55,122 nucleotides of DNA from a virus: IMG/VR virus record IMGVR_UViG_3300032285_003935, positions 1 through 55,122 of that record; one strand, given 5' to 3'. Of the stretch, positions 1-55,122 are shown piece after piece; within the stretch, counting starts at the first letter, position 1, and each line of letters starts with the position of its first letter. The notes beneath the pieces were generated by a model that had not been told where the DNA came from, made no database searches, and saw only the letters and a program-made list of their open reading frames with translations. The translations under genes were made by a program, and so were the position numbers.

Positions 1-15
1 TTATCTAAGAAATAA

Positions 16-47
16 TTTGTATATATAAAACCTTTGAACTATATTTG
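16..47 (+). promoter_or_regulatory. Host-type (Bacteroidota) promoter for the lipoprotein gene
   Basis: A -33 element TTTG (16-19) is followed after 20 bases by the -7 element TATATTTG (40-47), matching the TTTG/TAnnTTTG consensus of Bacteroidota primary sigma factor. The start codon at 61 lies 13 bases downstream. Confidence 0.75.
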
Positions 48-60
48 TAGTCAATACACT

Positions 61-249
61 ATGAAGAAATACATACTACCCCTAATCATGTTAGTCGTTA
101 TACTAACATCTTGCTCTACCCCACAACATGGGTACAACTACAAGAAACATTCTAACACACAACAGAAGATGTATAAACAAACTAAACGTGTGAACAAGGG
201 GAAGAACCAACTCAACCATCAGTGTACCCCTAAGAAACACAGACGATAA
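61..249 (+). CDS. Small lipoprotein
   Basis: This 62-residue protein has a lipoprotein signal: MKKY, a hydrophobic stretch (residues 5-15) and the lipobox LTSC with the acceptor cysteine at residue 18. The mature part (about 44 residues) is very basic, rich in Lys, His and Gln, and has no domain I recognise. I chose the ATG at 61 because it follows the host-type promoter and gives a complete signal peptide; the frame is open further upstream only with a non-ATG start inside the promoter. A membrane-protein ORF starts 1 base after its stop. Small early phage lipoproteins can act in superinfection exclusion or lysis (outer spanin); neither can be assigned from sequence. Confidence 0.75.
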   Translation: MKKYILPLIMLVVILTSCSTPQHGYNYKKHSNTQQKMYKQTKRVNKGKNQLNHQCTPKKHRR

Positions 250-250
250 T

Positions 251-349
251 ATGAAACGATTTAAGATGACCCCCGACTTGGGGATACTAATATACATAGC
301 CGTAGTTATTACCCTCGTAGTAATACTAAGAGCTTACCACATACTGTAA
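251..349 (+). CDS. Very small single-span membrane protein
   Basis: A 32-residue ORF starts one base after the lipoprotein stop, so the two are probably translated from one transcript. After the charged start MKRFK comes a hydrophobic segment (about residues 10-26, rich in I, V and L), predicting one membrane helix with a short C-terminal tail. The lipoprotein plus small membrane protein arrangement recalls a two-part spanin, but this protein lacks the periplasmic coiled coil expected of an inner spanin, so I leave the function open. Confidence 0.5.
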   Translation: MKRFKMTPDLGILIYIAVVITLVVILRAYHIL

Positions 350-433
350 AGGGGAGGGGATACTTATCATAAGTTATCAACACCCCCTACTACTCCCCCC
401 TATACCCCCATATACGGGGTACCCCCTCCCGTA

Positions 434-458
434 TCCCCCCTTATATAGGGGGTTTTTT
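434..458 (+). terminator. Intrinsic terminator after the lipoprotein operon
   Basis: A run of C residues (435-440), a short ttatata loop and a matching run of G residues (448-452) are followed by six T residues. It would end transcription from the promoter at 16-47. Confidence 0.7.
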
Positions 459-584
459 GGGTCAGAAGGGGGGATAATCCCCTCGAAAAAATCCTGGAAA
501 AAAATTTCTATAAAAGGGACCCTTTGTTTTAAAATGTTCTCTATATGTAAAAAATAAATTTTGGGAATTTTTTTAGAAAATTGG

Positions 585-592
585 TATTTATA
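585..592 (+). promoter_or_regulatory. Late-type box TATTTATA
   Basis: TATTTATA lies 16 bases before the ATG at 609. It is part of a 26-base stretch repeated almost exactly before the gene at 2367 (box at 2343-2350), with one base different. The same octamer, or TATTTATT, precedes most genes with capsid-targeting-like leaders in this window. Confidence 0.6.
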
Positions 593-608
593 GTAAACAT
601 TATATATT

Positions 609-941
609 ATGAAAAAAGTTGTAAGATTAACAGAAAAAGAATTAGCAGATATAATTAAAAGGGTTATTAATGAGGGTAATATAGATAGGTCGACTAAGAC
701 AAAAGATTTTGACGTTAAGATGGATAATTTCCAAGATAGTGTTAAGAAGTTTTTAAAGGGTAAAGATTGTAAGGTGAATCAGGTGGGTGATGATTTTGAG
801 GTTCATTCGGGTGATACGATTATTCAGGTTATGTTTAGAAAGACGGGTATTAAGATTAAGAAAGAAGGTGATAAATTCGGTAAGGAATTTGATTTTAACG
901 AAATGGGTAAGATTAAATCTGAATTGAATAAGATGTTGTAA
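609..941 (+). CDS. Putative capsid-targeted protein (LTE leader)
   Basis: This 110-residue protein starts with the clearest form of the recurring leader: MKKVVRLTEKEL, then IIKRVINE, with a predicted prohead-protease cut after E22 (INE|G). The remaining 88 residues are charged and Lys-rich, with alternating beta-like stretches (VNQVGDDFEVHSG, IIQVMFRK), and match nothing I recognise. The late-type box at 585-592 fits late expression. I infer packaging into the head; the job of the mature part is unknown. Confidence 0.8.
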   Translation: MKKVVRLTEKELADIIKRVINEGNIDRSTKTKDFDVKMDNFQDSVKKFLKGKDCKVNQVGDDFEVHSGDTIIQVMFRKTGIKIKKEGDKFGKEFDFNEMGKIKSELNKML

Positions 942-969
942 CCCCTCCAATGATAGTATTGTTGGACCG

Positions 970-999
970 ACCTCTTGGATTAATTCCAAGGGGTTTTTT
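970..999 (+). terminator. Intrinsic terminator
   Basis: CCTCTTGGA (971-979) pairs with TCCAAGGGG (985-993) around a short loop, followed by TTTTTTA. It ends the transcript of the gene at 609-941. Confidence 0.75.
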
Positions 1000-1028
1000 A
1001 TTTCATATATTTTTCTTATTATTAATAT

Positions 1029-1277
1029 ATGGAAATGGAAGAAGAAAAATTATCAGTTACTGTGGATGTAACATTAAAGGACAATAAGTTTTTTTATAAC
1101 ATAATGGCCAAGAAGGGTATGAATATGGATGAGATTATATCTGTATTATGTGGGGCTATTTCGTTATCTATTCGTAGTAGGGAAACCCCTGAGTTACAGG
1201 GTCAAACTCTTAGGGATATCATTGGTCATTTGGAATCTGAGTTTATTAATGTGAATTCATTTTCTGACGTTAAATAA
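1029..1277 (+). CDS. Small acidic protein of unknown function
   Basis: An 82-residue protein, MEMEEEKLSV at the start, with an amphipathic middle (IISVLCGAISLSIRSR) and an acidic C terminus. It has no capsid-targeting-like leader and no motif I recognise. It sits between a terminator and a host-type promoter, so it is probably its own transcription unit. The second Met (1035) is an alternative start. Confidence 0.7.
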   Translation: MEMEEEKLSVTVDVTLKDNKFFYNIMAKKGMNMDEIISVLCGAISLSIRSRETPELQGQTLRDIIGHLESEFINVNSFSDVK

Positions 1278-1280
1278 TTT

Positions 1281-1312
1281 TTTGGTAAATTAGTATTATT
1301 GTTTTATCTTTG
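1281..1312 (+). promoter_or_regulatory. Host-type promoter
   Basis: TTTG (1281-1284), a 20-base spacer and TATCTTTG (1305-1312). The next start codon is at 1327, 14 bases on, after an A-rich tract typical of Bacteroidota start sites. Confidence 0.75.
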
Positions 1313-1326
1313 TAAAAAAAATATAT

Positions 1327-1827
1327 ATGGAACCTGAAGAAGAAAATATTGGTATGATGAATATTTTAGGAGATAATGTTTTGTTAACAAGGGATTATGG
1401 TAATTATACTATAACTAATGGAGGAATGACTGTTAATCCGTATCTTGATAATGATTATCGTGTTTCTTCAATGAACAACAGAACGTATAATAAGGATGGT
1501 GAATTTGTTTTCCCTGAATTATTATTCAAGGTTCTTAAGAAGAGTTTACCTGGTATTCATTCAATTGTTATTAATAAGTTTGAAACTAAATTTACATATA
1601 CTGTTGATAGTTTTGAATCTACCCCAGAGTATTTGGTATCTGTTGATGTTAAATACAATTGGGATTCAAATGAGATATTATCTCCTGAAAAGTTGGGTGA
1701 TAAAATCAACATGTCATTTCCTATGATATATACTGACGTTAAGTTTGTTAAGTTTCATGTAAACACCGTTAAGGTTGAGAGACGTGATTACGAGAAAGAG
1801 TTTATGAATATCTTTGGGAAAAAATAA
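1327..1827 (+). CDS. Hypothetical protein
   Basis: A 166-residue soluble protein with no motif I recognise. The N-terminal third is acidic and polar; the rest alternates hydrophobic and polar residues as in a mixed alpha/beta fold (FTYTVDSFES, EYLVSVDVKY, VKFVKFHVNTVKVE). It has no leader of the capsid-targeting type and is driven by the host-type promoter at 1281-1312, so early expression is likely. A 34-base C-rich repeat lies just after it. Confidence 0.8.
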   Translation: MEPEEENIGMMNILGDNVLLTRDYGNYTITNGGMTVNPYLDNDYRVSSMNNRTYNKDGEFVFPELLFKVLKKSLPGIHSIVINKFETKFTYTVDSFESTPEYLVSVDVKYNWDSNEILSPEKLGDKINMSFPMIYTDVKFVKFHVNTVKVERRDYEKEFMNIFGKK

Positions 1828-1841
1828 TTTTTTTCTTCGTT

Positions 1842-1875
1842 GTTCAATTCCCCCTACCCCCTTTTTTGTTTTGAT
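1842..1875 (+). repeat. 34-base intergenic repeat, copy 1
   Basis: This C5-T-A-C5-T6 containing block is identical over 34 bases to 2306-2339. Each copy follows a stop codon and comes just before a late-type box, so a terminator/promoter spacer seems to have been duplicated with the neighbouring gene. Confidence 0.85.
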
Positions 1876-1889
1876 GTATTTATTGTAAT

Positions 1890-2294
1890 ATGAAATACCA
1901 AATCACAAAGGAACAATATTCTAAACTTGTCTATAAGTTAATTGATGTATTTTTTAAGGATGCTAAATTTACCAAATCGGAAACTAAAGATAGGAATGGG
2001 GATTATGTGTCTTATGATATTATTGTTAATGGTGAGGACGTTGCTTGGATTAATTCAAACGAACACACATCTAAAACTAAGAGATGTAAACATGAACTTA
2101 TAATATATGATGCAACTATATCAATGATAACAAACTTCGTTCCGATTTATAGAAAGAAGGTATTCTCAAAAATACTTATTAAATATTTTTCTGATATTAT
2201 TGGTGAAGATATTGATTGTATTGATTTTGATGTAAAACCTCATGGGAGTGAAGATACAATTACATACAAGAAAAAATTCAAAAATAAAAAATAA
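1890..2294 (+). CDS. Hypothetical protein with MKYxIT-type leader
   Basis: A 134-residue protein beginning MKYQITKEQYSKLV, the variant leader (MKYxIT) also seen at 2707, 3034 and 6142. Its leader has no clear hydrophobic-x-Glu cut site, so it may be packaged uncut or may not be cargo. The body is charged, with several aromatic beta-like stretches, and ends in a Lys-rich tail. A late-type box TATTTATT lies at 1877-1884, 5 bases before the ATG. Confidence 0.75.
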   Translation: MKYQITKEQYSKLVYKLIDVFFKDAKFTKSETKDRNGDYVSYDIIVNGEDVAWINSNEHTSKTKRCKHELIIYDATISMITNFVPIYRKKVFSKILIKYFSDIIGEDIDCIDFDVKPHGSEDTITYKKKFKNKK

Positions 2295-2305
2295 TTTTTT
2301 TTGTC

Positions 2306-2339
2306 GTTCAATTCCCCCTACCCCCTTTTTTGTTTTGAT
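2306..2339 (+). repeat. 34-base intergenic repeat, copy 2
   Basis: Identical to 1842-1875. Here it is followed directly by the TATTTATA box (2343-2350) and the start codon at 2367. Confidence 0.85.
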
Positions 2340-2342
2340 TGG

Positions 2343-2350
2343 TATTTATA
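2343..2350 (+). promoter_or_regulatory. Late-type box TATTTATA
   Basis: The box and the following 16 bases up to the ATG copy the upstream region of the gene at 609 with one base changed. This is good evidence that the cassette of box, spacer and start is a functional unit that spreads by duplication. Confidence 0.6.
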
Positions 2351-2366
2351 ATAAACATTATATATT

Positions 2367-2705
2367 ATGGGAAAATTTATTATTACTGAAGAGGAAAAAA
2401 ATAGAATAAAAGGTTTGTATGAACAAACCACACCCCCGACTACTACTCCAACACCTACAGGTGCAACACAATACATGGCGGCGGGAACTAAGTTTTGTTT
2501 TTTTGGTAGTTGTAGAATAGATATTAAAGTTATTGATAGAAAAACAAGTCAGATTATTGTATCTAAAGGAGCTGAGGGTGCAGATGTTAATTCAATCTAT
2601 CCTCAAGTTATTAAACAAATTCAAGAAGAATTGGTTAATAAAAAAATTACAGGTGTTACTTTACCAACATTAGAACAATTAGAGGACACTAGCCCAAAAA
2701 AATAA
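2367..2705 (+). CDS. Putative capsid-targeted protein with Thr/Pro linker
   Basis: A 112-residue protein. The leader MGKFIITEEEKNRIKGLYEQ has a possible cut at E19|Q20, followed by a low-complexity Thr/Pro linker (residues 21-32) and a small domain with a cysteine pair (CFFGSC, residues 44-49). The linker directly after the predicted cut suggests the leader and the domain are separate modules. The function of the domain is unknown. It is followed 1 base later by the gene at 2707. Confidence 0.75.
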   Translation: MGKFIITEEEKNRIKGLYEQTTPPTTTPTPTGATQYMAAGTKFCFFGSCRIDIKVIDRKTSQIIVSKGAEGADVNSIYPQVIKQIQEELVNKKITGVTLPTLEQLEDTSPKK

Positions 2706-2706
2706 T

Positions 2707-3018
2707 ATGAAATACGTTATCACCGAATCTCAGAATTTACAAATGAGGAAAGTTAATTTCTTAAAGGATTATGTTGAGAACTTATTATCTAAATACGAAT
2801 GGTTTAATGGTGATGTTGAGATAAAAACAAAAAATTGGAAATTTAGAAATGAGACATATCCTGTATATCAAATTATACTAAATACAGGTGGTCGTAGTTA
2901 TCATGCTTATGACGAGGGTTCAGAGATTGAGGAAAAGATTGGAACCATGTTTACTTTATTATTCCCTAAAGATGAAGACGGAGATTCCACTGCGGTGTGG
3001 GATGTTATTTTTGTATAA
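2707..3018 (+). CDS. Hypothetical protein with MKYxIT-type leader
   Basis: A 103-residue protein starting MKYVITESQNLQMRKVNFLK. It starts one base after the previous stop, so it is probably co-transcribed with it. The body is acidic with aromatic residues (YEWFNGDVEI, YPVYQIIL) and ends in hydrophobic VIFV. No enzyme motif is visible. Confidence 0.75.
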   Translation: MKYVITESQNLQMRKVNFLKDYVENLLSKYEWFNGDVEIKTKNWKFRNETYPVYQIILNTGGRSYHAYDEGSEIEEKIGTMFTLLFPKDEDGDSTAVWDVIFV

Positions 3019-3033
3019 AATATTTATTGTAAT

Positions 3034-3348
3034 ATGAAATATATCATTACCGAGAGTAAGTTAAATGAGGTTATTAAGAAGTACATGGAGGCAACCTATG
3101 GTGATGTTGAAATGAACATTGACAAAGATGATGATGGGTATATTCATTTCTTTAGTAGGAGAGACGTTGATAGGGATGGTTACCCTGTAAGAATTGCCCA
3201 CAGAAATAATCACGGGACATTATGGATTGATTATTCTTTTTTTGAAAAGATGCGTGTTTTATTTGGAAATTCGGTTGGTGAAGGTATTGAAAAATATTAT
3301 ACTGATAAGTTCGGAATAGAGATTAAGAGAATTAACATGGAGTTTTAG
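3034..3348 (+). CDS. Hypothetical protein with MKYxIT-type leader
   Basis: A 104-residue protein starting MKYIITESKLNEVIKKYMEA, with possible cuts after LNE or MEA. Its own late-type box is at 3021-3028. The leader resembles those at 1890 and 2707 while the bodies do not, which supports a mobile or selected leader rather than simple gene duplication. The body is acidic, including DKDDDGYIHF, with no known motif. Confidence 0.75.
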   Translation: MKYIITESKLNEVIKKYMEATYGDVEMNIDKDDDGYIHFFSRRDVDRDGYPVRIAHRNNHGTLWIDYSFFEKMRVLFGNSVGEGIEKYYTDKFGIEIKRINMEF

Positions 3349-3349
3349 T

Positions 3350-3378
3350 ATTTCACTAGGATATTTGACTAGTGAAAT
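3350..3378. repeat. Perfect 10-base inverted repeat
   Basis: ATTTCACTAG (3350-3359) and CTAGTGAAAT (3369-3378) flank a 9-base centre. It follows the stop of the 3034 gene by 1 base and has no T-run after it, so it may be an operator or an RNA processing/stability hairpin rather than a normal terminator. Confidence 0.7.
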
Positions 3379-3411
3379 CATTATTAGTATTATTATAAAA
3401 AATATAATACT

Positions 3412-3795
3412 ATGGAAAAATTACAACAACTTATTGAAACATGTCCTGATGAACTTTTTGAAATAGTTAGTAAACTATATGATGAAAAGTTTCCTCAGAA
3501 GAAAAAAAATTCTAAAACCATTTTTAAATTTAGAGTATTAGGTAAAAATTACGATAGTAATATTACAACTAAGAATTACGTATCATTTATTTCTGATATT
3601 TCTAAGATTCATCCTTTTGAAATGTTTAAAGAATGTATACATGAATATTATCTTTCTAACAATGACTCGGTATTAAAACAATCACAAAAGATTAATGACA
3701 ACTTTTATATTAGCGGATATAGTTCTACTGAAGTTAAGGTAAGACATGTTATGAACATATGTGAATTACTTGGAATTAATTTGGAAATATTGTAA
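3412..3795 (+). CDS. Hypothetical protein
   Basis: A 127-residue soluble protein beginning MEKLQQLIETCPDELF, with predicted helices at both ends and a Lys-rich segment (residues 30-36). No leader, membrane segment or known motif is visible. Its promoter is not clear: the upstream A/T-rich sequence has no TATTTAT box, but the inverted repeat at 3350-3378 could control it. Confidence 0.75.
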   Translation: MEKLQQLIETCPDELFEIVSKLYDEKFPQKKKNSKTIFKFRVLGKNYDSNITTKNYVSFISDISKIHPFEMFKECIHEYYLSNNDSVLKQSQKINDNFYISGYSSTEVKVRHVMNICELLGINLEIL

Positions 3796-3812
3796 ATTTT
3801 GTTCTATATTTG
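3780..3812 (+). promoter_or_regulatory. Host-type promoter
   Basis: TTTG (3780-3783), a 21-base spacer and TATATTTG (3805-3812), overlapping the end of the previous gene. The ATG at 3817 is only 4 bases on, so the transcript could be nearly leaderless. Confidence 0.7.
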
Positions 3813-3816
3813 TTCC

Positions 3817-4323
3817 ATGGATTTATCTAATTATACAATCGAACAACTTGTTGAATTAAAAGAGAAGATTAATAGTCAAATTTATTCTTTTGAGGATGGA
3901 TATTTTTATATCTGTAAAATTAATTCCTATGGAAGAAGTTGGGAAGAAAAAGGTATAACAAACCCATATACTCTTCAGGAGTTATGTTATCAGTATAATG
4001 GTGATGAGGGTATTCTTAATGTTTATACAAATAACCGTGATTTAAATATTCAAAACTACGGTGACGTTAAATTCTTTCCTACACGTGAGGACTACGGGAA
4101 GTGGTACAAATATTCATATTTGAAACGACAAATTCCTAATATAGAAAAAGAATTGGAGGAGTGGGAAAACCGAGATAACGTTCCATTTAGTCGTCGTCCA
4201 TTATTTGCACCCATCTATTCAGTTGAGACTGTTGAGGAGTATAAGAAAGAAATGTCCGAACTTGAGGGTACATTCGCGGAACCTGTTAATCTTGGCAGGT
4301 ATCATGACGAGGAAGAGGAGTAA
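3817..4323 (+). CDS. Hypothetical acidic protein
   Basis: A 168-residue protein. I chose the ATG at 3817 (MDLSNYTIEQLVEL); an in-frame non-ATG start at 3799 would lie inside the promoter. It has an N-terminal helix, an aromatic-rich middle (YGKWYKYSYLKRQIP), a helix with many Glu and an acidic tail (HDEEEE). It is soluble, with no leader or known domain. The host-type promoter suggests early expression, and a terminator follows directly. Confidence 0.8.
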   Translation: MDLSNYTIEQLVELKEKINSQIYSFEDGYFYICKINSYGRSWEEKGITNPYTLQELCYQYNGDEGILNVYTNNRDLNIQNYGDVKFFPTREDYGKWYKYSYLKRQIPNIEKELEEWENRDNVPFSRRPLFAPIYSVETVEEYKKEMSELEGTFAEPVNLGRYHDEEEE

Positions 4324-4328
4324 TTTTT

Positions 4329-4358
4329 AAACCCCCATTCATCTGAGTGGGGTTTTTT
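4329..4358 (+). terminator. Intrinsic terminator
   Basis: CCCCATTC pairs with GAGTGGGG around atct, followed by a run of six T residues. Confidence 0.85.
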
Positions 4359-4381
4359 GTTTTATATGGTATTTATATTAT

Positions 4382-4906
4382 ATGAAAAAAATAGTTAAAT
4401 TGACTGAATCAGATTTAGTTAAAATCGTTAAAAGAGTTTTGAAAGAACAAGGAGTTATAGGAACATTAGGTTCAAGAAGCGCCTTCAATTTATCCAAGTC
4501 ATCACCTACCGAAGTACCTGCCGGTAGAACTCCACAAGTACAGGACGACCCAACAGGGACTATTACTGAATGCTATCAAAGAAATATAAACAATTTAGTA
4601 AATGCTTGTAAACGTAATGAATCAAAATACGTTCCTGATAAAGACGCAAAATATATTGCGGAGCAATTACGTGATGAAATGGAAGGATTGGGACTTTATC
4701 ATACAGATATTTATAGTACATTGGACTACCTTAAAAAGGATACCCCAAAATTCTGTAGAGTGTCAAATGCGTTTAATTTTAATAACGAAAATCTAGCTCA
4801 ATGGTTTAAAGACGAATTAACATTATTACCTGACTTAGTTTGGAGAAAACTTGAAAACCACGGTAGAAATTTAAACGTTGGTGACGCTTGCTCGACCGCT
4901 TCATAA
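4382..4906 (+). CDS. Putative capsid-targeted protein (LTE leader)
   Basis: A 174-residue protein with the leader MKKIVKLTESDL, then IVKRVLKE, and a predicted cut at E22|Q23. After the leader comes a polar Ser/Pro/Thr-rich linker (about residues 30-60) and then a mostly helical domain with four Cys residues (around 61, 74, 116 and 171). The function is not recognised. The late-type box TATTTATA (4370-4377) ends 4 bases before the ATG. Confidence 0.8.
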   Translation: MKKIVKLTESDLVKIVKRVLKEQGVIGTLGSRSAFNLSKSSPTEVPAGRTPQVQDDPTGTITECYQRNINNLVNACKRNESKYVPDKDAKYIAEQLRDEMEGLGLYHTDIYSTLDYLKKDTPKFCRVSNAFNFNNENLAQWFKDELTLLPDLVWRKLENHGRNLNVGDACSTAS

Positions 4907-4910
4907 AAAT

Positions 4911-5609
4911 ATGGAAAAATCAAAATACAAGGCGTTTTCTAAAGTAATGTCCGTTTATTTTAAGTCAAAAGAGATTCACGGATTAATAATTTATCATGAT
5001 GATGAATATACTAAAGTTAATTTTGAGAATGAAATAGTTAAGGTCCCAATCTTAAAGATAAAAAACCCAAATAACATTCCGTTTTCATACAATGCACTCA
5101 GCTCTTTACTTGATGATGAATTAGATACTGTTGGAAATTTTGCCAATGTATCAATTATATCATACCAACGTCCGTCACTTATAGTATTTAATGATTTCAA
5201 TAAAGCAGATTTTTATATTCCTGAAGAAAATGAAAAAAAATTAAGAAAATGTTTAAATACAGACACCGTTAAGATAAAATTTAGAGATAACAACAGCATA
5301 ATATATACAATATATGGAAAATATATTGTTAATAATGACTTTGAAATGTATTGGGAAAGTAGTGATGTTTTTAAAATAGACATCACTTTTGAAATTGAAA
5401 AAATATTTGTTGATGACCTTGTTAGAAAGGTTCATCATTTTATGGAAAACTATGATGATATGGTTCACTTGGTTTATGATATAAAGTATGATAATGATGA
5501 ATTGTTTGAAAACCCTGTATGGGATTGTATTATAGAAAATTTGAGTCAATATAAAACAATGATAAACAAAGACTGGCAATATGTTGATGTGAATATTATT
5601 GTATCTTGA
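4911..5609 (+). CDS. Hypothetical protein
   Basis: A 232-residue protein starting MEKSKYKAFSKVMSVYF at the ATG 4 bases after the previous stop; the longer upstream frame overlaps that gene and needs a non-ATG start. It is rich in Asp, Asn and aromatic residues, with repeated beta-like segments (IHGLIIYHDDEY, YTIYGKYIV, MVHLVYDIKY), and is probably soluble. No known motif. It is likely co-transcribed with the cargo-type gene at 4382. Confidence 0.8.
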   Translation: MEKSKYKAFSKVMSVYFKSKEIHGLIIYHDDEYTKVNFENEIVKVPILKIKNPNNIPFSYNALSSLLDDELDTVGNFANVSIISYQRPSLIVFNDFNKADFYIPEENEKKLRKCLNTDTVKIKFRDNNSIIYTIYGKYIVNNDFEMYWESSDVFKIDITFEIEKIFVDDLVRKVHHFMENYDDMVHLVYDIKYDNDELFENPVWDCIIENLSQYKTMINKDWQYVDVNIIVS

Positions 5610-5630
5610 TATATTTATAAATAAAAAACT

Positions 5631-6089
5631 ATGAAACATTTATTAAACGATTTATCGGAAGAAGTGAAAAATTCAATTCGTGAACAACACGAAGGTGGTA
5701 AAAAAATTGTTATTGAAAATTTTAAAAAATTGATTGAAACAAAATCAGGTGATGTTAAACCGTATATTACAGAATCAACTCTTGATAAAAAAAGTTTTGA
5801 AGCTAAGATGGAAACTGCTCCTGAAGATAATATTGATAACGCAATTAATTCTTTGGTTGGTAAAGATAAAGATGAGGTTAAAGCTTACTTTTTGGAATTA
5901 AAACAAACCAATCCTAAATGGTTAAAAAAATTACTTAAAAAAGTAAAAAGAAGTTTAAAACAACAAGCAAATGAATTTAAAAAAGACATACCAAAGTTTT
6001 TAACCGCTATTGGAGTTCAAACTTTGGCTTATATGGTGTTTAAAGATAAAGTGGATAATTTTGTCGAAGATAATACTAACTTGAAATAA
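5631..6089 (+). CDS. Putative capsid-associated Lys-rich protein
   Basis: A 152-residue basic protein starting MKHLLNDLSEEVKNSIREQH, related to the SSEEKQRILEMHE type of leader. It has several possible cut sites (IREQ, ITES, LIET). The C-terminal half has a Lys-rich helix (KWLKKLLKKVKRSLKQQ) and then a hydrophobic helix (FLTAIGVQTLAYMVF, about residues 121-135). The basic, helical character fits a DNA-associated internal head protein, but that is inference. Late-type box at 5612-5619. Confidence 0.75.
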   Translation: MKHLLNDLSEEVKNSIREQHEGGKKIVIENFKKLIETKSGDVKPYITESTLDKKSFEAKMETAPEDNIDNAINSLVGKDKDEVKAYFLELKQTNPKWLKKLLKKVKRSLKQQANEFKKDIPKFLTAIGVQTLAYMVFKDKVDNFVEDNTNLK

Positions 6090-6091
6090 TC

Positions 6092-6118
6092 AAAACCCCA
6101 CCACAAGTGGGGTTTTTT
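6092..6118 (+). terminator. Intrinsic terminator
   Basis: AAAACCCCAC and GTGGGGTTTT form a stem around a short loop, followed by T residues. Confidence 0.85.
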
Positions 6119-6141
6119 ATTTTCATATGTATTTATTACAT

Positions 6142-6489
6142 ATGAAGTACGTGATAAACCAAAAACAATTAGAAAAGACAAAAAATTTAATTCAAGGGTT
6201 AATTAATTCTAAATTAGATAGTTTAAGGGAAGAATCTGAGGAGTGGGGAATGGGTGAGATGGACGCCATCCACGAAGTTGAATCTGTTGATAAGATTGAG
6301 GTTGTTGATATTGTAATGTCAGGTAATATAAAAGTTTATATTAATATATACAGAAATCAGTTAAGACATGATTTTGATAATTTAACTGATGAAATACAAT
6401 ACAAATTAGAAGATTTGTTACCCAATATTGAATTAGAAATAAACGATGTAATTGATGAAAGGAAATTTGGGACTGGAATTGATTGGTAA
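6142..6489 (+). CDS. Hypothetical protein with MKYxI-type leader
   Basis: A 115-residue protein. The start is the ATG at 6142 (MKYVINQKQLEKTKNLIQGL), because the ATG at 6127 lies before and reads through the late-type box at 6130-6137. The body is acidic (many Glu and Asp) and likely helical at both ends with a short beta part. No clear cleavage site and no known motif. Confidence 0.75.
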   Translation: MKYVINQKQLEKTKNLIQGLINSKLDSLREESEEWGMGEMDAIHEVESVDKIEVVDIVMSGNIKVYINIYRNQLRHDFDNLTDEIQYKLEDLLPNIELEINDVIDERKFGTGIDW

Positions 6490-6527
6490 TCCATTTATTT
6501 TTTAAAATTTATTTTTATTTTTATTTT

Positions 6528-6716
6528 ATGACACAAGAAGAAAAATCACAATTATATAGTCAACTATTGACTCAACACACTCGTTTGGACAATAAAATTA
6601 ACGAAATTAAATCTGAAGATTTTGAACTCAACGATGAACAAATGGGTAGAATTAGAACACTTCAGATGCAACAGGGACAATTGGTTGCTCAGATGCAACG
6701 GTTGATGAATGGTTAA
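6528..6716 (+). CDS. Small coiled-coil protein
   Basis: A 62-residue, Gln/Glu-rich helical protein (MTQEEKSQLYSQLL...), probably a short coiled coil. The ATG at 6528 is preferred over an upstream in-frame non-ATG start at 6483. Its last 65 bases overlap the 3' end of the minus-strand gene 6652-7212, an unusually long convergent overlap. Confidence 0.65.
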   Translation: MTQEEKSQLYSQLLTQHTRLDNKINEIKSEDFELNDEQMGRIRTLQMQQGQLVAQMQRLMNG

Positions 6717-7212
6717 ACCATTCAGGAATATTTCTATTTTTCCATTTAGCAAAATCTTTTTTGGCTCCGTTATAGTAGTTTCTATATGATTCTATAACGT
6801 CTGTTACTTTGTACTCATCCGGCATTGCTTTTGGTGGTTCTGTAAAACCTTTGTCACAAATGTTTAACTTATTTGTGACACACCACTCGATTACATCCTG
6901 AGATTTATGACGTTTACCGTATCTATAAGTGTATTCTTTACATAACTCAAGTCCCAAATCACATAAATAAAGATAGTTTGATAATGACTCTCTAACCCAT
7001 ATTGAACAGGGGTGGTTTTTGTGTGATAACTTATACGGTACTTGGTCGGTTACTTGTACGGTACTTGGTGGGTACTTGGTGGGCGCTTGGTGGGTTACAT
7101 GGTGGGCTCCACATAATAGTTGTGCAGTTTCCAAAATCATTTTAACGACATGTTTATCACAATGGTATTCTGCACATTTTTTTGTGTCCCAATCCAAAAA
7201 GAAAATATTCAT
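6652..7212 (-). CDS. Conserved phage protein with YHCDKHVVKMILE motif
   Basis: A 186-residue protein. I chose the ATG at 7212 (MNIFFLDWDTKKCAEYHCDK); the extra 9 upstream codons need a non-ATG start. The N-terminal motif, with Cys13, His17, Cys18, Asp19, His21 and the following helix, looks like a conserved metal-binding or catalytic site. I recall similar proteins of unknown function in other large phages, but cannot name the family. Residues 35-60 are encoded by a short DNA repeat (7035-7107), which may be a recent expansion. Its position between convergent and divergent neighbours gives no clue to function. Confidence 0.75.
   Translation of the reverse strand: MNIFFLDWDTKKCAEYHCDKHVVKMILETAQLLCGAHHVTHQAPTKYPPSTVQVTDQVPYKLSHKNHPCSIWVRESLSNYLYLCDLGLELCKEYTYRYGKRHKSQDVIEWCVTNKLNICDKGFTEPPKAMPDEYKVTDVIESYRNYYNGAKKDFAKWKNRNIPEWFNHSSTVASEQPIVPVASEVF
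7035..7107 (-). repeat. Imperfect short tandem repeats inside a gene
   Basis: On the plus strand GTACTTGGT occurs at 7038-7046, 7061-7069 and 7072-7080, with the variant GCGCTTGGT at 7083-7091. The repeats are translated in the minus-strand gene 6652-7212 into a Pro/Thr/Val-rich segment. Confidence 0.75.
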
Positions 7213-7223
7213 AGTGCTAATAT

Positions 7224-7250
7224 AAACAAAAAATCCCACAGACGTGGGAT
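7224..7250 (-). terminator. Intrinsic terminator for the FKBP gene
   Basis: On the minus strand ATCCCAC and GTGGGAT form a stem around a 4-base loop, followed by a T-run. It lies 26 bases after the stop at 7276. Confidence 0.8.
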
Positions 7251-7275
7251 GTTTTGAAAAATAAATGAAATTGTA

Positions 7276-7701
7276 TTAGTTTACTGACACAACTTCTAAA
7301 TCAAAGATAAGTTTCTTACCTGCTAATGGATGGTTCATGTCCAATACAACAGTACTTTCTTTAATTTCCGTAACCACAACGTTTACAGGACCAAATTGGT
7401 TTTGTCCTTGTAACATATCCCCAGCTTTAACACCTTCAGGGACTTGAGATAAAGCAACTTCACTCATTAGTTGTGGATTAATATCTCCGTAAGCATTTTC
7501 TGGCTCAATTTCAATTGTTTTCATTTCGCCAATAGTCATGTCAATTAATCCGTTTTCAAAACCTGGAATTAATTGTCCTTGACCTAATGTTACTGTAAGA
7601 GGTTCTCTACCCTCAGCTAAAGATGTGTCGAATACTGAACCATCTTCTAATTTACCTGTGTAATGAACAGATACATTATCACCATTTTTAATTTTTGTCA
7701 T
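7276..7701 (-). CDS. FKBP-type peptidyl-prolyl isomerase, SlyD-like
   Basis: A 141-residue protein matching FKBP-type prolyl isomerases of the SlyD/FkpB class. The split FKBP core VSVHYTGKLEDGSVFDTS...REPLTVTLGQGQLIPGFENGL is clear, followed by an inserted flap (about residues 66-120) and the closing strand HPLAGKKLIFDLEVVSV. It lacks the His-rich metal-binding tail of E. coli SlyD. Such enzymes speed proline isomerisation and act as folding chaperones in the cytoplasm. I place the start at ATG 7701; two further codons upstream need a TTG start. A monocistronic unit with its own terminator. Phage copies of this family are uncommon as far as I know; it may help fold abundant virion proteins. 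Confidence 0.93.
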   Translation of the reverse strand: MTKIKNGDNVSVHYTGKLEDGSVFDTSLAEGREPLTVTLGQGQLIPGFENGLIDMTIGEMKTIEIEPENAYGDINPQLMSEVALSQVPEGVKAGDMLQGQNQFGPVNVVVTEIKESTVVLDMNHPLAGKKLIFDLEVVSVN

Positions 7702-7785
7702 ATTCAAGTATATTATTTTTTTTTGATATAAAAAAGTGTAAAAGTTAATTTTCTTTGTATTTATATAGATAAAAAAGAATTTTTT

Positions 7786-8364
7786 ATGAAAAAAGAAAAA
7801 GTTATTAGATTAACAGAAAATGAACTTGTTAATTTAATTAAAAAAGTTATAAAAGAACAGTCGGATTTAACCCCAAAAACACCTGAACAATTTCGTAAGG
7901 AAGTTTCGGGTCTTACAGGTTCTGAAGTTCTTATGTTTAACGCTTATGGTTTAAATAAATACACAGGTGAAGGAGGAATTTTTAAGGGTAAAAGAACTTC
8001 TGAAAACTATAAAATAAAAGAAGTTGGAATAACAACGATTAATAATTTACCAACAGTTGAATTTACAGTTCAAGATATTTCGACAGGTTCGGACGTTGAG
8101 GGTTATACAGGCACTTTTTTGAATAGAGATAAAAAAAGATATAGTGAACCTATTAAATTCAGATGGAACTGTAACTCGGCATTTGAAAAAGGATTAGGTG
8201 CTATTGGTGAACCTTTCCAAAGAAAAGGTGGAATTAAAGAAGATTACCTAAATAATGATTTAGCGAAAGTAATCACATCAAGACCGTTTTGTACTTATAA
8301 AGGAACCCCTGATTATGTAGTACCAATTAAACCAAACGCATCATATAGAGGTGCTCCAAGATAA
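7786..8364 (+). CDS. Putative capsid-targeted protein (LTE leader)
   Basis: A 192-residue protein with the leader MKKEKVIRLTENEL, then LIKKVIKE, and a predicted cut at E24|Q25. The mature part is polar, with a beta-rich middle (VGITTINNLPTVEFTVQDIS) and three Cys residues (FRWNCNSAF, RPFCTYKG). No known domain. Late-type box TATTTATA at 7758-7765. It is followed 18 bases later by another leader-bearing gene, so the two are probably in one operon. Confidence 0.8.
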   Translation: MKKEKVIRLTENELVNLIKKVIKEQSDLTPKTPEQFRKEVSGLTGSEVLMFNAYGLNKYTGEGGIFKGKRTSENYKIKEVGITTINNLPTVEFTVQDISTGSDVEGYTGTFLNRDKKRYSEPIKFRWNCNSAFEKGLGAIGEPFQRKGGIKEDYLNNDLAKVITSRPFCTYKGTPDYVVPIKPNASYRGAPR

Positions 8365-8382
8365 AATAAAACAAATAAAAAA

Positions 8383-9024
8383 ATGAAAAAAGTATTAAGA
8401 TTAACAGAAAGTGAATTAACTAGTCTTATCAAAAGAGTTGTTAATGAATCTAAATCAAATATCCAAGAAAAATGGGAAGGTGATGTTGAGGTTGAAAAAA
8501 CTGGTCAACATGCTGGAAAATCAATTTTAGAGCTTAACGCAGAAATTAAAAAGTTAAAAGAAAAATCTGAAAAACTACAAGACGAAGGTAAAAAAGTTCC
8601 TAAAGCAATGAAGGAAAAAATGAGTGAACTTTATTTTGCAAAAAGAGCTAAACAAGGTTGGAAAGGAAAAGGTAAGGCAAAAGTTAATGAAGAACTTGAA
8701 AACTTCTTTAATCCTGAAGCTATGAGTACAGGTGGAGCAATTGCTACGATGGTTGGAACAACTATTGCACTTTTAGGTATTGCTGGATGGGATTATCTTA
8801 AGGATTTTTATCGTAAATTAAGAAATACTGAAGGAAAGGAACAAGAAGCAATGGAACTTAAGTCTATTATCCAAGATTACGAAAGTAACAAAATGAATTC
8901 AGGTGACGGTGATGATGATATGGATACAAATGAAAGGATAATGGGAATGGAACCATCCGATGATATGGAAACACCAAAAGAACCTATGGCGGAAAATATC
9001 AGAAGAAGAACAAGAAGATATTAA
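8383..9024 (+). CDS. Putative capsid-targeted membrane-active protein (LTE leader)
   Basis: A 213-residue protein with the leader MKKVLRLTESEL, then LIKRVVNE, and a predicted cut at E22|S23. A long charged coiled-coil-like region (residues 45-100) is followed by a hydrophobic segment (GGAIATMVGTTIALLGIAGW, about 117-136) that could span a membrane, and an acidic then Arg-rich tail (ENIRRRTRRY). A second possible cut lies at VNE|E just before the hydrophobic part. Packaging of a protein with a membrane segment would suit a role in DNA entry; this is inference. Terminator at 9043-9069. Confidence 0.8.
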   Translation: MKKVLRLTESELTSLIKRVVNESKSNIQEKWEGDVEVEKTGQHAGKSILELNAEIKKLKEKSEKLQDEGKKVPKAMKEKMSELYFAKRAKQGWKGKGKAKVNEELENFFNPEAMSTGGAIATMVGTTIALLGIAGWDYLKDFYRKLRNTEGKEQEAMELKSIIQDYESNKMNSGDGDDDMDTNERIMGMEPSDDMETPKEPMAENIRRRTRRY

Positions 9025-9042
9025 TTTTAAAAAAAAATAATG

Positions 9043-9069
9043 AAAAACTCCCAATCGGGAGTTTTTTTT
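9043..9069 (+). terminator. Intrinsic terminator
   Basis: CTCCC and GGGAG around aatc, flanked by A- and T-runs that extend the stem, ending in eight T residues. Confidence 0.85.
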
Positions 9070-9105
9070 GTTTATATTTGTAGAACAATTAACACCAACA
9101 CCACT

Positions 9106-9270
9106 ATGAAAAACTTAAAACTAAAATTGACTTCAGCAATGTTCGCTCTTGTATTATCAGTTGTATTAATGGTAACCTCACCATCATTACCTGTATTTGT
9201 TTTAAGTGTTGGTCTTATTGTATTACAGACAGCTTTGTGGGGTAAGTTGATGAAAGAGATTAAAGAATAA
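9106..9270 (+). CDS. Small two-span membrane protein
   Basis: A 54-residue protein (MKNLKLKLTSAMFALVLSVVL...) with two hydrophobic stretches (about residues 10-25 and 28-45) separated by SPSLP, and charged ends. A -7 element TATATTTG (9073-9080) lies upstream, but a good -33 element is missing because the preceding terminator occupies that place. The ATG at 9106 fits the promoter and the 5' A-rich tract; the longer upstream reading runs through the terminator. Possible roles for such early membrane peptides (holin, exclusion) cannot be told apart here. Confidence 0.65.
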   Translation: MKNLKLKLTSAMFALVLSVVLMVTSPSLPVFVLSVGLIVLQTALWGKLMKEIKE

Positions 9271-9375
9271 AAAAGACGCAATGTTTCTTTTAAAAAAAAT
9301 AAAGGAAAATCAAATTGAAGAATTAAAATTTTTAAAATCTATTAAAATTAATTCAAAATGATTTTCCTAAATAAT

Positions 9376-10212
9376 TTAAACTAAATTCAATTCTTCTTTT
9401 TCCTTCATCATTAAAGTATACGCTCTTTCTAATCTGGTAAGACCACAACCCCACCCGAAACGAGGGAAAAATTCTAAAGATAAAAATTCATCTAATTCTT
9501 TTTCAACCCTTTCTTTGCCAAATAACTCAAACAATTTTGCAGAATAGTCACCATTTTCTATGGTGTAAAAGTTATTTTTCATTTCTTCAACATTACAACT
9601 TCTTTCAGCACTTCCGATAGTTTCTTGTCCGTAAAGAATTACATCAACTTTATTAAATACTTTATTCATTCCTTCTTTCATATTCCAAAATGGATTAGTT
9701 CTGTATGGAAAATTTTGTAATGATACAACGTTTCCTTTTTCTTTCCACATTCTTGTTTCATGTTCATCTTCCAAAATAGAAACTCCGTCATATTCTTCAC
9801 AAACATCTTCATAATTAACTTCAATTGGTTTATCAAATCCCAAGTACTCTAAAAGTTCTGACTCTAATTTAATTAAGTCCGACATATCACCCTTACTTTC
9901 AACCTCAAACATTGGAAAAATTAATGAATGTCTACCTGGAATTGGGTCTTTTTCTTGTCTATAAGACGTTGAAATACAATAGACACCGTTCCATTCAGGA
10001 TTTTTAAGAAGTTCGTATTCTAACCACATTTGGCCTGTCTGTGGTAGTGGCCATACTTCTCCTTGATAATTGAATGTTGTTATTGAGTGTGGATTTTCAC
10101 ACGCTGCCAAGATTGATAATCTTGATTGGGTTGGAACTTCTTTAAATCCTTTGTTTTGGAAGAATGTTCTCATCTTTTGAACTAACTCGTTGTAAGTTTC
10201 TGTGTTTTTCAT
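9376..10212 (-). CDS. Class II aminoacyl-tRNA synthetase-like catalytic domain (Asp/Asn/Lys group)
   Basis: A 278-residue protein resembling the catalytic core of class IIb aminoacyl-tRNA synthetases or the asparagine-synthetase-related branch. Motif 2 is seen as STSYRQEKD (Arg84, Glu87) with GRHSLIFPMFEVE, and motif 3 as GWGCGLTRLERA (Gly263, Arg270). No N-terminal OB-fold anticodon-binding domain is present, so it probably does not charge tRNA in the ordinary way. It could activate Asp, Asn or Lys for synthesis or for modifying a protein or RNA (compare EpmA and archaeal AsnA-like proteins). Upstream on the same strand lies a promoter, a tiny Asn-rich ORF and an intrinsic terminator, an attenuator-like layout. 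The substrate is not determined. Confidence 0.85.
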   Translation of the reverse strand: MKNTETYNELVQKMRTFFQNKGFKEVPTQSRLSILAACENPHSITTFNYQGEVWPLPQTGQMWLEYELLKNPEWNGVYCISTSYRQEKDPIPGRHSLIFPMFEVESKGDMSDLIKLESELLEYLGFDKPIEVNYEDVCEEYDGVSILEDEHETRMWKEKGNVVSLQNFPYRTNPFWNMKEGMNKVFNKVDVILYGQETIGSAERSCNVEEMKNNFYTIENGDYSAKLFELFGKERVEKELDEFLSLEFFPRFGWGCGLTRLERAYTLMMKEKEELNLV

Positions 10213-10247
10213 TTTTTGTTTTTTTTATTTTATTTATTAAAAGGGCA

Positions 10248-10275
10248 AAAAAAATCCTGACAAATGTCAGGATTT
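10248..10275 (-). terminator. Intrinsic terminator in the leader of the synthetase-like gene
   Basis: On the minus strand AATCCTGAC and GTCAGGATT form a perfect 9-base stem around a 4-base loop, followed by eight T residues. It lies between the small upstream ORF and the start of the gene at 10212. Confidence 0.85.
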
Positions 10276-10335
10276 CTTAAAAATATTATTGTTATTTAAA
10301 TTTCGTAGTTTCGTTTTAACTTTTTTTGTTATCAT
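10267..10335 (-). CDS. Possible 22-residue Asn-rich leader peptide
   Basis: A tiny ORF directly downstream of the host-type promoter at 10342-10372 encodes 22 residues beginning MITKKVKTK and containing NLNNNN. Its TGA stop falls inside the first arm of the terminator stem. The order promoter, leader ORF, terminator, synthetase-like gene is that of a transcription attenuator. The high A/T content makes Asn and Lys codons common by chance, and I see no strong competing antiterminator stem, so a plain small RNA is the main alternative. Confidence 0.35.
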   Translation of the reverse strand: MITKKVKTKLRNLNNNNIFKKS

Positions 10336-10341
10336 TAAAAT

Positions 10342-10372
10342 TAAATATATGCTCTTTATTAAAAATAATCAA
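10342..10372 (-). promoter_or_regulatory. Host-type promoter upstream of the synthetase-like gene
   Basis: Read on the minus strand: TTG (complement of 10370-10372), a 20-base spacer and TATATTTA (complement of 10342-10349), one base from the TAnnTTTG consensus. Confidence 0.5.
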
Positions 10373-10408
10373 CATTAGCAAAATATTTATTAAAAAGTAT
10401 TTATCAGT

Positions 10409-11155
10409 ATGAGAAATTTGTTGACTGAAGTTAGTAAAATAAAATCAATGATGGGTTTAAAACCAAATATTAATGAGCAATCAGTTTTTGATGATGTTAA
10501 TAAAATTATGGGTTTTAAACCGTCAAATCAAGAACCAAATTTAATGGATAAATGGTCTTCTATGGGACAACCAAAAGACCAAATGAAACCAGATTCGGGA
10601 GGTGTTATTGATGCTGCTAAGAAAATGATGAAAACAAAAACACCAAATAGTGGTCAAAAACCTACAGGTGTTTCAAATAATCTTGTAAATTTTGTTGGTA
10701 ATATTGAGTTTTTTGTTCCTTGTGTTTATGATGATGCTAAAGGAGGTAAATGTGTTAGAGGTGAAGTTGATTGTTGTTTAAAAGGTAGAACACCGTCTGG
10801 AACACCGACAATTGGTTATGGTACGGTTTATTACCCTGATGGTAGAAAAGTATCGCCTAAAGACCCATCAATAACAAAAGATATAGCTAAAACGTATTTA
10901 AAAACTGCTTTAAATAAATTGGCAGGTAAGTTATTAGCAATATATCCTAATTTAAATCAAAACCAAGTTGACGCATTATCATCATTATGTTATCAAGTTG
11001 GATTTGCAGGTTGTACAACAAAGGCTCCAAAATTAAGCACTTCTTTAAAAATGAATCCTAATTCTAATTCAGTTAAAGTTAACTTTTTAGATTTTAGTCA
11101 CAGAGACAGAAGAGAAAAAGAATGGAAGATTTATAGTCAAGGAATTTATTCTTAA
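10409..11155 (+). CDS. Putative capsid-targeted T4-type lysozyme (GH24)
   Basis: A 248-residue protein. Residues 1-23 form a TEV-type leader (MRNLLTEVSKIKSMMGLKPN, then INE) with a predicted cut at E23|Q24. A low-complexity linker (residues 24-85) precedes a glycoside hydrolase family 24 domain, which cuts the peptidoglycan backbone. The catalytic set can be aligned with T4 lysozyme: Glu100 in NIEFF, Asp109 nine residues later as in T4, and the Thr of PTIGYGT (Thr134). About 19 extra residues with three Cys lie between Asp and Thr. NQVDALSSLCYQVG is the usual helix after the active site. There is no secretion signal, so it is more likely a virion-borne lysozyme than the lysis endolysin. Late-type box TATTTATC at 10398-10405. 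Confidence 0.88.
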   Translation: MRNLLTEVSKIKSMMGLKPNINEQSVFDDVNKIMGFKPSNQEPNLMDKWSSMGQPKDQMKPDSGGVIDAAKKMMKTKTPNSGQKPTGVSNNLVNFVGNIEFFVPCVYDDAKGGKCVRGEVDCCLKGRTPSGTPTIGYGTVYYPDGRKVSPKDPSITKDIAKTYLKTALNKLAGKLLAIYPNLNQNQVDALSSLCYQVGFAGCTTKAPKLSTSLKMNPNSNSVKVNFLDFSHRDRREKEWKIYSQGIYS

Positions 11156-11173
11156 CCCTTATATTTATAGTAT

Positions 11174-11491
11174 ATGAAAAAGTTTATTATTACAGAAAGT
11201 CAATTAGAATATATCGTTAAAAGATACCTTAACGAAGATGCAAGATACGTAATGTCGTTTGACGAGTTTATGAAACATAAAAACAAAGACCAACAATATA
11301 AGTGTGGTTTTGAAAACTTATGTTTTGTTATCTATGATGGAAATCACCAAATAGATTTGGATGAAAAATTTCATGAAAAACACAAAATTCCTAATGGAGT
11401 TGGTGGGACAGTTTACCATGATGGTAACAATGTTTATTTCTGTCCTGACTTTGGTGATGACAGACCACAAAGAACTATTCAGGTTTATTAA
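11174..11491 (+). CDS. Putative capsid-targeted protein (ITE leader)
   Basis: A 105-residue protein with the leader MKKFIITESQLEYIVKRYLN, Glu21 next, and a predicted cut LNE|D. The small body has two Cys (CGFENLCF) and a C-terminal domain with several His and Asp residues (EKFHEKHKIPNG, DGNNVYFCPDFGDD); it could bind metal. Not recognised. Late-type box at 11162-11169. Its end overlaps the end of the convergent gene by 4 bases. Confidence 0.75.
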   Translation: MKKFIITESQLEYIVKRYLNEDARYVMSFDEFMKHKNKDQQYKCGFENLCFVIYDGNHQIDLDEKFHEKHKIPNGVGGTVYHDGNNVYFCPDFGDDRPQRTIQVY

Positions 11492-12183
11492 AACTCAAAT
11501 TGGTGTTTAAATTCGTAACCTGTTGAAGATACTTCGGTATTCATACGCAAATCTAATTCTATAGTTTGGTTTTCATTATCAATTGTAAACGTTCCCTCAG
11601 AACCTTCATTTATTTCCCATCCACCATGATTTTTTTCCAAAATGTTATATAACTTGGTTTCCCAAACTGCGGATAAATCATGTTTGTCGTTACCATCATT
11701 GTAATATCCAAAATCGTCAATATAACCTGAATCACCACCACCGCTAAAATCAACTCTAATTTTAAGTTTACCATCTTCTTTCCACTGAACCATATCCTCA
11801 AGTAATTCCTTTTCGTCAATTTCAAACTCTTGGTAATATGATTCATAACCCATAGTTTGAATATCTTCATCAATTGTAAAAGTTTTATCTCTTGTTGAAT
11901 ACTCACATGATACCGTTGCTCTAGAATCACCATCACCTTCTAATGAATCTAAAACTTTATCTTTAATAGAATCAAAAAAATTATCTAAAAAATCAAATAA
12001 TTTATTAGGTATAATATCATAAGCATTACCTCTTCCAGTCCAAGGAGAAAAGTGATAATCAACATTTCCATCGTAATCAACATAAAAGTCATTACTGATA
12101 TGAGTAACACCATTACTTAATAGGATATAATGTAAAAGTTTAAATTTTTTAATAGTTTCAGGGTTGTTAAATAATTCTTCCAT
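11488..12183 (-). CDS. Hypothetical acidic protein
   Basis: A 231-residue acidic protein starting MEELFNNPETIKKFKLLHYI. The ATG at 12183 is chosen because the late-type box (complement of 12187-12194) lies just before it; the longer reading would start within the box. It contains many Asp/Glu and aromatic residues and repeated beta-like stretches ending in Phe or Tyr. No domain recognised. It may share a transcript with the two genes upstream on the same strand (12195-12821). Confidence 0.75.
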   Translation of the reverse strand: MEELFNNPETIKKFKLLHYILLSNGVTHISNDFYVDYDGNVDYHFSPWTGRGNAYDIIPNKLFDFLDNFFDSIKDKVLDSLEGDGDSRATVSCEYSTRDKTFTIDEDIQTMGYESYYQEFEIDEKELLEDMVQWKEDGKLKIRVDFSGGGDSGYIDDFGYYNDGNDKHDLSAVWETKLYNILEKNHGGWEINEGSEGTFTIDNENQTIELDLRMNTEVSSTGYEFKHQFEF

Positions 12184-12194
12184 AACAATAAATA

Positions 12195-12548
12195 TCAATC
12201 ATCAATTTCTAACTTCATGGTTTTAATCATCCATAAAGGTCTTTGTTTATTTTCTAATGCTAACACCCATTCTTTTCCAGACGGAATATATCCGTTACAA
12301 TCTTCCATTACATGTTGTTCACCGACATAACGGGTATATACAGTTTTCCCATCACTATTTTTAAATTCCGGACCAAATTTTTGCTCCATTTCAAAAATAC
12401 CCTCTGAATGATGTCGAAAAATTCTGTGTGATGAATGGCCATACCATGATTTTGTACTATCAAACCATTCATGAATTTCAATATAATCTTCCCATTTTCC
12501 TCCGAATTTTTTTGCTGAGGATTTAGCGTGTACGATTGGATGTGCCAT
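12195..12548 (-). CDS. DUF6915-like protein
   Basis: A 117-residue protein beginning MAHPIVHAKSSAKKFGGKWEDYIEIHEWFD. I recall this pattern (MAHPxxHAxSSAxKFGG, HxWFD, RHHxEGIFxxEQxFG, RYxGEQHVxED) from the DUF6915 family found in bacteria and phages; its function is unknown. The several conserved His residues (7, 26, 37, 41, 46 and 47 approximately) and the GEQHVMED motif suggest metal binding. It starts 3 bases after the stop of the gene at 12552, as in an operon. Confidence 0.8.
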   Translation of the reverse strand: MAHPIVHAKSSAKKFGGKWEDYIEIHEWFDSTKSWYGHSSHRIFRHHSEGIFEMEQKFGPEFKNSDGKTVYTRYVGEQHVMEDCNGYIPSGKEWVLALENKQRPLWMIKTMKLEIDD

Positions 12549-12551
12549 AAT

Positions 12552-12821
12552 TTAGTGTTCTATAGATGTTGTTAATATATAATCCTCAGGAAGTGAAAGA
12601 CTTTTGATAGTATGTAGGACAAGAATTTCCAAGCCTTCCGGAAAAAGTTCGATAGCGTATTCATAATTTGATGGGTATAATTTTACTGATAAAATATTTT
12701 TTTTCTGACTAATTGAATGTGAAAATTCCGTAACTTTGATTTCGGAATTTTTACCAAACCATTGGTCAATGTCTTGTTTGTTTGTTTTATTTAAGACTTT
12801 TTCAAAAAAACTCTTTTTCAT
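12552..12821 (-). CDS. Hypothetical protein
   Basis: An 89-residue protein (MKKSFFEKVLNKTNKQDIDQ...) with a basic N-terminal helix and a C-terminal half with hydrophobic strands (YAIELFPEGLEILVLHTI). No known motif. It is the first gene of a three-gene minus-strand run with short spacing. Confidence 0.7.
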   Translation of the reverse strand: MKKSFFEKVLNKTNKQDIDQWFGKNSEIKVTEFSHSISQKKNILSVKLYPSNYEYAIELFPEGLEILVLHTIKSLSLPEDYILTTSIEH

Positions 12822-12862
12822 AATTATATATACAAAAGAAATATAAGATATTTATTGTTAAG

Positions 12863-13246
12863 ATGAAAGTAAATTTATATGATAAATCTAGTGGACTTGG
12901 TTCTGAACAAATAAATGTTATTCAGGACTTCTTGAGGTTTTGCCAAAAAAACTCTCCACTTAAGAAAGACGTTGACATCCAACTTCTTGGTGAACGTTTT
13001 GGTAAAATGACTACTGGTAGCGAAATTACTGGTAGAATTAAAATTCTTGCTGGTGGAAGAATGTTAATTGACATTTTAAGAACTATAGCTCACGAGTGGG
13101 TTCATGAGTTTGCTCGCCAAAGAAATATCAAGTTGCAAGGGTTTAATACCCAATCTCAAGAAAATTATGCTAATACTGAAGCAGGTATCATGATTCGTAT
13201 GTACGAAAAAAGTAATCCGCAATTAACTGCGTTATTGTATAATTAA
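12863..13246 (+). CDS. Small HExxH metalloprotease-like protein
   Basis: A 127-residue protein with the zinc-protease signature HEWVH at residues 77-81 in the helix IAHEWVHEFARQ, and a likely third ligand Glu in SQENYANTEAG (Glu100 or Glu106). The short length and layout resemble minimal gluzincin domains of the ImmA/IrrE or SprT-like kind. No DNA-binding domain or secretion signal is visible. The substrate is unknown. Late-type box TATTTATT at 12849-12856, 6 bases before the ATG. Confidence 0.8.
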   Translation: MKVNLYDKSSGLGSEQINVIQDFLRFCQKNSPLKKDVDIQLLGERFGKMTTGSEITGRIKILAGGRMLIDILRTIAHEWVHEFARQRNIKLQGFNTQSQENYANTEAGIMIRMYEKSNPQLTALLYN

Positions 13247-13265
13247 AAAAGATTATGTATATTTG
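13234..13265 (+). promoter_or_regulatory. Host-type promoter
   Basis: ATTG (13234-13237), a 20-base spacer and TATATTTG (13258-13265); the ATG at 13270 is 4 bases downstream. Confidence 0.65.
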
Positions 13266-13269
13266 TCCT

Positions 13270-13476
13270 ATGGATAGGGACTTTCAATGGATACGTAAAG
13301 TTATTGGTTCAATAACTCATTTCGGACAGATTCAATCTGCAGAAAATCTGATTGATTTATATGTTAAAAAGTATGAAAATTCTGAAGAATTAACACAATA
13401 TTCTTTGGATTTTGAATGTAGTATTGTTTCCTTAAAGAAAAGTTTAATTAGTAAAAAAACAATCCTTGAGTTATGA
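13270..13476 (+). CDS. Hypothetical small protein
   Basis: A 68-residue helical protein (MDRDFQWIRKVIGSITHFGQ...). The ATG at 13255 lies inside the promoter -7 element, so I start at 13270. It overlaps the next gene by 4 bases (ATGA), showing translational coupling. Not recognised. Confidence 0.7.
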   Translation: MDRDFQWIRKVIGSITHFGQIQSAENLIDLYVKKYENSEELTQYSLDFECSIVSLKKSLISKKTILEL

Positions 13477-14069
13477 TTGAAAAAATAAATGATTTTATTT
13501 GGAAATATTTTAGAAATCCTGTTAGAAACTTTTCTACCTCTGTTGGTAATCTAATCAAGTGGTTTCCTGTTATTTGGAAAGACCGTGATTGGGACGACCA
13601 TTACATTTTTGAGGTATTCAAGTTCAAGTTAGAGAAACAGGCTAAGTACATTAAAGAAAAAGGTTTTCACATGAATTCTGACCTTGATGCCAAAAGGATG
13701 ATGTTGTGTGTCAAACTGATGGAAAAAGTTCAAGAAGAGTTTTATACTATGGAATATATGGACTATGAAGATAAAGATTTTTTCTTTGTCCCAACAGGTG
13801 ATGATATTGAAGATGATTTAGGTGGATATTATATGGAGACACGTTTGAAAAAAGAAAACTTAAATGATTTTTTCAAAAAATATCCATTGGTGTATAAAAA
13901 AATTGTTACCGATAAAAAGTATCATATTTTTAAAATGGACAATGAGGACTTAACTTCATACGAGGTTAAATCAAGAATTGCTTTGAATATCGGAAGATAT
14001 AATCACGAAAGGGCAAGGAAATTACTTTTTAAAGTATTAAGTGAGAATATTGAAAGATGGTGGAATTAA
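13473..14069 (+). CDS. Conserved phage hypothetical protein
   Basis: A 198-residue protein translationally coupled to the preceding gene. The pattern WKDRDWDDHYIFEVFKFKLE, many aromatic residues and the ending IERWWN recall proteins of unknown function common in large phages. It is mostly helical, soluble and charged. Early expression is implied by the promoter at 13234-13265. No catalytic motif is visible. Confidence 0.8.
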   Translation: MIEKINDFIWKYFRNPVRNFSTSVGNLIKWFPVIWKDRDWDDHYIFEVFKFKLEKQAKYIKEKGFHMNSDLDAKRMMLCVKLMEKVQEEFYTMEYMDYEDKDFFFVPTGDDIEDDLGGYYMETRLKKENLNDFFKKYPLVYKKIVTDKKYHIFKMDNEDLTSYEVKSRIALNIGRYNHERARKLLFKVLSENIERWWN

Positions 14070-14380
14070 CCGTTAATTTCTTCTTCAGTAGTTTCTGTCA
14101 CTTCTTCTACCGTAGGTTCTTCTGTCTTATCTTTTGATTTTCTATATCCTAAAAGAGTTGCCCCAATTCCAACAAGGATTATTGACTGTGTTATAACGTC
14201 CATATCTTTGTTTAAAAACATTTTATCCACACAACCCATAAGGAATGTCAAACCTCCAATAAAGACGATGTAAAGACCTGCAGTACCACTTCCTGATGTC
14301 TTTCCTGAACTATTGGAAGTCATCTCTGCGAATGAAAACTGTTTAATGTTTCCGATTTGTTTTTTAATGTATTCTTTCAT
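14066..14380 (-). CDS. Two-span membrane protein, holin candidate
   Basis: A 104-residue protein with a polar Ser/Gly-rich N-terminal third, two hydrophobic segments (about residues 35-53, GLYIVFIGGLTFLMGCVDK, and 64-80, ITQSIILVGIGATLLGY) and a highly charged acidic tail. Two membrane spans plus a charged tail match many phage holins, but no lysis gene cassette surrounds it. It follows the 43-residue basic protein gene (14383-14514) with no gap, so both are co-translated. Confidence 0.7.
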   Translation of the reverse strand: MKEYIKKQIGNIKQFSFAEMTSNSSGKTSGSGTAGLYIVFIGGLTFLMGCVDKMFLNKDMDVITQSIILVGIGATLLGYRKSKDKTEEPTVEEVTETTEEEING

Positions 14381-14382
14381 GT

Positions 14383-14514
14383 TTACCTCCCTTGACCTTT
14401 GTAAGGCTTTTTATAATTTTTACTTCTTTTATTTGAGGTAAATTTCTTTGTTGATTTACCTGATTTTTTAACTCCGAATGATAACTTCGTTGAACCTGTT
14501 GATTTAGCTGCCAT
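14383..14514 (-). CDS. Very small basic protein ending GQGR
   Basis: A 43-residue, Lys/Ser-rich basic protein (MAAKSTGSTKLSFGVKKSGK, ending KPYKGQGR). I recall small proteins with a KNYKxxxxGQGR ending in other large Bacteroidota phages but do not know their role; nucleic-acid binding or a virion component are both possible. Its stop is 2 bases before the start of the next gene. It is similar in character to the 39-residue protein at 39706-39825. Confidence 0.65.
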   Translation of the reverse strand: MAAKSTGSTKLSFGVKKSGKSTKKFTSNKRSKNYKKPYKGQGR

Positions 14515-14586
14515 TATTTCATTTATTTAGCAATAAGTATATAATTTTTTCAAAATATCATGTATTTATTAAATAAAAATAAGATT

Positions 14587-15198
14587 ATGAAAAAACTATT
14601 TGAAATTTCTTCAGAAGAAAAACAAAGAATATTGGAAATGCATGAAAGTGCTACCAAAAAGAATTATTTAAGTGAACAACCAGTCCAACAAACTCAAACA
14701 CAAACTCAATTTACCCCGAATGGTGTAACAATAAATGGTAAAACATATTATTTACCTGAAATAATTAAAGACGAAAATTCGTTAAATAAGTTTGTTGGGT
14801 GGCCTAATACACCAACCATTAGTAAATCCTCATTGGCAATTATTGGTCTAAGACCTCAAGTTGAACCAAATATAACCGGTGGTGGGGGTGGAGAAAATCC
14901 AAAACATAATGCGGAGTCAATGGCATTTGATTTTATTAAAGGTTATTTAACATCAATTGCTGCTGACAAAGGATTGAATACTAAATGTTTATGTAATGGT
15001 ACATGTAATATTGACGCAAATGTTAGTGGGGCTGAATGGAGATTTAAAGATGGTAAATATAAAGCCGAAGATTTAGATTACTTATACAAGTATTTTGGAA
15101 ATAATAATGCAGGAAATGGGAAAAAGTTATTACAAGCGGCAACTAAAAGAGCACTTAAAGAACAATTGGCTAAATTTCCAGGAGTTTGTAAAGCTTAA
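14587..15198 (+). CDS. Putative capsid-targeted protein (SSEEKQRILEMHE leader)
   Basis: A 203-residue protein with the second main leader type: MKKLFEISSEEKQRILEMHE, continuing to YLSE|Q at about residue 28-29, then a Gln/Thr-rich linker. The mature part has a Gly-rich loop (NITGGGGGENPKHNAESMAF) and a Cys cluster (CLCNGTC). No enzyme family is recognised. The ATG at 14587 is preferred to the one at 14560, which reads across the late-type box (14563-14570). A bidirectional terminator follows. Confidence 0.8.
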   Translation: MKKLFEISSEEKQRILEMHESATKKNYLSEQPVQQTQTQTQFTPNGVTINGKTYYLPEIIKDENSLNKFVGWPNTPTISKSSLAIIGLRPQVEPNITGGGGGENPKHNAESMAFDFIKGYLTSIAADKGLNTKCLCNGTCNIDANVSGAEWRFKDGKYKAEDLDYLYKYFGNNNAGNGKKLLQAATKRALKEQLAKFPGVCKA

Positions 15199-15216
15199 TT
15201 TAAATAATTTTTTTAC

Positions 15217-15245
15217 AAAAAAAGAGGGTATAACCCTCTTTTTTA
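15217..15245. terminator. Bidirectional intrinsic terminator
   Basis: AAAGAGGGT and ACCCTCTTT form a stem around ata, with A- and T-runs on either side. It can serve both the plus-strand gene ending at 15198 and the minus-strand gene ending at 15243. Confidence 0.85.
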
Positions 15246-15677
15246 TTTTACACTATAATCAAAATCAGAATTTAAAGAGAAATGACCTAAAACCTCATCA
15301 TTAATAATATATTCCATTAAAAATTCTTTTTCCCCATTTTCATTTGAGCCAGCAATGAACAAAATATTTCTAACACCATCAAAAACAATACAATCAAGAA
15401 TGTTTTCATTTTTATTTACTTCAGTGATTTCAGAGGAAAAAACACTACCGTTAGAGTTTTTGAATGTTAGAATTTTTTTATCCAAGTCAAATGTATAAAC
15501 ATTTTCACCAACAGTATAATTTGGGTATTGAATCAAATCCAATTGTCTTGCTTGAACTGTTGACATAGATGATGAATGATTGAAATTTTGAACTGTATGG
15601 ATATTAACAGTAATTACTTGTGAGTTAGCTACCAAACCAACCATCACCAAAACAAGAGAAAGAAATAAGTTTTTCAT
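15243..15677 (-). CDS. Secreted protein of unknown function
   Basis: A 144-residue protein with a classic signal peptide: MKNLFLSLVLVMVGLVANSQ, cut probably after NSQ or ANS, as is common in Bacteroidota. The mature part (about 124 residues) is beta-rich (YTFDLDKKILTFKNSNGSVF) and resembles small periplasmic proteins found in flavobacterial genomes, suggesting a gene taken from a host. It has its own host-type promoter at 15704-15734. A role at the cell envelope, such as blocking superinfection, is possible but not shown. Confidence 0.8.
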   Translation of the reverse strand: MKNLFLSLVLVMVGLVANSQVITVNIHTVQNFNHSSSMSTVQARQLDLIQYPNYTVGENVYTFDLDKKILTFKNSNGSVFSSEITEVNKNENILDCIVFDGVRNILFIAGSNENGEKEFLMEYIINDEVLGHFSLNSDFDYSVK

Positions 15678-15703
15678 AGGACTTGATTATTTAATTATTT
15701 CTA

Positions 15704-15734
15704 CAAATATAGACAAAATATTTGTCTACACAAA
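15704..15734 (-). promoter_or_regulatory. Host-type promoter for the secreted protein
   Basis: On the minus strand TTTG (complement of 15731-15734), a 19-base spacer and TATATTTG (complement of 15704-15711), 27 bases before the start at 15677. Confidence 0.7.
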
Positions 15735-15791
15735 TATATTTATAAATAAAATGAACTTTGTTCATAAACTTTAAACCCACGTTAATGGATA

Positions 15792-15995
15792 ATGACGAAA
15801 ATGAAACGAATTCTAAAGGAAAATGTTGCCACTTATTGCCTTATGCTCGCAATGTTTTTCAATCCACTAGGGTTCGACATACTTTTCAAAACAATTTTAG
15901 ATTACACAAGTTCTTATTGGATTACCACAGGAATTTTCTATTGTACTTCAGCATTGTTCTTTGGGTTGTATTTCTTATTACGAAGTAAAAAATGA
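15792..15995 (+). CDS. Small two-span membrane protein
   Basis: A 67-residue protein with two hydrophobic stretches (about residues 14-32 and 43-62) and a short basic tail (LRSKK). Its stop overlaps the next start (ATGA at 15992-15995), so the two are translationally coupled. The start may also be the Met at 15801 (MKRILKENV). I prefer this frame to the overlapping frame at 15758-15988 because of the coupling and membrane pattern. Confidence 0.65.
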   Translation: MTKMKRILKENVATYCLMLAMFFNPLGFDILFKTILDYTSSYWITTGIFYCTSALFFGLYFLLRSKK

Positions 15996-16591
15996 ATATC
16001 AAAAAACTTATCAAAAAAGTTCTTACAGAATCAGTGGAAAAACCACTTATTTCAGAACACCTTAATTATCATATAACAAATGAAGTTCCATTGAATGATA
16101 ATATCTTCAGATTTGGTTCTGAGGAATTCTTTAATGTTATTAAAGAAGCTCGTGAGTTATATTACGAAGGAATGGTTGAATTAAATGAAGATGATGTTGA
16201 ACTTGTTGAATCTGATTTTGGAACACAAGTTAAATTATCAAGTGGTAGAGTTGTTTACTTGGATACTCCGATGGAAGAATCATTTATTTCTGAAGCTGAG
16301 TATAACGGAAAGAAAGTTGAGATTGGTAAACCAAGAAGAAATAGTGGTGGTGGTAAGAAATATGTTGTTTATGTTAAAAACCCATCAACAGGTAGAGTTA
16401 AGAAAATTTCATTTGGTGATGTTCATGGTGGGTTAACTGCTAAGGTATCTAACCCTAAAGCACGTAAATCATTTGCAGCTAGACACCAATGTGCTAAGAA
16501 GAAAGATAGATTAACGGCTGGTTATTGGGCATGTCGTTTAAACCGTTTTGGTTATTTGTGGGGTGGTAAAACTTATCCTGGATATTGGTAA
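15992..16591 (+). CDS. Putative capsid-targeted protein with C-terminal Cys/Arg domain
   Basis: A 199-residue protein. The short leader MNIKKLIKKVLTES has a predicted cut at TE13|S14; further hydrophobic-x-Glu sites follow (LISE, ITNE, ELNE, FISE), so it may be cut several times. The C-terminal half is a conserved phage domain: GKKYVVYVKNPSTGRVKKI, then FGD, ARKSFAARHQCAKKKDR, TAGYWACRLNRFG. I recall this domain (YVK...FGD...RKSFxARHxC...AxYWxCR) in head-region proteins of T4-like phages, function unknown; the Cys/His pattern suggests metal binding. It is coupled to the upstream membrane protein. Confidence 0.8.
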   Translation: MNIKKLIKKVLTESVEKPLISEHLNYHITNEVPLNDNIFRFGSEEFFNVIKEARELYYEGMVELNEDDVELVESDFGTQVKLSSGRVVYLDTPMEESFISEAEYNGKKVEIGKPRRNSGGGKKYVVYVKNPSTGRVKKISFGDVHGGLTAKVSNPKARKSFAARHQCAKKKDRLTAGYWACRLNRFGYLWGGKTYPGYW

Positions 16592-16592
16592 T

Positions 16593-16859
16593 ATGAAACC
16601 GTATAAAGATAGAAAACTAACAGAAACTTCAAAGATTAGAGTTTTTAAATTCGATGTTGATAGTGGTGAACTACAATGGCATCGTGATAGAGAAGATAGA
16701 TTGATTGAAGTAGTTCAGGGTGAAGGATGGAAATTCCAAATGGATAATCAATTACCAATAGAATTAACCGAAGGACAAGTATTATTAATTCCTGAAGGAA
16801 CTTATCATAGAATTTTTAAAGGAAAAACTGATTTGGAACTAAAGATTGATTTTATTTAG
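16593..16859 (+). CDS. Small cupin-domain protein
   Basis: An 88-residue single cupin fold: GELQWHRDREDRLIEVVQGEG is the first cupin motif (His31, Glu/Asp ligands) and GQVLLIPEGTYHRI the second (His near residue 73). Cupins bind a metal and small ligands or act as isomerases and dioxygenases; the specificity is unknown. The ATG at 16593 follows the previous stop by one base. It ends 8 bases inside the 3' end of the convergent gene. Confidence 0.8.
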   Translation: MKPYKDRKLTETSKIRVFKFDVDSGELQWHRDREDRLIEVVQGEGWKFQMDNQLPIELTEGQVLLIPEGTYHRIFKGKTDLELKIDFI

Positions 16860-17472
16860 TAATTCTATTAATAATCAATTCCATAAGTCGTTTTAAGAAA
16901 TTACCTGAAATTGTTATTAATCCAAACGCTGATAATGATTTAACCAACATTTCAGTATCTTTCATATTCCATATACCTTCAGAAATAGCGTCATATATCA
17001 TTGGTATAATCGGAACTAAAAATGCGTAACTTAACATATTTGTTACGGTAAATGCCGATAAATTCAAACTCTTTAAAAAACCTGCTAAAACAGTTTTAAG
17101 TTGATTGGCTTTGATTGCTCCCAATTTAAATGGTCCCTCAAGTCCATCTTCTTTAATCTTTTTAATTATTGATTTGGTAAAACTTCTTTCTTGGAAGAAT
17201 ATTACTGAAGCAATACCTGCAGCAATTAATGACGAATCTTTTTCTGTTAACTCAGGTACCTGACCATTTAACCATTGCATAACTGGACCCATAAACCCTC
17301 CGATTGATGCTCCCCATGTGAGCATCATCTTTAAGTTTATTGAAGCGTGTGATTTGGTGTCTTCAATAATCTTTTTTGTTAGTTCAACACCATCCTCTTG
17401 AACTTCTTTAATCCTATCATTGATTGCTTCAAGGATAATTTGTTTTTGAGATTCTTTAATTAGATATTTCAT
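16852..17472 (-). CDS. Putative capsid-targeted membrane protein
   Basis: A 206-residue protein beginning MKYLIKESQKQIILEAINDR, a leader variant with possible cuts at IKES or ILEA. It then has several hydrophobic segments (about residues 49-65, 81-93, 130-155 and 175-190), predicting three or four membrane helices. A packed or injected membrane protein could help form a DNA-entry channel; this is inference. Transcribed from the palindromic late-type promoter it shares with the gene at 17488. Confidence 0.75.
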   Translation of the reverse strand: MKYLIKESQKQIILEAINDRIKEVQEDGVELTKKIIEDTKSHASINLKMMLTWGASIGGFMGPVMQWLNGQVPELTEKDSSLIAAGIASVIFFQERSFTKSIIKKIKEDGLEGPFKLGAIKANQLKTVLAGFLKSLNLSAFTVTNMLSYAFLVPIIPMIYDAISEGIWNMKDTEMLVKSLSAFGLITISGNFLKRLMELIINRITK

Positions 17473-17487
17473 TATATTTATAAATAT
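17473..17487. promoter_or_regulatory. Bidirectional palindromic late-type promoter
   Basis: The 15 bases between two divergent start codons contain TATTTATA on the plus strand (17475-17482) and, overlapping it, the same octamer on the minus strand (complement of 17479-17486). The whole intergenic space is the palindrome, so each gene starts within 5 bases of its box. Confidence 0.65.
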
Positions 17488-18087
17488 ATGAGTAAGAAAT
17501 TAAATCCTGAACTTAAACCTGGTGATAGAATTGTTATCATTGAACTTTTGGGTGAACCTCAATTATCTTTTGGTGACAGAGGAACCGTTACTAAAATCCA
17601 AAATGCTGCGTTTACTCAATATGTTGTTAAATGGGACAATGGGTCAAGTCTTTATTTATTAGACGAAGATAAATGGATGTATGAATCTGAGTTTGATGAA
17701 ATGAGGGAAAGAAAAATGAAAAAAAATATCAAAGAAAATAAATCAACAGATTTAACACAACATGCGATGTTAGTAAAACATTTTAACATGTTGTTTATAA
17801 AAAGATATCTAAATAAATTAAGAGAGGCTAGTGTTGTTAATATGTTTGCGGCGGCACCATATCTTTATATGGGTAAAGAAAGATTAGCTCATGAACACAA
17901 ATATAGTGACACTAACGAAGCATTTGATGAATTAGTTGATATGGCAGATAAGGCCCAAGGTGAAATGGTAAACGGAGTAATCAGTATACTTGAAGATGAA
18001 AATAAAGAAGTGACAGTGGAAAACATTAATTCTTATTTAAGAAGATATGCTCCAAAAATCATTTCGTTTTACGCAAATTACTTCTAA
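17488..18087 (+). CDS. SH3-like N-terminal domain protein
   Basis: A 199-residue protein. Residues 10-65 form an SH3-like barrel of the DUF4314 kind: LKPGDRIVIIELLGEP, GDRGTVTKI, YVVKWDNGSSLYLL. The helical C-terminal part (residues 75-199) includes an internal MKKNIKENKS that resembles a capsid-targeting leader, but its internal place makes that doubtful. Function unknown. Ends 4 bases inside the convergent gene at 18084. Confidence 0.75.
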   Translation: MSKKLNPELKPGDRIVIIELLGEPQLSFGDRGTVTKIQNAAFTQYVVKWDNGSSLYLLDEDKWMYESEFDEMRERKMKKNIKENKSTDLTQHAMLVKHFNMLFIKRYLNKLREASVVNMFAAAPYLYMGKERLAHEHKYSDTNEAFDELVDMADKAQGEMVNGVISILEDENKEVTVENINSYLRRYAPKIISFYANYF

Positions 18088-18320
18088 AGTAAAAACAAAG
18101 GATTTCTTTCACCAAAGTGTCCACCAACAATATTGTAGTAATAATATTCTAAAGCGTCTTCATAAGACATATCTTTTTGTAAAGACTCAAGTATTTTATC
18201 ACGTGAATAAAGTATTCTTACACCATTACCAAACTCTTCAACAATTCCTGTAATACAATCGTCAAATCCGTCTAATAGAATTGCGCCTTCTGCTAATTCT
18301 TCTACTTCTTCTTTTGTCAT
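18084..18320 (-). CDS. Conserved small phage protein
   Basis: A 78-residue acidic protein (MTKEEVEELAEGAILLDGFD...), with YEDALEYYYYNIVGG near the end. I recall this pattern (a predicted site GFDDCITGI...RILYS, then ALEYYYYN) from proteins of unknown function in many large phages. It overlaps the upstream RmlC-like gene by 4 bases and is co-transcribed with it from the host-type promoter. Confidence 0.8.
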   Translation of the reverse strand: MTKEEVEELAEGAILLDGFDDCITGIVEEFGNGVRILYSRDKILESLQKDMSYEDALEYYYYNIVGGHFGERNPLFLL

Positions 18321-18826
18321 TTGTTTTTATATTCTTCTAATGTAATTCCTTCGGTGTCTTTATCACTAATTCTAACTTTAAAGTTAAATCCTCTCATGTA
18401 TTTTGTGATAATATCTTTCACTTCTTCTACGGTATCCCATTGAATACATCCTTCGTGTTCTTTAGAGTAATCATTATCCACCAAGTAATTAACAATTGTT
18501 CCACTTTGAAGTGTTAGGAACCCGTGAGCGTAGCCTTTGGGAACATATACCGCTTCACCTGAAGATAAAACAAATGTTTCCAATTTACCAAAGTCCTCAC
18601 TGTCTTTATCTAAGTTAATTACAAAATCAATTAATTTACCTTGAATAACAGAAACCAATTTAGATTGGGCCATTGGTTCATCTTGATAATGTAATCCACG
18701 GAAGACAAATATATCGTCGTTTATGCTAATGTTTGCTTGAACCCATTTGTCAGAAAGTTTGATTGGGGTAAAAGACCCACGATGGTCTTTAAAAACTGGT
18801 TGTAATAGTTGATAAGGTTTTTCCAT
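18317..18826 (-). CDS. dTDP-4-dehydrorhamnose 3,5-epimerase-like protein (RmlC family)
   Basis: A 169-residue cupin-fold protein with RmlC hallmarks: DHRGSF near the start, VFRGLHYQ (catalytic His51 region), KLVSVIQGKLIDFVINLDKDS, and the GEAVYVPKGYAHGFLTL segment with the metal/substrate-side residues. RmlC epimerises the sugar nucleotide at C3 and C5 in dTDP-rhamnose synthesis. No other rhamnose genes are in the window, so it may complement the host pathway, alter surface sugar, or make a sugar for DNA or virion decoration. Host-type promoter at 18831-18861. Confidence 0.9.
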   Translation of the reverse strand: MEKPYQLLQPVFKDHRGSFTPIKLSDKWVQANISINDDIFVFRGLHYQDEPMAQSKLVSVIQGKLIDFVINLDKDSEDFGKLETFVLSSGEAVYVPKGYAHGFLTLQSGTIVNYLVDNDYSKEHEGCIQWDTVEEVKDIITKYMRGFNFKVRISDKDTEGITLEEYKNK

Positions 18827-18830
18827 GTGT

Positions 18831-18861
18831 AAAGTATAATAAATTAATATTATTCAATCAA
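18831..18861 (-). promoter_or_regulatory. Host-type promoter for the RmlC-like operon
   Basis: On the minus strand TTG (complement of 18859-18861), a 20-base spacer and TATACTTT (complement of 18831-18838), one base off consensus; the start codon is 4 bases downstream. Confidence 0.6.
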
Positions 18862-18890
18862 CCATATATTTATTTAGAAAACAATTATAT

Positions 18891-19358
18891 ATGAGAAACG
18901 CATTTTTTTTAAATATTACTAACGAAGAAAAACAATCAATCCAAGATAGGCATAGAAGTTTATATGACGGATATGCAACAAATGGTGACACTGCACCAAA
19001 AATGAATCAATTAAAAGTTGAAAATTTGGCGTTAGATGAAAAAGGAATCACAGTATCTAATATGGGTGAAGTTAAAGAATATACAAACAAAGAAGTTAAC
19101 AGAAAACTTAAAAAAGTTTGTGATGAGTGTGGTGGACTATATGAAGGTGATATGTGTGAGTGTGGTGATGGTAAAATGTATGAAGAAAAAAGTACATGTA
19201 ATGAGTGTGGAACTGAAATGAAAGAGGGTGAGCAATGTGAGTGTGGAAAGGCGTATACTATGGAAGAACTTGAGGAAAGTATTAAATTAAAATCAAAAGC
19301 TCCATTAGTAAAAGAAAATATCAGTGAATCATTAAATTGGTTTAAGAGACTTTTGTAA
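18891..19358 (+). CDS. Putative capsid-targeted zinc-ribbon protein
   Basis: A 155-residue protein. The leader MRNAFFLNITNEEKQSIQDR is of the EEKQ type. The middle has two Cys-rich ribbons: CDECGGLYEGDMCECGDG (residues about 81-98) and CNECGTEMKEGEQCECGK (105-122), each with two CxxC/CxC pairs, expected to bind one zinc each. The C terminus has another leader-like stretch (VKENISES). Late-type box at 18867-18874. Possible role as a structural or DNA-binding head protein; function not recognised. Confidence 0.8.
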   Translation: MRNAFFLNITNEEKQSIQDRHRSLYDGYATNGDTAPKMNQLKVENLALDEKGITVSNMGEVKEYTNKEVNRKLKKVCDECGGLYEGDMCECGDGKMYEEKSTCNECGTEMKEGEQCECGKAYTMEELEESIKLKSKAPLVKENISESLNWFKRLL

Positions 19359-19359
19359 A

Positions 19360-19695
19360 ATGAACATTAAAGAAATAGTTGATTATTACTATAATCCAAA
19401 ATCTGAAATACTACAAGTTAGTTTCAGATTAGAGGAAGATGGTGATGATGAAATTAGAGAACATGAATTTGAACTGGACTTTATTGAAAAGTCCGGTTTT
19501 TTCATTTTGGAAAACTATGATTATGAATCAAGTGATTTCCCAATTATATATGAAGAAGATACTGATGAACTTATAATTGACGAGGAAGCTTCAGATGAAA
19601 AAGAATATGAAGTTGACACAGACGAACTGACATCATTTATGGAAGAGTATTATTCCAACAATCCAAAAAAAATCCCACCTTCGTTTTTATTCTAA
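19360..19695 (+). CDS. Very acidic hypothetical protein
   Basis: A 111-residue protein with about a third Asp/Glu, starting one base after the previous stop. It consists of beta-like stretches separated by acidic turns (VSFRLEEDGDDEIREHEFEL, YEEDTDELIIDEE). No leader, membrane segment or known domain. Acidic phage proteins sometimes mimic DNA; that is only a thought here. Confidence 0.7.
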   Translation: MNIKEIVDYYYNPKSEILQVSFRLEEDGDDEIREHEFELDFIEKSGFFILENYDYESSDFPIIYEEDTDELIIDEEASDEKEYEVDTDELTSFMEEYYSNNPKKIPPSFLF

Positions 19696-19737
19696 TAACT
19701 CCACTTTTTTTATTGGTTAACTTATATTTATGTAATA

Positions 19738-19998
19738 ATGGTACACGACGTTGATTACATAATTTCCCTATTTCAAAAATTAACAACATCTGATAAAAAC
19801 AGAGGTGATAAAAATGAACTTGGGGAACAAGACGCCGCAGCTGGCGGTGGTGGTGGAGCAACATCTAACACAAATAAAAGAGGTAGTAATTGGGATGAGT
19901 TATATGTTGTAACTCGTGGTAAGGCAAACATGTTAGGTAAGAAAGGTGAAAAATGGCAATCAGGTGTTAAACGTGGTGTTGGAAATCAAGTTTGGTAA
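19738..19998 (+). CDS. Hypothetical small Gly-rich protein
   Basis: An 86-residue protein: an N-terminal helix (MVHDVDYIISLFQKLTTSDK), an Ala/Gly-rich linker (residues 33-41) and a basic C-terminal part with Trp (GSNWDELYVVTRG...GNQVW). The late-type box TATTTATG (19725-19732) precedes it. It heads a run of four genes in which the next three are large putative cargo proteins. Confidence 0.7.
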   Translation: MVHDVDYIISLFQKLTTSDKNRGDKNELGEQDAAAGGGGGATSNTNKRGSNWDELYVVTRGKANMLGKKGEKWQSGVKRGVGNQVW

Positions 19999-20000
19999 AA

Positions 20001-21680
20001 ATGGATAGTAAAAAACAATTATTAGAAAGAGTTTTGTTATTAATGAAATATGATAACAAACAAACTTATAGTGAAAATAAAAAAAATGTTTTGATTGAAC
20101 AAAGTATGGGTGGCGCATTACTTCCACAAACGCAAGACAATGGAATGACAGCATCAGTTCATGAAATGAATAAGTGGAAACCTAAATTAAAAACATATAA
20201 ATCTTTTTGGGGTGAGAACATTGATTTACCTGAAAGTAGTAAAATTAAATATTTCAATCTTACAGAATTAAAAAAAAATAATTCTTATCCAGTGGATGGC
20301 GGCGATGAAATAGGTTTTTACGCTTATTTAGATTCATTAAAAAGTGTAAATCCTACTGTCTATAATATGGTTTATAAAAACGCTCAAACAAAATGGGCGA
20401 TGGAACCTGAAAAATTGAAAAATATTGGTACTATAAAATTTTATTATCCATCGGATAAAGCAATGAATTCATTATTTGCGTCAAATGAAATTTTCCAATT
20501 TACAATACCAAAAGGTACAATGATACCTTTTGACGAATCAGTTAAAGAAAATCCTGACGATTGGTTTTCAACAAGAAATCAAGGTGAAAGACCTTTGGAT
20601 AAAGATATTAGATTTTCACCGGTATCTCAACTTATACCTAATTTTGCAACAAAAGTACTTAATGGTGAAAATGATGGTATGTTTAATAATTGGACATACA
20701 ATACCGCATATTATACATCAGATTTAGACTCTGGAAAATTAGTAAGTTACGTCCCTGAACTTTGGATACAATATAAATCTCCGACTAAACTTTGGTGGGA
20801 TAAATACGGAGTTTGGGTTGAATTGGTTGGTACAGTTTTGATAACTATTTTATCTGAAGGACTACTATCCCCGGCAGCGATTTCGGTTTTAGGACTTGAA
20901 GGTGCGTTGGCATCAAACGCTGGTTTTATTTTGGATTTATTTTTTAATGGAATATTTAATTTAGGTATCGCAAAGATGCATTTTAATGCACATGATGATG
21001 CGTCTGGTTGGATGTCTATGGCTTTTTGTTTTTTACCTTTACTTCATAAGTATGGAGGAGCGGCAATACAAAAATATTTTGTTGGTCTTAATAAAGAGGC
21101 AGTATCATTGGCAAGTAAGGAAGTATTAGAAACATCAAGAGGATTAAACATAAGCTCAAAAGCAAGTATTGAAAAATGGTTTAAAGGTCTTTCCCCAACC
21201 ACACAAAAAGTTGTACAAAGTTACGCTAAAATACCTGCTAAAGAAATTGATACCGTCGCAAAACAAGTATTAGAAATTGGTAATAAATTGATGAAACAAG
21301 CAAGAAGGGCAAATCCACAATGGTTAACAAAACATATTTTTACATCTATCGGTAAAGGTCTTGGTAAGTTCGCGGCAACTATGACAGTTGATTTAGCTTT
21401 ACTTGAAACTTCATTTAAGACTATAGAAGCTGTGAATGGTAAACCGTTTAGTCCGGTAGAAAAACTTAATATTATTATTTATGTTTCAGGTTTAGCAAAT
21501 ACTCCCGAAGAATTTGATGAAGCATTACAACAGTTCTCTGAAGATGTGAAAAATGGGACTGTAACTACAGATGAATTAATTCAAATCGCCGACTATCAAC
21601 AATTACCACAAGACACCATAAATTCTTATATACAAACCATAGACAAAAATAATCCTGGATTTGAAGAATTTATTGACTAA
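20001..21680 (+). CDS. Large putative capsid-targeted protein with hydrophobic centre
   Basis: A 559-residue protein starting 2 bases after the previous stop. The leader begins MDSKKQLLERVLLLMKYDNK and reaches NVLIE|Q at about residues 33-34. A globular region follows (to about 255), then a strongly hydrophobic region (WVELVGTVLITILSEGLLS, then AGFILDLFFNGIFNLGI, about 262-320) and a helical C-terminal part. It matches no family I know. Its size, leader, hydrophobic core and tight linkage with two similar large proteins suggest an internal head protein ejected with DNA, perhaps part of a transmembrane conduit; this is inference. Confidence 0.8.
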   Translation: MDSKKQLLERVLLLMKYDNKQTYSENKKNVLIEQSMGGALLPQTQDNGMTASVHEMNKWKPKLKTYKSFWGENIDLPESSKIKYFNLTELKKNNSYPVDGGDEIGFYAYLDSLKSVNPTVYNMVYKNAQTKWAMEPEKLKNIGTIKFYYPSDKAMNSLFASNEIFQFTIPKGTMIPFDESVKENPDDWFSTRNQGERPLDKDIRFSPVSQLIPNFATKVLNGENDGMFNNWTYNTAYYTSDLDSGKLVSYVPELWIQYKSPTKLWWDKYGVWVELVGTVLITILSEGLLSPAAISVLGLEGALASNAGFILDLFFNGIFNLGIAKMHFNAHDDASGWMSMAFCFLPLLHKYGGAAIQKYFVGLNKEAVSLASKEVLETSRGLNISSKASIEKWFKGLSPTTQKVVQSYAKIPAKEIDTVAKQVLEIGNKLMKQARRANPQWLTKHIFTSIGKGLGKFAATMTVDLALLETSFKTIEAVNGKPFSPVEKLNIIIYVSGLANTPEEFDEALQQFSEDVKNGTVTTDELIQIADYQQLPQDTINSYIQTIDKNNPGFEEFID

Positions 21681-21706
21681 ACATAATATTTATAAAAAAA
21701 AAGTAT

Positions 21707-23047
21707 ATGAAACAAGAAATTTTATCAGAAGTTAATAGAATACATGAAATAATGGGTATTCTTAATGAAAATAAAGAAATTATTTTTGAAGCGGGAGGGC
21801 CAGGGCCTAAAAATCAAATTGTAACAAAGTTTTTTGAAATACTCGGTTTAGCAGCCGAAAAAGATTTAGATAAGAATTGGCAAGTGTTACAACAAAAAGT
21901 ATCTAGTGGTGCTGCAAGTCAGGAAGAAAGAGAAGCGGAAACAATTATTAAAGATTTCTTAAGAAGTAAACCTGATATTGGGGCACTCAATTCAAAAAGA
22001 TTTTCATTGGCTGTTGATAAATATGGTGATGACTTACTTGAAGCGTTTTATAAACAAGAAGAAGTTAGAGAGGCACTTTTAAAGGCATTTGAAAAGGCAA
22101 ATCCTGCATTTGAAAAAGTAAAAAATAGTTTATCAAGACCAGTTAAATTTGATAAAATGTACAAAATGTCGGATTTAGAAAAATGGAAAAAAAGTGCGAC
22201 TTTATCAATTGACGGAATGGCATCAGTTCCAAATTATCTAAAACCTGAATTACAAGAACAATTAGAAAAGAATTTTGAAGAATTATCTGTAGAACTATCT
22301 GAAAAAAATGCTCAAAGAATTGCTAATGCGGAAGCTCAACTTGTTGATTTAGAAAGTTATTTTGGAAGTGTTAACAGCGTACAAAAAGTTTTAAACTTAA
22401 CTAAAGAAGAATCTACAGAATTTTATAAAAAATTTAAACAAATTGATGAACTTATTAAAAGTTCAAAAAACACAATAGATAGTGAAGAATTTTTGACAAG
22501 AATTAATAACTTGAAACAAGCGGCGTCAGAAATATCTCCAAGTGATTTAAAAATAATTCAATCTAAGTTTAAAGGGGCAAAATGGCCTTCTTGGTTAAAA
22601 TCTAAAGACGGAACTTTAAGTTATTTAAAATTGGGTATTTTTGTATTTGCGGTATGTGGTGTTGGTGGTTATTTTACTGGTTTACCGTTGTGTGACAAAA
22701 TAGGTTACGCTGTAGGAGTGGTAATCCGTAAAACTTTTGATGGTGGTAAACAAGGGATGTCAGGTGGTGCGGAAGGTTTTAAATCATCAGGTGATAATAC
22801 TGGTAGTCAAAATCAACAAGGTGATGGTCAAAATTCTAACCAAACTTCAAACGGTCAAACTAAAGATACAATTAAAACATGGTTAACCGCAGATGCTAAT
22901 GGAGAACATGGTACCAATAAATGGGATATTAACACGTTAGGTGACATAATCTATGATGCATCAGCCACACCAAACAAAGCAATTGTTATTGTTAATAATA
23001 AACAATGGCCTATGACATATAGTAACAATACTTGGAATTGGGATTAA
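21707..23047 (+). CDS. Large putative capsid-targeted protein with one membrane segment
   Basis: A 446-residue protein. The leader MKQEILSEVNRIHEIMGILN, then EN, has a predicted cut at LNE|N (about residue 21) and a second at IFE|A (about 27). Residues 40-300 are helical and charged, resembling a long coiled-coil domain. One hydrophobic segment (YLKLGIFVFAVCGVGGYFTG, about 309-328) follows, then a Gly/Ser/Gln/Asn linker and a small C-terminal domain (KWDINTLGDIIYDASATPNK). Late-type box at 21687-21694. No known family. Confidence 0.8.
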   Translation: MKQEILSEVNRIHEIMGILNENKEIIFEAGGPGPKNQIVTKFFEILGLAAEKDLDKNWQVLQQKVSSGAASQEEREAETIIKDFLRSKPDIGALNSKRFSLAVDKYGDDLLEAFYKQEEVREALLKAFEKANPAFEKVKNSLSRPVKFDKMYKMSDLEKWKKSATLSIDGMASVPNYLKPELQEQLEKNFEELSVELSEKNAQRIANAEAQLVDLESYFGSVNSVQKVLNLTKEESTEFYKKFKQIDELIKSSKNTIDSEEFLTRINNLKQAASEISPSDLKIIQSKFKGAKWPSWLKSKDGTLSYLKLGIFVFAVCGVGGYFTGLPLCDKIGYAVGVVIRKTFDGGKQGMSGGAEGFKSSGDNTGSQNQQGDGQNSNQTSNGQTKDTIKTWLTADANGEHGTNKWDINTLGDIIYDASATPNKAIVIVNNKQWPMTYSNNTWNWD

Positions 23048-23060
23048 TTAAATAATTAAT

Positions 23061-24824
23061 ATGGAAGAAAATATAGATATATTAAATGAAATAGGTCCAG
23101 GAGGTTCGGGACCAGGAGGTCCAGGAGGTTTGGGCAGTTCAGGTAAAGGTCCGGGAGGTTCAGGTAGTTCAGGTAAAGGACCAGGAGGTTCGGGCAGTTC
23201 AGGTAAAGGTCCAGGAGGTTCAGGTAGTTCAGGTAAAGGTCCAGGAGGTTCGGGCAGTTCAGGTAAAGGTCCAGGAGGTTCAGATAATAAAAAAGAAGAT
23301 AAACCTAAAGCTGGTGGTGATAAAAAAGAAAACGAACCTAAAAAAGCTGAATTCCCAATTAATACTATTGATAGGTCAAATAAATTTAGAAAATGGTTAA
23401 AAAGTTTTCGTTATGGTTTTTTTAGTAAAAAATATATTAAAGACATTATTTCTGACATAAAAGAAGATGATAAATCCATTAAAGAAGCTTGGGAAGAATA
23501 TGGTAATGATTTTATTGAATTTTTACTTAACTCCCCTAACTCGGCTTTACAATCGTTAGGTAAACAAATTAAAGATGATAATGAAAATTGGTTAAAGACT
23601 GGTGAAGGGGTTGACGTTAGTTTTGAAAAAGCAATTGAGTCAGAAAAAAGAAAATGTGAACCTTGGACTTCAGGTAATTTATTTGAAAAAAAATATAGAA
23701 AAGAAGGAGTTGATACATTAAATCAAAAAGCTAGAGAATTTGTTGAATGGTCAGGTGAACAAGGTTGGTATGGTAACATAGTACCATCTGATTTTTGTGG
23801 ATTTGATGTTAATGATATTCCTTGGGATAATGATGTTTGGATAGATGAAGACAGTAAGGAACATCCAATTTATCAGCATCCAATTATTAGATTATTATCC
23901 TTACATAAAGTTTGGATGAGAGACGATATTACTCGTGTTGATAGACAAAGTGATTTATTTACTAAGTTTTTAAAAGATAGTGGTGAAGAAGTTACACCAT
24001 ATATTTCAGGTGGTAGAAGTGAAGAAGTAAAAACTAAAAATGTTAGACCTTCAGATACACCGGCTGACTCAAGTGCTGAAGTAATTTTATCCGCAGGAGC
24101 TAATAGAAATTTATGTGTTAATTTAAGAAACGCTTTAAAATCATCTTATGATAGAAGTGAAACAGTACAAAAAGCTATTCAAATGTGTAATTCAAAAAAT
24201 TCAAATTGGTTAAAGACAGATTTAGAAAGTAGAGTAAAAACTAAATTAAGAGTATATCAAGAAGGTAAAATGATTAAAGAAACTATTCAAAACAAATTAA
24301 AATTGAAGAAAAATGAAAAAAGTTTAATTTCATTATCTGAAGATTTTCAAAAACAAAACTTTAAAAAATTCTTTGACGGACTTAACAAATTTAGAAAAAC
24401 TAGAAATTTAAACGAAGCGACAAACCAAGAGTTTGAAAAATCGTTTGATGTTATTTTCCAAGGAAAAGAAACTGAATTTAAAAATAGAGCAATTGAATAT
24501 ATCTTAAACAAACTACAAGTTCAACCAACATCAGAAATGGGTAAAAACATAAAATCTGAATTGGATAAAGTTTCTGCTAAAGATATGTTTAGAAATGAAT
24601 ATGATGTTCCTGAAGCTATTGCAACTGCGGTTACAAAATCAACACAATCATCTTCAAAAGAAGAAGATGGATTAAAAGGTATTGTTTCACAGTCAATTAA
24701 GTTTGATGACAAACAACTTAAGCAAGGTGTAAGACAACACCTTCAAAATTATATTGAAGGTGTTAAAACAGACATCAAGTCACTTGAAGAAAAAATTAAA
24801 AAATCAATTATTGAAAATAATTAA
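23061..24824 (+). CDS. Large putative capsid-targeted protein with Gly-rich repeats
   Basis: A 587-residue protein. A very short leader, MEENIDILNE, would be cut at LNE|I (residue 10). Residues 12-75 are Gly-rich with five exact ten-residue repeats (GSSGKGPGGS), then a Lys/Glu linker, and from about residue 98 a long charged helical protein with no recognised domain. The repeat forms a flexible arm directly behind the cleavage site. It follows the gene at 21707 by 13 bases without its own promoter. The end overlaps the HNH gene by 4 bases. Confidence 0.8.
   Translation: MEENIDILNEIGPGGSGPGGPGGLGSSGKGPGGSGSSGKGPGGSGSSGKGPGGSGSSGKGPGGSGSSGKGPGGSDNKKEDKPKAGGDKKENEPKKAEFPINTIDRSNKFRKWLKSFRYGFFSKKYIKDIISDIKEDDKSIKEAWEEYGNDFIEFLLNSPNSALQSLGKQIKDDNENWLKTGEGVDVSFEKAIESEKRKCEPWTSGNLFEKKYRKEGVDTLNQKAREFVEWSGEQGWYGNIVPSDFCGFDVNDIPWDNDVWIDEDSKEHPIYQHPIIRLLSLHKVWMRDDITRVDRQSDLFTKFLKDSGEEVTPYISGGRSEEVKTKNVRPSDTPADSSAEVILSAGANRNLCVNLRNALKSSYDRSETVQKAIQMCNSKNSNWLKTDLESRVKTKLRVYQEGKMIKETIQNKLKLKKNEKSLISLSEDFQKQNFKKFFDGLNKFRKTRNLNEATNQEFEKSFDVIFQGKETEFKNRAIEYILNKLQVQPTSEMGKNIKSELDKVSAKDMFRNEYDVPEAIATAVTKSTQSSSKEEDGLKGIVSQSIKFDDKQLKQGVRQHLQNYIEGVKTDIKSLEEKIKKSIIENN
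23131..23280 (+). repeat. Five 30-base tandem repeats
   Basis: Five consecutive 30-base units, differing at a few third-codon positions, encode the Gly/Ser/Lys/Pro repeats of the protein at 23061-24824. Repeat number is likely to vary between related phages by slippage. Confidence 0.95.
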
Positions 24825-25309
24825 AAACTTTTTTGGAATTCAATCCAAACTTTCTGTAAAGACTGACCCACAGAATCCGAAAATATGGTAGGTTCTGTGG
24901 GTTTTTTCATTAACTTCATATTAGTCTCACTCAATAACTTATCTCCTTTCTTCGAATTACACGTTATACAACACGTAACTAGGTTATCCCATGTATTACC
25001 CCCACCTTTTGATTTAGGGACAATATGGTCGATTGTAAGGTCTTTTTTATTACCACAGTAAACACAAGTATTATGGTCACGTTTCATAATTCTATGACGA
25101 TTAACACGAATTCTTCTTCTGTTAAAAGAAACGTAATTTAAAAGACGAATAATTACGGGTCTAATAAATTTCATAACACCACATACGACTGGTTCGTCAG
25201 ATGATTTAACAATCTCTGCTTTTCCTTTATAGACTAGATTAAACCCACGATTAAATGATGTTACATTTAAGGGACTGTAATCTGAATTAAGTACCAATAT
25301 TCCACTCAT
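24821..25309 (-). CDS. HNH endonuclease
   Basis: A 162-residue protein with a complete HNH domain: CVYCGNKKDLTIDHIVPKSKGG, then NTWDNLVTCCITCNSKKGD. The two CxxC pairs bind structural zinc, and the DH...N residues form the beta-beta-alpha metal nuclease site. The N-terminal part (ILVLNSDYSPLNV, residues 4-16) is typical of the stand-alone HNH family common in bacteria and phages. It may be a free-standing homing nuclease, a packaging nuclease, or act against host or rival DNA; it is far from terminase here, so homing is the simplest reading. Confidence 0.93.
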   Translation of the reverse strand: MSGILVLNSDYSPLNVTSFNRGFNLVYKGKAEIVKSSDEPVVCGVMKFIRPVIIRLLNYVSFNRRRIRVNRHRIMKRDHNTCVYCGNKKDLTIDHIVPKSKGGGNTWDNLVTCCITCNSKKGDKLLSETNMKLMKKPTEPTIFSDSVGQSLQKVWIEFQKSF

Positions 25310-25384
25310 AATAACAAATATATTAATAAAAATTTATTGGGACAAATTGAATTTTCTAATAAGTATTATTATACTTAAATTGTT

Positions 25385-25636
25385 ATGTCAGAAAACAAAA
25401 TACAAATATCTAAAAAATATAAAGAAGATGTTAAAGGGTTAACACATGATAAACTTATATTAGTTCCTTTAGAGGTGTTGGAAAGTTTACATGATTTTTA
25501 CACATGGAAAGAATTTGTTTCAAATCCATACTTTATTGAAGAAAAATCGTCAACTATTATTGAAAAATATGATAAAGTAAAATTTTCATTTGATGACGCT
25601 TGGGATAATTATAGTGGAACACATTTTGGATATTAA
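25385..25636 (+). CDS. Hypothetical small protein
   Basis: An 83-residue protein (MSENKIQISKKYKEDVKGLT...) with charged helices and an aromatic C terminus (FDDAWDNYSGTHFGY). No known motif. No clear promoter of either class; it is followed after 2 bases by another short gene, with which it probably forms an operon. Confidence 0.7.
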   Translation: MSENKIQISKKYKEDVKGLTHDKLILVPLEVLESLHDFYTWKEFVSNPYFIEEKSSTIIEKYDKVKFSFDDAWDNYSGTHFGY

Positions 25637-25638
25637 TT

Positions 25639-25812
25639 ATGTATTGTATTGTTAAGTATATTAAGGTAGATAAGAAAGAATTACCAGTTATTATTTTAAA
25701 TTCTCAGGATGAGATTTTAGAATTTGATAATGAGGAAAAGGCTGAAGATTTTAAGTCTATTCTTCAATTGAATTCTGACTCAGGTTACAAATACGTTGTC
25801 AAGAAAATTTGA
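25639..25812 (+). CDS. Hypothetical very small protein
   Basis: A 57-residue ORF (MYCIVKYIKVDKKELPVIIL...) starting 2 bases after the previous stop and ending in YVVKKI. The pattern of beta strand, turn, strand and helix (EILEFDNEEKAEDFKSILQL) looks like a real small folded protein. The tRNA promoter overlaps its end. Confidence 0.65.
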   Translation: MYCIVKYIKVDKKELPVIILNSQDEILEFDNEEKAEDFKSILQLNSDSGYKYVVKKI

Positions 25813-25839
25813 TAGTGTAACAAAAAACACGTATATTTG
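25808..25839 (+). promoter_or_regulatory. Host-type promoter for the tRNA
   Basis: TTTG (25808-25811), a 20-base spacer and TATATTTG (25832-25839), 8 bases before the mature tRNA start. An exact consensus match. Confidence 0.8.
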
Positions 25840-25847
25840 TTACAAAT

Positions 25848-25919
25848 GGTTCCGTGGTGAAAGGGATATCACAGTAGATTTCTAATCTTCTATTCTTGGT
25901 TCGAATCCAAGCGGAACTA
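25848..25919 (+). tRNA. tRNA-Arg (anticodon UCU)
   Basis: The 72 bases fold as a standard tRNA: acceptor GGTTCCG/CGGAACT (first pair G-U), D-stem GTGA/TCAC, anticodon stem GTAGA/TCTTC (one mismatch) with loop TTTCTAA, T-stem CTTGG/CCAAG with loop TTCGAAT, and discriminator A. The anticodon TCT (25881-25883) reads AGA, an Arg codon heavily used by the AT-rich genes here. CCA is not encoded. It has its own promoter and terminator, so it would be expressed early and alone. Confidence 0.92.
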
Positions 25920-25928
25920 CTATTGTCT

Positions 25929-25957
25929 TAAAAAGGGTTATTTTTTACCCTTTTTTA
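25929..25957 (+). terminator. Intrinsic terminator after tRNA-Arg
   Basis: AAAAGGGT and ACCCTTTT form a stem around an A/T loop, followed by T residues. Confidence 0.8.
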
Positions 25958-26008
25958 TTTTTTAAACTATTTATAAATCAGTTAAATAAATTTTTAAAGA
26001 AAGAGCAG

Positions 26009-26626
26009 GTGAAGGAATTAATACCAACAATTATTACCTCAATTACATCAATTGTTATCGCATTAATAACTGCGGGGTTCTTCAACATGTTGAAGGAAAA
26101 AAGAGCAAAACAAAATTCAAGAAACAAACTTTCTCAACAGATAGAAACTGATGAAATTGTTCACTCTACTTTAAGAGAAATTAGAAGAAAATATAATGCG
26201 GATAGGATATATGTCATACAATTTCACAATGGTGGTAATTTCTACACATCATCAGCAATGCAAAAAGCGTCTGTAACATATGAAAGATGTTCAGATGGTC
26301 TTGAAAGAATAACCGAAAAAATACAAAACGTGTTTGTAAGTCATTATAATTGGTTAATTAAACAAACAATCGAAAATGGATTGTTTATTCACGATTGTAA
26401 TCTTATTCCTGATATTGCAACAAGAGCATTAATTAAAAAGTTTGGAACCCAATCTATGGTTTCATTACCAATTATGGACAGAGAAAACCATTTAATTGCT
26501 CTTCTTTGTATGGATTGGGTGTTTAGTGAACACGTTGAAGTATATTGTGAAAATGAGGAGTTTACAAAGAATTTCAGAGAGGACTTCAAAAAAGACACTC
26601 AGTCGGTTAGAAACTTTTTAATTTAA
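26009..26626 (+). CDS. Membrane-anchored GAF-like domain protein
   Basis: A 205-residue protein starting with GTG (V/MKELIPTIITSITSIVIALI). Residues 4-27 form a membrane helix, 28-60 a charged linker, and 60-200 a domain that resembles GAF sensor domains: ADRIYVIQFHNGGNFYTSS, MVSLPIMDRENHLIALLCMDW. I recall similar FHNGG-containing membrane proteins in other large phages; the ligand and target are unknown. A late-type box TATTTATA at 25968-25975 is 33 bases upstream. Overlaps the convergent gene by 4 bases. Confidence 0.8.
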   Translation: MKELIPTIITSITSIVIALITAGFFNMLKEKRAKQNSRNKLSQQIETDEIVHSTLREIRRKYNADRIYVIQFHNGGNFYTSSAMQKASVTYERCSDGLERITEKIQNVFVSHYNWLIKQTIENGLFIHDCNLIPDIATRALIKKFGTQSMVSLPIMDRENHLIALLCMDWVFSEHVEVYCENEEFTKNFREDFKKDTQSVRNFLI

Positions 26627-27390
26627 TAATCTAAATCAAAGTTTGGGTTACTAGCCGTATTACCAACCCATCCAGCGGTGTCTATTTCATAAAAATATTC
26701 AGTATTATATTCTAAATCTTCATTTGTCTCAACTTCTATTGCCATTGGTAGTGCGTATACTAATATAGTTTCATTTGTATCTTCATAATCTGTGATTGTG
26801 CCAGAGTCAATTTTGTCATATCTGTTAAGTTCACTAAGTTCTGATTTTAATTCTTCATTAATACTAAAATAAATGTCTAATTTTAATTCGTAAGCGTCGC
26901 TTTTTTGTTGTTCACCTGTGCCACCACAGTCGTAACAATCTTCATGACCGCTACCCCCACAGGAATCACATTCACTTTTACCACCGCCATCACAATTTGA
27001 ACATGTTTCACCTTCGTCGTCTTCACCTTCACCACCACAATCAGAACATTCTACTTCACCTGAACCATCACATTCACTGCAACTAATCTCACCATCGCCA
27101 CCACAGTAATCACAGCTTTCCTGAACTTCATCATCAAATACATTAGCAATTGCGTAGGTAAATCCTTCATTATCTAATTTCCATAATATTGATTCAAATT
27201 CTTTTTCACCATTATTAATGGTATTGATTAAAAATACCAATTTAACAAAATCCCATCCTTCTAACACGGACATCATTTGTCGATACGGGCCTTTATGGTC
27301 ATTTAATTTTCTCGATATTTGTGAGACATTAGTATCTTTAATTGATAAAGATAGCTTTTTGGCAATTTGAATTAATTTATTGTTTTCCAT
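26623..27390 (-). CDS. DnaJ-type zinc-finger (CxxCxGxG) protein without J domain
   Basis: A 255-residue protein. The ATG at 27390 follows the palindromic late-type promoter; a longer reading through the promoter is rejected. Residues 95-165 contain six CxxC motifs in the DnaJ arrangement, such as CDYCGGDG, CSECDGSG, CSDCGGEG, CDSCGGSG and CYDCGGTG. These bind zinc and, in DnaJ, help hold unfolded proteins. The J domain that recruits Hsp70 is missing. The acidic C-terminal part (residues 175-255) is not recognised. A role as a folding helper or as a redox or metal protein in assembly is possible. Confidence 0.85.
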   Translation of the reverse strand: MENNKLIQIAKKLSLSIKDTNVSQISRKLNDHKGPYRQMMSVLEGWDFVKLVFLINTINNGEKEFESILWKLDNEGFTYAIANVFDDEVQESCDYCGGDGEISCSECDGSGEVECSDCGGEGEDDEGETCSNCDGGGKSECDSCGGSGHEDCYDCGGTGEQQKSDAYELKLDIYFSINEELKSELSELNRYDKIDSGTITDYEDTNETILVYALPMAIEVETNEDLEYNTEYFYEIDTAGWVGNTASNPNFDLDY

Positions 27391-27391
27391 A

Positions 27392-27405
27392 ATATTTATA
27401 AATAT
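27392..27405. promoter_or_regulatory. Bidirectional palindromic late-type promoter
   Basis: The palindrome ATATTTATAAATAT contains TATTTATA on the plus strand (27393-27400) and on the minus strand (complement of 27397-27404). The divergent starts are at 27390 (minus) and 27418 (plus). The same palindrome stands at 17473-17487. Confidence 0.65.
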
Positions 27406-27417
27406 ACCATTTTTATA

Positions 27418-28287
27418 ATGAATAAAAAACAATTACACGAACAATCATTAAAAGAACTACGTAAGTTAGAAAATATCTTTGAAGATGAATCTATGGCAAG
27501 ACCGGTTGCGTCAAGTGTTAAAAATTACTTGGAAGGTTTAGGTTATGAAACAAAATCAACTATGGCCGAGGTTGGTGATTTAACACCTGAGTTTGGTGAT
27601 GTTTTGAAAAAGGCCGCAGCAACTTTAAAACAAGAATTACCTAATTTAAGAATAAAATTTGGTTCAGGAAGAGATAGGTTCCACAAAGATTACCCAACCA
27701 GCCGACATAATAAAGGAAACGCAATTGATGTTGTGTTTAAAGGTGTTGATAAAAAGAGTGACAAGGACTTAAATCAAATATCAACTGTTCTTTGTGCGTT
27801 AAGAAAGAAATATCCGGGGTTTACATTTATTGATGAATACAGACACGCAAGTAAATTTTCTACAGGTGTTCACTATCATTTATCTTGGTCAGATAATAAA
27901 AATGATGAAGGACATGGAACTGCTGAGTTTTGTTCATCGGTTAAAGATTTAGATTTAAGTCATATTAATTTTGATAAAATTGATTCAGAAATATCAGTAC
28001 AAGAACCAAGTAAATTAGATAAATTTTTAGATTACGTTGGGTTAGGGGACTTATCAGACGCAAAGTCTGGTGATAAAGAAAGTCAAAAAGGATTGGTGGA
28101 TAAGGCAAAGGAACTTTTTTCAGATGATGATGTAAAAGACGACAATGATGGGTTTGAAATATTTGGATATAAATTAGATGATATTTTAGATAAAGTTAAA
28201 AGTGTTATTCCACAATTTGAATCTGAACAAAATAAAAAAAATATTTTAGAAGATATTGAAAAAATTAAATCAAAAATGATTAAATAA
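27418..28287 (+). CDS. Putative capsid-associated M15-type peptidase (VanY-like)
   Basis: A 289-residue protein. The first 25 residues (MNKKQLHEQSLKELRKLENI, then FEDES) resemble the other leaders. Residues 60-160 form an M15-type D,D- or L,D-carboxypeptidase domain, with zinc ligands His97 and Asp104 in SRHNKGNAIDVVF and His154 in GVHYHLSW, the HxxxxxxD...H set of VanY-type enzymes. These cut peptide stems of peptidoglycan. The C-terminal third is acidic and Lys-rich with no known domain. No secretion signal is present, so entry or virion use is more likely than lysis from within. Confidence 0.88.
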   Translation: MNKKQLHEQSLKELRKLENIFEDESMARPVASSVKNYLEGLGYETKSTMAEVGDLTPEFGDVLKKAAATLKQELPNLRIKFGSGRDRFHKDYPTSRHNKGNAIDVVFKGVDKKSDKDLNQISTVLCALRKKYPGFTFIDEYRHASKFSTGVHYHLSWSDNKNDEGHGTAEFCSSVKDLDLSHINFDKIDSEISVQEPSKLDKFLDYVGLGDLSDAKSGDKESQKGLVDKAKELFSDDDVKDDNDGFEIFGYKLDDILDKVKSVIPQFESEQNKKNILEDIEKIKSKMIK

Positions 28288-28290
28288 AAA

Positions 28291-28312
28291 AAAGGGACTG
28301 AAAAGTCCCTTT
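28291..28312. terminator. Bidirectional terminator between the peptidase gene and tmRNA
   Basis: AAAGGGACT and AGTCCCTTT form a perfect 9-base stem around gaaa, with A- and T-runs. It lies 5 bases beyond the tmRNA 3' end and 3 bases after the peptidase stop. Confidence 0.9.
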
Positions 28313-28317
28313 TTAAT

Positions 28318-28712
28318 TGGTGGAGATGCGGCGACTCGAACGCCGGTCCAAATATGTCGACCATAAAACACTACACGTTTAGGTCATTGTTTTTCTAAAC
28401 AATCCGAAACTTCACAATTCCCTTATTTTATAGTGGTTCGGTTTACTGAGAACTAATCCTCCACTTTGTTCCTTTTCGGGTAGAAACCACACCACAGTAC
28501 AAGCTTCTGTTGCAAGGTTATATGCTCACCGACCCCGTTGTATACTAATCTTAGATTAGGCTACAGTTACTTCTTCAGTACGGATTAAACCGAGTGTAGA
28601 AAGTTTTGCAATTGTGTTGCCGTTTGTGTTTTAAACCAGTTTTACAGGGTTAGTTTAGCCCCGACGTGCGTTTTATGACAGATTCATACCTGTCAAATCC
28701 AAAAACATCCCC
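28318..28712 (-). ncRNA. ssrA: tmRNA (transfer-messenger RNA)
   Basis: About 395 bases on the minus strand match a one-piece tmRNA. The tRNA-like ends pair: 5' GGGGATG with 3' CATCTCC (one G-U pair). The T-arm is GGCGTTCGAGTCGCC, and the 3' end ACCA is encoded. The 5' side has the conserved GGATTTGACAGG-type segment. The message part begins at a GGC resume codon (28619-28621) and runs 21 codons to TAA (28556-28558), starting GNTIA and ending EEVTVA. The stop sits in a small hairpin (CTAATC/GATTAG), as expected for helix 5. tmRNA rescues stalled ribosomes and tags the protein for proteolysis. This tag is longer than, and unlike, the usual ALAA-ending ones. Host-type promoter at 28735-28765. 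Confidence 0.93.
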
Positions 28713-28734
28713 ATATACTCAAAGAACTATGTTA

Positions 28735-28765
28735 CAAAGATATAAATATATTCTTCTTTTACCAA
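28735..28765 (-). promoter_or_regulatory. Host-type promoter for tmRNA
   Basis: On the minus strand TTG (complement of 28763-28765), a 20-base spacer and TATCTTTG (complement of 28735-28742). Transcription would begin slightly upstream of the mature 5' end at 28712, leaving a short leader for RNase P to remove. Confidence 0.7.
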
Positions 28766-28787
28766 GTATTTATTAAAAAAAAGTTTA

Positions 28788-29867
28788 ATGAGTCAACTTT
28801 ATCAAGCATTAAAGGATTTTACGGAAGATTTAGTTACTGCAAATTTTGTTAGGTACGAAGATGATGAAGATATTTTACGTATTACGAGAGTAAATGAAAA
28901 AAATCTTGGTAAATCTTTGGTTTATTTAACATTTGATACTAATGATTATGTTGACCTTTTCACTAGAAATAATGATGAAACTAATAACGGTTATTTAATT
29001 AGAGTCGCTTTCCAAGGGGGGTATTATGGAGGTAATGTTTTCGTTGATGATTATTCCATGGATTATGATTGGGATGAGGGTTATTTACTACATTATTTCA
29101 ATAATGAGAATTTAGATAGGGTCAAACAAATAGTAAAAATATTACGACCTAGTCTTTCCGTAGAAAATTTAACAGAACATAACGATAAAATTATTGAAAT
29201 TTGTAAGTGGTTAAAAAATGATTTTTCAAATGAGATAGATAGTATTATTTACGATTATTCAAGTGAATATGATGAAGCACTCGTTAAAGGATTAAGACAA
29301 TATGTCACATCTAAATTATGTAACGCTTTACTTCCTTTAAATATCTTTGAGAAAAAATGCACTAATCTCTACATGACAACTGTAGCAATTCTTTTAAATA
29401 CTTGGGATAAATCTGGTGAAGACAAAGACGCTAAACTTTCAGATATGTTAAAAACAAGTATTGACCAATTGGGAATACAGTTTGATGAAGATTTATATGA
29501 AGATTATTATGCTTATTTTGATAGTCAAAATTATGATGATGAAAGTTTTAACAGAAGTGTAACTTGGAATCTTGATAAAATCATGGAAAAAATTGAAGAT
29601 AGTGATAATATTGATTCTTATCGTAAAAACTCTGAAGTACTTGAAAAATTATCAAAGTTAAAGTATGGTGAATTTAATAAATGGTATGAATTTCCTTCAC
29701 AAAAAACATTTGGTGAAAAGACACCAAACAAATTCATAATTCGAGATGTTGATGACGGAAAAATACTTATTACATATAGTAATCATAGTAAAAATGAATT
29801 TAACCAAACCGTTAAAATTGATTATGATACTTTCTTAAATTTTTTATATCATCCTGAATTGTTTTAA
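28788..29867 (+). CDS. Hypothetical protein, 359 residues
   Basis: A soluble acidic protein starting MSQLYQALKDFTEDLVTANF. Residues 1-120 look beta-rich (VYLTFDTNDYVDLF, YLIRVAFQGGYYGGNVFVDD); residues 120-290 are helical, with many Asp and Tyr; the end is again beta-like (KFIIRDVDDGKILITYSN). No leader of the capsid-targeting kind and no known motif. Late-type box TATTTATT at 28767-28774. Divergent from tmRNA. Confidence 0.8.
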   Translation: MSQLYQALKDFTEDLVTANFVRYEDDEDILRITRVNEKNLGKSLVYLTFDTNDYVDLFTRNNDETNNGYLIRVAFQGGYYGGNVFVDDYSMDYDWDEGYLLHYFNNENLDRVKQIVKILRPSLSVENLTEHNDKIIEICKWLKNDFSNEIDSIIYDYSSEYDEALVKGLRQYVTSKLCNALLPLNIFEKKCTNLYMTTVAILLNTWDKSGEDKDAKLSDMLKTSIDQLGIQFDEDLYEDYYAYFDSQNYDDESFNRSVTWNLDKIMEKIEDSDNIDSYRKNSEVLEKLSKLKYGEFNKWYEFPSQKTFGEKTPNKFIIRDVDDGKILITYSNHSKNEFNQTVKIDYDTFLNFLYHPELF

Positions 29868-29894
29868 TTAAAAAATAGCTTATCTTTATGAGCT

Positions 29895-30713
29895 ATGATA
29901 GAAAATGTTGATTTCTTAAAAAAGGTATTGTCAATACCTACAAAATCATTTAAAGAAGATTTAATGATTGAATTTTTGGTTGAATACTTAACCGAAAAAA
30001 AACACACTTTTAAAGTTGATGACTTTGGAAATGTTTATGTAACAAAGGGTGAAATAAATGAGGGTGAATTTTACCCTTGTATTGTTGCCCATACCGATAC
30101 GGTGCATAAAATTGACACAATCAACATCCGTGAAGAACAACTTAAAGACTCAAAGGGTAATGTAAGTTTATCACTTAAAGCATATAACGACTTGGGTAAC
30201 CCTACAGGTATTGGTGGTGATGATAAGTGTGGGGTATTTGCTTGTCTTCAATTATTGGAAGTTTTTGATGTGATTAAAGTCGCTTTGTTTGTGTCTGAGG
30301 AAGTTGGTTGTTTGGGTTCAAAAGAAGCTGACCCTGAATTTTTTAGTAATGTGGGTTACGCAATTCAATTTGACGCTCCTCACGATTTTATGGTGACAGA
30401 ATATTGTTATGGTGTTAAAGTTTTTGAAACGGATTCTGAATTTGAGTCAAAGGCTAAAAAAGTTCTTTCTGAAGGTATGTTGTCTGAACCACAATATATG
30501 CAACATCCTTACACTGATGTTTGGCAACTACGTAAGAAGTTTGATTTCTCTTGTATTAATTTTTCAATCGGGTATCACAACTATCACACACCAAATGAAT
30601 ATGTTGTTGTTCATGAAGTTTTTGCTGGTATGAATACAGGTAAAAAAATGATTGAAGAACTTGGTAAACAGAAATACCAATTCATACACAAATCACAATT
30701 ATATAATTTCTAA
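29895..30713 (+). CDS. M20-family metallopeptidase, peptidase T-like
   Basis: A 272-residue protein with the di-zinc aminopeptidase motifs of family M20 (peptidase T): AHTDTVH (ligands His66 and Asp68), GIGGDDKCG (bridging Asp109), SEEVG (catalytic Glu135 and Glu136), Asp160 in QFD and a late His in NYHTPNEYV. The dimerisation domain usually inserted between the halves seems short or absent, since family members are often near 400 residues. Peptidase T frees the N-terminal residue of tripeptides. Promoter: TTG (29859-29861), 19-base spacer, TATCTTTA (29881-29888). It converges on the ClpC gene with a shared terminator. It could recycle peptides made by Clp proteases. Confidence 0.9.
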   Translation: MIENVDFLKKVLSIPTKSFKEDLMIEFLVEYLTEKKHTFKVDDFGNVYVTKGEINEGEFYPCIVAHTDTVHKIDTINIREEQLKDSKGNVSLSLKAYNDLGNPTGIGGDDKCGVFACLQLLEVFDVIKVALFVSEEVGCLGSKEADPEFFSNVGYAIQFDAPHDFMVTEYCYGVKVFETDSEFESKAKKVLSEGMLSEPQYMQHPYTDVWQLRKKFDFSCINFSIGYHNYHTPNEYVVVHEVFAGMNTGKKMIEELGKQKYQFIHKSQLYNF

Positions 30714-30716
30714 AAA

Positions 30717-30744
30717 TAAAAAGGGGGTTTATTCCCCCTTTTTC
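30717..30744. terminator. Bidirectional terminator
   Basis: AAAAGGGGG and CCCCCTTTTT form a stem around tttatt between two convergent genes; it overlaps the last codons of the ClpC gene. Confidence 0.9.
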
Positions 30745-32792
30745 TTTCTTGGTCTTTTCACTTTTGGTGTTTCATCAGGTTGGACTTCAACTTCTGATAT
30801 TGACACTTCTTCCTCATTAATTTCGATATTGTAGGTTTTATCCATTACAATTTTTTCACGTAATACTTCATCTGAAATGTAGTCTTCAATCTTTTCTTGG
30901 ATTGCTCTCTTCAAAGGACGCGCTCCGTAAACATCATCAAACCCAACTTTTGAAACAAAGTCAATTACTGATTGACCAAAGTTAATGTTGTAACCCAAGT
31001 TTAATAAACGAGTTTTTAATTTGTTTATTTCAACAGCAACAATCTTTTGGATATCGTCATTTTGAAGTGTATTGAACACAATTACTTCATCCAAACGATT
31101 GATGAACTCAGGAGCGAAGTGGTTTTTCAATTCTTTGTTCAACATTGTTTTTTTAAGTTCTTCATTGGCATAAACATTACTTGTTTTACTAAATCCAACA
31201 CCCGCACCAAACTCTTGCATTTTTTTCACACCAAGATTTGAAGTCATAATGATTAAACAATTCTTAAAATTGATTTTTCTTCCAAAACTATCCGTCATAT
31301 AACCTTCATCCAATAGTTGGAGTAATGCTGAAAAGATATCTTTGTGTGCCTTTTCAACCTCGTCAAATAATACAACAGAGTACGGTTTGGTTTTTACTTG
31401 TTCTGTAAGTTGTCCACCTTCATCATATCCAACGTAACCAGGAGGTGAACCAATCAAACGAGATACTGTATGTTTCTCTTGGAATTCAGACATATCAACT
31501 CGGATAAGATTTTCCTCACTTCCAAAGATTTGTTTTGCTAATTCTTTTGCCAACAATGTCTTACCAACACCTGTTGAACCTAAGAATATGAATGAACCAA
31601 TTGGTTTGTTTGGGTCTTTAATACCTAATCTATTTCTACGAATAGATTTTGCAATTTTTGTAACCGCTTCTTTTTGTCCAACAACTGATTTATTTAACTC
31701 TTCTTCTAAATTGATAAGTGCAACTTTATCGTCTAAATTAAGTTTTGTTAAAGGTATCTTTGTCATTGTTGAAACAACCTCATAAACCAATTCTTCAGAA
31801 ATTGTCTTTCTGTTATCTAAAAGAGTTTGTTCAAACTTTTTCTTTTCAATATCAAGTTGTGATAAAACCTTCTTTTCTTTATCTCTTAAATTTGCAGCTT
31901 CTTCGTAATTCTGTTTTTTAACAACAAGTAATTTTTGTTGTTTAATTTCTAATGCTTGACGTTTTAATTCATCAATTATTTCAGGATTTTTTACATCGAC
32001 TTGAGCTCTTGCACCAACTTCATCTAAAATGTCAAATGCTTTATCAGGAAACTCTCTGTCTGTAATATATCGTTCTGCTAAATTCACACAAATTTGTAAA
32101 ATATCATCGGTATAATTTACCTTGTGATAATTTTCATATCTGTCTTTAACATTCTTAAGGATTTGTAATGTTTCTTCTTTTGTTGAAGAACTGACAATTA
32201 CTTTTTGAAAACGTCTATCTAACGCCCCATCCTTTTCAATTTGTTTTTTGTATTCATCCAATGTAGTAGCTCCAATACATTGTATTTCACCTCTTGATAA
32301 TGCTGGTTTTAAGATGTTGGAAGCATCCATAGAACCTGATGCGTTACCCGCTCCTACAATAGTATGGATTTCATCAATGAATAGAATGACATTAGGGTTT
32401 GCTTGAATTTCTTCCAAGATTACTTTCAATCGTTCTTCAAATTGTCCACGATACTTTGTTCCGGCGATTACTGAATTCATTTCTAATGAAAGAATACGTT
32501 TATCAACCAAGTTTCTTGGACAGTCACCATCAAAAATCTTCATTGCCAATCCCTCAACAATGGCAGTTTTACCACAACCAGGTTCACCGATAATGATTGG
32601 GTTATTTTTCTTTCTTCTTGAAAGAATTTGTGCAATACGTAATATTTCGTCTTCCCTACCGACAACTGGGTCTAACTTACCTTCCTCAGCAAGTTTAATA
32701 AGGTCACGACTAAAATTGTCTAAAACAGGTGTACTTGAATTTACATCTGCTTTTTTTGGTAGCTTTCCACCTTCATCAACTGAATCTGTCAT
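30729..32792 (-). CDS. clpC: ClpC-type AAA+ unfoldase lacking the N-terminal domain
   Basis: A 687-residue Hsp100 protein with two AAA+ modules. Module 1: Walker A GEPGCGKT (residues 69-76), Walker [11 protein letters not shown] (135-144). A short UVR-like middle part, [17 protein letters not shown] (293-309), marks ClpC rather than ClpB, whose middle domain is much longer. Module 2: Walker A GSTGVGKT (405-412), Walker [12 protein letters not shown], the pore loop region GYVGYDEGG and SNLG sensor 1. The loop near 527-535 carries VGF, where ClpC, ClpA and ClpX have the (I/V/L)GF tripeptide that docks on ClpP. The usual N-terminal adaptor domain (about 140 residues) is absent. It probably unfolds proteins for host ClpP, with altered substrate choice. 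The tail is Lys/Arg-rich. Confidence 0.95.
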
Positions 32793-32841
32793 AAAAATTG
32801 TTTTGATTAAGATTAATTTATTTTCTTGTTAAATTCAACTA

Positions 32842-32874
32842 CAAAACTAACACAATTTTTTTTATACTTACAAA
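32842..32874 (-). promoter_or_regulatory. Host-type promoter for the ClpC gene
   Basis: On the minus strand TTTG (complement of 32871-32874), a 21-base spacer and TAGTTTTG (complement of 32842-32849). Confidence 0.55.
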
Positions 32875-32882
32875 AAAAAGTT

Positions 32883-33125
32883 ATGGCAATTCTTAAAGAA
32901 ACAATCAAAGGAACTAACATCATTTGTGAAATTGAGTCATCAAACATTACTAAAACTGATTATAACACTGAATCTAAGAAGTTAATTGTTGATTTCAAGA
33001 CAGGTATTCAGTATGAGTATGATGATGTACCACATGAGGTATATACTCGATTCAGAATGTCGGAATCACAAGGAAGTTATTTCAGTAAAAACATCGCAAA
33101 GGCTTACAAATATAAAAGATTGTAA
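32883..33125 (+). CDS. KTSC-domain protein
   Basis: An 80-residue protein matching the KTSC domain: a strand with SSNITKTDYNTESKKLIVDF, then TGIQYEYDDVPHEVYTRFRM, then a helix ending SYFSKNIAKAYKYKRL. The domain is common in bacteria and phages as a stand-alone protein or next to lysyl-tRNA-synthetase-like regions; its function is not settled, and RNA binding is suspected. The ATG at 32883 follows an A-rich tract; the longer upstream reading overlaps the ClpC promoter. Confidence 0.85.
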   Translation: MAILKETIKGTNIICEIESSNITKTDYNTESKKLIVDFKTGIQYEYDDVPHEVYTRFRMSESQGSYFSKNIAKAYKYKRL

Positions 33126-33145
33126 TTTACAGATATTTATTATTT

Positions 33146-33907
33146 GTGAAAGACAATAATATCATTAAAAGTTTTTTTGCTCAAGATAAACTCAATCCGA
33201 AAATTTGGGATGAGAATATGAAATTGCGTAAAGAAGTACGAGAAAAATTACTTCACACCGCAAATGAATTTGTTGATTTTATCGGAGTACCTATTTTAGT
33301 TGAGGATGTAATTTTTACAGGTTCATTAGCAAATTATAATTGGTCAGAGTATTCTGATATTGACCTTCACGTTGTATCGGATTTTATTCAATTTTCTGAT
33401 ACAGAACTTCCACTATATGAAGAGTTGTTTAAAGTGAAAAAAACAATTTTCAATACTAATCACGATATTAAAATTTTTGGATACGAAGTTGAACTTTATG
33501 TTCAAAATGAAAGTGAAGCTCACTTTAGTTCAGGTGTATATTCTGTATTGTATGATGAGTGGTTGGTTAAACCTGAAAAAGAAGAAGTTAAAATTGATAC
33601 TAAATTATTAAAGTCAAAAATTAATCACTGGAAAACACAAATTGATACTGTTGTAGATAATGCATCTGAAAAAGATATTGACGAAGCAAGAGAATATATT
33701 AAAAAATTTAAAGAAAAACTTAAAAAATATAGAAGCTCAGGTCTTAAAAAAGATGGTGAGTATTCATATGAAAATTTGGTCTTTAAATACTTAAGAAGAA
33801 GTGATTATTTAGAAAAATTATTCAATTTAGAGAATAAATTGGTTGATAAAGAATTATCACTAATGGAACAAAAGATAGATTTTTTACTTAATCTAAAAAA
33901 ATCTTAA
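33146..33907 (+). CDS. Nucleotidyltransferase-fold protein
   Basis: A 253-residue protein starting with GTG 4 bases after the late-type box (33134-33141). Residues 50-80 have the nucleotidyltransferase signature: TGSLANYNWSEYSDIDLHVV, with GS and the DxD pair (Asp71 and Asp73). The second half is a Lys-rich helical region (REYIKKFKEKLKKYRSSG). Proteins of this fold transfer nucleotides to RNA, proteins or antibiotics; the substrate is unknown. I recall proteins of this type near head genes in other large phages. It begins the rightward virion cluster. Confidence 0.85.
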   Translation: MKDNNIIKSFFAQDKLNPKIWDENMKLRKEVREKLLHTANEFVDFIGVPILVEDVIFTGSLANYNWSEYSDIDLHVVSDFIQFSDTELPLYEELFKVKKTIFNTNHDIKIFGYEVELYVQNESEAHFSSGVYSVLYDEWLVKPEKEEVKIDTKLLKSKINHWKTQIDTVVDNASEKDIDEAREYIKKFKEKLKKYRSSGLKKDGEYSYENLVFKYLRRSDYLEKLFNLENKLVDKELSLMEQKIDFLLNLKKS

Positions 33908-33940
33908 TTTTCTGTATATTTATAAAGAAAAAATAACATT

Positions 33941-34126
33941 ATGGCGCAGTATTCATCAGGTACATATACATATGTAGTTTTACCAAACGTTGTTTCGGGA
34001 GGGTGCTCAACATGTATTTCAACATTACAACCCCACCCTATATATGGAGGGGGAACTATTTCAGGGGATACTGTCGTACAATTAAATGCCGTAACATTAG
34101 GCGGTTTTAACGGATTAAATAGTTAA
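33941..34126 (+). CDS. Small Gly/Thr-rich protein, possible virion component
   Basis: A 61-residue protein without charge clusters, rich in Gly, Thr, Ser and Val (YSSGTYTYVVLPNVVSGGCS, GGGTISGDTVVQLNAVTLGG). The composition is like beta-structured decoration or fibre pieces. Two Cys (CSTC). Late-type box TATTTATA at 33917-33924. The next gene starts 5 bases later. Confidence 0.7.
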   Translation: MAQYSSGTYTYVVLPNVVSGGCSTCISTLQPHPIYGGGTISGDTVVQLNAVTLGGFNGLNS

Positions 34127-34131
34127 AAATT

Positions 34132-35394
34132 ATGAGCAAAATAAAACCAATAGGTAGTGAAAAACTACAAGGTATGGATAAAATCCAAAGAATTATGGAA
34201 ATCGCTCGTTATAACGAGTATGTACCAAATTCAATTAATGAAACATCTTCAGTTGATTACAGAGTAACATTTGCTGATGGTAACACCTATGAAATTGTAA
34301 AAGAAAGATTAGGTTATATTATTAAAAAACAAATCAATGAATCATCTTCAGATTATATTGAACCTATGAAGAATAGAAAACACTTTTCTTCATATTCAGC
34401 GGCCATGAGAAAATTAAATTTAATGGCGGGTGAAATTAATAGAATTAATGGTATTAGTGAAGGTATTTCATTATTTACAGAAGATAAGAAATACATGTTA
34501 AAAACACCAAAACCTGAAATGGATGCTCCATCTGAAGAACCTTCAGATTTACCTCCACCGGCACCTGCTCCTGAAGAAACTCCGGCACCTGCAGAACCAT
34601 CTACGGATTTAGATTTGGGTTCTGACATGGGTGATGATTTACCAGCAGCTCCTGAAGGCGATGAAATGGGTGTAGAAGAACCATCGGATATTGAAGATAT
34701 GGGTGGTGAGCCATCGGAAGGTGAACCAGTTACATTTAAATCTATCCAAAAGTTAACAGGTAAGTTAGCTCAAAAAATTAGAGATTATTCAGGTGAAGAA
34801 GAATTGTCAAGTAAGGATGTAAAATACGTTATTAATTCAATATTATCTTCTTTAGATTTATCATCATTAGATGAAGATGATAAAGAAGAAATCTTAACAA
34901 GATTTGAAGGTGACGAAGAATCAGACTATGGAATGGAAGATATGGGTTCACCTGAAGATGAAATGCCAAGTGAGGAACCTGGAATACCTTCTGAGGAAGA
35001 ACCAATTGCTGAACCTGAAGGTGAAATGGCTGAAGGTTGGATGGACGAAGGAGAATTCAACGAAGAAAATTATGTAAAATCTGCACTTGATAGTATTTTC
35101 AAAGAGTCAACAATTGAAAAAGTTCTTAAAGGTTATGTTGTAATTAATGAAAATGAAAAGAAATTCATTAAAGAAAAGAAAAAAGAACAAAAAGTTATTT
35201 CAGAATCAAGAAAGATTAAGTACAATAAAGAAATTGAAAGATTATCTTTAACTGAAGCTCAAGCTGAAATATCAAAAAAGATTGTTAACAATTTCCCATT
35301 TGTAACTTTTGTAGGTAAAACTAATAAAGGTAATTTAGTATTTGAAAATAAAGACAAACAACTTAAGGTATCCCCAAAAGGTAATATCCTATGA
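34132..35394 (+). CDS. Acidic head-region protein, 420 residues
   Basis: Residues 1-85 form a basic domain; a possible prohead-protease site INE|T is at about residue 40. Residues 125-205 are a Pro/Glu/Asp-rich low-complexity stretch, followed by a short helical domain (KLTGKLAQKIRDYSGEEELS) and a second acidic stretch (270-305). The C-terminal 110 residues are Lys-rich and helical with a final strand (FPFVTFVGKTNKGNLVFENK). Several further LSxE- or VISE-type sites occur. The acidic disordered parts recall core or scaffold proteins. It precedes terminase in one operon; overlaps the next gene by 4 bases. Confidence 0.8.
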   Translation: MSKIKPIGSEKLQGMDKIQRIMEIARYNEYVPNSINETSSVDYRVTFADGNTYEIVKERLGYIIKKQINESSSDYIEPMKNRKHFSSYSAAMRKLNLMAGEINRINGISEGISLFTEDKKYMLKTPKPEMDAPSEEPSDLPPPAPAPEETPAPAEPSTDLDLGSDMGDDLPAAPEGDEMGVEEPSDIEDMGGEPSEGEPVTFKSIQKLTGKLAQKIRDYSGEEELSSKDVKYVINSILSSLDLSSLDEDDKEEILTRFEGDEESDYGMEDMGSPEDEMPSEEPGIPSEEEPIAEPEGEMAEGWMDEGEFNEENYVKSALDSIFKESTIEKVLKGYVVINENEKKFIKEKKKEQKVISESRKIKYNKEIERLSLTEAQAEISKKIVNNFPFVTFVGKTNKGNLVFENKDKQLKVSPKGNIL

Positions 35395-35810
35395 GTTATT
35401 TAGTTTTTGTTAACGGATTAGGGGCTAATTATAGAGGAAATAAAACTTACGAGTTTATTTTTTCACAAACAACTGAAGTATTTGGTGATGATTGGGACAC
35501 AGTTCCCGCTAACGGAAATCCAACACCACCTGATACTGAAGAAATTAAAAAAGTAGGAGTATTGAATAGAGACGGAATAGATATGGAGCTCATTCAAAAC
35601 TCCGATTTTTTTTGTATGAAAGATGCGTTAGATAATGTGGTAGCTTTGGCTTGGGAAAAGGATAGTGATAAAGATGAAAGATTAGTTTTTCACTTTGGAA
35701 TGACTGAACAACAAGTTAAAGATAAATTATATGAAAAGGATATAATCCTTGAATTTTATAAAGAGTTTGAAGAAGATGGAAATAAAAAGACAAATTCAAA
35801 AATTAGTTGA
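35391..35810 (+). CDS. Conserved hypothetical virion-region protein
   Basis: A 139-residue protein starting within the previous stop (ATGA). It has an N-terminal strand pair (YLVFVNGLGANYRGNKTYEF), a polar middle with WDTVPANGNPTPPDTEE, and a C-terminal helix. I recall its pattern (YEFIFSxTTEVFGDDWDxxPA) from proteins of unknown function upstream of terminase in large phages. Its tail overlaps the start of the next gene by 35 bases. Confidence 0.8.
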   Translation: MSYLVFVNGLGANYRGNKTYEFIFSQTTEVFGDDWDTVPANGNPTPPDTEEIKKVGVLNRDGIDMELIQNSDFFCMKDALDNVVALAWEKDSDKDERLVFHFGMTEQQVKDKLYEKDIILEFYKEFEEDGNKKTNSKIS

Positions 35811-36597
35811 GATAGGTTTTACTAAAGAAAATTTAAGTAAGCAATCTCCAAAACAAATTAACACCTTGTATGAATCTATGGTTAATGCCCATGGATTTGT
35901 TGGTTATGGTAAAATGGATAAACCTATTGGTAGAATGTTTTCGGGTGGTAAGAAATCTGAAACTAAAGAAGTTTTGAACGTTAAAAAAGGTTCACCTGAA
36001 GAAAAAGACGCTATGGCTAAAAAACTTGCGTTTAATACGTATGAAAGTGAAATGACTGAGGGTAAGAAAAAAACAAAAAAGAAAGTTGAAAAAAATCCTT
36101 GGGCTATCTGTACATCATCATTAGGTTTGGAAGGTAAAAAGAAAGATGATTACACTAAAGGTGAAGATAAGAAATTTGAAAGATGTGTTCTTGATGTCAA
36201 AAAGTCATTAAAAGAAGGTAAAAATCCGTATGAAGTAATTTTGGAACGAAAAATGAGAGAAATCATTGAAGAAAATTTAAGACCATCTATGACAAAAAAA
36301 GATTTAATTAGAAGTATTTTGGAATCACAAACCAAAGAAAAGGAAAAAACTAAAGAAAAGGAAAAAACAACTACTCCGACTAGAAAAAACCCTTTTCAAC
36401 CAGCTCCTGATACTGAACCAAGACCAAAAGGTTCTGGTACAAAAGAAAAGGAAAGAACTAAAGAAAAGGAAAAAACAACTACTCCGACTAGAAAAAATCC
36501 TTTCAAACCAGCTCCTGATTCGGAACCAAGGCCAAAAGGTGAATTACCATCTTATCTAAGTTTTGGTAAAATGAATATTAAATTAAAAGGTGAGTAA
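35776..36597 (+). CDS. Basic virion-region protein with duplicated KEKEK/TPTRKNPF segment
   Basis: A 273-residue basic protein; the ATG at 35776 overlaps the previous gene by 35 bases, and an in-frame TTG at 35749 is less likely. Residues 95-140 contain KNPWAICTSSLGLEGKKKDD...FERCVLDVKKSLKEG, a small Cys-containing domain I recall from other phages. Residues about 187-255 consist of two 33-residue copies, each with KEKEKTKEKEKTTTPTRKNPF and a Pro/Glu part, encoded by the 99-base repeats. Function unknown; the basic Lys/Pro repeats may contact DNA. Confidence 0.8.
   Translation: MEIKRQIQKLVEIGFTKENLSKQSPKQINTLYESMVNAHGFVGYGKMDKPIGRMFSGGKKSETKEVLNVKKGSPEEKDAMAKKLAFNTYESEMTEGKKKTKKKVEKNPWAICTSSLGLEGKKKDDYTKGEDKKFERCVLDVKKSLKEGKNPYEVILERKMREIIEENLRPSMTKKDLIRSILESQTKEKEKTKEKEKTTTPTRKNPFQPAPDTEPRPKGSGTKEKERTKEKEKTTTPTRKNPFKPAPDSEPRPKGELPSYLSFGKMNIKLKGE
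36334..36432 (+). repeat. 99-base direct repeat, copy 1
   Basis: Begins AAAGAAAAGG and ends CCAAAAGGT. It differs from copy 2 at a small number of bases and keeps the reading frame (33 codons). Confidence 0.9.
36442..36540 (+). repeat. 99-base direct repeat, copy 2
   Basis: In-frame second copy, separated from the first by 9 bases; probably a recent internal duplication. Confidence 0.9.
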
Positions 36598-36598
36598 G

Positions 36599-37891
36599 AT
36601 GAAAAAAGAAAAATTAGTTAAAAGATTGGTTAGTCGACTTAATGAGGCTCCTATCGGATATGAAGGTCCGGAAAGAATGGCTCCTGACATTCAATCTAAA
36701 TTTGAAAAAGGTGAAACACCTCATTCAGGTAGTAAGGCATTTCCTGAAATCACACCTGAAGGTCCGGATAAACCATCTAACTTTGAACAACTTGTTGCTT
36801 CACAAAGATTTAAAGAGGTTATTAATAGATTAAAAAGATATACCGGTCTTCAAGATGTAACATCACAGAATTCAATGATGCGACTTCAAATGATGGTGAT
36901 GAACGCAATGCAAGAAATTGCTCAGATTGAATCTGAAAATAAGGAATATTTGGAAGAACTTGCAATTGAAGTTGTTCAAAAAGAATTTGGTATTCCTGAA
37001 GGAGCGTTACAATACGATGTAAAATTAGTTACACCAAACGACATTGACTCAAGTAAATTATCACCTAAAGGTGAAGAACCAAGTGAAGAAGAAATTGAAA
37101 ATATGTTTGGTTCTGAAGAAGAACAAGAACAACTTGAGGATTTCATGGATTCATTTGAAAAATTTGATTTAGAAAAAGCTAAAAGAAGATTTATCAACTC
37201 ACTTATTCAAGGAGCTGCAAAACAATCTTCATATATGTTTGAATTATTAAACAGAGAGTTAAATGCGATTAACCCAAGATTATTGAATATGTATGGTGTC
37301 TTTATGTCATTCGCAGATTCACTTTATTGGTTAATGCCTGACTCAATGGTACAAGGTATGGCAGGTGGTGGAGAGTCAACATATGGTATGTCTGAGTTAG
37401 ATGCTAAAACTGACCCACCGACAGTGAAAGCTCGTGGTGTTAACTTACCAATCCTTATTCATGAACTTGCTAAAGGTGTTATGGAAATTGCTGGAACATA
37501 CGGACTACCAAAAGATAAAACAAGACAAAAAGCGGTAATTGATTCACAAGATACTGTTGTTGGTGAAATTTGGGATATGAGATTAGGTCCAGTTATTTGG
37601 CAAAAGTTCCGTGAAGCTTATCCTGATGAATTGTTTGATGATGATAAAAGAAACTTACAACAATATTTCCTTGTTAAGTTTGCCGAACTTACACCAAACG
37701 AATTCTTTGCAATGTCTCGTGAAATTTTATCAGGTTCACCAAAAGGAAAGAAAATGGTGAAAGACATGGTTGATGAAATCATTGCCGAACTTAAGGAAGA
37801 AGAGTATGAAGATACTATGAAAAAATATGAGGATGACGACGATGACGATGAAGATTTTGATGATTTCTTAAAAGGATTAGGTATCGACTAA
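36599..37891 (+). CDS. Virion-region protein with leader, 430 residues
   Basis: The ATG at 36599 gives a leader MKKEKLVKRLVSRLNEAPIG with a predicted cut LNE|A at residue 16; an in-frame GTG at 36590 overlaps the previous stop and is less likely. The body is mostly helical, with an acidic patch (about 155-190), a central domain containing SYMFELLNRELNAINPRLLN and GVNLPILIHELAKGVMEIAGTYG, and an acidic tail with a run of Asp. Its place just before terminase suggests a head or packaging protein, but I do not recognise the family. A terminator follows. Confidence 0.8.
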   Translation: MKKEKLVKRLVSRLNEAPIGYEGPERMAPDIQSKFEKGETPHSGSKAFPEITPEGPDKPSNFEQLVASQRFKEVINRLKRYTGLQDVTSQNSMMRLQMMVMNAMQEIAQIESENKEYLEELAIEVVQKEFGIPEGALQYDVKLVTPNDIDSSKLSPKGEEPSEEEIENMFGSEEEQEQLEDFMDSFEKFDLEKAKRRFINSLIQGAAKQSSYMFELLNRELNAINPRLLNMYGVFMSFADSLYWLMPDSMVQGMAGGGESTYGMSELDAKTDPPTVKARGVNLPILIHELAKGVMEIAGTYGLPKDKTRQKAVIDSQDTVVGEIWDMRLGPVIWQKFREAYPDELFDDDKRNLQQYFLVKFAELTPNEFFAMSREILSGSPKGKKMVKDMVDEIIAELKEEEYEDTMKKYEDDDDDDEDFDDFLKGLGID

Positions 37892-37896
37892 AAAAT

Positions 37897-37924
37897 TAAA
37901 ACCCTTCAGAAATGAAGGGTTTTC
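37897..37924 (+). terminator. Intrinsic terminator
   Basis: AAAACCCTTCA and TGAAGGGTTTT form a long stem around gaaa between the pre-terminase operon and terminase. Confidence 0.9.
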
Positions 37925-37943
37925 TATTTTAATATAAATTTTA

Positions 37944-37951
37944 TATTTATA
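37944..37951 (+). promoter_or_regulatory. Late-type box for terminase
   Basis: TATTTATA, 4 bases before the ATG at 37956. Because a terminator lies directly upstream, terminase needs its own promoter here, which supports this box as a real promoter. Confidence 0.7.
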
Positions 37952-37955
37952 GTAT

Positions 37956-39701
37956 ATGAGTTTATCTAAAGAAGCCGTTTTAATGGAGTATGCTAAGTGT
38001 ATGAAATCAACACCATACGCCCTTAAAACTTATTTACAGACATATGACAACACTGTTCAAAAGTATGTCCCATTAGAATTATTTCCTGACCAGGTTAGTT
38101 TGGTTGAGGATTATGAAAATTACAATGAAAATATCGCATTAAAGTATCGACAAGCCGGTGTGTCCACAGTAACTGCCGCTTGGTCATCAAAAAAACTTGT
38201 TTTTGCTAAAAAAAATAGTCCTGAAAAAATATTGGTTATTGCAAACAAGTTAGATACTGCGGTTGAAGTTGCAAATAAAATCAGAGGATTTACTGAACAG
38301 TGGCCTGCTTGGGTTGGTGTTGGTTTTTCGGCAGAAAAAAACTCACAAAGACATTTTAAATTAACAAATGGATGTGAAGTTAAAGCAGTTGCAACATCTA
38401 AAGATGCTCTTCGTGGTTATACACCAACAATATTAATATTTGATGAAGCTGCGTACATTGATGCTGACGATGATTTTTGGGCAGCTTGTATGGCATCCTT
38501 ATCCACAGGTGGTAAGGTTATAGTTGTGTCAACACCAAACGGATATGACCCGATTTATTATGGAATTTATGACCAAGCCTTAAAGGGTATGAATGAATTT
38601 AAAGTTTCCGAAATGGTTTGGTGGAAAGACCCAAGATATGCAAAAGATTTATCTTTAATCAATGTAAAAGATATTATTCATTATTATTTAAATCGTAATG
38701 AATATCAAACTGTTGAAATTCTTGAATACAAAGATAAAGAAAAAAACTTTGATGAAATAAGACAACTAATTAATCAAGGATATAAACCAAGTTCGTCTTG
38801 GTATGAATCTATGGTTAAAAAACTTAAATACGATAAACGTAAAGTTAGTCAGGAGTTGGAATGTGCATTTCTTGGTTCAGGTGATAACGTATTTGATTCT
38901 GATTTATTGGAAAATTTAAGAATAAATATGGTTAAAGAACCGTCAACAAAAATGATGGGTGGTGGACTTTGGATTTGGAAAGAACCTGAAATGGGTAAAA
39001 AATATATTATGGGTGTTGACGTATCTCGTGGGGACAGTGAGGACTTTTCAACATTCCAAGTTATTGATTTTGATACAAGAGAACAAGTTGCTGAGTATGT
39101 TGGAAAACTTCCACCAGATACATTAGCTGAAATATGTTTTAAATGGGGTAATATGTATAATGCATTTATTGTAATTGATATTACTGGTGGTATGGGAGTA
39201 ACGACATCTTTAAGATTAAGAGAATTGGGTTATCAAAACATGTATGTTGATGGTGTTGATATTTCAAATAAATGGAAATATGACCCAAAGGTAACTGAAA
39301 AAATACCTGGAATTAATTTTAATGCTAAACGAGTTCAAATTATTGCAACATTTGAGGAGTATTTAAGACATGGATTTAAAATAAATTCAAGTAGATTACT
39401 CAATGAAATGAATACATTTATTTATATAAATGGAAGGCCTGACCACCAAAAAGGGCAACATGACGATTTGATTATGTCTGTCGCAATGGCTCTTTATGTT
39501 GGTGAATCATCATTTACATCACTTAATAAGGTAACAAACCAAACAAAGGCGATGATTAATTCATGGACTGTTAATACAAATAATTACGATAGACAACAGT
39601 TTTTAGACCCTGTTATACCACAACATCAAGAAAACATTAAAAGAGAAGCCACAAAAAGTGATTATGAAAACTATTTATGGTTATTCGGAGGAAGGAGATA
39701 A
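37956..39701 (+). CDS. Terminase large subunit (gp17-like packaging ATPase-nuclease)
   Basis: A 581-residue protein. The ATPase part has a deviant Walker A KYRQAGVST (residues 63-71), Walker B ILIFDEAAYI with Asp163 and Glu164, and coupling motif VVSTPNG (190-196). The nuclease part has the RNase H-type acidic triad: Asp355 in MGVDVSRGD, Asp408 in FIVIDITGG and Asp504 in HDDLIMSVA. It drives DNA into the prohead and cuts it, docking on the portal. It is close in size to T4 gp17 (610). Unlike T4, the tail sheath and tube genes do not follow; a 39-residue ORF and the portal do. Confidence 0.97.
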   Translation: MSLSKEAVLMEYAKCMKSTPYALKTYLQTYDNTVQKYVPLELFPDQVSLVEDYENYNENIALKYRQAGVSTVTAAWSSKKLVFAKKNSPEKILVIANKLDTAVEVANKIRGFTEQWPAWVGVGFSAEKNSQRHFKLTNGCEVKAVATSKDALRGYTPTILIFDEAAYIDADDDFWAACMASLSTGGKVIVVSTPNGYDPIYYGIYDQALKGMNEFKVSEMVWWKDPRYAKDLSLINVKDIIHYYLNRNEYQTVEILEYKDKEKNFDEIRQLINQGYKPSSSWYESMVKKLKYDKRKVSQELECAFLGSGDNVFDSDLLENLRINMVKEPSTKMMGGGLWIWKEPEMGKKYIMGVDVSRGDSEDFSTFQVIDFDTREQVAEYVGKLPPDTLAEICFKWGNMYNAFIVIDITGGMGVTTSLRLRELGYQNMYVDGVDISNKWKYDPKVTEKIPGINFNAKRVQIIATFEEYLRHGFKINSSRLLNEMNTFIYINGRPDHQKGQHDDLIMSVAMALYVGESSFTSLNKVTNQTKAMINSWTVNTNNYDRQQFLDPVIPQHQENIKREATKSDYENYLWLFGGRR

Positions 39702-39705
39702 AACT

Positions 39706-39825
39706 ATGGGATATATAAAAAGACAAAAATCAGGGACATACAACGCAGGTACTCGAAGTAAAGTATCCGGACAAGGGGTGCAAACTGTAAAATTACCTGT
39801 AAGTGATAAAAAACCTAGTAAATAA
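39706..39825 (+). CDS. Very small basic protein between terminase and portal
   Basis: A 39-residue basic ORF (MGYIKRQKSGTYNAGTRSKV...) starting 4 bases after the terminase stop. Gly, Ser and Lys dominate and no hydrophobic core is visible, as in the 43-residue protein at 14383-14514. Position between terminase and portal suggests a virion or packaging accessory role, but it could be a chance ORF. Confidence 0.55.
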   Translation: MGYIKRQKSGTYNAGTRSKVSGQGVQTVKLPVSDKKPSK

Positions 39826-39862
39826 CATTTATAGTGTTGTTTAAACAAATTATACTTCAGAT

Positions 39863-41698
39863 ATGAGTGAAAATAAACTAACAGTATGGCAGAGGTTATC
39901 ACAAGCCTTTGGACCCAATTCATTATTAGGTCAAGATTACCCTACATACAAATATGATAAGCAAGAATTATTAAAAACAACTTCCAAACAGGAATACGAA
40001 AGAGAACGACTTCAAGCTCAACAAACTTACTATTTAGCAAATCAGTGGGGTAGAATTGAAAACAATCTTTATACACAGGCGGTTTATTATGAACCAACAC
40101 GTTTATCCTCTTTCTATGATTATGAATCAATGGAGTTTACACCTGAAATTGGTGCGGCTTTAGATATATACGCTGAAGAGTCAACAACCATTAACCAAGA
40201 TGGTTTTATGTTACAAATTTATTCTGAGTCATCGAGAATTAAATCAATTTTAGGTGATTTGTTTAATAACTCTTTAGATATAAACACTAACTTACCTATG
40301 TGGACAAGAAACACATGTAAGTATGGTGATAATTTTGTTTATTTAAAGTTAGACCCTGAAAAAGGTATTGTTGGATGTATGCAATTACCAATCATTGAAA
40401 TTGAAAGATTGGAAGCAGGTATGGGGGCTCACTCAACAGATTCAACAACTAATCCTGAAAAGAAACATTTGAAATTTAAATGGAAACAAAAAGATTTAGA
40501 ATTTAATACTTGGGAAATTGCTCACTTCAGATTACTTGGTGATGATAGAAGACTTCCTTATGGTACTTCTATGTTAGAAAAAGCTCGTCGTATTTGGAAA
40601 CAATTATTATTGTCAGAAGATGCGATGTTAATATACAGAACATCAAGAGCACCTGAAAGACGTGTATTTAAAGTATTTGTTGGAAACATGGATGATGCGG
40701 ATGTTGAACCGTATATCCAAAGATTTGCCAATAAGTTTAAAAGAAGTCAAACTGTTGATAATAAAACAGGTAATGTAGATATGAGATTTAATCAGATGGC
40801 AGTTGACCAAGATTATTTTGTTCCCGTTAGAGATACCACACAAACAATGCCTATTGAGACATTACCAGGAGCCGCAAACTTATCGGAGATTGCAGATATT
40901 GAGTATATTCAAAAGAAATTATTAACGGCTCTTCGTGTCCCTAAAGCGTTTTTAGGATTTGAAGAAACTGTGGGTGATGGTAAAAATTTATCATTACAAG
41001 ATATTCGTTTTGCAAGAACAATTAACAGAATTCAGAAAAATATGGTTTCTGAATTAAATAAAATTGCAATCATCCATTTATTTATTCTTGGTTTTGAAGA
41101 TGAAATTTCAAATTTCCAACTTAGTTTAACTAATCCGTCAACTCAGGCAGATTTAATGAAGATTGATGTATGGAAAGAAAAGATTTTATTATACAAAGAT
41201 TTGGTTGCTGACCCTGGTAGTGGAATTGCTCCTGTATCAGTTTCTTGGGCTAAGAAACATATTCTTGGATTTTCTGATGAAGAAATTAAACTTGATTTAC
41301 AACAACAACGTATTGAAAGAGCTGTCGGTGAAGAACTTAAGAAAACTGCTGAAGTTATTACTCATACAGGTTTATTTGATAATTTAGATAAGTTGTATGG
41401 TAAAAAAGAAAGTGAACCTGCGGGGACACCATCAGAAGGAGGTGGAGCACCACCATCATCTGATTTAGGAGGATTTGGAGGAGGCTCTGAAAGTCCTGCA
41501 CCACCATCGGAAAGTCCTGCACCACCAGTGGAAGGAGCAGGAACAGTACCTGAAAGTGCTGAAGACCGTAATTCGGGACTTAATATTTTATTAGAAAATA
41601 GTGGGATGTTAAATGAAGATGAATTGATTGATTTAGGTAGAGTTCAAGAATCATTAGGTGAAATTGGAAATCAATTGGATAAACTATTAAAGAATTGA
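39863..41698 (+). CDS. Portal protein (gp20-like)
   Basis: A 611-residue protein matching T4-type portals. The N-terminal wing has YDYESMEFTPEIGAALDIYAEE, the hallmark of gp20-like proteins, followed by WTRNTCKYGDNFVYLKLD, and the stem/clip region with LPYGTSMLEKARRIWKQLLLSEDAMLIYR and RAPERRVFKVFVG. The crown helix contains LRVPKAFLGFEE...NLSLQDIRFARTINRIQK. The last 90 residues are a Gly/Pro/Ser-rich tail (501-560) and a short acidic helix, longer than in T4 (524). The portal is the dodecameric vertex for DNA entry. An ATTTATA-type box lies at about 39828-39835, some 28 bases upstream. Confidence 0.96.
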   Translation: MSENKLTVWQRLSQAFGPNSLLGQDYPTYKYDKQELLKTTSKQEYERERLQAQQTYYLANQWGRIENNLYTQAVYYEPTRLSSFYDYESMEFTPEIGAALDIYAEESTTINQDGFMLQIYSESSRIKSILGDLFNNSLDINTNLPMWTRNTCKYGDNFVYLKLDPEKGIVGCMQLPIIEIERLEAGMGAHSTDSTTNPEKKHLKFKWKQKDLEFNTWEIAHFRLLGDDRRLPYGTSMLEKARRIWKQLLLSEDAMLIYRTSRAPERRVFKVFVGNMDDADVEPYIQRFANKFKRSQTVDNKTGNVDMRFNQMAVDQDYFVPVRDTTQTMPIETLPGAANLSEIADIEYIQKKLLTALRVPKAFLGFEETVGDGKNLSLQDIRFARTINRIQKNMVSELNKIAIIHLFILGFEDEISNFQLSLTNPSTQADLMKIDVWKEKILLYKDLVADPGSGIAPVSVSWAKKHILGFSDEEIKLDLQQQRIERAVGEELKKTAEVITHTGLFDNLDKLYGKKESEPAGTPSEGGGAPPSSDLGGFGGGSESPAPPSESPAPPVEGAGTVPESAEDRNSGLNILLENSGMLNEDELIDLGRVQESLGEIGNQLDKLLKN

Positions 41699-41722
41699 TA
41701 TTTATAATTAAATTATTATATA

Positions 41723-42433
41723 ATGAGATTCGGAATAATAAAAACACTAGTAGAAAATAAGTTAGTAGAGTCATTTAAAAATGAAACTCTTAAAGCTGAT
41801 ATGTATCTTTTTAACAAAAAATTATTAAAAAATAAAGATTTTGTTAAAATGATGTCAATTTATGACAACCTAAATGAAAACAAAGGTTTAGATAAAGAAA
41901 CTTCCAATTATTTGGTTGAGGATATGGTTTCTGAATTTAAAAATCTAAAACTTTCGGAGTCAACAAATAAATTTATTAAAAGTTGGACAAAAGATATTGT
42001 TTTAGAAAACAAATACGAAACTATTGATGATTTATTGTATGGCGATTTGATAAAACCTGAAAAAAAATCAATTGCTAAAAAGAAAATTGTTGAAAGTTTA
42101 ACTAAAACTAAACCTATTGTTGAAAACAAAAAACCTAAAGTTCCAATTAGTTCGTTAGTTAAAATTGCAAATTCAACAGTTGAAAAATATTTAGAAAATC
42201 TAAATGAATCAGAAAAAAATACTGTAAAGGAAATTTTAACTTCAAAAGACGAAAACTTAAAAAATAAATTCAATGAGTTAAAAGAAAATGCAGTTCAAAA
42301 AATTGACTCATTAATTTCAGAATCTGATGAGGAACTTAAAAATGTTTTAATTGAAACAAAAGAAAGAATTACAAATTCTAAACCAACTAAAAAAGAATAC
42401 ATTAAATTATTGAGTTTAACTCAAAATTTATAA
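41723..42433 (+). CDS. Putative prohead core protein
   Basis: A 236-residue, Lys/Glu-rich helical protein located between portal and protease, where T4 carries the core genes 67 and 68. It starts MRFGIIKTLVENKLVESFKN and contains many hydrophobic-x-Glu sites (LVE, LNE, IVE, VLE, LIE), so it may be cut into small peptides during maturation as T4 gp67 is. Late-type box TATTTATA (41699-41706) overlaps the portal stop region. Assignment rests on position and composition. Confidence 0.75.
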   Translation: MRFGIIKTLVENKLVESFKNETLKADMYLFNKKLLKNKDFVKMMSIYDNLNENKGLDKETSNYLVEDMVSEFKNLKLSESTNKFIKSWTKDIVLENKYETIDDLLYGDLIKPEKKSIAKKKIVESLTKTKPIVENKKPKVPISSLVKIANSTVEKYLENLNESEKNTVKEILTSKDENLKNKFNELKENAVQKIDSLISESDEELKNVLIETKERITNSKPTKKEYIKLLSLTQNL

Positions 42434-42613
42434 TTCAATATTTTTTGAATTTTTATAAATTGCATTTTTTAAAATCTGACGTTTAGTGTCAGATTTTTTT
42501 TTGTGGTATTTTCTTTCTTGTAAATTTTTGACAAGTTGTGTTTTTACAACTTTTTGTTTAAAATTTTTGAGAGCTCTTTCAATCCCATTATTTTTTACAG
42601 GTATGATTAACAT
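42428..42613 (-). CDS. rpsU: Ribosomal protein bS21, phage-encoded
   Basis: A 61-residue basic protein matching bacterial small-subunit protein bS21 of the Bacteroidota kind: MLIIPVKNNGIERALKNFKQ aligns with the usual MLIIPVKDGENIERALKRYK start, followed by the basic helices QERKYHKKKSDTKRQILKNA. bS21 sits near the 3' end of 16S rRNA at the mRNA exit. As I recall, in Bacteroidota it helps hide the anti-Shine-Dalgarno with a conserved Tyr near position 54; Tyr53 here (NAIYKNSK) fits. It lies alone on the minus strand inside the head operon, with no Shine-Dalgarno before the ATG. A phage bS21 could replace the host protein on ribosomes and favour phage mRNAs. Confidence 0.9.
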   Translation of the reverse strand: MLIIPVKNNGIERALKNFKQKVVKTQLVKNLQERKYHKKKSDTKRQILKNAIYKNSKNIEL

Positions 42614-42680
42614 TTTTTTGACAAGTTTATTAACATTGATTATCTTTTAATAAATAAACGAAGATATGAAAAAATTGTAA

Positions 42681-43145
42681 ATGAAAAAAGGAAAAAGTTG
42701 TGTAATCAAAGGTTACAAACAAATAAAGTGTTCTTATGGAACTGTGGATTCAAAAAACCTAAAATCAATTTACTTAAACATCCAATCTTGGGTTGAACCA
42801 AAAGGTTTAGAAATGGATTGGGTACGACCTGTATCAATACTCAACAAAAATATAAAGACAACTCTTGGTGATATAGTCGACAAAGATTTATTTAATGATA
42901 AATTTATCGTTGATTTAGATTTAAGAACAAGTGGTATATCAATCAAAAAAAGGTCTTTTATGAATTTAGAAATAACACTTTTTGTTAAAACAGAAATGGG
43001 GTTCAAATCAACCGAGTTAAAAAATGAATTAAAAAATATTATATCACAGGTTGAAAAATACTGTTTCAAACCATCAAAATATTTTAAATTTTATTTAACT
43101 AAAAAGGATAAATTAATTACTACCGATAAATTAGAAAATATTTAA
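42681..43145 (+). CDS. Hypothetical protein in head cluster
   Basis: A 154-residue basic protein (MKKGKSCVIKGYKQIKCSYG...), with a central alpha/beta region (FIVDLDLRTSGISIKKRSFM, LEITLFVKTEMGF) and a basic tail. Not recognised. It lies between bS21 (opposite strand) and the prohead protease, in the head gene order, so a head role is likely but not shown. Confidence 0.75.
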   Translation: MKKGKSCVIKGYKQIKCSYGTVDSKNLKSIYLNIQSWVEPKGLEMDWVRPVSILNKNIKTTLGDIVDKDLFNDKFIVDLDLRTSGISIKKRSFMNLEITLFVKTEMGFKSTELKNELKNIISQVEKYCFKPSKYFKFYLTKKDKLITTDKLENI

Positions 43146-43168
43146 TATTTATCTAATAAAAAGGTAAA

Positions 43169-43888
43169 ATGCAAAATTATAAAATATTAGGTCCAAGAGA
43201 TACAGGAAAAGGTGTTTTAATTGAAATGGATGCAGGATTTGTTTCCCCAAGAGAAAAACATAATCAAACATTCTTACAAGAAAGTAAGGATTTTAAAGAT
43301 TATTCAAAACCATTTGAGTTTTATGCTGTTCTACAAAAATATAACACACCAAATAGAAATGGTAGATTATACCCTGAAAGAATTTTAAAAAGAGAAGCTG
43401 ATAACTATATAAAAAATTACATAGGTAAAAAAACATCGTTATCAGAACTTAATCACCCTGAATCTTCATTGATAGATTTAGATAGAGTATCACACATGAT
43501 TACAGAGATGTGGTGGGATGGTAATGTTCTATTAGGTAAACTATTACTTTTGACTTCACCAGGGTTCCATGAAAGAGGTATCGTATCAACAAAGGGTGAC
43601 CAAGCAGCAAACCTATTAAGATTAGGTGTAACGTTAGGTATATCATCAAGAGGGGTAGGTTCATTAAAAAAAGTGGGCGACCAAAATGAAGTACAAGATG
43701 ATTTTGAATTAATTTGTTTTGACCTTGTGTCGTCACCATCAACACCTGGAGCTTATTTATTTACTGAACCTGACGGTAGATTTGCCTTTGAAGAGAACCT
43801 AAAAGAAGAAAATGAAATGAAAGCTGCAAGAACAGTTAACAAATCGCTTGATTTAATGGGTAGACTTTCCGATTATTTAGGAAAATAA
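43169..43888 (+). CDS. Prohead core protease (gp21-like serine protease)
   Basis: A 239-residue protein of the herpesvirus-type/prohead protease superfamily close to T4 gp21 (212 residues). Catalytic His96 is in LSELNHPESS and Ser159 or Ser160 in LGISSRGVGS, with the TPNRNGRLYPERIL motif before them and the C-terminal PSTPGAY segment. In T4 this enzyme cuts scaffold, capsid protein and internal proteins after hydrophobic-x-Glu, then destroys itself. It would be the enzyme that processes the leaders described across this window. Late-type box at 43146-43153. Confidence 0.95.
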   Translation: MQNYKILGPRDTGKGVLIEMDAGFVSPREKHNQTFLQESKDFKDYSKPFEFYAVLQKYNTPNRNGRLYPERILKREADNYIKNYIGKKTSLSELNHPESSLIDLDRVSHMITEMWWDGNVLLGKLLLLTSPGFHERGIVSTKGDQAANLLRLGVTLGISSRGVGSLKKVGDQNEVQDDFELICFDLVSSPSTPGAYLFTEPDGRFAFEENLKEENEMKAARTVNKSLDLMGRLSDYLGK

Positions 43889-43894
43889 ATAATT

Positions 43895-44110
43895 ATGGAA
43901 ATGGATGAAAAATACTTTGTGGCAAAAATCCAATATGATTTGCCAGATGAAAACACAGGAAAAATTAAAAAAGTAAGAGAAGAAAAACTTGTAAAAGGTT
44001 ATTCTGTTACAGATGTTGAAGCTAAGGTTACAGAAGCTTACAAATCATTTAGTTATGATTGGAGAATTACTTCGGTTAGTGAAAGCAAAATTGACGAGGT
44101 GTTTGAGTAA
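43895..44110 (+). CDS. Small head-cluster protein
   Basis: A 71-residue protein (MEMDEKYFVAKIQYDLPDEN...) with an alpha/beta pattern ending SYDWRITSVSESKIDEVFE. It starts 6 bases after the protease stop and ends before a terminator. I recall short proteins of this type (strand, GYSVTDVEAKV helix, strand) from phages as unknown small domains. Possibly a core or assembly factor. Confidence 0.75.
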   Translation: MEMDEKYFVAKIQYDLPDENTGKIKKVREEKLVKGYSVTDVEAKVTEAYKSFSYDWRITSVSESKIDEVFE

Positions 44111-44133
44111 TCACAAAGTAAAAAAAAACATTT

Positions 44134-44161
44134 AAAAGAGGACAAAAGTCCTCTTTTTTTA
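44134..44161 (+). terminator. Intrinsic terminator
   Basis: AAAAGAGGAC and GTCCTCTTTT form a stem around aaaa, followed by T residues, separating protease from scaffold. Confidence 0.9.
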
Positions 44162-44201
44162 TGCTCTAACAAAAAAAAATTAATTTTTATAAACATTCAT
44201 A

Positions 44202-44209
44202 TATTTATT
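44202..44209 (+). promoter_or_regulatory. Late-type box for scaffold and capsid genes
   Basis: TATTTATT, 18 bases before the scaffold ATG at 44228. With the terminator upstream, this is the only visible promoter for the two most highly expressed head genes. Confidence 0.65.
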
Positions 44210-44227
44210 TAATAAAATAACTACGCA

Positions 44228-45622
44228 ATGGCAGAAAAAAACTTGGTTGAAGAAGCATTAATCCAAATACAAAATTTGGAAGAAGCTATCAATGAAAACG
44301 CAAAAGAAATACTTCATTCTACAATGAAAGAAGAAATTAGCGAATTAGTAAAAGAGTCTATGAAAAATGAGGCTGAAGAAGAAGATGAATTTGAAGTTGA
44401 AGACGAACTAGAGTCTGACGACGAATCGGAAGAAGAGGACGAATTTGAATTAGAAGACGAGTCTGAAGAAGACGAATCTGAAGAGGAAGACGACGAAGAT
44501 TCTGAAGAAATGTTTGACATTGATAATTTATCTGATGTAAGTGACGAGGATGAATTTGATTCTATGGCAGTGACTGATTTAACTGACAGTTCTATGGAAG
44601 AAGTTCTTAAAGCTTTCAAAGAAATGAAATCTGATGACAGTTTTGAAATTAAAAAAGAAGGTGATTTTATTCATTTAAGAGATGAAGATGATGAGTACCT
44701 TATTCAAACTGAATCTGAAGAGGAAGAGTATGAAGGTTGGAATGAAGAATCTGAAGAAGAAGAAGAATTAGACGAAATCGTTTACGAAATTGAAATGAGT
44801 GAAGAGGAAGAGGAAGAAGAGGAATACGAACTTGAAGAGGATTTCATATCTGAATCACAATTAGTATCATTATCAAAAGGTTTTACTAAGGAAATACATA
44901 AAGGAAAACCTGCAATGAAACCAAAAATTGGTAAAGATGCTAAAATTGGTGGAAATGCTAAAGACTACGGATGGCACAAAAACGCTTCTTTACCTAAAGG
45001 GTTTAAAGAAGATATGCCAAAAGCAAATCCTACAAAAGGTACTGGTAAACCTAAATTTGAGTTCAAAGAAGAAGCATCAATGGATACGGATAGACCTAAA
45101 AAATTCGCAACAAAAGAGGAAGCTAAAGAAGCTGCTCGTACTTACGGATTTGGTTCTAAAAAAGGACGTGGTTTAAGAAAAGGTGTTACACCTAACAGAA
45201 ACTTAACGTTTGAAAGCCGTGAAATTATGGAAGAAGTTGAAATGTTAAGAGCTAAAAATGAAGAATACAGAAAAGCATTGAATATGTTTAGAGATAAACT
45301 TAATGAAGTTGCGGTATTCAATTCGAATTTAGCATATGCTACAAGATTGTTCACTGAACACTCTACATCAAAGCAAGAAAAAATTAACATTTTAAGAAGA
45401 TTTGATACTGCTGACACTCTTAAAGAATCTAAAGCTCTTTATAAAACAATAAAAGACGAGTTAGGTGGTACTACCGCTAAAGCTCCGATGACAGAATCAA
45501 TCGAAAGAGTAATGGATAAAGTTCCTCAATCAGGTTCAGCTGTGAATTTGATTGAATCAAAAACTTATGAAAATCCTCAATTCTTAAGAATGAAAGACAT
45601 TATGTCAAAAATAATAAAATAA
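44228..45622 (+). CDS. Prohead scaffold/core protein (gp22-like)
   Basis: A 464-residue protein in the position of T4 gp22, just before the capsid gene. The N-terminal 55 residues are helical, with a potential INE|N site at about residue 20. Residues 55-210 are extremely acidic (Glu/Asp runs), followed by a basic, Gly/Lys-rich middle (residues 225-320) and a helical C-terminal part with a coiled coil (MEEVEMLRAKNEEYRKALNM). Such charge-segregated helical proteins form the removable core of the prohead. It is longer than T4 gp22 (269), mainly through the acidic and basic insertions. Confidence 0.88.
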   Translation: MAEKNLVEEALIQIQNLEEAINENAKEILHSTMKEEISELVKESMKNEAEEEDEFEVEDELESDDESEEEDEFELEDESEEDESEEEDDEDSEEMFDIDNLSDVSDEDEFDSMAVTDLTDSSMEEVLKAFKEMKSDDSFEIKKEGDFIHLRDEDDEYLIQTESEEEEYEGWNEESEEEEELDEIVYEIEMSEEEEEEEEYELEEDFISESQLVSLSKGFTKEIHKGKPAMKPKIGKDAKIGGNAKDYGWHKNASLPKGFKEDMPKANPTKGTGKPKFEFKEEASMDTDRPKKFATKEEAKEAARTYGFGSKKGRGLRKGVTPNRNLTFESREIMEEVEMLRAKNEEYRKALNMFRDKLNEVAVFNSNLAYATRLFTEHSTSKQEKINILRRFDTADTLKESKALYKTIKDELGGTTAKAPMTESIERVMDKVPQSGSAVNLIESKTYENPQFLRMKDIMSKIIK

Positions 45623-45652
45623 ACTAAAAAAATAAAAAACCTATAAAATAAA

Positions 45653-47536
45653 ATGGGAGCATTATTAGAAAGTGGATTAGTTGGTAACATTGGTCTTAAG
45701 CACTTGAAAGTTATCAAAGAAGACACTATAAACAAATGGGACAAATTAGGGTTCCTTGAAGGTCTTAGAGGCCACCTAAAAGAAAACGTTGCTCAGTTGT
45801 ATGAAAACCAAGCATCACACTTAATTAACGAAGCTACTTCTGACGGGTCATCAGGTTCTTTTGAAACTGTTGTTTTCCCAATCATCAGACGTGTGTTTTC
45901 TAAATTATTAGCTAACGAAATCGTATCTGTACAAGCTATGAACTTACCAATCGGTAAATTGTTCTACTTTGTACCTCAAATCCAAGGGTATACTGGTGCT
46001 ACTTCACAAATCATTAATGGTGGTAGTGTTCAAAACGACCATAGAGCACCTGTAGGTGGTCCTGGTAACTACCCTGGTGACCCTAACGCAGGTTACAATG
46101 ATTCAACTGCTTATCCTAAGAACCTTTACGATTTATTCTACGAAGGTACTGAGCCAGGTTTGAACCCATCAGGTCTTTTTGACTATTCAAAAGGAGCTTG
46201 GGCTTGGATGACAGGTAACACTACTCCTGTAGTTTGGTCAAACGGTAACTTAGTTGTTTCTGGATACGGTGGAGGTGAGTATAGAAAAATTCTTATCTCT
46301 TTAAGTGGTTTCACTAATGCTGGTGAAGGTAAATTAATTGGTCCTGACGGTCAAGAAATGGATACTGAAACATTCTTATCTGACTTGACATTATTACCTG
46401 CACAACCTGTAACAGGAACTCAAAGTTTATCTGCAGCAATTCAAGCGGCTGGTGGAAACTCAACTGTAACAACACCTCTTTTATTCCGTGTTGTTACACA
46501 GAAATATGGTAAAGGTATTGTACAATACGGTAGTTCAACTACTACTACTTGGCCTGGTTCTAACTTAGGTGGTGGTAACGGTGGTAACTATAACAACATC
46601 TGTTCTCAAGATGGTATCATCTACTTAGAAGTTGATTTACAAACTCCAGCATGTATTTCATGTGGAGCGTCAACTCCTGATGGATATACAGGTACAACTC
46701 TTGCTTCTAATACAATTCTTTCAGCAACTACTTCTAACCAAGCAATTGTTGCAGCTTGGAAGCGTTACAGAGAGTTAGAATTTGAAGACAGAATTGGTGA
46801 GGTTTCTTTTGACCTTCAGTCAGTAACAGTTTCTGTAACTGAAAGAAAGTTAAGAGCACAATGGTCACCAGAACTTGCTCAAGACGTTGCAGCGTTCCAC
46901 AACATCGATGCTGAAGCTGAATTAACAGCTTTATTGTCTGAACAAGTTGCGGCTGAAATTGACCGTGAAATCTTACGTGACTTACGTAAAGGTGCAGCGT
47001 GGACATTACGTTGGGATTACAACGGATGGAAGCGTCTGAATAACCAATCAACTCCTTATACTCAAAAGGACTGGAACCAAACGTTGATTACTGCAATCAA
47101 CCAAATTTCAGCTCAAATCCACAAATCTACTTTAAGAGGTGGAGCTAACTGGATTGTTGTTTCTTCTGAAATCAGTGCTATCTTTGATGACTTGGAATAC
47201 TTCCACGTATCAAACGCGGCTCCTGAGCAAGACCAATACAACATGGGTATTGAAAGAGTTGGTACTTTAAGTGGTCGTTACCAAGTATACCGTGACCCAT
47301 ACTTCCCACCAAACACTGTGTTGATTGGTCACAAAGGTACTTCGTTATTGGATACTGGATACATCTACGCTCCATACGTACCACTTCAATTAACTCCAAC
47401 AATGTATAACCCATTCAACTTTACTCCTATCAAGGGTATTATGACACGTTACGCTAAGAAGATGGTTAACAACCGTTTCTATGGACGTATCATCGTTGAT
47501 GGTGTTCGTACATTCGATTTGAATGAATTAAGATAA
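45653..47536 (+). CDS. Major capsid protein (gp23-like)
   Basis: A 627-residue HK97-fold capsid protein of T4 type. The propeptide (residues 1-60) ends SHLINE|ATSDG, the likely protease cut (E60|A61), at nearly the same place as in T4 gp23 (E65|A66). The region FPIIRRVFSKLLANEIVSVQAMNLPIGKLFYFVP is the classic gp23 N-arm/P-domain start; SVTVSERKLRAQWSPELAQDVAAFHNIDAEAELTALLSEQVAAEIDREILRDLRK-type sequence (about 400-450) and the C-terminal GRIIVDGVRTFDLNE are also typical. Residues 110-360 contain Gly/Thr/Asn-rich insertions, probably an outward domain. Codon use is richer in C-ending codons than neighbours, fitting high expression. Confidence 0.97.
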   Translation: MGALLESGLVGNIGLKHLKVIKEDTINKWDKLGFLEGLRGHLKENVAQLYENQASHLINEATSDGSSGSFETVVFPIIRRVFSKLLANEIVSVQAMNLPIGKLFYFVPQIQGYTGATSQIINGGSVQNDHRAPVGGPGNYPGDPNAGYNDSTAYPKNLYDLFYEGTEPGLNPSGLFDYSKGAWAWMTGNTTPVVWSNGNLVVSGYGGGEYRKILISLSGFTNAGEGKLIGPDGQEMDTETFLSDLTLLPAQPVTGTQSLSAAIQAAGGNSTVTTPLLFRVVTQKYGKGIVQYGSSTTTTWPGSNLGGGNGGNYNNICSQDGIIYLEVDLQTPACISCGASTPDGYTGTTLASNTILSATTSNQAIVAAWKRYRELEFEDRIGEVSFDLQSVTVSVTERKLRAQWSPELAQDVAAFHNIDAEAELTALLSEQVAAEIDREILRDLRKGAAWTLRWDYNGWKRLNNQSTPYTQKDWNQTLITAINQISAQIHKSTLRGGANWIVVSSEISAIFDDLEYFHVSNAAPEQDQYNMGIERVGTLSGRYQVYRDPYFPPNTVLIGHKGTSLLDTGYIYAPYVPLQLTPTMYNPFNFTPIKGIMTRYAKKMVNNRFYGRIIVDGVRTFDLNELR

Positions 47537-47554
47537 TCTATCTTAATGTAGATA

Positions 47555-47585
47555 AAAAAAGGTCAGAGAAATCTGACCTTTTTTA
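47555..47585. terminator. Bidirectional terminator after the capsid gene
   Basis: AAAAAGGTCAGA and TCTGACCTTTTT form a 12-base stem around gaaa. It also serves the convergent gene ending at 47583. Confidence 0.92.
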
Positions 47586-47837
47586 TTTTTTAATAATTCT
47601 TAAGGATTTTGATATTACTTCAGATTCCAATAAAGTGAACGCTCCACGTTTATACGCTGCAACAATTGCTTGTATAAGACATTGATTAGCTTCAATTTCG
47701 GTTAGATTATTAATAAAATTATTTAAATCTTCTTCAGAATTATATTGTATGGTATCAAAAATACTTTCAGATGATGATAATGAGTTTAATTTGTCAATTA
47801 TTTCTTGATTTAAACTGTCCTCTTCTAAATGTTCCAT
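47583..47837 (-). CDS. Hypothetical small helical protein
   Basis: An 84-residue acidic, helical protein (MEHLEEDSLNQEIIDKLNSL...) ending in a basic stretch (ISKSLRIIKK). The middle, EANQCLIQAIVAAYKRGAF, is the best-defined helix. No known family. Divergent from the gene at 47880. Confidence 0.7.
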   Translation of the reverse strand: MEHLEEDSLNQEIIDKLNSLSSSESIFDTIQYNSEEDLNNFINNLTEIEANQCLIQAIVAAYKRGAFTLLESEVISKSLRIIKK

Positions 47838-47879
47838 AGTGTGATATATTTATATTAAAGATAGTAAAAAAAAATCTAT

Positions 47880-48845
47880 ATGAAAAGTAACGTTATATTA
47901 GAAATATTAAAAAAATTTAAAGAGTATGACGATTATATAAATGAGTCAACTGCTACGGGTGGTGCGGGTAGTTATAGAGTTCCATTAAGACCTGGATTAA
48001 GACTTTGGGATAAAGAAGCTTTAGACCCATATATTATACCTTTAAGTAAATTTGATAATGCTCAAATATATGTTGACTCATTAGATGGGAATATTGAAAC
48101 AAAAGGTGTTAAAAGAAAAGAAGAAATGGCTGTTGATATATCAAAAAATGATGAAAGACATCCTGTGTTAAATGATGATGATGGTAGTGATTTAAATGAA
48201 AATCCTGTTAACTCAAAATTACTTAAAAAAGTTTTTGGTAAAAATAAAATAAAAGAGGCAACTGATACAACTTTAAGTACAGGTGATTGGAATGGTCCTG
48301 CGGAATTCAAAAAACAAACATGGGATAAACACGTACTATCACCATTTTTGATTGATTCTGAACATTACCATAATGAAATTGTTAAGAATAAAAATGTTGA
48401 TGGTAAAATTTCATTTAAACATGGGTATCTTGAAAAAGACCATCCTGATAAAGGAAAATCAAAACATATTATAACACCAACAGAATATAAAGATGTTGTT
48501 AATGAAGATTTGGGAGTTTGGTTTGGGACAAAGAAAAAACCAAAGGGAAGTAAACAACCAAAAGGTCCTTGGGTAAATATATGTAAAAAAGTTGACGGTA
48601 AACATCCACCTTGTGGAAGACCTGATGCATCTTCTAAAGCTTATCCAAAATGTCGTGCGGCAGGTGTTGCAGGTAAAATGTCTGACTCTCAAAAGAAAGC
48701 TGCTTGTCAACAAAAAAGAAACGCTGAAAAGAAAGATACTCAAACAGGTAAGGGACAAAAACCTGTTATGACTTCATACAAACCAAAAAAGAAAAAGACC
48801 AACGAGTCGGTCTTAATATCTTTAATTAGAAAGGCTTTAGATTAA
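47880..48845 (+). CDS. Putative capsid-targeted protein with several predicted cut sites
   Basis: A 321-residue protein. The leader MKSNVILEILKKFKEYDDYI, then NE|S, is cut near residue 22. Further hydrophobic-x-Glu sites stand at LNEN (about 106), IKEA (about 123), VNED (about 210) and the C-terminal TNES, so it may be processed into several pieces. A Cys-rich domain (about 230-285), WVNICKKVDGKHPPCGRPD, YPKCRAAGVAGKMS, CQQKRNAEKK, is one I recall from T4-like and other large phages; function unknown, DNA or metal binding possible. The C terminus ends with a leader-like helix (VLISLIRKALD). Late-type box at 47847-47854. Confidence 0.8.
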   Translation: MKSNVILEILKKFKEYDDYINESTATGGAGSYRVPLRPGLRLWDKEALDPYIIPLSKFDNAQIYVDSLDGNIETKGVKRKEEMAVDISKNDERHPVLNDDDGSDLNENPVNSKLLKKVFGKNKIKEATDTTLSTGDWNGPAEFKKQTWDKHVLSPFLIDSEHYHNEIVKNKNVDGKISFKHGYLEKDHPDKGKSKHIITPTEYKDVVNEDLGVWFGTKKKPKGSKQPKGPWVNICKKVDGKHPPCGRPDASSKAYPKCRAAGVAGKMSDSQKKAACQQKRNAEKKDTQTGKGQKPVMTSYKPKKKKTNESVLISLIRKALD

Positions 48846-49087
48846 TAAATACTTTTACCAACTCTGATACCTGGTTTTAAAGGTTCATATGTTCTTTCAG
48901 GTCTTGAATATTGGCCTGTACTAAATTCAGAATTTAATGCTTCTAAAGCACCTCTATATGCACCTGAATCATCAGATAACAATCTATCAATTACATCCTG
49001 AATTAAACTTCTATCTAATCTTCCGTATTCAGGTTCTTGTGACATTTCTTTTATTGCCTTTTTAATTTGACTATTTAATTTTGACAT
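48842..49087 (-). CDS. Small protein with leader-like N terminus
   Basis: An 81-residue protein starting MSKLNSQIKKAIKEMSQEPE, close to the MKNLNSVIKKVLKEQSE start of the protein encoded at 49561-50016. After the possible cut IKE|M comes a charged region (LDRSLIQDVIDRLLSDDSGA) and a Pro/Tyr-rich tail (YEPLKPGIRVGKSIY). The tail motif recalls the LRPGLRLWDKEA part of the neighbouring protein at 47880. Its end overlaps that gene by 4 bases. Confidence 0.75.
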   Translation of the reverse strand: MSKLNSQIKKAIKEMSQEPEYGRLDRSLIQDVIDRLLSDDSGAYRGALEALNSEFSTGQYSRPERTYEPLKPGIRVGKSIY

Positions 49088-49097
49088 GACTTTAATA

Positions 49098-49502
49098 TTA
49101 ACAATTTATTTTACTATAAATATTGTCAAGGGAATGATTAATTTGAGTTTCCAATTCTTTTTCAATTTCCATTGCTCTATGTTCCATTTCTTTACGGAAT
49201 GTGTTAACCAATTTGTCCCATTGAGTTTTACTTAATTTGATAAAATAACTGTATGTGTGATTTGTTACTGTAATTTGTCCACCATCCATAGTAACAAAAA
49301 TACCTAATTTATCATTACGGATATATTTTTTGTCAGATATTGGAGCGATTATGAGTTCAGAATCTTCCGAATGAATGAGTTTTCTACATATGGTGGAACA
49401 TTTCCTCACGTTTGACATATAAATGTCAAATTCAGTGTTATCTCGGTCTAATTTACGTAGATATAAACGATATTTAATCCACAGTTTTTTTATTATAGTC
49501 AT
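49098..49502 (-). CDS. Hypothetical basic protein
   Basis: A 134-residue protein (MTIIKKLWIKYRLYLRKLDR...) with a basic amphipathic N terminus, a central beta region (KLGIFVTMDGGQITVTNHTYSYFI) and a helical tail. Not recognised. No promoter of either class is evident. Confidence 0.7.
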   Translation of the reverse strand: MTIIKKLWIKYRLYLRKLDRDNTEFDIYMSNVRKCSTICRKLIHSEDSELIIAPISDKKYIRNDKLGIFVTMDGGQITVTNHTYSYFIKLSKTQWDKLVNTFRKEMEHRAMEIEKELETQINHSLDNIYSKINC

Positions 49503-49560
49503 GTCATTTATGATTTGACTACAAATATACTATGATTTTTTAATAATTCAAAATTTTTGA

Positions 49561-50016
49561 TTAACAATATGTGCCTGAACAGTGTTTTTTTCCGTCTAAA
49601 CCTTTTATTTTACCTTTACATACTTGTACAGCGTGACCATTACTATAAGCACTTGGGTACACGTCATATTTTGCCTTAGCGGACGCGACTCCACGTGCAC
49701 ATAATTTAGTACCAGCTTTTTTACGACCTTCCATCATAATATCTTCTTGAGGTTCAACTGCGTCGTCAGAACTGAATTTATCACCTTTAATTTCATTCAT
49801 CATAAAATCAAATACTTGGTCTAAATTATTCTTAGATTCAGCAACATGGTCTTGAGCCCAATCATGTCCGTTATTTAAGATATTTTCTACATCATCTTTA
49901 GGAATTGATAATAAAATTTCACATTGACGTTGCATTTGTTCTAAATTACTGAAAAACATATATCTTTCAGATTGTTCTTTTAATACTTTTTTAATTACAC
50001 TATTTAAATTTTTCAT
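49561..50016 (-). CDS. Putative capsid-targeted protein with C-terminal Cys domain
   Basis: A 151-residue protein. The ATG at 50016 (MKNLNSVIKKVLKEQ) follows the upstream stop by one base; the predicted cut is at E14|Q15. A helical, acidic middle is followed by the C-terminal domain GTKLCARGVASAKAKYDVYP, SAYSNGHAVQVCKGKI, a pattern (LCxRGxAxAKxKFDVYPSAYAN...C) that is widespread in phages and some eukaryotic large DNA viruses; its function is not known, but it is usually attached to virion-type proteins. Same operon as 50018-50533. Confidence 0.85.
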   Translation of the reverse strand: MKNLNSVIKKVLKEQSERYMFFSNLEQMQRQCEILLSIPKDDVENILNNGHDWAQDHVAESKNNLDQVFDFMMNEIKGDKFSSDDAVEPQEDIMMEGRKKAGTKLCARGVASAKAKYDVYPSAYSNGHAVQVCKGKIKGLDGKKHCSGTYC

Positions 50017-50017
50017 A

Positions 50018-50533
50018 TTACGCAATCATATCATCTTCTTTTAGGTCATTACAGACAACATCTAAAAACACTTCAATATCATGTTCTAAACCTTCATAAT
50101 CTTCAAATACATTTGTTCCTTCAGTTGTATTTTCAAACATACAAGTTTGGAAATTACCTTCATGGTCACAATAAATTTCACCATAGTAATCATTATCATC
50201 AACTGTTAGATATCCTGTGTGTATTTTTTCATCATCAGTATCCTCAGTTGACTCATATCTAAATTTGAATGAAGGCATACCTGGAAATTCAAAAGACCAA
50301 AAACCTCCGGCCTTTGTAATTGCATCTTCTTTAGACGCTTCATCATCAATTGAAATACCTTTAGTAAATTTCTCAAGAGTTTCTCTTTCTTCAGGTGTGA
50401 TTGATTCCATACCGGATTGACTAATTTTATCTAAAATTGCGTCAATTTTATCTTCACCTGGTTGTAATGCTTCTGATAAAACAAATCTTAATAGTTTTGT
50501 ATATTCGTTTTCAGATATTTTTATTTTTTTCAT
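50018..50533 (-). CDS. Putative capsid-targeted acidic protein
   Basis: A 171-residue protein starting MKKIKISENEYTKLLRFVLS, then E|A at residues 21-22. The body is acidic: a helical part (residues 25-70) and a beta-rich part (FWSFEFPGMPSFKFRYEST, YLTVDDNDYYGEIYCDHEG). Not recognised. It overlaps the upstream gene by 4 bases and is followed after one base by another leader-bearing gene, so cargo genes are embedded within the minus-strand structural operon. Confidence 0.8.
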   Translation of the reverse strand: MKKIKISENEYTKLLRFVLSEALQPGEDKIDAILDKISQSGMESITPEERETLEKFTKGISIDDEASKEDAITKAGGFWSFEFPGMPSFKFRYESTEDTDDEKIHTGYLTVDDNDYYGEIYCDHEGNFQTCMFENTTEGTNVFEDYEGLEHDIEVFLDVVCNDLKEDDMIA

Positions 50534-52035
50534 TTTTTATCAACAATTTGAAATGTTAGTGTTTTCTTATAAGTATTAACTTCACCTGAAGAAAGTACTT
50601 TAATGTCTACTTTATATTCATTTGGAATTTTATCCCTTGTGTCAAACATAAAGTAGTATTCATTTGAAGTTCTATTAACTTCCGTCCAATCTTGTACTTG
50701 TACTTCCGTAGTACCTTCATTAACATATATTCTATAATAAGATTTAACAGGTGTTAAAACTTGATTTGACGTGTATGCTTTTTTAATTACGACACCAACT
50801 TTTCTAACATCGGTATTTAATACTTTTTCATTTTGTTTAATTCCATAAAAATCAAATCCATAAAGTTCAGGGTCTTTACTTTGTGGTCCTAAACTAAATC
50901 CAAATTTGTATGGTAAAAGAGTTAAGTCGTTAACTACATTTGGTATTGAAATATTGTTATATGATAAGTTTGACCAAGTATCGGTAAACATACATGGTGT
51001 AGTTGCGGTCATTGCGGTAGTTGTTATTTGATAAACTCCTTCAGTTTTCAAACAAGCGGTATATGTACCGACATTGTCCCCCATATTATTTTCAAGTGTG
51101 ACAATTGGATTGTTATCTAAATTAGTTGGAATTCCGTCAATGTAAGAGTATAAATAAAGATTATTTGCGTGATTACTATAAAAAGAATTTCTATCATCCT
51201 GAACTAAATCGTTATAATTTGTTTCAAGATAAGGGTCATAAAATGTTTGAGTATGTCTTGTAAAAAATCCTACAGAGTAATTTTCAGTTAAACCTGTTAA
51301 ATTTTCTAATTCAGGTAAAAATGCTATTCCCCATCCTGTAGAACCTGTTGTTGTTCCTGTAAGAATTCGATTGACTTCATTTGTCATATTAAATTCGATG
51401 TCCTCATTACCAAATTCAAAATGTTGGGTATCAACAATTGTTAATGCTGAAAAATTAATTGTTGAACCAGTGCCGTTATTTATGTTATTATAAATTCCTG
51501 GTGTTGACCAATTATCTAATGTTGTTGTTTGAAACCAATTTGAAGGTCTTTGTGAATACGCTTTGTCTTGTGGTAACGCTATTGGGGACAATAATCCATT
51601 AGTTGAATTTAAAGTACGTTGAACATCGTAATAATCATATCCCACACCTTCATCCCATGATTGTGCAGTTCCTGTATTACCTGAAGTAAGAGGTATTCTA
51701 AATAATACTAAATCAAATGATGTTGCTCTTAATCTTCCTTGTGAAGTATATTCATTACTTAAACCATCTTTATCAAATGAAGATGTATTAGTCATTCTTA
51801 ATGTATGTGTAATACCTGAAAAACCTGTACATCCTGTTGAAATTATTCCGTCTTGGATTTTTTGAACAAGTAGTGATAAATCTAAATCAAAAATAAATCT
51901 ACTAAATCCTGGTGATGCAATTACATCAGATGCTGAACCAAAATATAATTGCGTATAAGGTGATTTACCAGTATTGGTAAAACTATTTGAAATTATTGTA
52001 TTGTTCCTACTAAAATATGAACGATGTATTGACAT
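50530..52035 (-). CDS. Virion structural protein, possibly neck or tail
   Basis: A 501-residue, Ser/Thr/Asn-rich, beta-type protein (MSIHRSYFSRNNTIISNSFT...), with many short strands and aromatic residues, as in neck, fibre or baseplate proteins. The C-terminal 130 residues (about 370-500) resemble Ig-like or fibronectin-like strands. Structural role is inferred from composition and its place in a run with large virion-type genes. Late-type box TATTTATC on the minus strand (complement of 52048-52055). Confidence 0.75.
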   Translation of the reverse strand: MSIHRSYFSRNNTIISNSFTNTGKSPYTQLYFGSASDVIASPGFSRFIFDLDLSLLVQKIQDGIISTGCTGFSGITHTLRMTNTSSFDKDGLSNEYTSQGRLRATSFDLVLFRIPLTSGNTGTAQSWDEGVGYDYYDVQRTLNSTNGLLSPIALPQDKAYSQRPSNWFQTTTLDNWSTPGIYNNINNGTGSTINFSALTIVDTQHFEFGNEDIEFNMTNEVNRILTGTTTGSTGWGIAFLPELENLTGLTENYSVGFFTRHTQTFYDPYLETNYNDLVQDDRNSFYSNHANNLYLYSYIDGIPTNLDNNPIVTLENNMGDNVGTYTACLKTEGVYQITTTAMTATTPCMFTDTWSNLSYNNISIPNVVNDLTLLPYKFGFSLGPQSKDPELYGFDFYGIKQNEKVLNTDVRKVGVVIKKAYTSNQVLTPVKSYYRIYVNEGTTEVQVQDWTEVNRTSNEYYFMFDTRDKIPNEYKVDIKVLSSGEVNTYKKTLTFQIVDKK

Positions 52036-52055
52036 TTACTCTTTTTAGATAAATA

Positions 52056-53633
52056 TCAATTTATACGAATATTTTGATTTAATACTTTAGTATCAAATAA
52101 TTTCCATTCAGAATTTAATTTTGTCTTGGATACAGGGGAAGTTTCAATTGTTAATTCAAATGGTGGTAATCTGTGATAAAGATGTTGGTGGTTTAATAAA
52201 AATCTTACAATTAAAGATAATAAATCTTTTAAAGCTTCACCTCTAACCATAGAATTTGTTGAATTATAATAGTTACCTGATAATGTCGGTTCATTAATAC
52301 CATACACATCTGAATTTTTTAATTGAATTCTTTCTAACCCTGGTATATTTGAATTATTAGATATTAAAAATATTTTTTCAGAACCCATTACCGCATAACC
52401 AAAATCACCATTTTGACTTATGTCAGGAGTGTATTTTACGTTTTTTGAAACTTTTTTTAACCCGTATTTATTTTTACTTGAAATTAATCCTGAACCAGGG
52501 TTTGTTAATTTCTGTGATTTTGGAAACGCTATTAATGAAATTAAAGTATTAGCATTTTTCTTTTCAAGGTCGGTACCCGTAGATAATTTTTTTTGTAATG
52601 ATAAAGACGGTCTAAAATAAAATGGAAATCTAACATCTGTTACATTAACAGTTTCTCCTGGGGTGTTTATAAAGGCATTATTTAATCCTGATATTATTTT
52701 GTTAATTATATCGGATACTTCTTGTAATGTTGCAATGTTATTAAATGAATGTGAAAAATAAGTATATGTAATATCATCAATAACTGTTTGTTGAGTAAAT
52801 TTATCAGTTAATGTTTTTTTAGATTTTCCCGGTAAATTATATATGTTAATATTACCTGAAAATGGACCTTGAGTGTCTAATCCGTAATATATTTCATATT
52901 CAACAAGTTTAACAATCTGTTCAGATACGGTTAAATTTTGAGTAATTGTTTTTTGAGTTCCTTTGGTTGTTCTAATATCAAAATTAGACAATTGTAAAAA
53001 AGACCTTTTAGGGTTTGTTACAGGATATTCATTTGTATTTAATATTGGTGTTTTTTTTGACCTCAATAAAACTTCATTATCTTTTAAAATAATGTCAGAC
53101 CTTCCTTTAGAATAAATCCCATAATCTTTTGGTTCAGCAAAAACCCCTTTTGTATTTTCAAAAAAGTAACTTGTTGAATTTTTTAATGGAGTTCCAGGTT
53201 TAACATTAGGACCTGCGGCCATAATACTTTTAGTCTGATTAGCGTTTTCACGAGCTAAAGACATTGCTGAAGATATCGGACCTTTAATATAAAATTGATT
53301 TTTTCTTCCAGTATTTTCAGACCAGTTATAATAAATTAAATGAACATAGTCATTAGTTTCAGGAACAATATTTAATTGTACAGGGATTAAAGGAATATAA
53401 ACAAATGGGTCAATATCTTCATAAAAAAACTGTTCTAAAATATCATCCCCTTGAGCATTTAAAACTGGTTTACCGTTTTTGGTAATATCTTTAAGTGAGT
53501 CAATTATTTGTTGATAAACTTCAAAATCAGGTTTAACTCTAATTCGTTCTAATAAATATTTGTCTTCATTATGAGTAACAGTACCACCAAATAATACCCT
53601 ATGTTTTTGTTGTTCATCCCTTCCTTGACTCAT
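52056..53633 (-). CDS. Virion structural protein, baseplate-type candidate
   Basis: A 525-residue protein. Residues 85-220 include DPFVYIPLIPVQLNIVPETN, DYVHLIYYNW and YGIYSKGRSDIILKDNEVLLRSKK, a pattern I associate with structural proteins of large myophages that carry an OB-like or spike-related domain. The end has LLNHQHLYHRLPPFE. It overlaps the next upstream gene (53614) by 20 bases. Function as a baseplate or spike component is likely but not certain. Confidence 0.75.
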   Translation of the reverse strand: MSQGRDEQQKHRVLFGGTVTHNEDKYLLERIRVKPDFEVYQQIIDSLKDITKNGKPVLNAQGDDILEQFFYEDIDPFVYIPLIPVQLNIVPETNDYVHLIYYNWSENTGRKNQFYIKGPISSAMSLARENANQTKSIMAAGPNVKPGTPLKNSTSYFFENTKGVFAEPKDYGIYSKGRSDIILKDNEVLLRSKKTPILNTNEYPVTNPKRSFLQLSNFDIRTTKGTQKTITQNLTVSEQIVKLVEYEIYYGLDTQGPFSGNINIYNLPGKSKKTLTDKFTQQTVIDDITYTYFSHSFNNIATLQEVSDIINKIISGLNNAFINTPGETVNVTDVRFPFYFRPSLSLQKKLSTGTDLEKKNANTLISLIAFPKSQKLTNPGSGLISSKNKYGLKKVSKNVKYTPDISQNGDFGYAVMGSEKIFLISNNSNIPGLERIQLKNSDVYGINEPTLSGNYYNSTNSMVRGEALKDLLSLIVRFLLNHQHLYHRLPPFELTIETSPVSKTKLNSEWKLFDTKVLNQNIRIN

Positions 53634-53808
53634 ATTCTTTTAAAATTTTGTTATATGTTGATTCTATTTTATCAATTTTTTTTGTTAATTCAATAACTAA
53701 TTGTTTTGTATTATCAAACTCTTTTGATAAAAAATCCATTGCTAATACCAAATCTTTATTTGATTTAGTTTTATACTCAACTAATATTTCTTTTATTTTT
53801 TCTGACAT
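53614..53808 (-). CDS. Small coiled-coil protein
   Basis: A 64-residue, almost entirely helical protein (MSEKIKEILVEYKTKSNKDL...) with a heptad-like pattern, hence a coiled coil. It starts 1 base after the preceding gene's stop and overlaps the following gene, so it is part of the same operon. It could be a chaperone or a small structural bundle. Confidence 0.7.
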   Translation of the reverse strand: MSEKIKEILVEYKTKSNKDLVLAMDFLSKEFDNTKQLVIELTKKIDKIESTYNKILKEYESRKG

Positions 53809-53809
53809 A

Positions 53810-55122
53810 TTAAAAATATTTTCCTGTTACTCTTACATTTCCTGTTGGTTGACCTGTCGGAGCAATTGTTTCAGTAACTATTACCCCTTCTATCTTACCA
53901 TTTTTAGTTCTTTCATTAAAAGACGCTGTAAATGTTGCAAATTTTTCAAGTGTACCTAAATCAGGTTCACCATTAATACCGGGACCCGTTGGTATACCAA
54001 GTTGTTGCATCTGTAATATATATTCAACAACTTCTTTTTGAGGTAAAACACCTGGTAGGTATTCGGTTAAATATAAAAATGGTGTTGGTAAAATATATTT
54101 TTTAGGTATTGGAGTTAATTTTAACAAATTAAAAATTGCATTAAGTAATGACTTACAACTTCTATAATCATTAACTAAATTAACTACACCTTTAATGATT
54201 GCTTCTGTATTATCTAAAATTGACTGAATTGCATTTTTTTGCATTTTAGTTTTAGTTACAATTAAATCTCTTATTATTGATTTAACTAACTTAAGAACAT
54301 CTTGTTTAAATTGGACATAAAGAGCTTCGATAAAAAGTGCACCTATCTTTGAAGTTGCACATATTATCATTTTTTTATTTAGTTTTGCAAATTGCATCAT
54401 TCCTGGTGAACTCGATTCTAAATCATTCACAATATTTTCATCCAAATTCGAAACTGTACTTGAAAGAGCTTTTGACATTACCACAAAAGGTAAAAGAACT
54501 TTAGGTGATAAAATTGACATTACAGCACCTTTAACAAAGTTTTTTATTATCCCTTGATTCCAAGAATATTCAAGAGAAATACCCTGTAGTTGCCATCTAT
54601 CATCATTAGATAAATTAAAATAAATGTCTTGGAATACATTATTCATGTTACTTCCATCCTCATTAACTTCACTTATTGTATCAAAAACATAATTAACATC
54701 ACTTATAGGTAATTGAACATTATTACAATCAATAAATTCAACATAACCTTGTCGTATGATAGAAATTTCATTTTCAATTTGTGATATATCATTTGGTGTA
54801 AATTCAAAAAATGTATTTGTCACGTCATCGTACTCAGGATATTTTGCAATACCACCGACATCAATTTCCTGATTAGAATCAAAACACATTCCTAAAATTC
54901 TTTCAAGAATTCTTGTAAATTTCAACCAATCATTATATTTTGATGGTCCAGTATTTGAATTAAATTTTGTTATGTTTAAAATCAAATCAACTATTTTATT
55001 TATCGCATTATTAAAATCTAACATTTTTAGAGTTTTATAATAATCAATAATAAAATCTGTCACTCTATTTGGAGCATTTATTCTTTGATATAAAACAACT
55101 TTAAAATAGTTTCCTTGGGAAA
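53810..55122 (-). CDS. Virion structural protein, truncated by window edge
   Basis: At least 437 residues; the frame stays open to the last base, so the N terminus is outside the window, although an internal GTG at 55063 could be mistaken for a start. The upstream in-frame part reads QGNYFKVVLYQRINAPNRVT. The rest is hydrophobic-helical in the middle (AVMSILSPKVLLPFVVMSKA) and ends with a beta-like TGNVRVTGKYF. The pattern resembles tail or baseplate structural proteins of large phages; the family is not recognised. Confidence 0.8.
   Translation of the reverse strand, partial: SQGNYFKVVLYQRINAPNRVTDFIIDYYKTLKMLDFNNAINKIVDLILNITKFNSNTGPSKYNDWLKFTRILERILGMCFDSNQEIDVGGIAKYPEYDDVTNTFFEFTPNDISQIENEISIIRQGYVEFIDCNNVQLPISDVNYVFDTISEVNEDGSNMNNVFQDIYFNLSNDDRWQLQGISLEYSWNQGIIKNFVKGAVMSILSPKVLLPFVVMSKALSSTVSNLDENIVNDLESSSPGMMQFAKLNKKMIICATSKIGALFIEALYVQFKQDVLKLVKSIIRDLIVTKTKMQKNAIQSILDNTEAIIKGVVNLVNDYRSCKSLLNAIFNLLKLTPIPKKYILPTPFLYLTEYLPGVLPQKEVVEYILQMQQLGIPTGPGINGEPDLGTLEKFATFTASFNERTKNGKIEGVIVTETIAPTGQPTGNVRVTGKYF

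Follow-up and report, generated by a model that had tools for sequence, protein, structure and literature searches.

Three Consecutive Leader-Bearing Proteins of an Uncultured T4-Type Virus as Candidate Head-Packaged Ejection Proteins

The P1–P3 Locus and Its Virus

The DNA analyzed here, from now on called the window, is a 55-kb piece (55,122 nucleotides, IMGVR_UViG_3300032285_003935) from an uncultured virus. Three consecutive open reading frames on its plus strand, located at 20001–21680, 21707–23047 and 23061–24824 and separated by gaps of 26 and 13 nucleotides, encode proteins of 559, 446 and 587 residues, which we name P1, P2 and P3. The first-pass annotation, made from the sequence alone, had given the same three lengths and had called the proteins giant; for a phage they are of medium size. 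It had also proposed an operon of three genes. The three open reading frames are indeed co-directional, but the run is longer, as genes 18891, 19360 and 19738 lie directly upstream of P1 in the same direction. A promoter and terminator scan performed no better on the window than on shuffled sequences. The nearest upstream gene (19738–19998, plus strand) encodes a protein of 86 amino acids with W/RGxAN repeats and a predicted cleavage site LGE↓Q (the arrow marks the predicted cut), the E and Q of which were invariant in five aligned relatives. Downstream of P3 an HNH endonuclease-like gene is found on the minus strand (24821–25309).

P1 consists of a leader, a hypervariable N-terminal half, a conserved hydrophobic hairpin region (residues 258–350, 20772–21050) and a helical C-terminal half. 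Its structure model was of low confidence and helical from residue 263. P2 contains a leader, a variable middle part, a single hydrophobic segment (residues 311–329, 22637–22693), for which most close P2s have an equivalent near residue 300, and a short C-terminal part (residues 374–446, 22826–23044) which is kept where the P2 body differs. In P3 a short leader is followed by a repetitive arm, a cysteine-containing middle part and a conserved helical C-terminal domain (residues 391–587, 24231–24821), without a transmembrane segment. This domain is the best-conserved part of P3 (majority-residue fraction 0.45–0.60). Cys199 was present in 24 of 24 homologues and Cys246 in 23 of them. The Gly-rich arm of P3, noticed before, is encoded by a real tandem array at 23117–23283 (TRF: period 30, 5.5 copies). 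It occurs in the window phage and its nearest relatives only; elsewhere other repeats or none were found.

The window encodes a T4-type head gene set. It comprises the terminase (37956), the portal (39863), a gp21-type prohead protease (43169–43888, plus strand; Pfam Peptidase_S77 1.7e-26, PHROG head maturation protease 7.8e-44) and a gp23-type major capsid protein (45653–47536, plus strand; PHROG 3.6e-66). Relatives were reached via the capsid protein and via the small upstream gene 19738. The proteins of a 242-kb relative, G033 (locus L138), are mostly 85–98% identical to those of the window, and this genome carries a tail sheath gene. Isolates are distant: Flavobacterium phage immuto, which ranked first among the isolates by terminase coverage, showed 29% identity for the terminase and 41% for the capsid protein. 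The recently described moraphages are aquatic, have a Bacteroidota host prediction and count ClpA, prohead protease and portal among their core genes (PMC12619734). Since size, aquatic origin and these core genes are common to the window lineage and the moraphages, for which Bacteroidota hosts are predicted, the window virus is probably a moraphage or close kin. No published proteomics for this lineage was found.

In order to sample the locus independently of P1–P3, 80 syntenic loci were fetched with a profile built from the 19738 product; they include several near-identical contigs and are thus not mutually independent. In loci of sufficient length the 19738 gene is followed on the same strand by slot proteins, as a rule three. 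An HNH gene on the opposite strand closes the slot in most close relatives. P1 orthologues occupy slot 1 in about 57 distinct loci. The P1-leader profile matched 75 slot-1 open reading frames and a few others, nearly all of them equivalent proteins. The hairpin profile was specific to P1: it matched 49 slot-1 open reading frames and six others, among them the P1 equivalents in G003, G033, G009 and G017. The profile of the P3 C-terminal domain matched 36 slot-3 open reading frames.

Viral contigs and phages searched directly with P1, and phages searched with P3, gave no match, and no isolate with P1 or P3 was present in the phage collection. Single-sequence searches with P1, P2 and P3 in 32 related records gave matches in a single one of them, limited there to the P1 leader and the P3 C-terminus. 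Pfam and PHROG searches with P1–P3 and their families revealed no function for the proteins of the window and no enzyme domain, and the comparison of window P1–P3 with known internal proteins gave no Pfam, PHROG or PDB match. Family profiles run against PDB sequences yielded chance-level matches, none of them an ejection protein. The AlphaFold models of P1 and P3 were poor (pLDDT 48.8 and 60.7), and Foldseek searches with them were uninformative, with no match to gp14, gp15, gp16 or any other ejection protein.

Leaders of P1, P2 and P3

The N-termini of the three proteins are charged and amphipathic. They read MDSKKQLLERVLLLMKYDNKQTYSENKKNVLIE↓Q in P1, MKQEILSEVNRIHEIMGILNENKEIIFE↓A in P2 and MEENIDILNE↓IG in P3, and an (I/L)xE site closes each of them. 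Cleavage by the gp21-type protease, the candidate leader-cutting enzyme, is predicted after E33 of P1 (residues 1–33, 20001–20099), after E28 of P2 (residues 1–28, 21707–21790) and after E10 of P3 (23061–23090). Relatives of P3 have MKKIILE↓Q, MNLNNKILLE↓Q and similar sequences at the same place. Among 33 aligned P1s L13, Y17, T22, E25, N26 and E33 were invariant and Q34 was found in 97%; in 29 aligned P2s only M1, R11 and E28 were invariant. The mean majority-residue fraction was 0.67 for the P1 leader versus 0.29 for the mature part and 0.57 versus 0.25 for P2, the two mature values being rough due to the poor alignment of the mature parts. The leaders, including the last Glu, are nearly the sole conserved part of P1 and P2.

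The first-pass annotation had seen a different leader type in each protein. This was not confirmed for P1 and P2, since the profiles of both leaders matched the P2 leader of relative G028. By this profile comparison they are variants of one leader type. The leader of P3 is shorter. The P1 and P2 leader profiles were almost exclusive to slot proteins and an M23/M15 hydrolase.

The same site is found in the capsid protein of this phage, the propeptide of which ends with LINE60↓A. LINE60 was invariant in all printed relatives, followed by A and once by S. Moreover, (I/L)xE was two to three times more common at residues 6–10 and 21–25 than in protein bodies (706 open reading frames of the lineage). 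The enrichment extended over residues 6–30. In one related genome it was stronger for the portion resembling the window than for the tail region (p = 0.001). In Flavobacterium phage immuto few leader-like N-termini were observed, and a pattern scan of the first 150 kb detected no P1/P2-type leader.

According to the T4 rule a short leader is cut by gp21, and Alt is cut at ITE-6 and LTE-619 (PMC5694885). The capsid-targeting sequence of the T4 internal proteins brings foreign proteins into the core (PMC9958956). The leaders of P1–P3 resemble such T4-type capsid-targeting propeptides and are likely propeptides for the prohead protease. As a prediction from the protein sequences, packaging of P1–P3 into the head and their processing are well supported.

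Exchange of the Mature Parts

Comparison with the close relative G033 revealed an uneven conservation of the three proteins. The alignment of P1 was limited to residues 5–38 and that of P2 to residues 374–446, with 75–77% identity in the latter, while the flanking proteins are mostly 85–98% identical; P3 showed 90% identity from residue 68 onwards. At the DNA level, homology between the window and locus L138 stops at 20091, close to the end of the P1 leader at 20099. It reappears as an island at 21686–21760, at the start of P2, and is back from 22848. Relatives L129 and L145 showed the same pattern with slightly shifted edges. DNA homology is thus kept at the leaders, lost in the bodies of P1 and P2 and regained in the P2 C-terminus and P3, from which we infer that mature parts have been swapped as modules behind constant leaders.

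The bodies of P1, P2 and P3 are mosaic relative to each other. A test for co-evolution of P1 and P2 given P3 resulted in partial correlations of 0.31–0.36 for all pairs and hence in no special P1–P2 pairing. Body exchange behind a constant leader would be a possible way for phages to trade delivered proteins. Conservation of the leader only (residues 1–22) was also observed for gene 4382.

Membrane-Like Segments and Links to the Cell Wall

Membrane-like segments had been noted in the first two proteins. They are present in P1 (residues 271–289 and 293–311, within the hairpin region) and in P2 (residues 311–329), and their presence is conserved. As a simple index we scored any hydrophobic 19-mer with a Kyte-Doolittle mean of at least 1.5 after removal of redundancy. 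Such a 19-mer was found in 27 of 32 P1s, in 21 of 37 P2s and in one of 18 P3s, compared to 17 of 137 other large proteins (p = 5e-15, 9e-8 and 0.9, respectively, against this background). By this index conserved transmembrane-like segments are a feature of P1 and P2 but not of P3.

P1–P3 of the window contain no peptidoglycan-binding or hydrolase domain. Among relatives, G017 and L176 have slot proteins with PG_binding_1, and the domain was also detected in a single P1 from the family set, by its motif probably the P1 of L168. Canonical peptidoglycan-binding motifs were present in five more slot-1 proteins (L177, L179, L188, L189 and L195). The domains in the slot proteins of relatives bind peptidoglycan and are not hydrolases; leader-bearing hydrolases are encoded by separate genes. 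In the window a lysozyme gene (10409–11155, plus strand; Pfam Phage_lysozyme 5.8e-11, PHROG endolysin 1.6e-14) has a leader of the same type, MRNLLTEVSKIKSMMGLKPNINE↓Q. The gene at 27418–28287 (plus strand) encodes a probable M15-type peptidase with a leader; the window copy gave a weak match. Its syntenic homologue in G003 shows the order leader, M23, VanY (M23 9.7e-23, VanY 6.8e-23) and matched the P2-leader profile. The GH19/peptidoglycan-binding endolysin of G033 has no leader, which would be expected if the leader is a mark of packaged enzymes.

Proposed Role of P1–P3

The first-pass annotation had compared the three proteins to the internal ejection proteins of short-tailed phages. This analogy, partly supported, proved stronger than anticipated in the variability and the membrane-like segments in two of three proteins; a swap of hydrolase domains is only approached here, and neither the sequence searches nor the poor models of P1 and P3 gave a match. 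The likeness of the leaders to T4-type capsid-targeting propeptides adds an argument which the annotation did not contain. On balance we lean towards the view that P1–P3 are internal head proteins which are expelled with the DNA and act in the host envelope much like gp14, gp15 and gp16 of T7.

The leaders would bring P1–P3 into the prohead core, where the gp21-type protease would cut after the (I/L)xE site. Once mature, the proteins would be carried in the head and leave through the tail together with the DNA. P1 with its hydrophobic hairpin and P2 with its single hydrophobic segment may then insert into the host envelope, and the non-membrane protein P3 and the leader-bearing peptidoglycan hydrolases may help to open or line the route. 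Ejection of P1–P3 is likely. Their assembly into one trans-envelope complex like that of T7 is plausible by analogy. A further-reaching version, in which a T4-type contractile jumbo lineage builds a T7-like trans-envelope conduit from a three-gene, head-packaged, protease-activated ejectosome with bodies exchanged at leader boundaries, is tentative and in our view less likely than not. A phage with a contractile tail should not strictly need a conduit.

Alternatively, P1–P3 might be packaged and ejected as separate anti-host effectors comparable to IPI and Alt of T4, with no conduit and with the hairpin as an aid for entry into or crossing of the inner membrane. The hypervariability of P1 and P2 fits injected anti-host effectors equally well as an ejection complex, and the swap of bodies among close relatives resembles an arms race. 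Presumably the hairpin of L174 and G009 also resembles the hydrophobic segments in front of toxin domains in polymorphic toxins. We nevertheless regard the effector role as unlikely, as both the three-gene slot and the hairpin persist across great divergence, the peptidoglycan-binding modules point towards the envelope and P1–P3 lack a recognised enzyme domain. If P1–P3 were instead structural core or inner-body proteins which are processed with the head and retained inside for an assembly role, prohead-targeting leaders would suit them, and the core proteins gp67 and gp68 of T4 and gp243 of SPN3US provide precedents with assembly roles (PMC9958956, PMC5694885). This is improbable, since a change of the whole body is unexpected for assembly proteins in relatives with head genes about 90% identical, and transmembrane segments and peptidoglycan-binding domains would be left unexplained.

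Two further readings have very little probability. That P1, with P2, is a tape-measure or tail-tip protein is suggested by weak matches of two of 33 P1s to Pfam TMP_2 (best E 2e-5), and the moraphages, probably relatives, yielded no tape measure (PMC12619734). P1, however, has 559 versus 673 amino acids in a phage otherwise mostly 85–98% identical, while a tail ruler should be constant for a given tail length. Its leader also carries a head-protease site, and in the 242-kb relative the slot is placed among the head genes, a long way from those for sheath and tube. Just as improbable is that the leaders are uncut signals for targeting to membrane, tail or elsewhere. The (I/L)xE site is short and frequent by chance; against this, the final Glu of the P1 and P2 leaders is invariant although the residues behind it vary, homology stops near this Glu and the site recurs in the phage's own capsid protein.

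Comparison with Known Systems

T4 ejects its internal proteins (IPs) and Alt. The earlier statement that an ejected trans-envelope complex is not known for T4-type phages has to be taken in two parts: ejected proteins as such are known from T4, and an ejected trans-envelope conduit was not found described for T4 in the literature consulted. P1–P3 share with IPI, IPII, IPIII and Alt a short leader at the N-terminus with (I/L)xE at its end, a gp21-type protease and, as predicted here, location in the head and ejection. They differ from IPs and Alt by the longer leaders of P1 and P2 (28–33 amino acids), transmembrane-like segments, peptidoglycan-binding relatives, the lack of sequence relation and a three-gene slot which is conserved while its bodies are exchanged, and from the IPs also by much larger bodies. 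Because the bodies of P1–P3 match no known internal protein, we claim only a common targeting mechanism with the T4 internal proteins and not common descent of the bodies.

A review of ejection proteins lists extreme variability in sequence, two out of three proteins with membrane-spanning elements, and swapping of peptidoglycan-hydrolase domains from one component to another (PMC8954989). Like gp14, gp15 and gp16 of T7, and also gp7, gp16 and gp20 of P22 and gp71–73 of DEV, P1–P3 are encoded by three neighbouring genes and are extremely variable beside the other virion genes. Membrane elements occur in two of the proteins and not in the third, in our case as judged by hydrophobicity. Peptidoglycan-acting modules belong to both sets, with the looser match that binding modules lie in the slot and hydrolases beside it. 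In contrast to these proteins, P1–P3 belong to a contractile-tail T4-type phage, carry head-protease leaders and show no detectable homology. SPN3US and phiKZ, too, are jumbo myoviruses, and many of their internal head proteins are processed and thought to enter the host. The SPN3US motif is AxE and most of its propeptides have 111–254 amino acids, compared to (I/L)xE and about 10–33 amino acids in the window phage. The cargo proteins C1 and C2 of phiCrAss001, also a Bacteroidota phage, are stored in the head and ejected, one with a predicted transmembrane helix, and have been proposed to form the channel. Unlike the window phage, phiCrAss001 is a short-tailed crassvirus with no T4-type protease leader described, and no sequence relation to P1–P3 was found. 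Due to phiCrAss001 and DEV similar proposals already exist for Bacteroidota and N4-type phages. Envelope-directed ejected proteins, known in short-tailed viruses, would probably be new to T4-type phages if borne out.

Once the tube has penetrated the outer layers, T4-type DNA has to pass the inner membrane, a step which to our knowledge is still poorly explained. If our reading is true, candidates for this step would be at hand in a conserved set of proteins which carry membrane segments, are predicted to be packaged in the head and occur in a widespread jumbo lineage. The leaders may also serve as a readable label by which the head cargo of uncultured phages can be predicted from sequence. 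Cargo predicted in this way includes lysozymes, M23/M15 peptidases and, in one relative, a polyphosphate kinase.

Further Leader-Bearing Proteins

Many small plus-strand genes between positions 609 and 12000 share a leader, the predicted cleavable N-terminal stretch, of the form MKK..RLTE.EL..IIKRVI.E or MKYIITES. The bodies behind these leaders are otherwise unlike each other. This pattern suggests that the region encodes predicted head cargo proteins in large number. The gene at 4382-4906 and its best match in the close relative G033 are similar only in the leader (residues 1-22, ending ...VLKE), and this gene is possibly a further example of a constant leader with an exchanged body.

On the minus strand, 16852-17472 encodes a 206-residue protein with hydrophobic stretches and a leader-like N-terminus, MKYLIKESQKQIILE, with the predicted cut before A. 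This protein is conserved across the related genomes G003, G017, G025 and G028 and is a candidate for an additional membrane cargo.

Fusions and Possible Rearrangements in Related Genomes

The window lysozyme gene (10409-11155, plus strand) encodes a leader and a lysozyme domain without polyphosphate kinase 2 (PPK2). In its counterpart from the close relative G033 (227409; locus L219:5348-7132), a PPK2 domain (1.7e-70) is joined to the lysozyme domain in one leader-bearing protein.

In G017 a slot-1 protein, at the position held by P1 in the window, contains a PG-binding domain (28346-29914). Its C-terminal end is a P1-leader-like segment, ESLNTALLYMNYDMNKTLTENKNIILKK, and a P1-like protein is located elsewhere in this genome, at 21803. 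The arrangement may be a scar left by cargo exchange.

In G003 (45237-50900; loci L086 and L087) the ClpA-like ATPase gene occurs in split form and carries an intein-like insertion immediately N-terminal to the P-loop.

tmRNA and tRNA

The window also carries a phage-borne tmRNA gene (28318-28712, minus strand) with the tag AKLSTLGLIRTEEVTVA; a tRNA-Arg gene is found fairly close by at 25848.

Follow-up and report, generated by a model that had tools for sequence, protein, structure and literature searches.

Genomic context of the locus

The window, a 55,122-nt stretch covering positions 1 to 55,122 of IMG/VR record IMGVR_UViG_3300032285_003935, encodes a ClpC-type AAA+ unfoldase without an N-terminal domain and, 2 kb downstream on the same strand, a complete tmRNA. 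The features considered here are listed below.

30729..32792 (-): N-domain-less ClpC-type AAA+ unfoldase, 687 aa, ATG start
32733..32792 (-): first 20 aa, a disordered stretch left over from the N-D1 linker and preceding the conserved TPVLDNF (alignment, AlphaFold)
31191..31199 (-): VGF, predicted ClpP-docking tripeptide, residues 532-534, in the loop after 'TSNLG'; flexible in the model
30732..30782 (-): C-terminal basic tail (...KRPRKKKGE), disordered; character kept across relatives
29895..30713 (+): gene for an M20/M42/M28-like peptidase, convergent with clpC across a 15-bp gap
28788..29867 (+): gene of unknown function, conserved in 17/36 relatives and flanked by the peptidase gene and the tmRNA
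28318..28712 (-): complete one-piece tmRNA (ssrA); RF00023 at 128.7 bits against a gathering threshold of 47; G3-U70 pair, 3' CCA end and internal tag frame
28556..28621 (-): tag reading frame GNTIAKLSTLGLIRTEEVTVA plus stop (ARAGORN and the alignment of relatives)
42428..42613 (-): phage ribosomal protein bS21 (PF01165), between the portal and prohead protease genes

The clpC gene sits among head and packaging genes, and a peptidase of the M20/M42/M28 type adjoins it in 22 of the 36 relatives checked. Two other reading frames of the window are of separate interest: one resembles a class II aminoacyl-tRNA synthetase (9376-10212, minus strand; tRNA-synt_2) and, at 278 aa, is short for a full enzyme, and the other (26623-27432, minus strand; in 4/36 relatives) carries CxxCxGxG repeats that resemble the DnaJ zinc-finger and score below the Pfam cutoff.

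The evidence on the host agrees on Bacteroidota. Of 45 gene starts, 43 have no Shine-Dalgarno sequence, Flavobacterium phages are among the nearest cultured relatives by terminase and capsid, and the bS21 gene groups the phage with the bS21-carrying lake phages that infect Bacteroidota (PMC9723584).

Domain anatomy of the ClpC-type protein

Pfam resolves the 687-aa ORF into AAA (66-197), AAA_lid_9 (204-305), AAA_2 (396-570) and ClpB_D2-small (576-653). Most hallmarks of ClpC, a class I Hsp100 protein, are present: two AAA+ modules with Walker A and B motifs (Walker A is GEPGCGKT in D1 and GSTGVGKT in D2), a short, coiled M/UVR-type middle domain within D1 at residues about 271-326, and an (I/V/L)GF tripeptide in D2; the D1 pore loop reads KYRG. 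The Clp_N adaptor-binding domain is absent, with no Pfam match in the protein or anywhere in the record, and we therefore classify the protein as an N-less ClpC-type unfoldase rather than a canonical ClpC. Scores against the NCBIfam equivalogs fall below their curated cutoffs for both ClpB (822.8 against 1232) and ClpA (713 against 993). The match to PHROG 4871 (764 positions) begins only at profile position 164, and that to S. aureus ClpC only at residue 153.

A single-chain AlphaFold model contains two AAA modules plus a helical hairpin at 271-326. Its pLDDT drops below 50 at residues 1-17 and 529-539, as would be expected of a tail and a docking loop, and in fold comparison a ClpC-ClpP model ranks first, with S. 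aureus MecA/ClpC/ClpP next. The M domain is mostly intact, with the Arg443-equivalent kept and Tyr296 in place of Phe436. Every N-less phage relative aligned has V, I or L before GF at the predicted ClpP-docking position. An earlier note had described two intact AAA+ modules, a short UVR-type middle part and the VGF loop, and the analysis bears this out; it was also right that the adaptor domain is lost and the predicted ClpP-docking loop retained, a trait that proves to be conserved in a large phage family.

Absence of the N domain as a conserved state

In most relatives the frame upstream of the ATG is open for only about 4-15 codons, and the same start point recurs in about 70 of them, which rules out an N domain missed through start choice or a frameshift. 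ClpC evolves under strong purifying selection (dN/dS of 0.04-0.10), and the absence of the N domain is a conserved family state, not a truncation. A separately encoded N domain acting in trans, which the earlier note had named as the case against its reading, was sought in 24 related contigs of up to 322 kb, and no Clp_N was found.

Across relatives, 15-25 charged residues of variable sequence open the protein and lead into a constant TPVLDNF. In L172, a Bacteroidota-type ClpC of full length, the N-D1 linker ends in the same motif; L172 is the one sequence that stands for the host side in both the linker and the Tyr/Phe comparisons. In a genome scan for Bacteroidota host ClpC, most of the matches listed came from Actinomycetota. 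The acidic/Lys start is thus a remnant of the N-D1 linker of a Bacteroidota-type ClpC. That this segment might instead be a new adaptor- or substrate-binding element in place of the N domain, as had been suggested, did not hold up: it is charged and present in all family members, but at about 20 aa it is short, it is predicted to be disordered (pLDDT 30-43) and variable between relatives, and its equivalence to the linker of full-length ClpC makes a replacement domain highly improbable.

In a tree of 63 sequences, the main N-less group (31 rows) falls with N-containing phage ClpC and a Lak-like N-less group with Bacteroidota ClpC. This suggests more than one loss of the N domain without forcing it: the tree needs several label changes, of which strongly supported branches force only one. 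Nearly every N-less phage ClpC has tyrosine at the Phe436 position, and so do some cellular and N-containing phage ClpC. We accordingly dropped the substitution as proof of M-domain derepression; it is only suggestive.

A linked tmRNA with a distinct tag

The tmRNA has no match by DNA similarity among phage records. Across related contigs, it is found above the Rfam cutoff in 21 of 24, and the other three contigs stop no more than about 2.3 kb past clpC, short of or within the place expected for the tmRNA; the G3-U70 alanine identity pair is kept in 44 of 46 tmRNAs. A first-pass scan for relatives by capsid protein gave close kin only. Two wider searches, in which contigs were picked by similarity to N-less ClpC, added 50 ClpC contigs, 48 of them with N-less ClpC, a figure that is partly a selection effect. 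A tmRNA accompanies clpC in 26 of these 50 (25 over the cutoff, one slightly under it); in 25 cases it lies on the same strand and downstream, and in 23 it is within 2.0-6.3 kb. None was detected in the other 24. It remains downstream of clpC even where the intervening gene flips orientation. Among 32 records picked by capsid protein, a tmRNA is present in all four with ClpC versus 3 of 28 without (hypergeometric about 0.001, ignoring phylogeny, with all four ClpC-bearing records from the window's own clade). By way of background, tmRNA occurs in 2.3% of 18,146 phage genomes (PMC9004378). One huge phage (L181 and L188; LR756508) has two tmRNA-like matches, of 447 nt and about 112 nt.

The window tag, GNTIAKLSTLGLIRTEEVTVA, is 21 aa long and ends in -TVA; ARAGORN places its start four codons further on, at AKLST, and the resume codon adopted here is a reading from relatives. 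The 46 aligned tmRNAs define a tag of 21-22 aa with the form G-N-x3-K-(L/M)-x3-G-L-x-R-x3-V-x-V-A. Its non-synonymous/synonymous rate is 0.53 in frame versus 0.94 and 1.37 in the shifted frames, and this in-frame synonymous excess, about twofold per site and absent from the shifted frames, indicates that the tag is selected as a peptide. The canonical ssrA degron ending, (A)LAA, is not found in the window tag. More broadly, -AA endings occur in 4 of 41 unique tags from phages with ClpC versus 47 of 48 from those without, in a comparison that ignores phylogeny, counts some small contigs not searched for ClpC in the group without it, and omits an ARAGORN tag judged implausible (L645). Among T4-like sister phages that lack ClpC, the endings are of the ALAA, AVAA or LVAA type.

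A second set of viral tmRNAs was gathered by T-arm/acceptor pattern, blind to both tag and ClpC, and ARAGORN gave 58 tags. Only one of 49 contigs in this set encodes ClpC, and two more tags lie on contigs already known to carry it. Long GN-type tags are confined to those three and to one tmRNA near a contig end with an identical tag. With few exceptions the other tags end in -LAA, -VAA, -MAA and similar.

Candidate partner genes in relatives

A phage ClpP is encoded by 26 of 74 relatives (24/50 in the wider set and 2/24 in the close set), and the catalytic Ser, His and Asp are in place in all six examined. It was not found in close relatives of 240, 294 and 322 kb, where host ClpP must therefore serve, if any does. 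SmpB occurs in 8 of the 50 wider contigs, two close contigs and three huge phages. In one relative (L364, G072), smpB starts 46 nt past the tmRNA, forming a compact rescue cassette, and the Lak-like huge phages L171 and L174 (LR745206 and LR756502) have N-less ClpC and SmpB with no tmRNA of their own detected.

A proposed trans-translation and proteolysis module

We lean, with only modest confidence, towards a reading in which the phage encodes its own module for trans-translation and proteolysis and this ClpC supplies the unfoldase, as a ClpC(P) that works without adaptors and is specialised for proteins tagged by the phage tmRNA. The tmRNA would rescue ribosomes that stall during infection and add the phage-specific 21-aa tag ending in -VA. 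Having lost the N domain, the receiver of host adaptors, phage ClpC would take tagged proteins directly via its pore loops and unfold them, and its VGF loops would hand them to ClpP, either that of the host or, in roughly one relative in three, one that the phage encodes. The phage would presumably gain freed ribosomes and recycled amino acids.

Several biochemical results bear on this proposal. In S. aureus ClpC the N domain makes it harder for ssrA-type tags to reach the pore. Once it is removed, an M-domain mutant needs no adaptor and degrades GFP-SsrA at the rate of MecA-activated ClpC; with the N domain present, that mutant has hardly any such activity (PMC5699869). M. tuberculosis dN-ClpC1 alone unfolds ssrA-tagged protein (PMC6274998). 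The pairing of a conserved N-less ClpC with a nearby tmRNA is what one would expect of an enzyme dedicated to degrading tmRNA-tagged proteins without an adaptor, and the linked phage tmRNA with its conserved, non-canonical tag lends indirect support to the earlier suggestion that substrate choice has changed. Four points pull the other way. S. aureus dN-ClpC with a wild-type M domain does not degrade GFP-SsrA (PMC5699869) and the phage M domain is mostly intact; nearly half of the wider ClpC relatives (24/50, including two Lak-like phages with SmpB) have no detected tmRNA; host ClpXP may still read -VA endings; and co-inheritance within one phage lineage makes the gene pair look linked whether or not the two act together, in counts that ignore phylogeny.

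A rival reading is a general takeover of proteostasis. Here, N-less ClpC and host ClpP would degrade a different set of proteins, of the host or the phage, and the tmRNA would be an independent rescue gene that shares the late region by chance. Of 36 relatives, 30 keep the late region (NTase, KTSC, TerL) as one block, which holds neighbouring genes side by side in any case, and each gene occurs without the other, N-less ClpC without tmRNA and a tmRNA with an ALAA-type tag without ClpC. Chance proximity sits poorly, however, with a tag that differs exactly in phages with N-less ClpC and is kept as a peptide, and with a tmRNA that holds its place when the gene between changes orientation; we regard the takeover as the less likely account, though not a remote one. 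Location among head and packaging genes, together with the virion-assembly role suggested for jumbo-phage ClpA/ClpX (PMC7824862), would accommodate a protease-independent unfoldase for virion assembly or disaggregation with VGF as a relic, but the V/I/L-GF tripeptide is universal among the N-less phage relatives aligned and many relatives encode their own ClpP, which leaves this account improbable. The position of the gene among late structural rather than early genes weighs against counter-defence, in which ClpC would destroy host defence proteins or antitoxins, or outcompete host ClpC/ClpX for ClpP and so halt regulated proteolysis. It has no sequence evidence behind it, only the general argument from a dominant ATPase still able to dock on ClpP, and we consider it very improbable.

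The trans-translation module may be extended, tentatively and with rather less confidence than the module itself, to a partly host-independent, virus-owned quality control. The tag would then be a private degron read efficiently only by the adaptor-free phage ClpC, with phage SmpB and ClpP added in some relatives, and rescue and proteolysis would be insulated from host regulation.

Relation to known systems

Divergent tmRNA tags paired with a dedicated AAA+ protease are known from Mesoplasma florum, where the protease is Lon; that pair, unlike the proposed phage one, is cellular and does not involve ClpC. Bacterial ClpC (S. aureus, B. subtilis and the Bacteroidota-type L172) shares D1, the M domain, D2, Walker motifs, pore loops and the predicted docking loop with the phage protein at about 46-57% identity, whereas the phage protein has no N domain, Tyr at the Phe436 position and a basic C-terminal tail. 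Laboratory dN-ClpC (S. aureus, PMC5699869) and dN-ClpC1 (M. tuberculosis, PMC6274998) bear the same deletion and still unfold ssrA-tagged protein, in S. aureus only with the M-domain mutation. These forms are engineered, while the phage deletion is natural, conserved, under purifying selection and genetically linked to tmRNA.

Phage tmRNA, likewise a ribosome-rescue RNA, and phage SmpB have been described from huge phages (PMC7162821), Melnitz (PMC9004378) and Chryseobacterium phage MA9V-3, which also has ClpX (PMC13120357). The accessible parts of these three papers report no link to an N-less ClpC and no long -VA tag. The Bacteroidota bS21 lake phages (PMC9723584) and the moraphages (PMC12619734) are probably the same or sister lineages; their annotation includes Clp genes and their predicted hosts are Bacteroidota, and the sections consulted describe neither ClpC domain loss nor the tag. 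Neither paper mentions tmRNA.

Each component is of a known kind, and earlier work has listed tmRNAs and Clp proteins of phages separately, with no function assigned to the two together; the combination is new, with ClpC domain loss, a neighbouring tmRNA and a distinct conserved tag pointing to one pathway. The tmRNA link and distinct tag are considerably more interesting than the domain deletion. If the module operates as proposed, viruses would run their own trans-translation degradation, the discarding of the adaptor domain would have a reason, and a new degron-protease pair would become available for laboratory use.

Additional observations on phage ClpC records

In the 'phages' collection, many ClpC matches from OR84xxxx (Listeria/Staphylococcus/Enterococcus) and MT83xxxx records resemble bacterial sequence deposited as phage, and those examined have full N domains. 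Separately, one relative (L744:253-4007; IMGVR_UViG_3300044633_000899) encodes ClpC in two pieces. One piece closes with ...GEPG|CVLEDTWIEV..., and the other, beyond a free 401-aa endonuclease-like ORF, opens with a C-intein that ends NNIISHN|CGKT. The arrangement resembles a split intein within the Walker A motif of D1. The window clpC has the same Walker A Cys, and its gene is intact.
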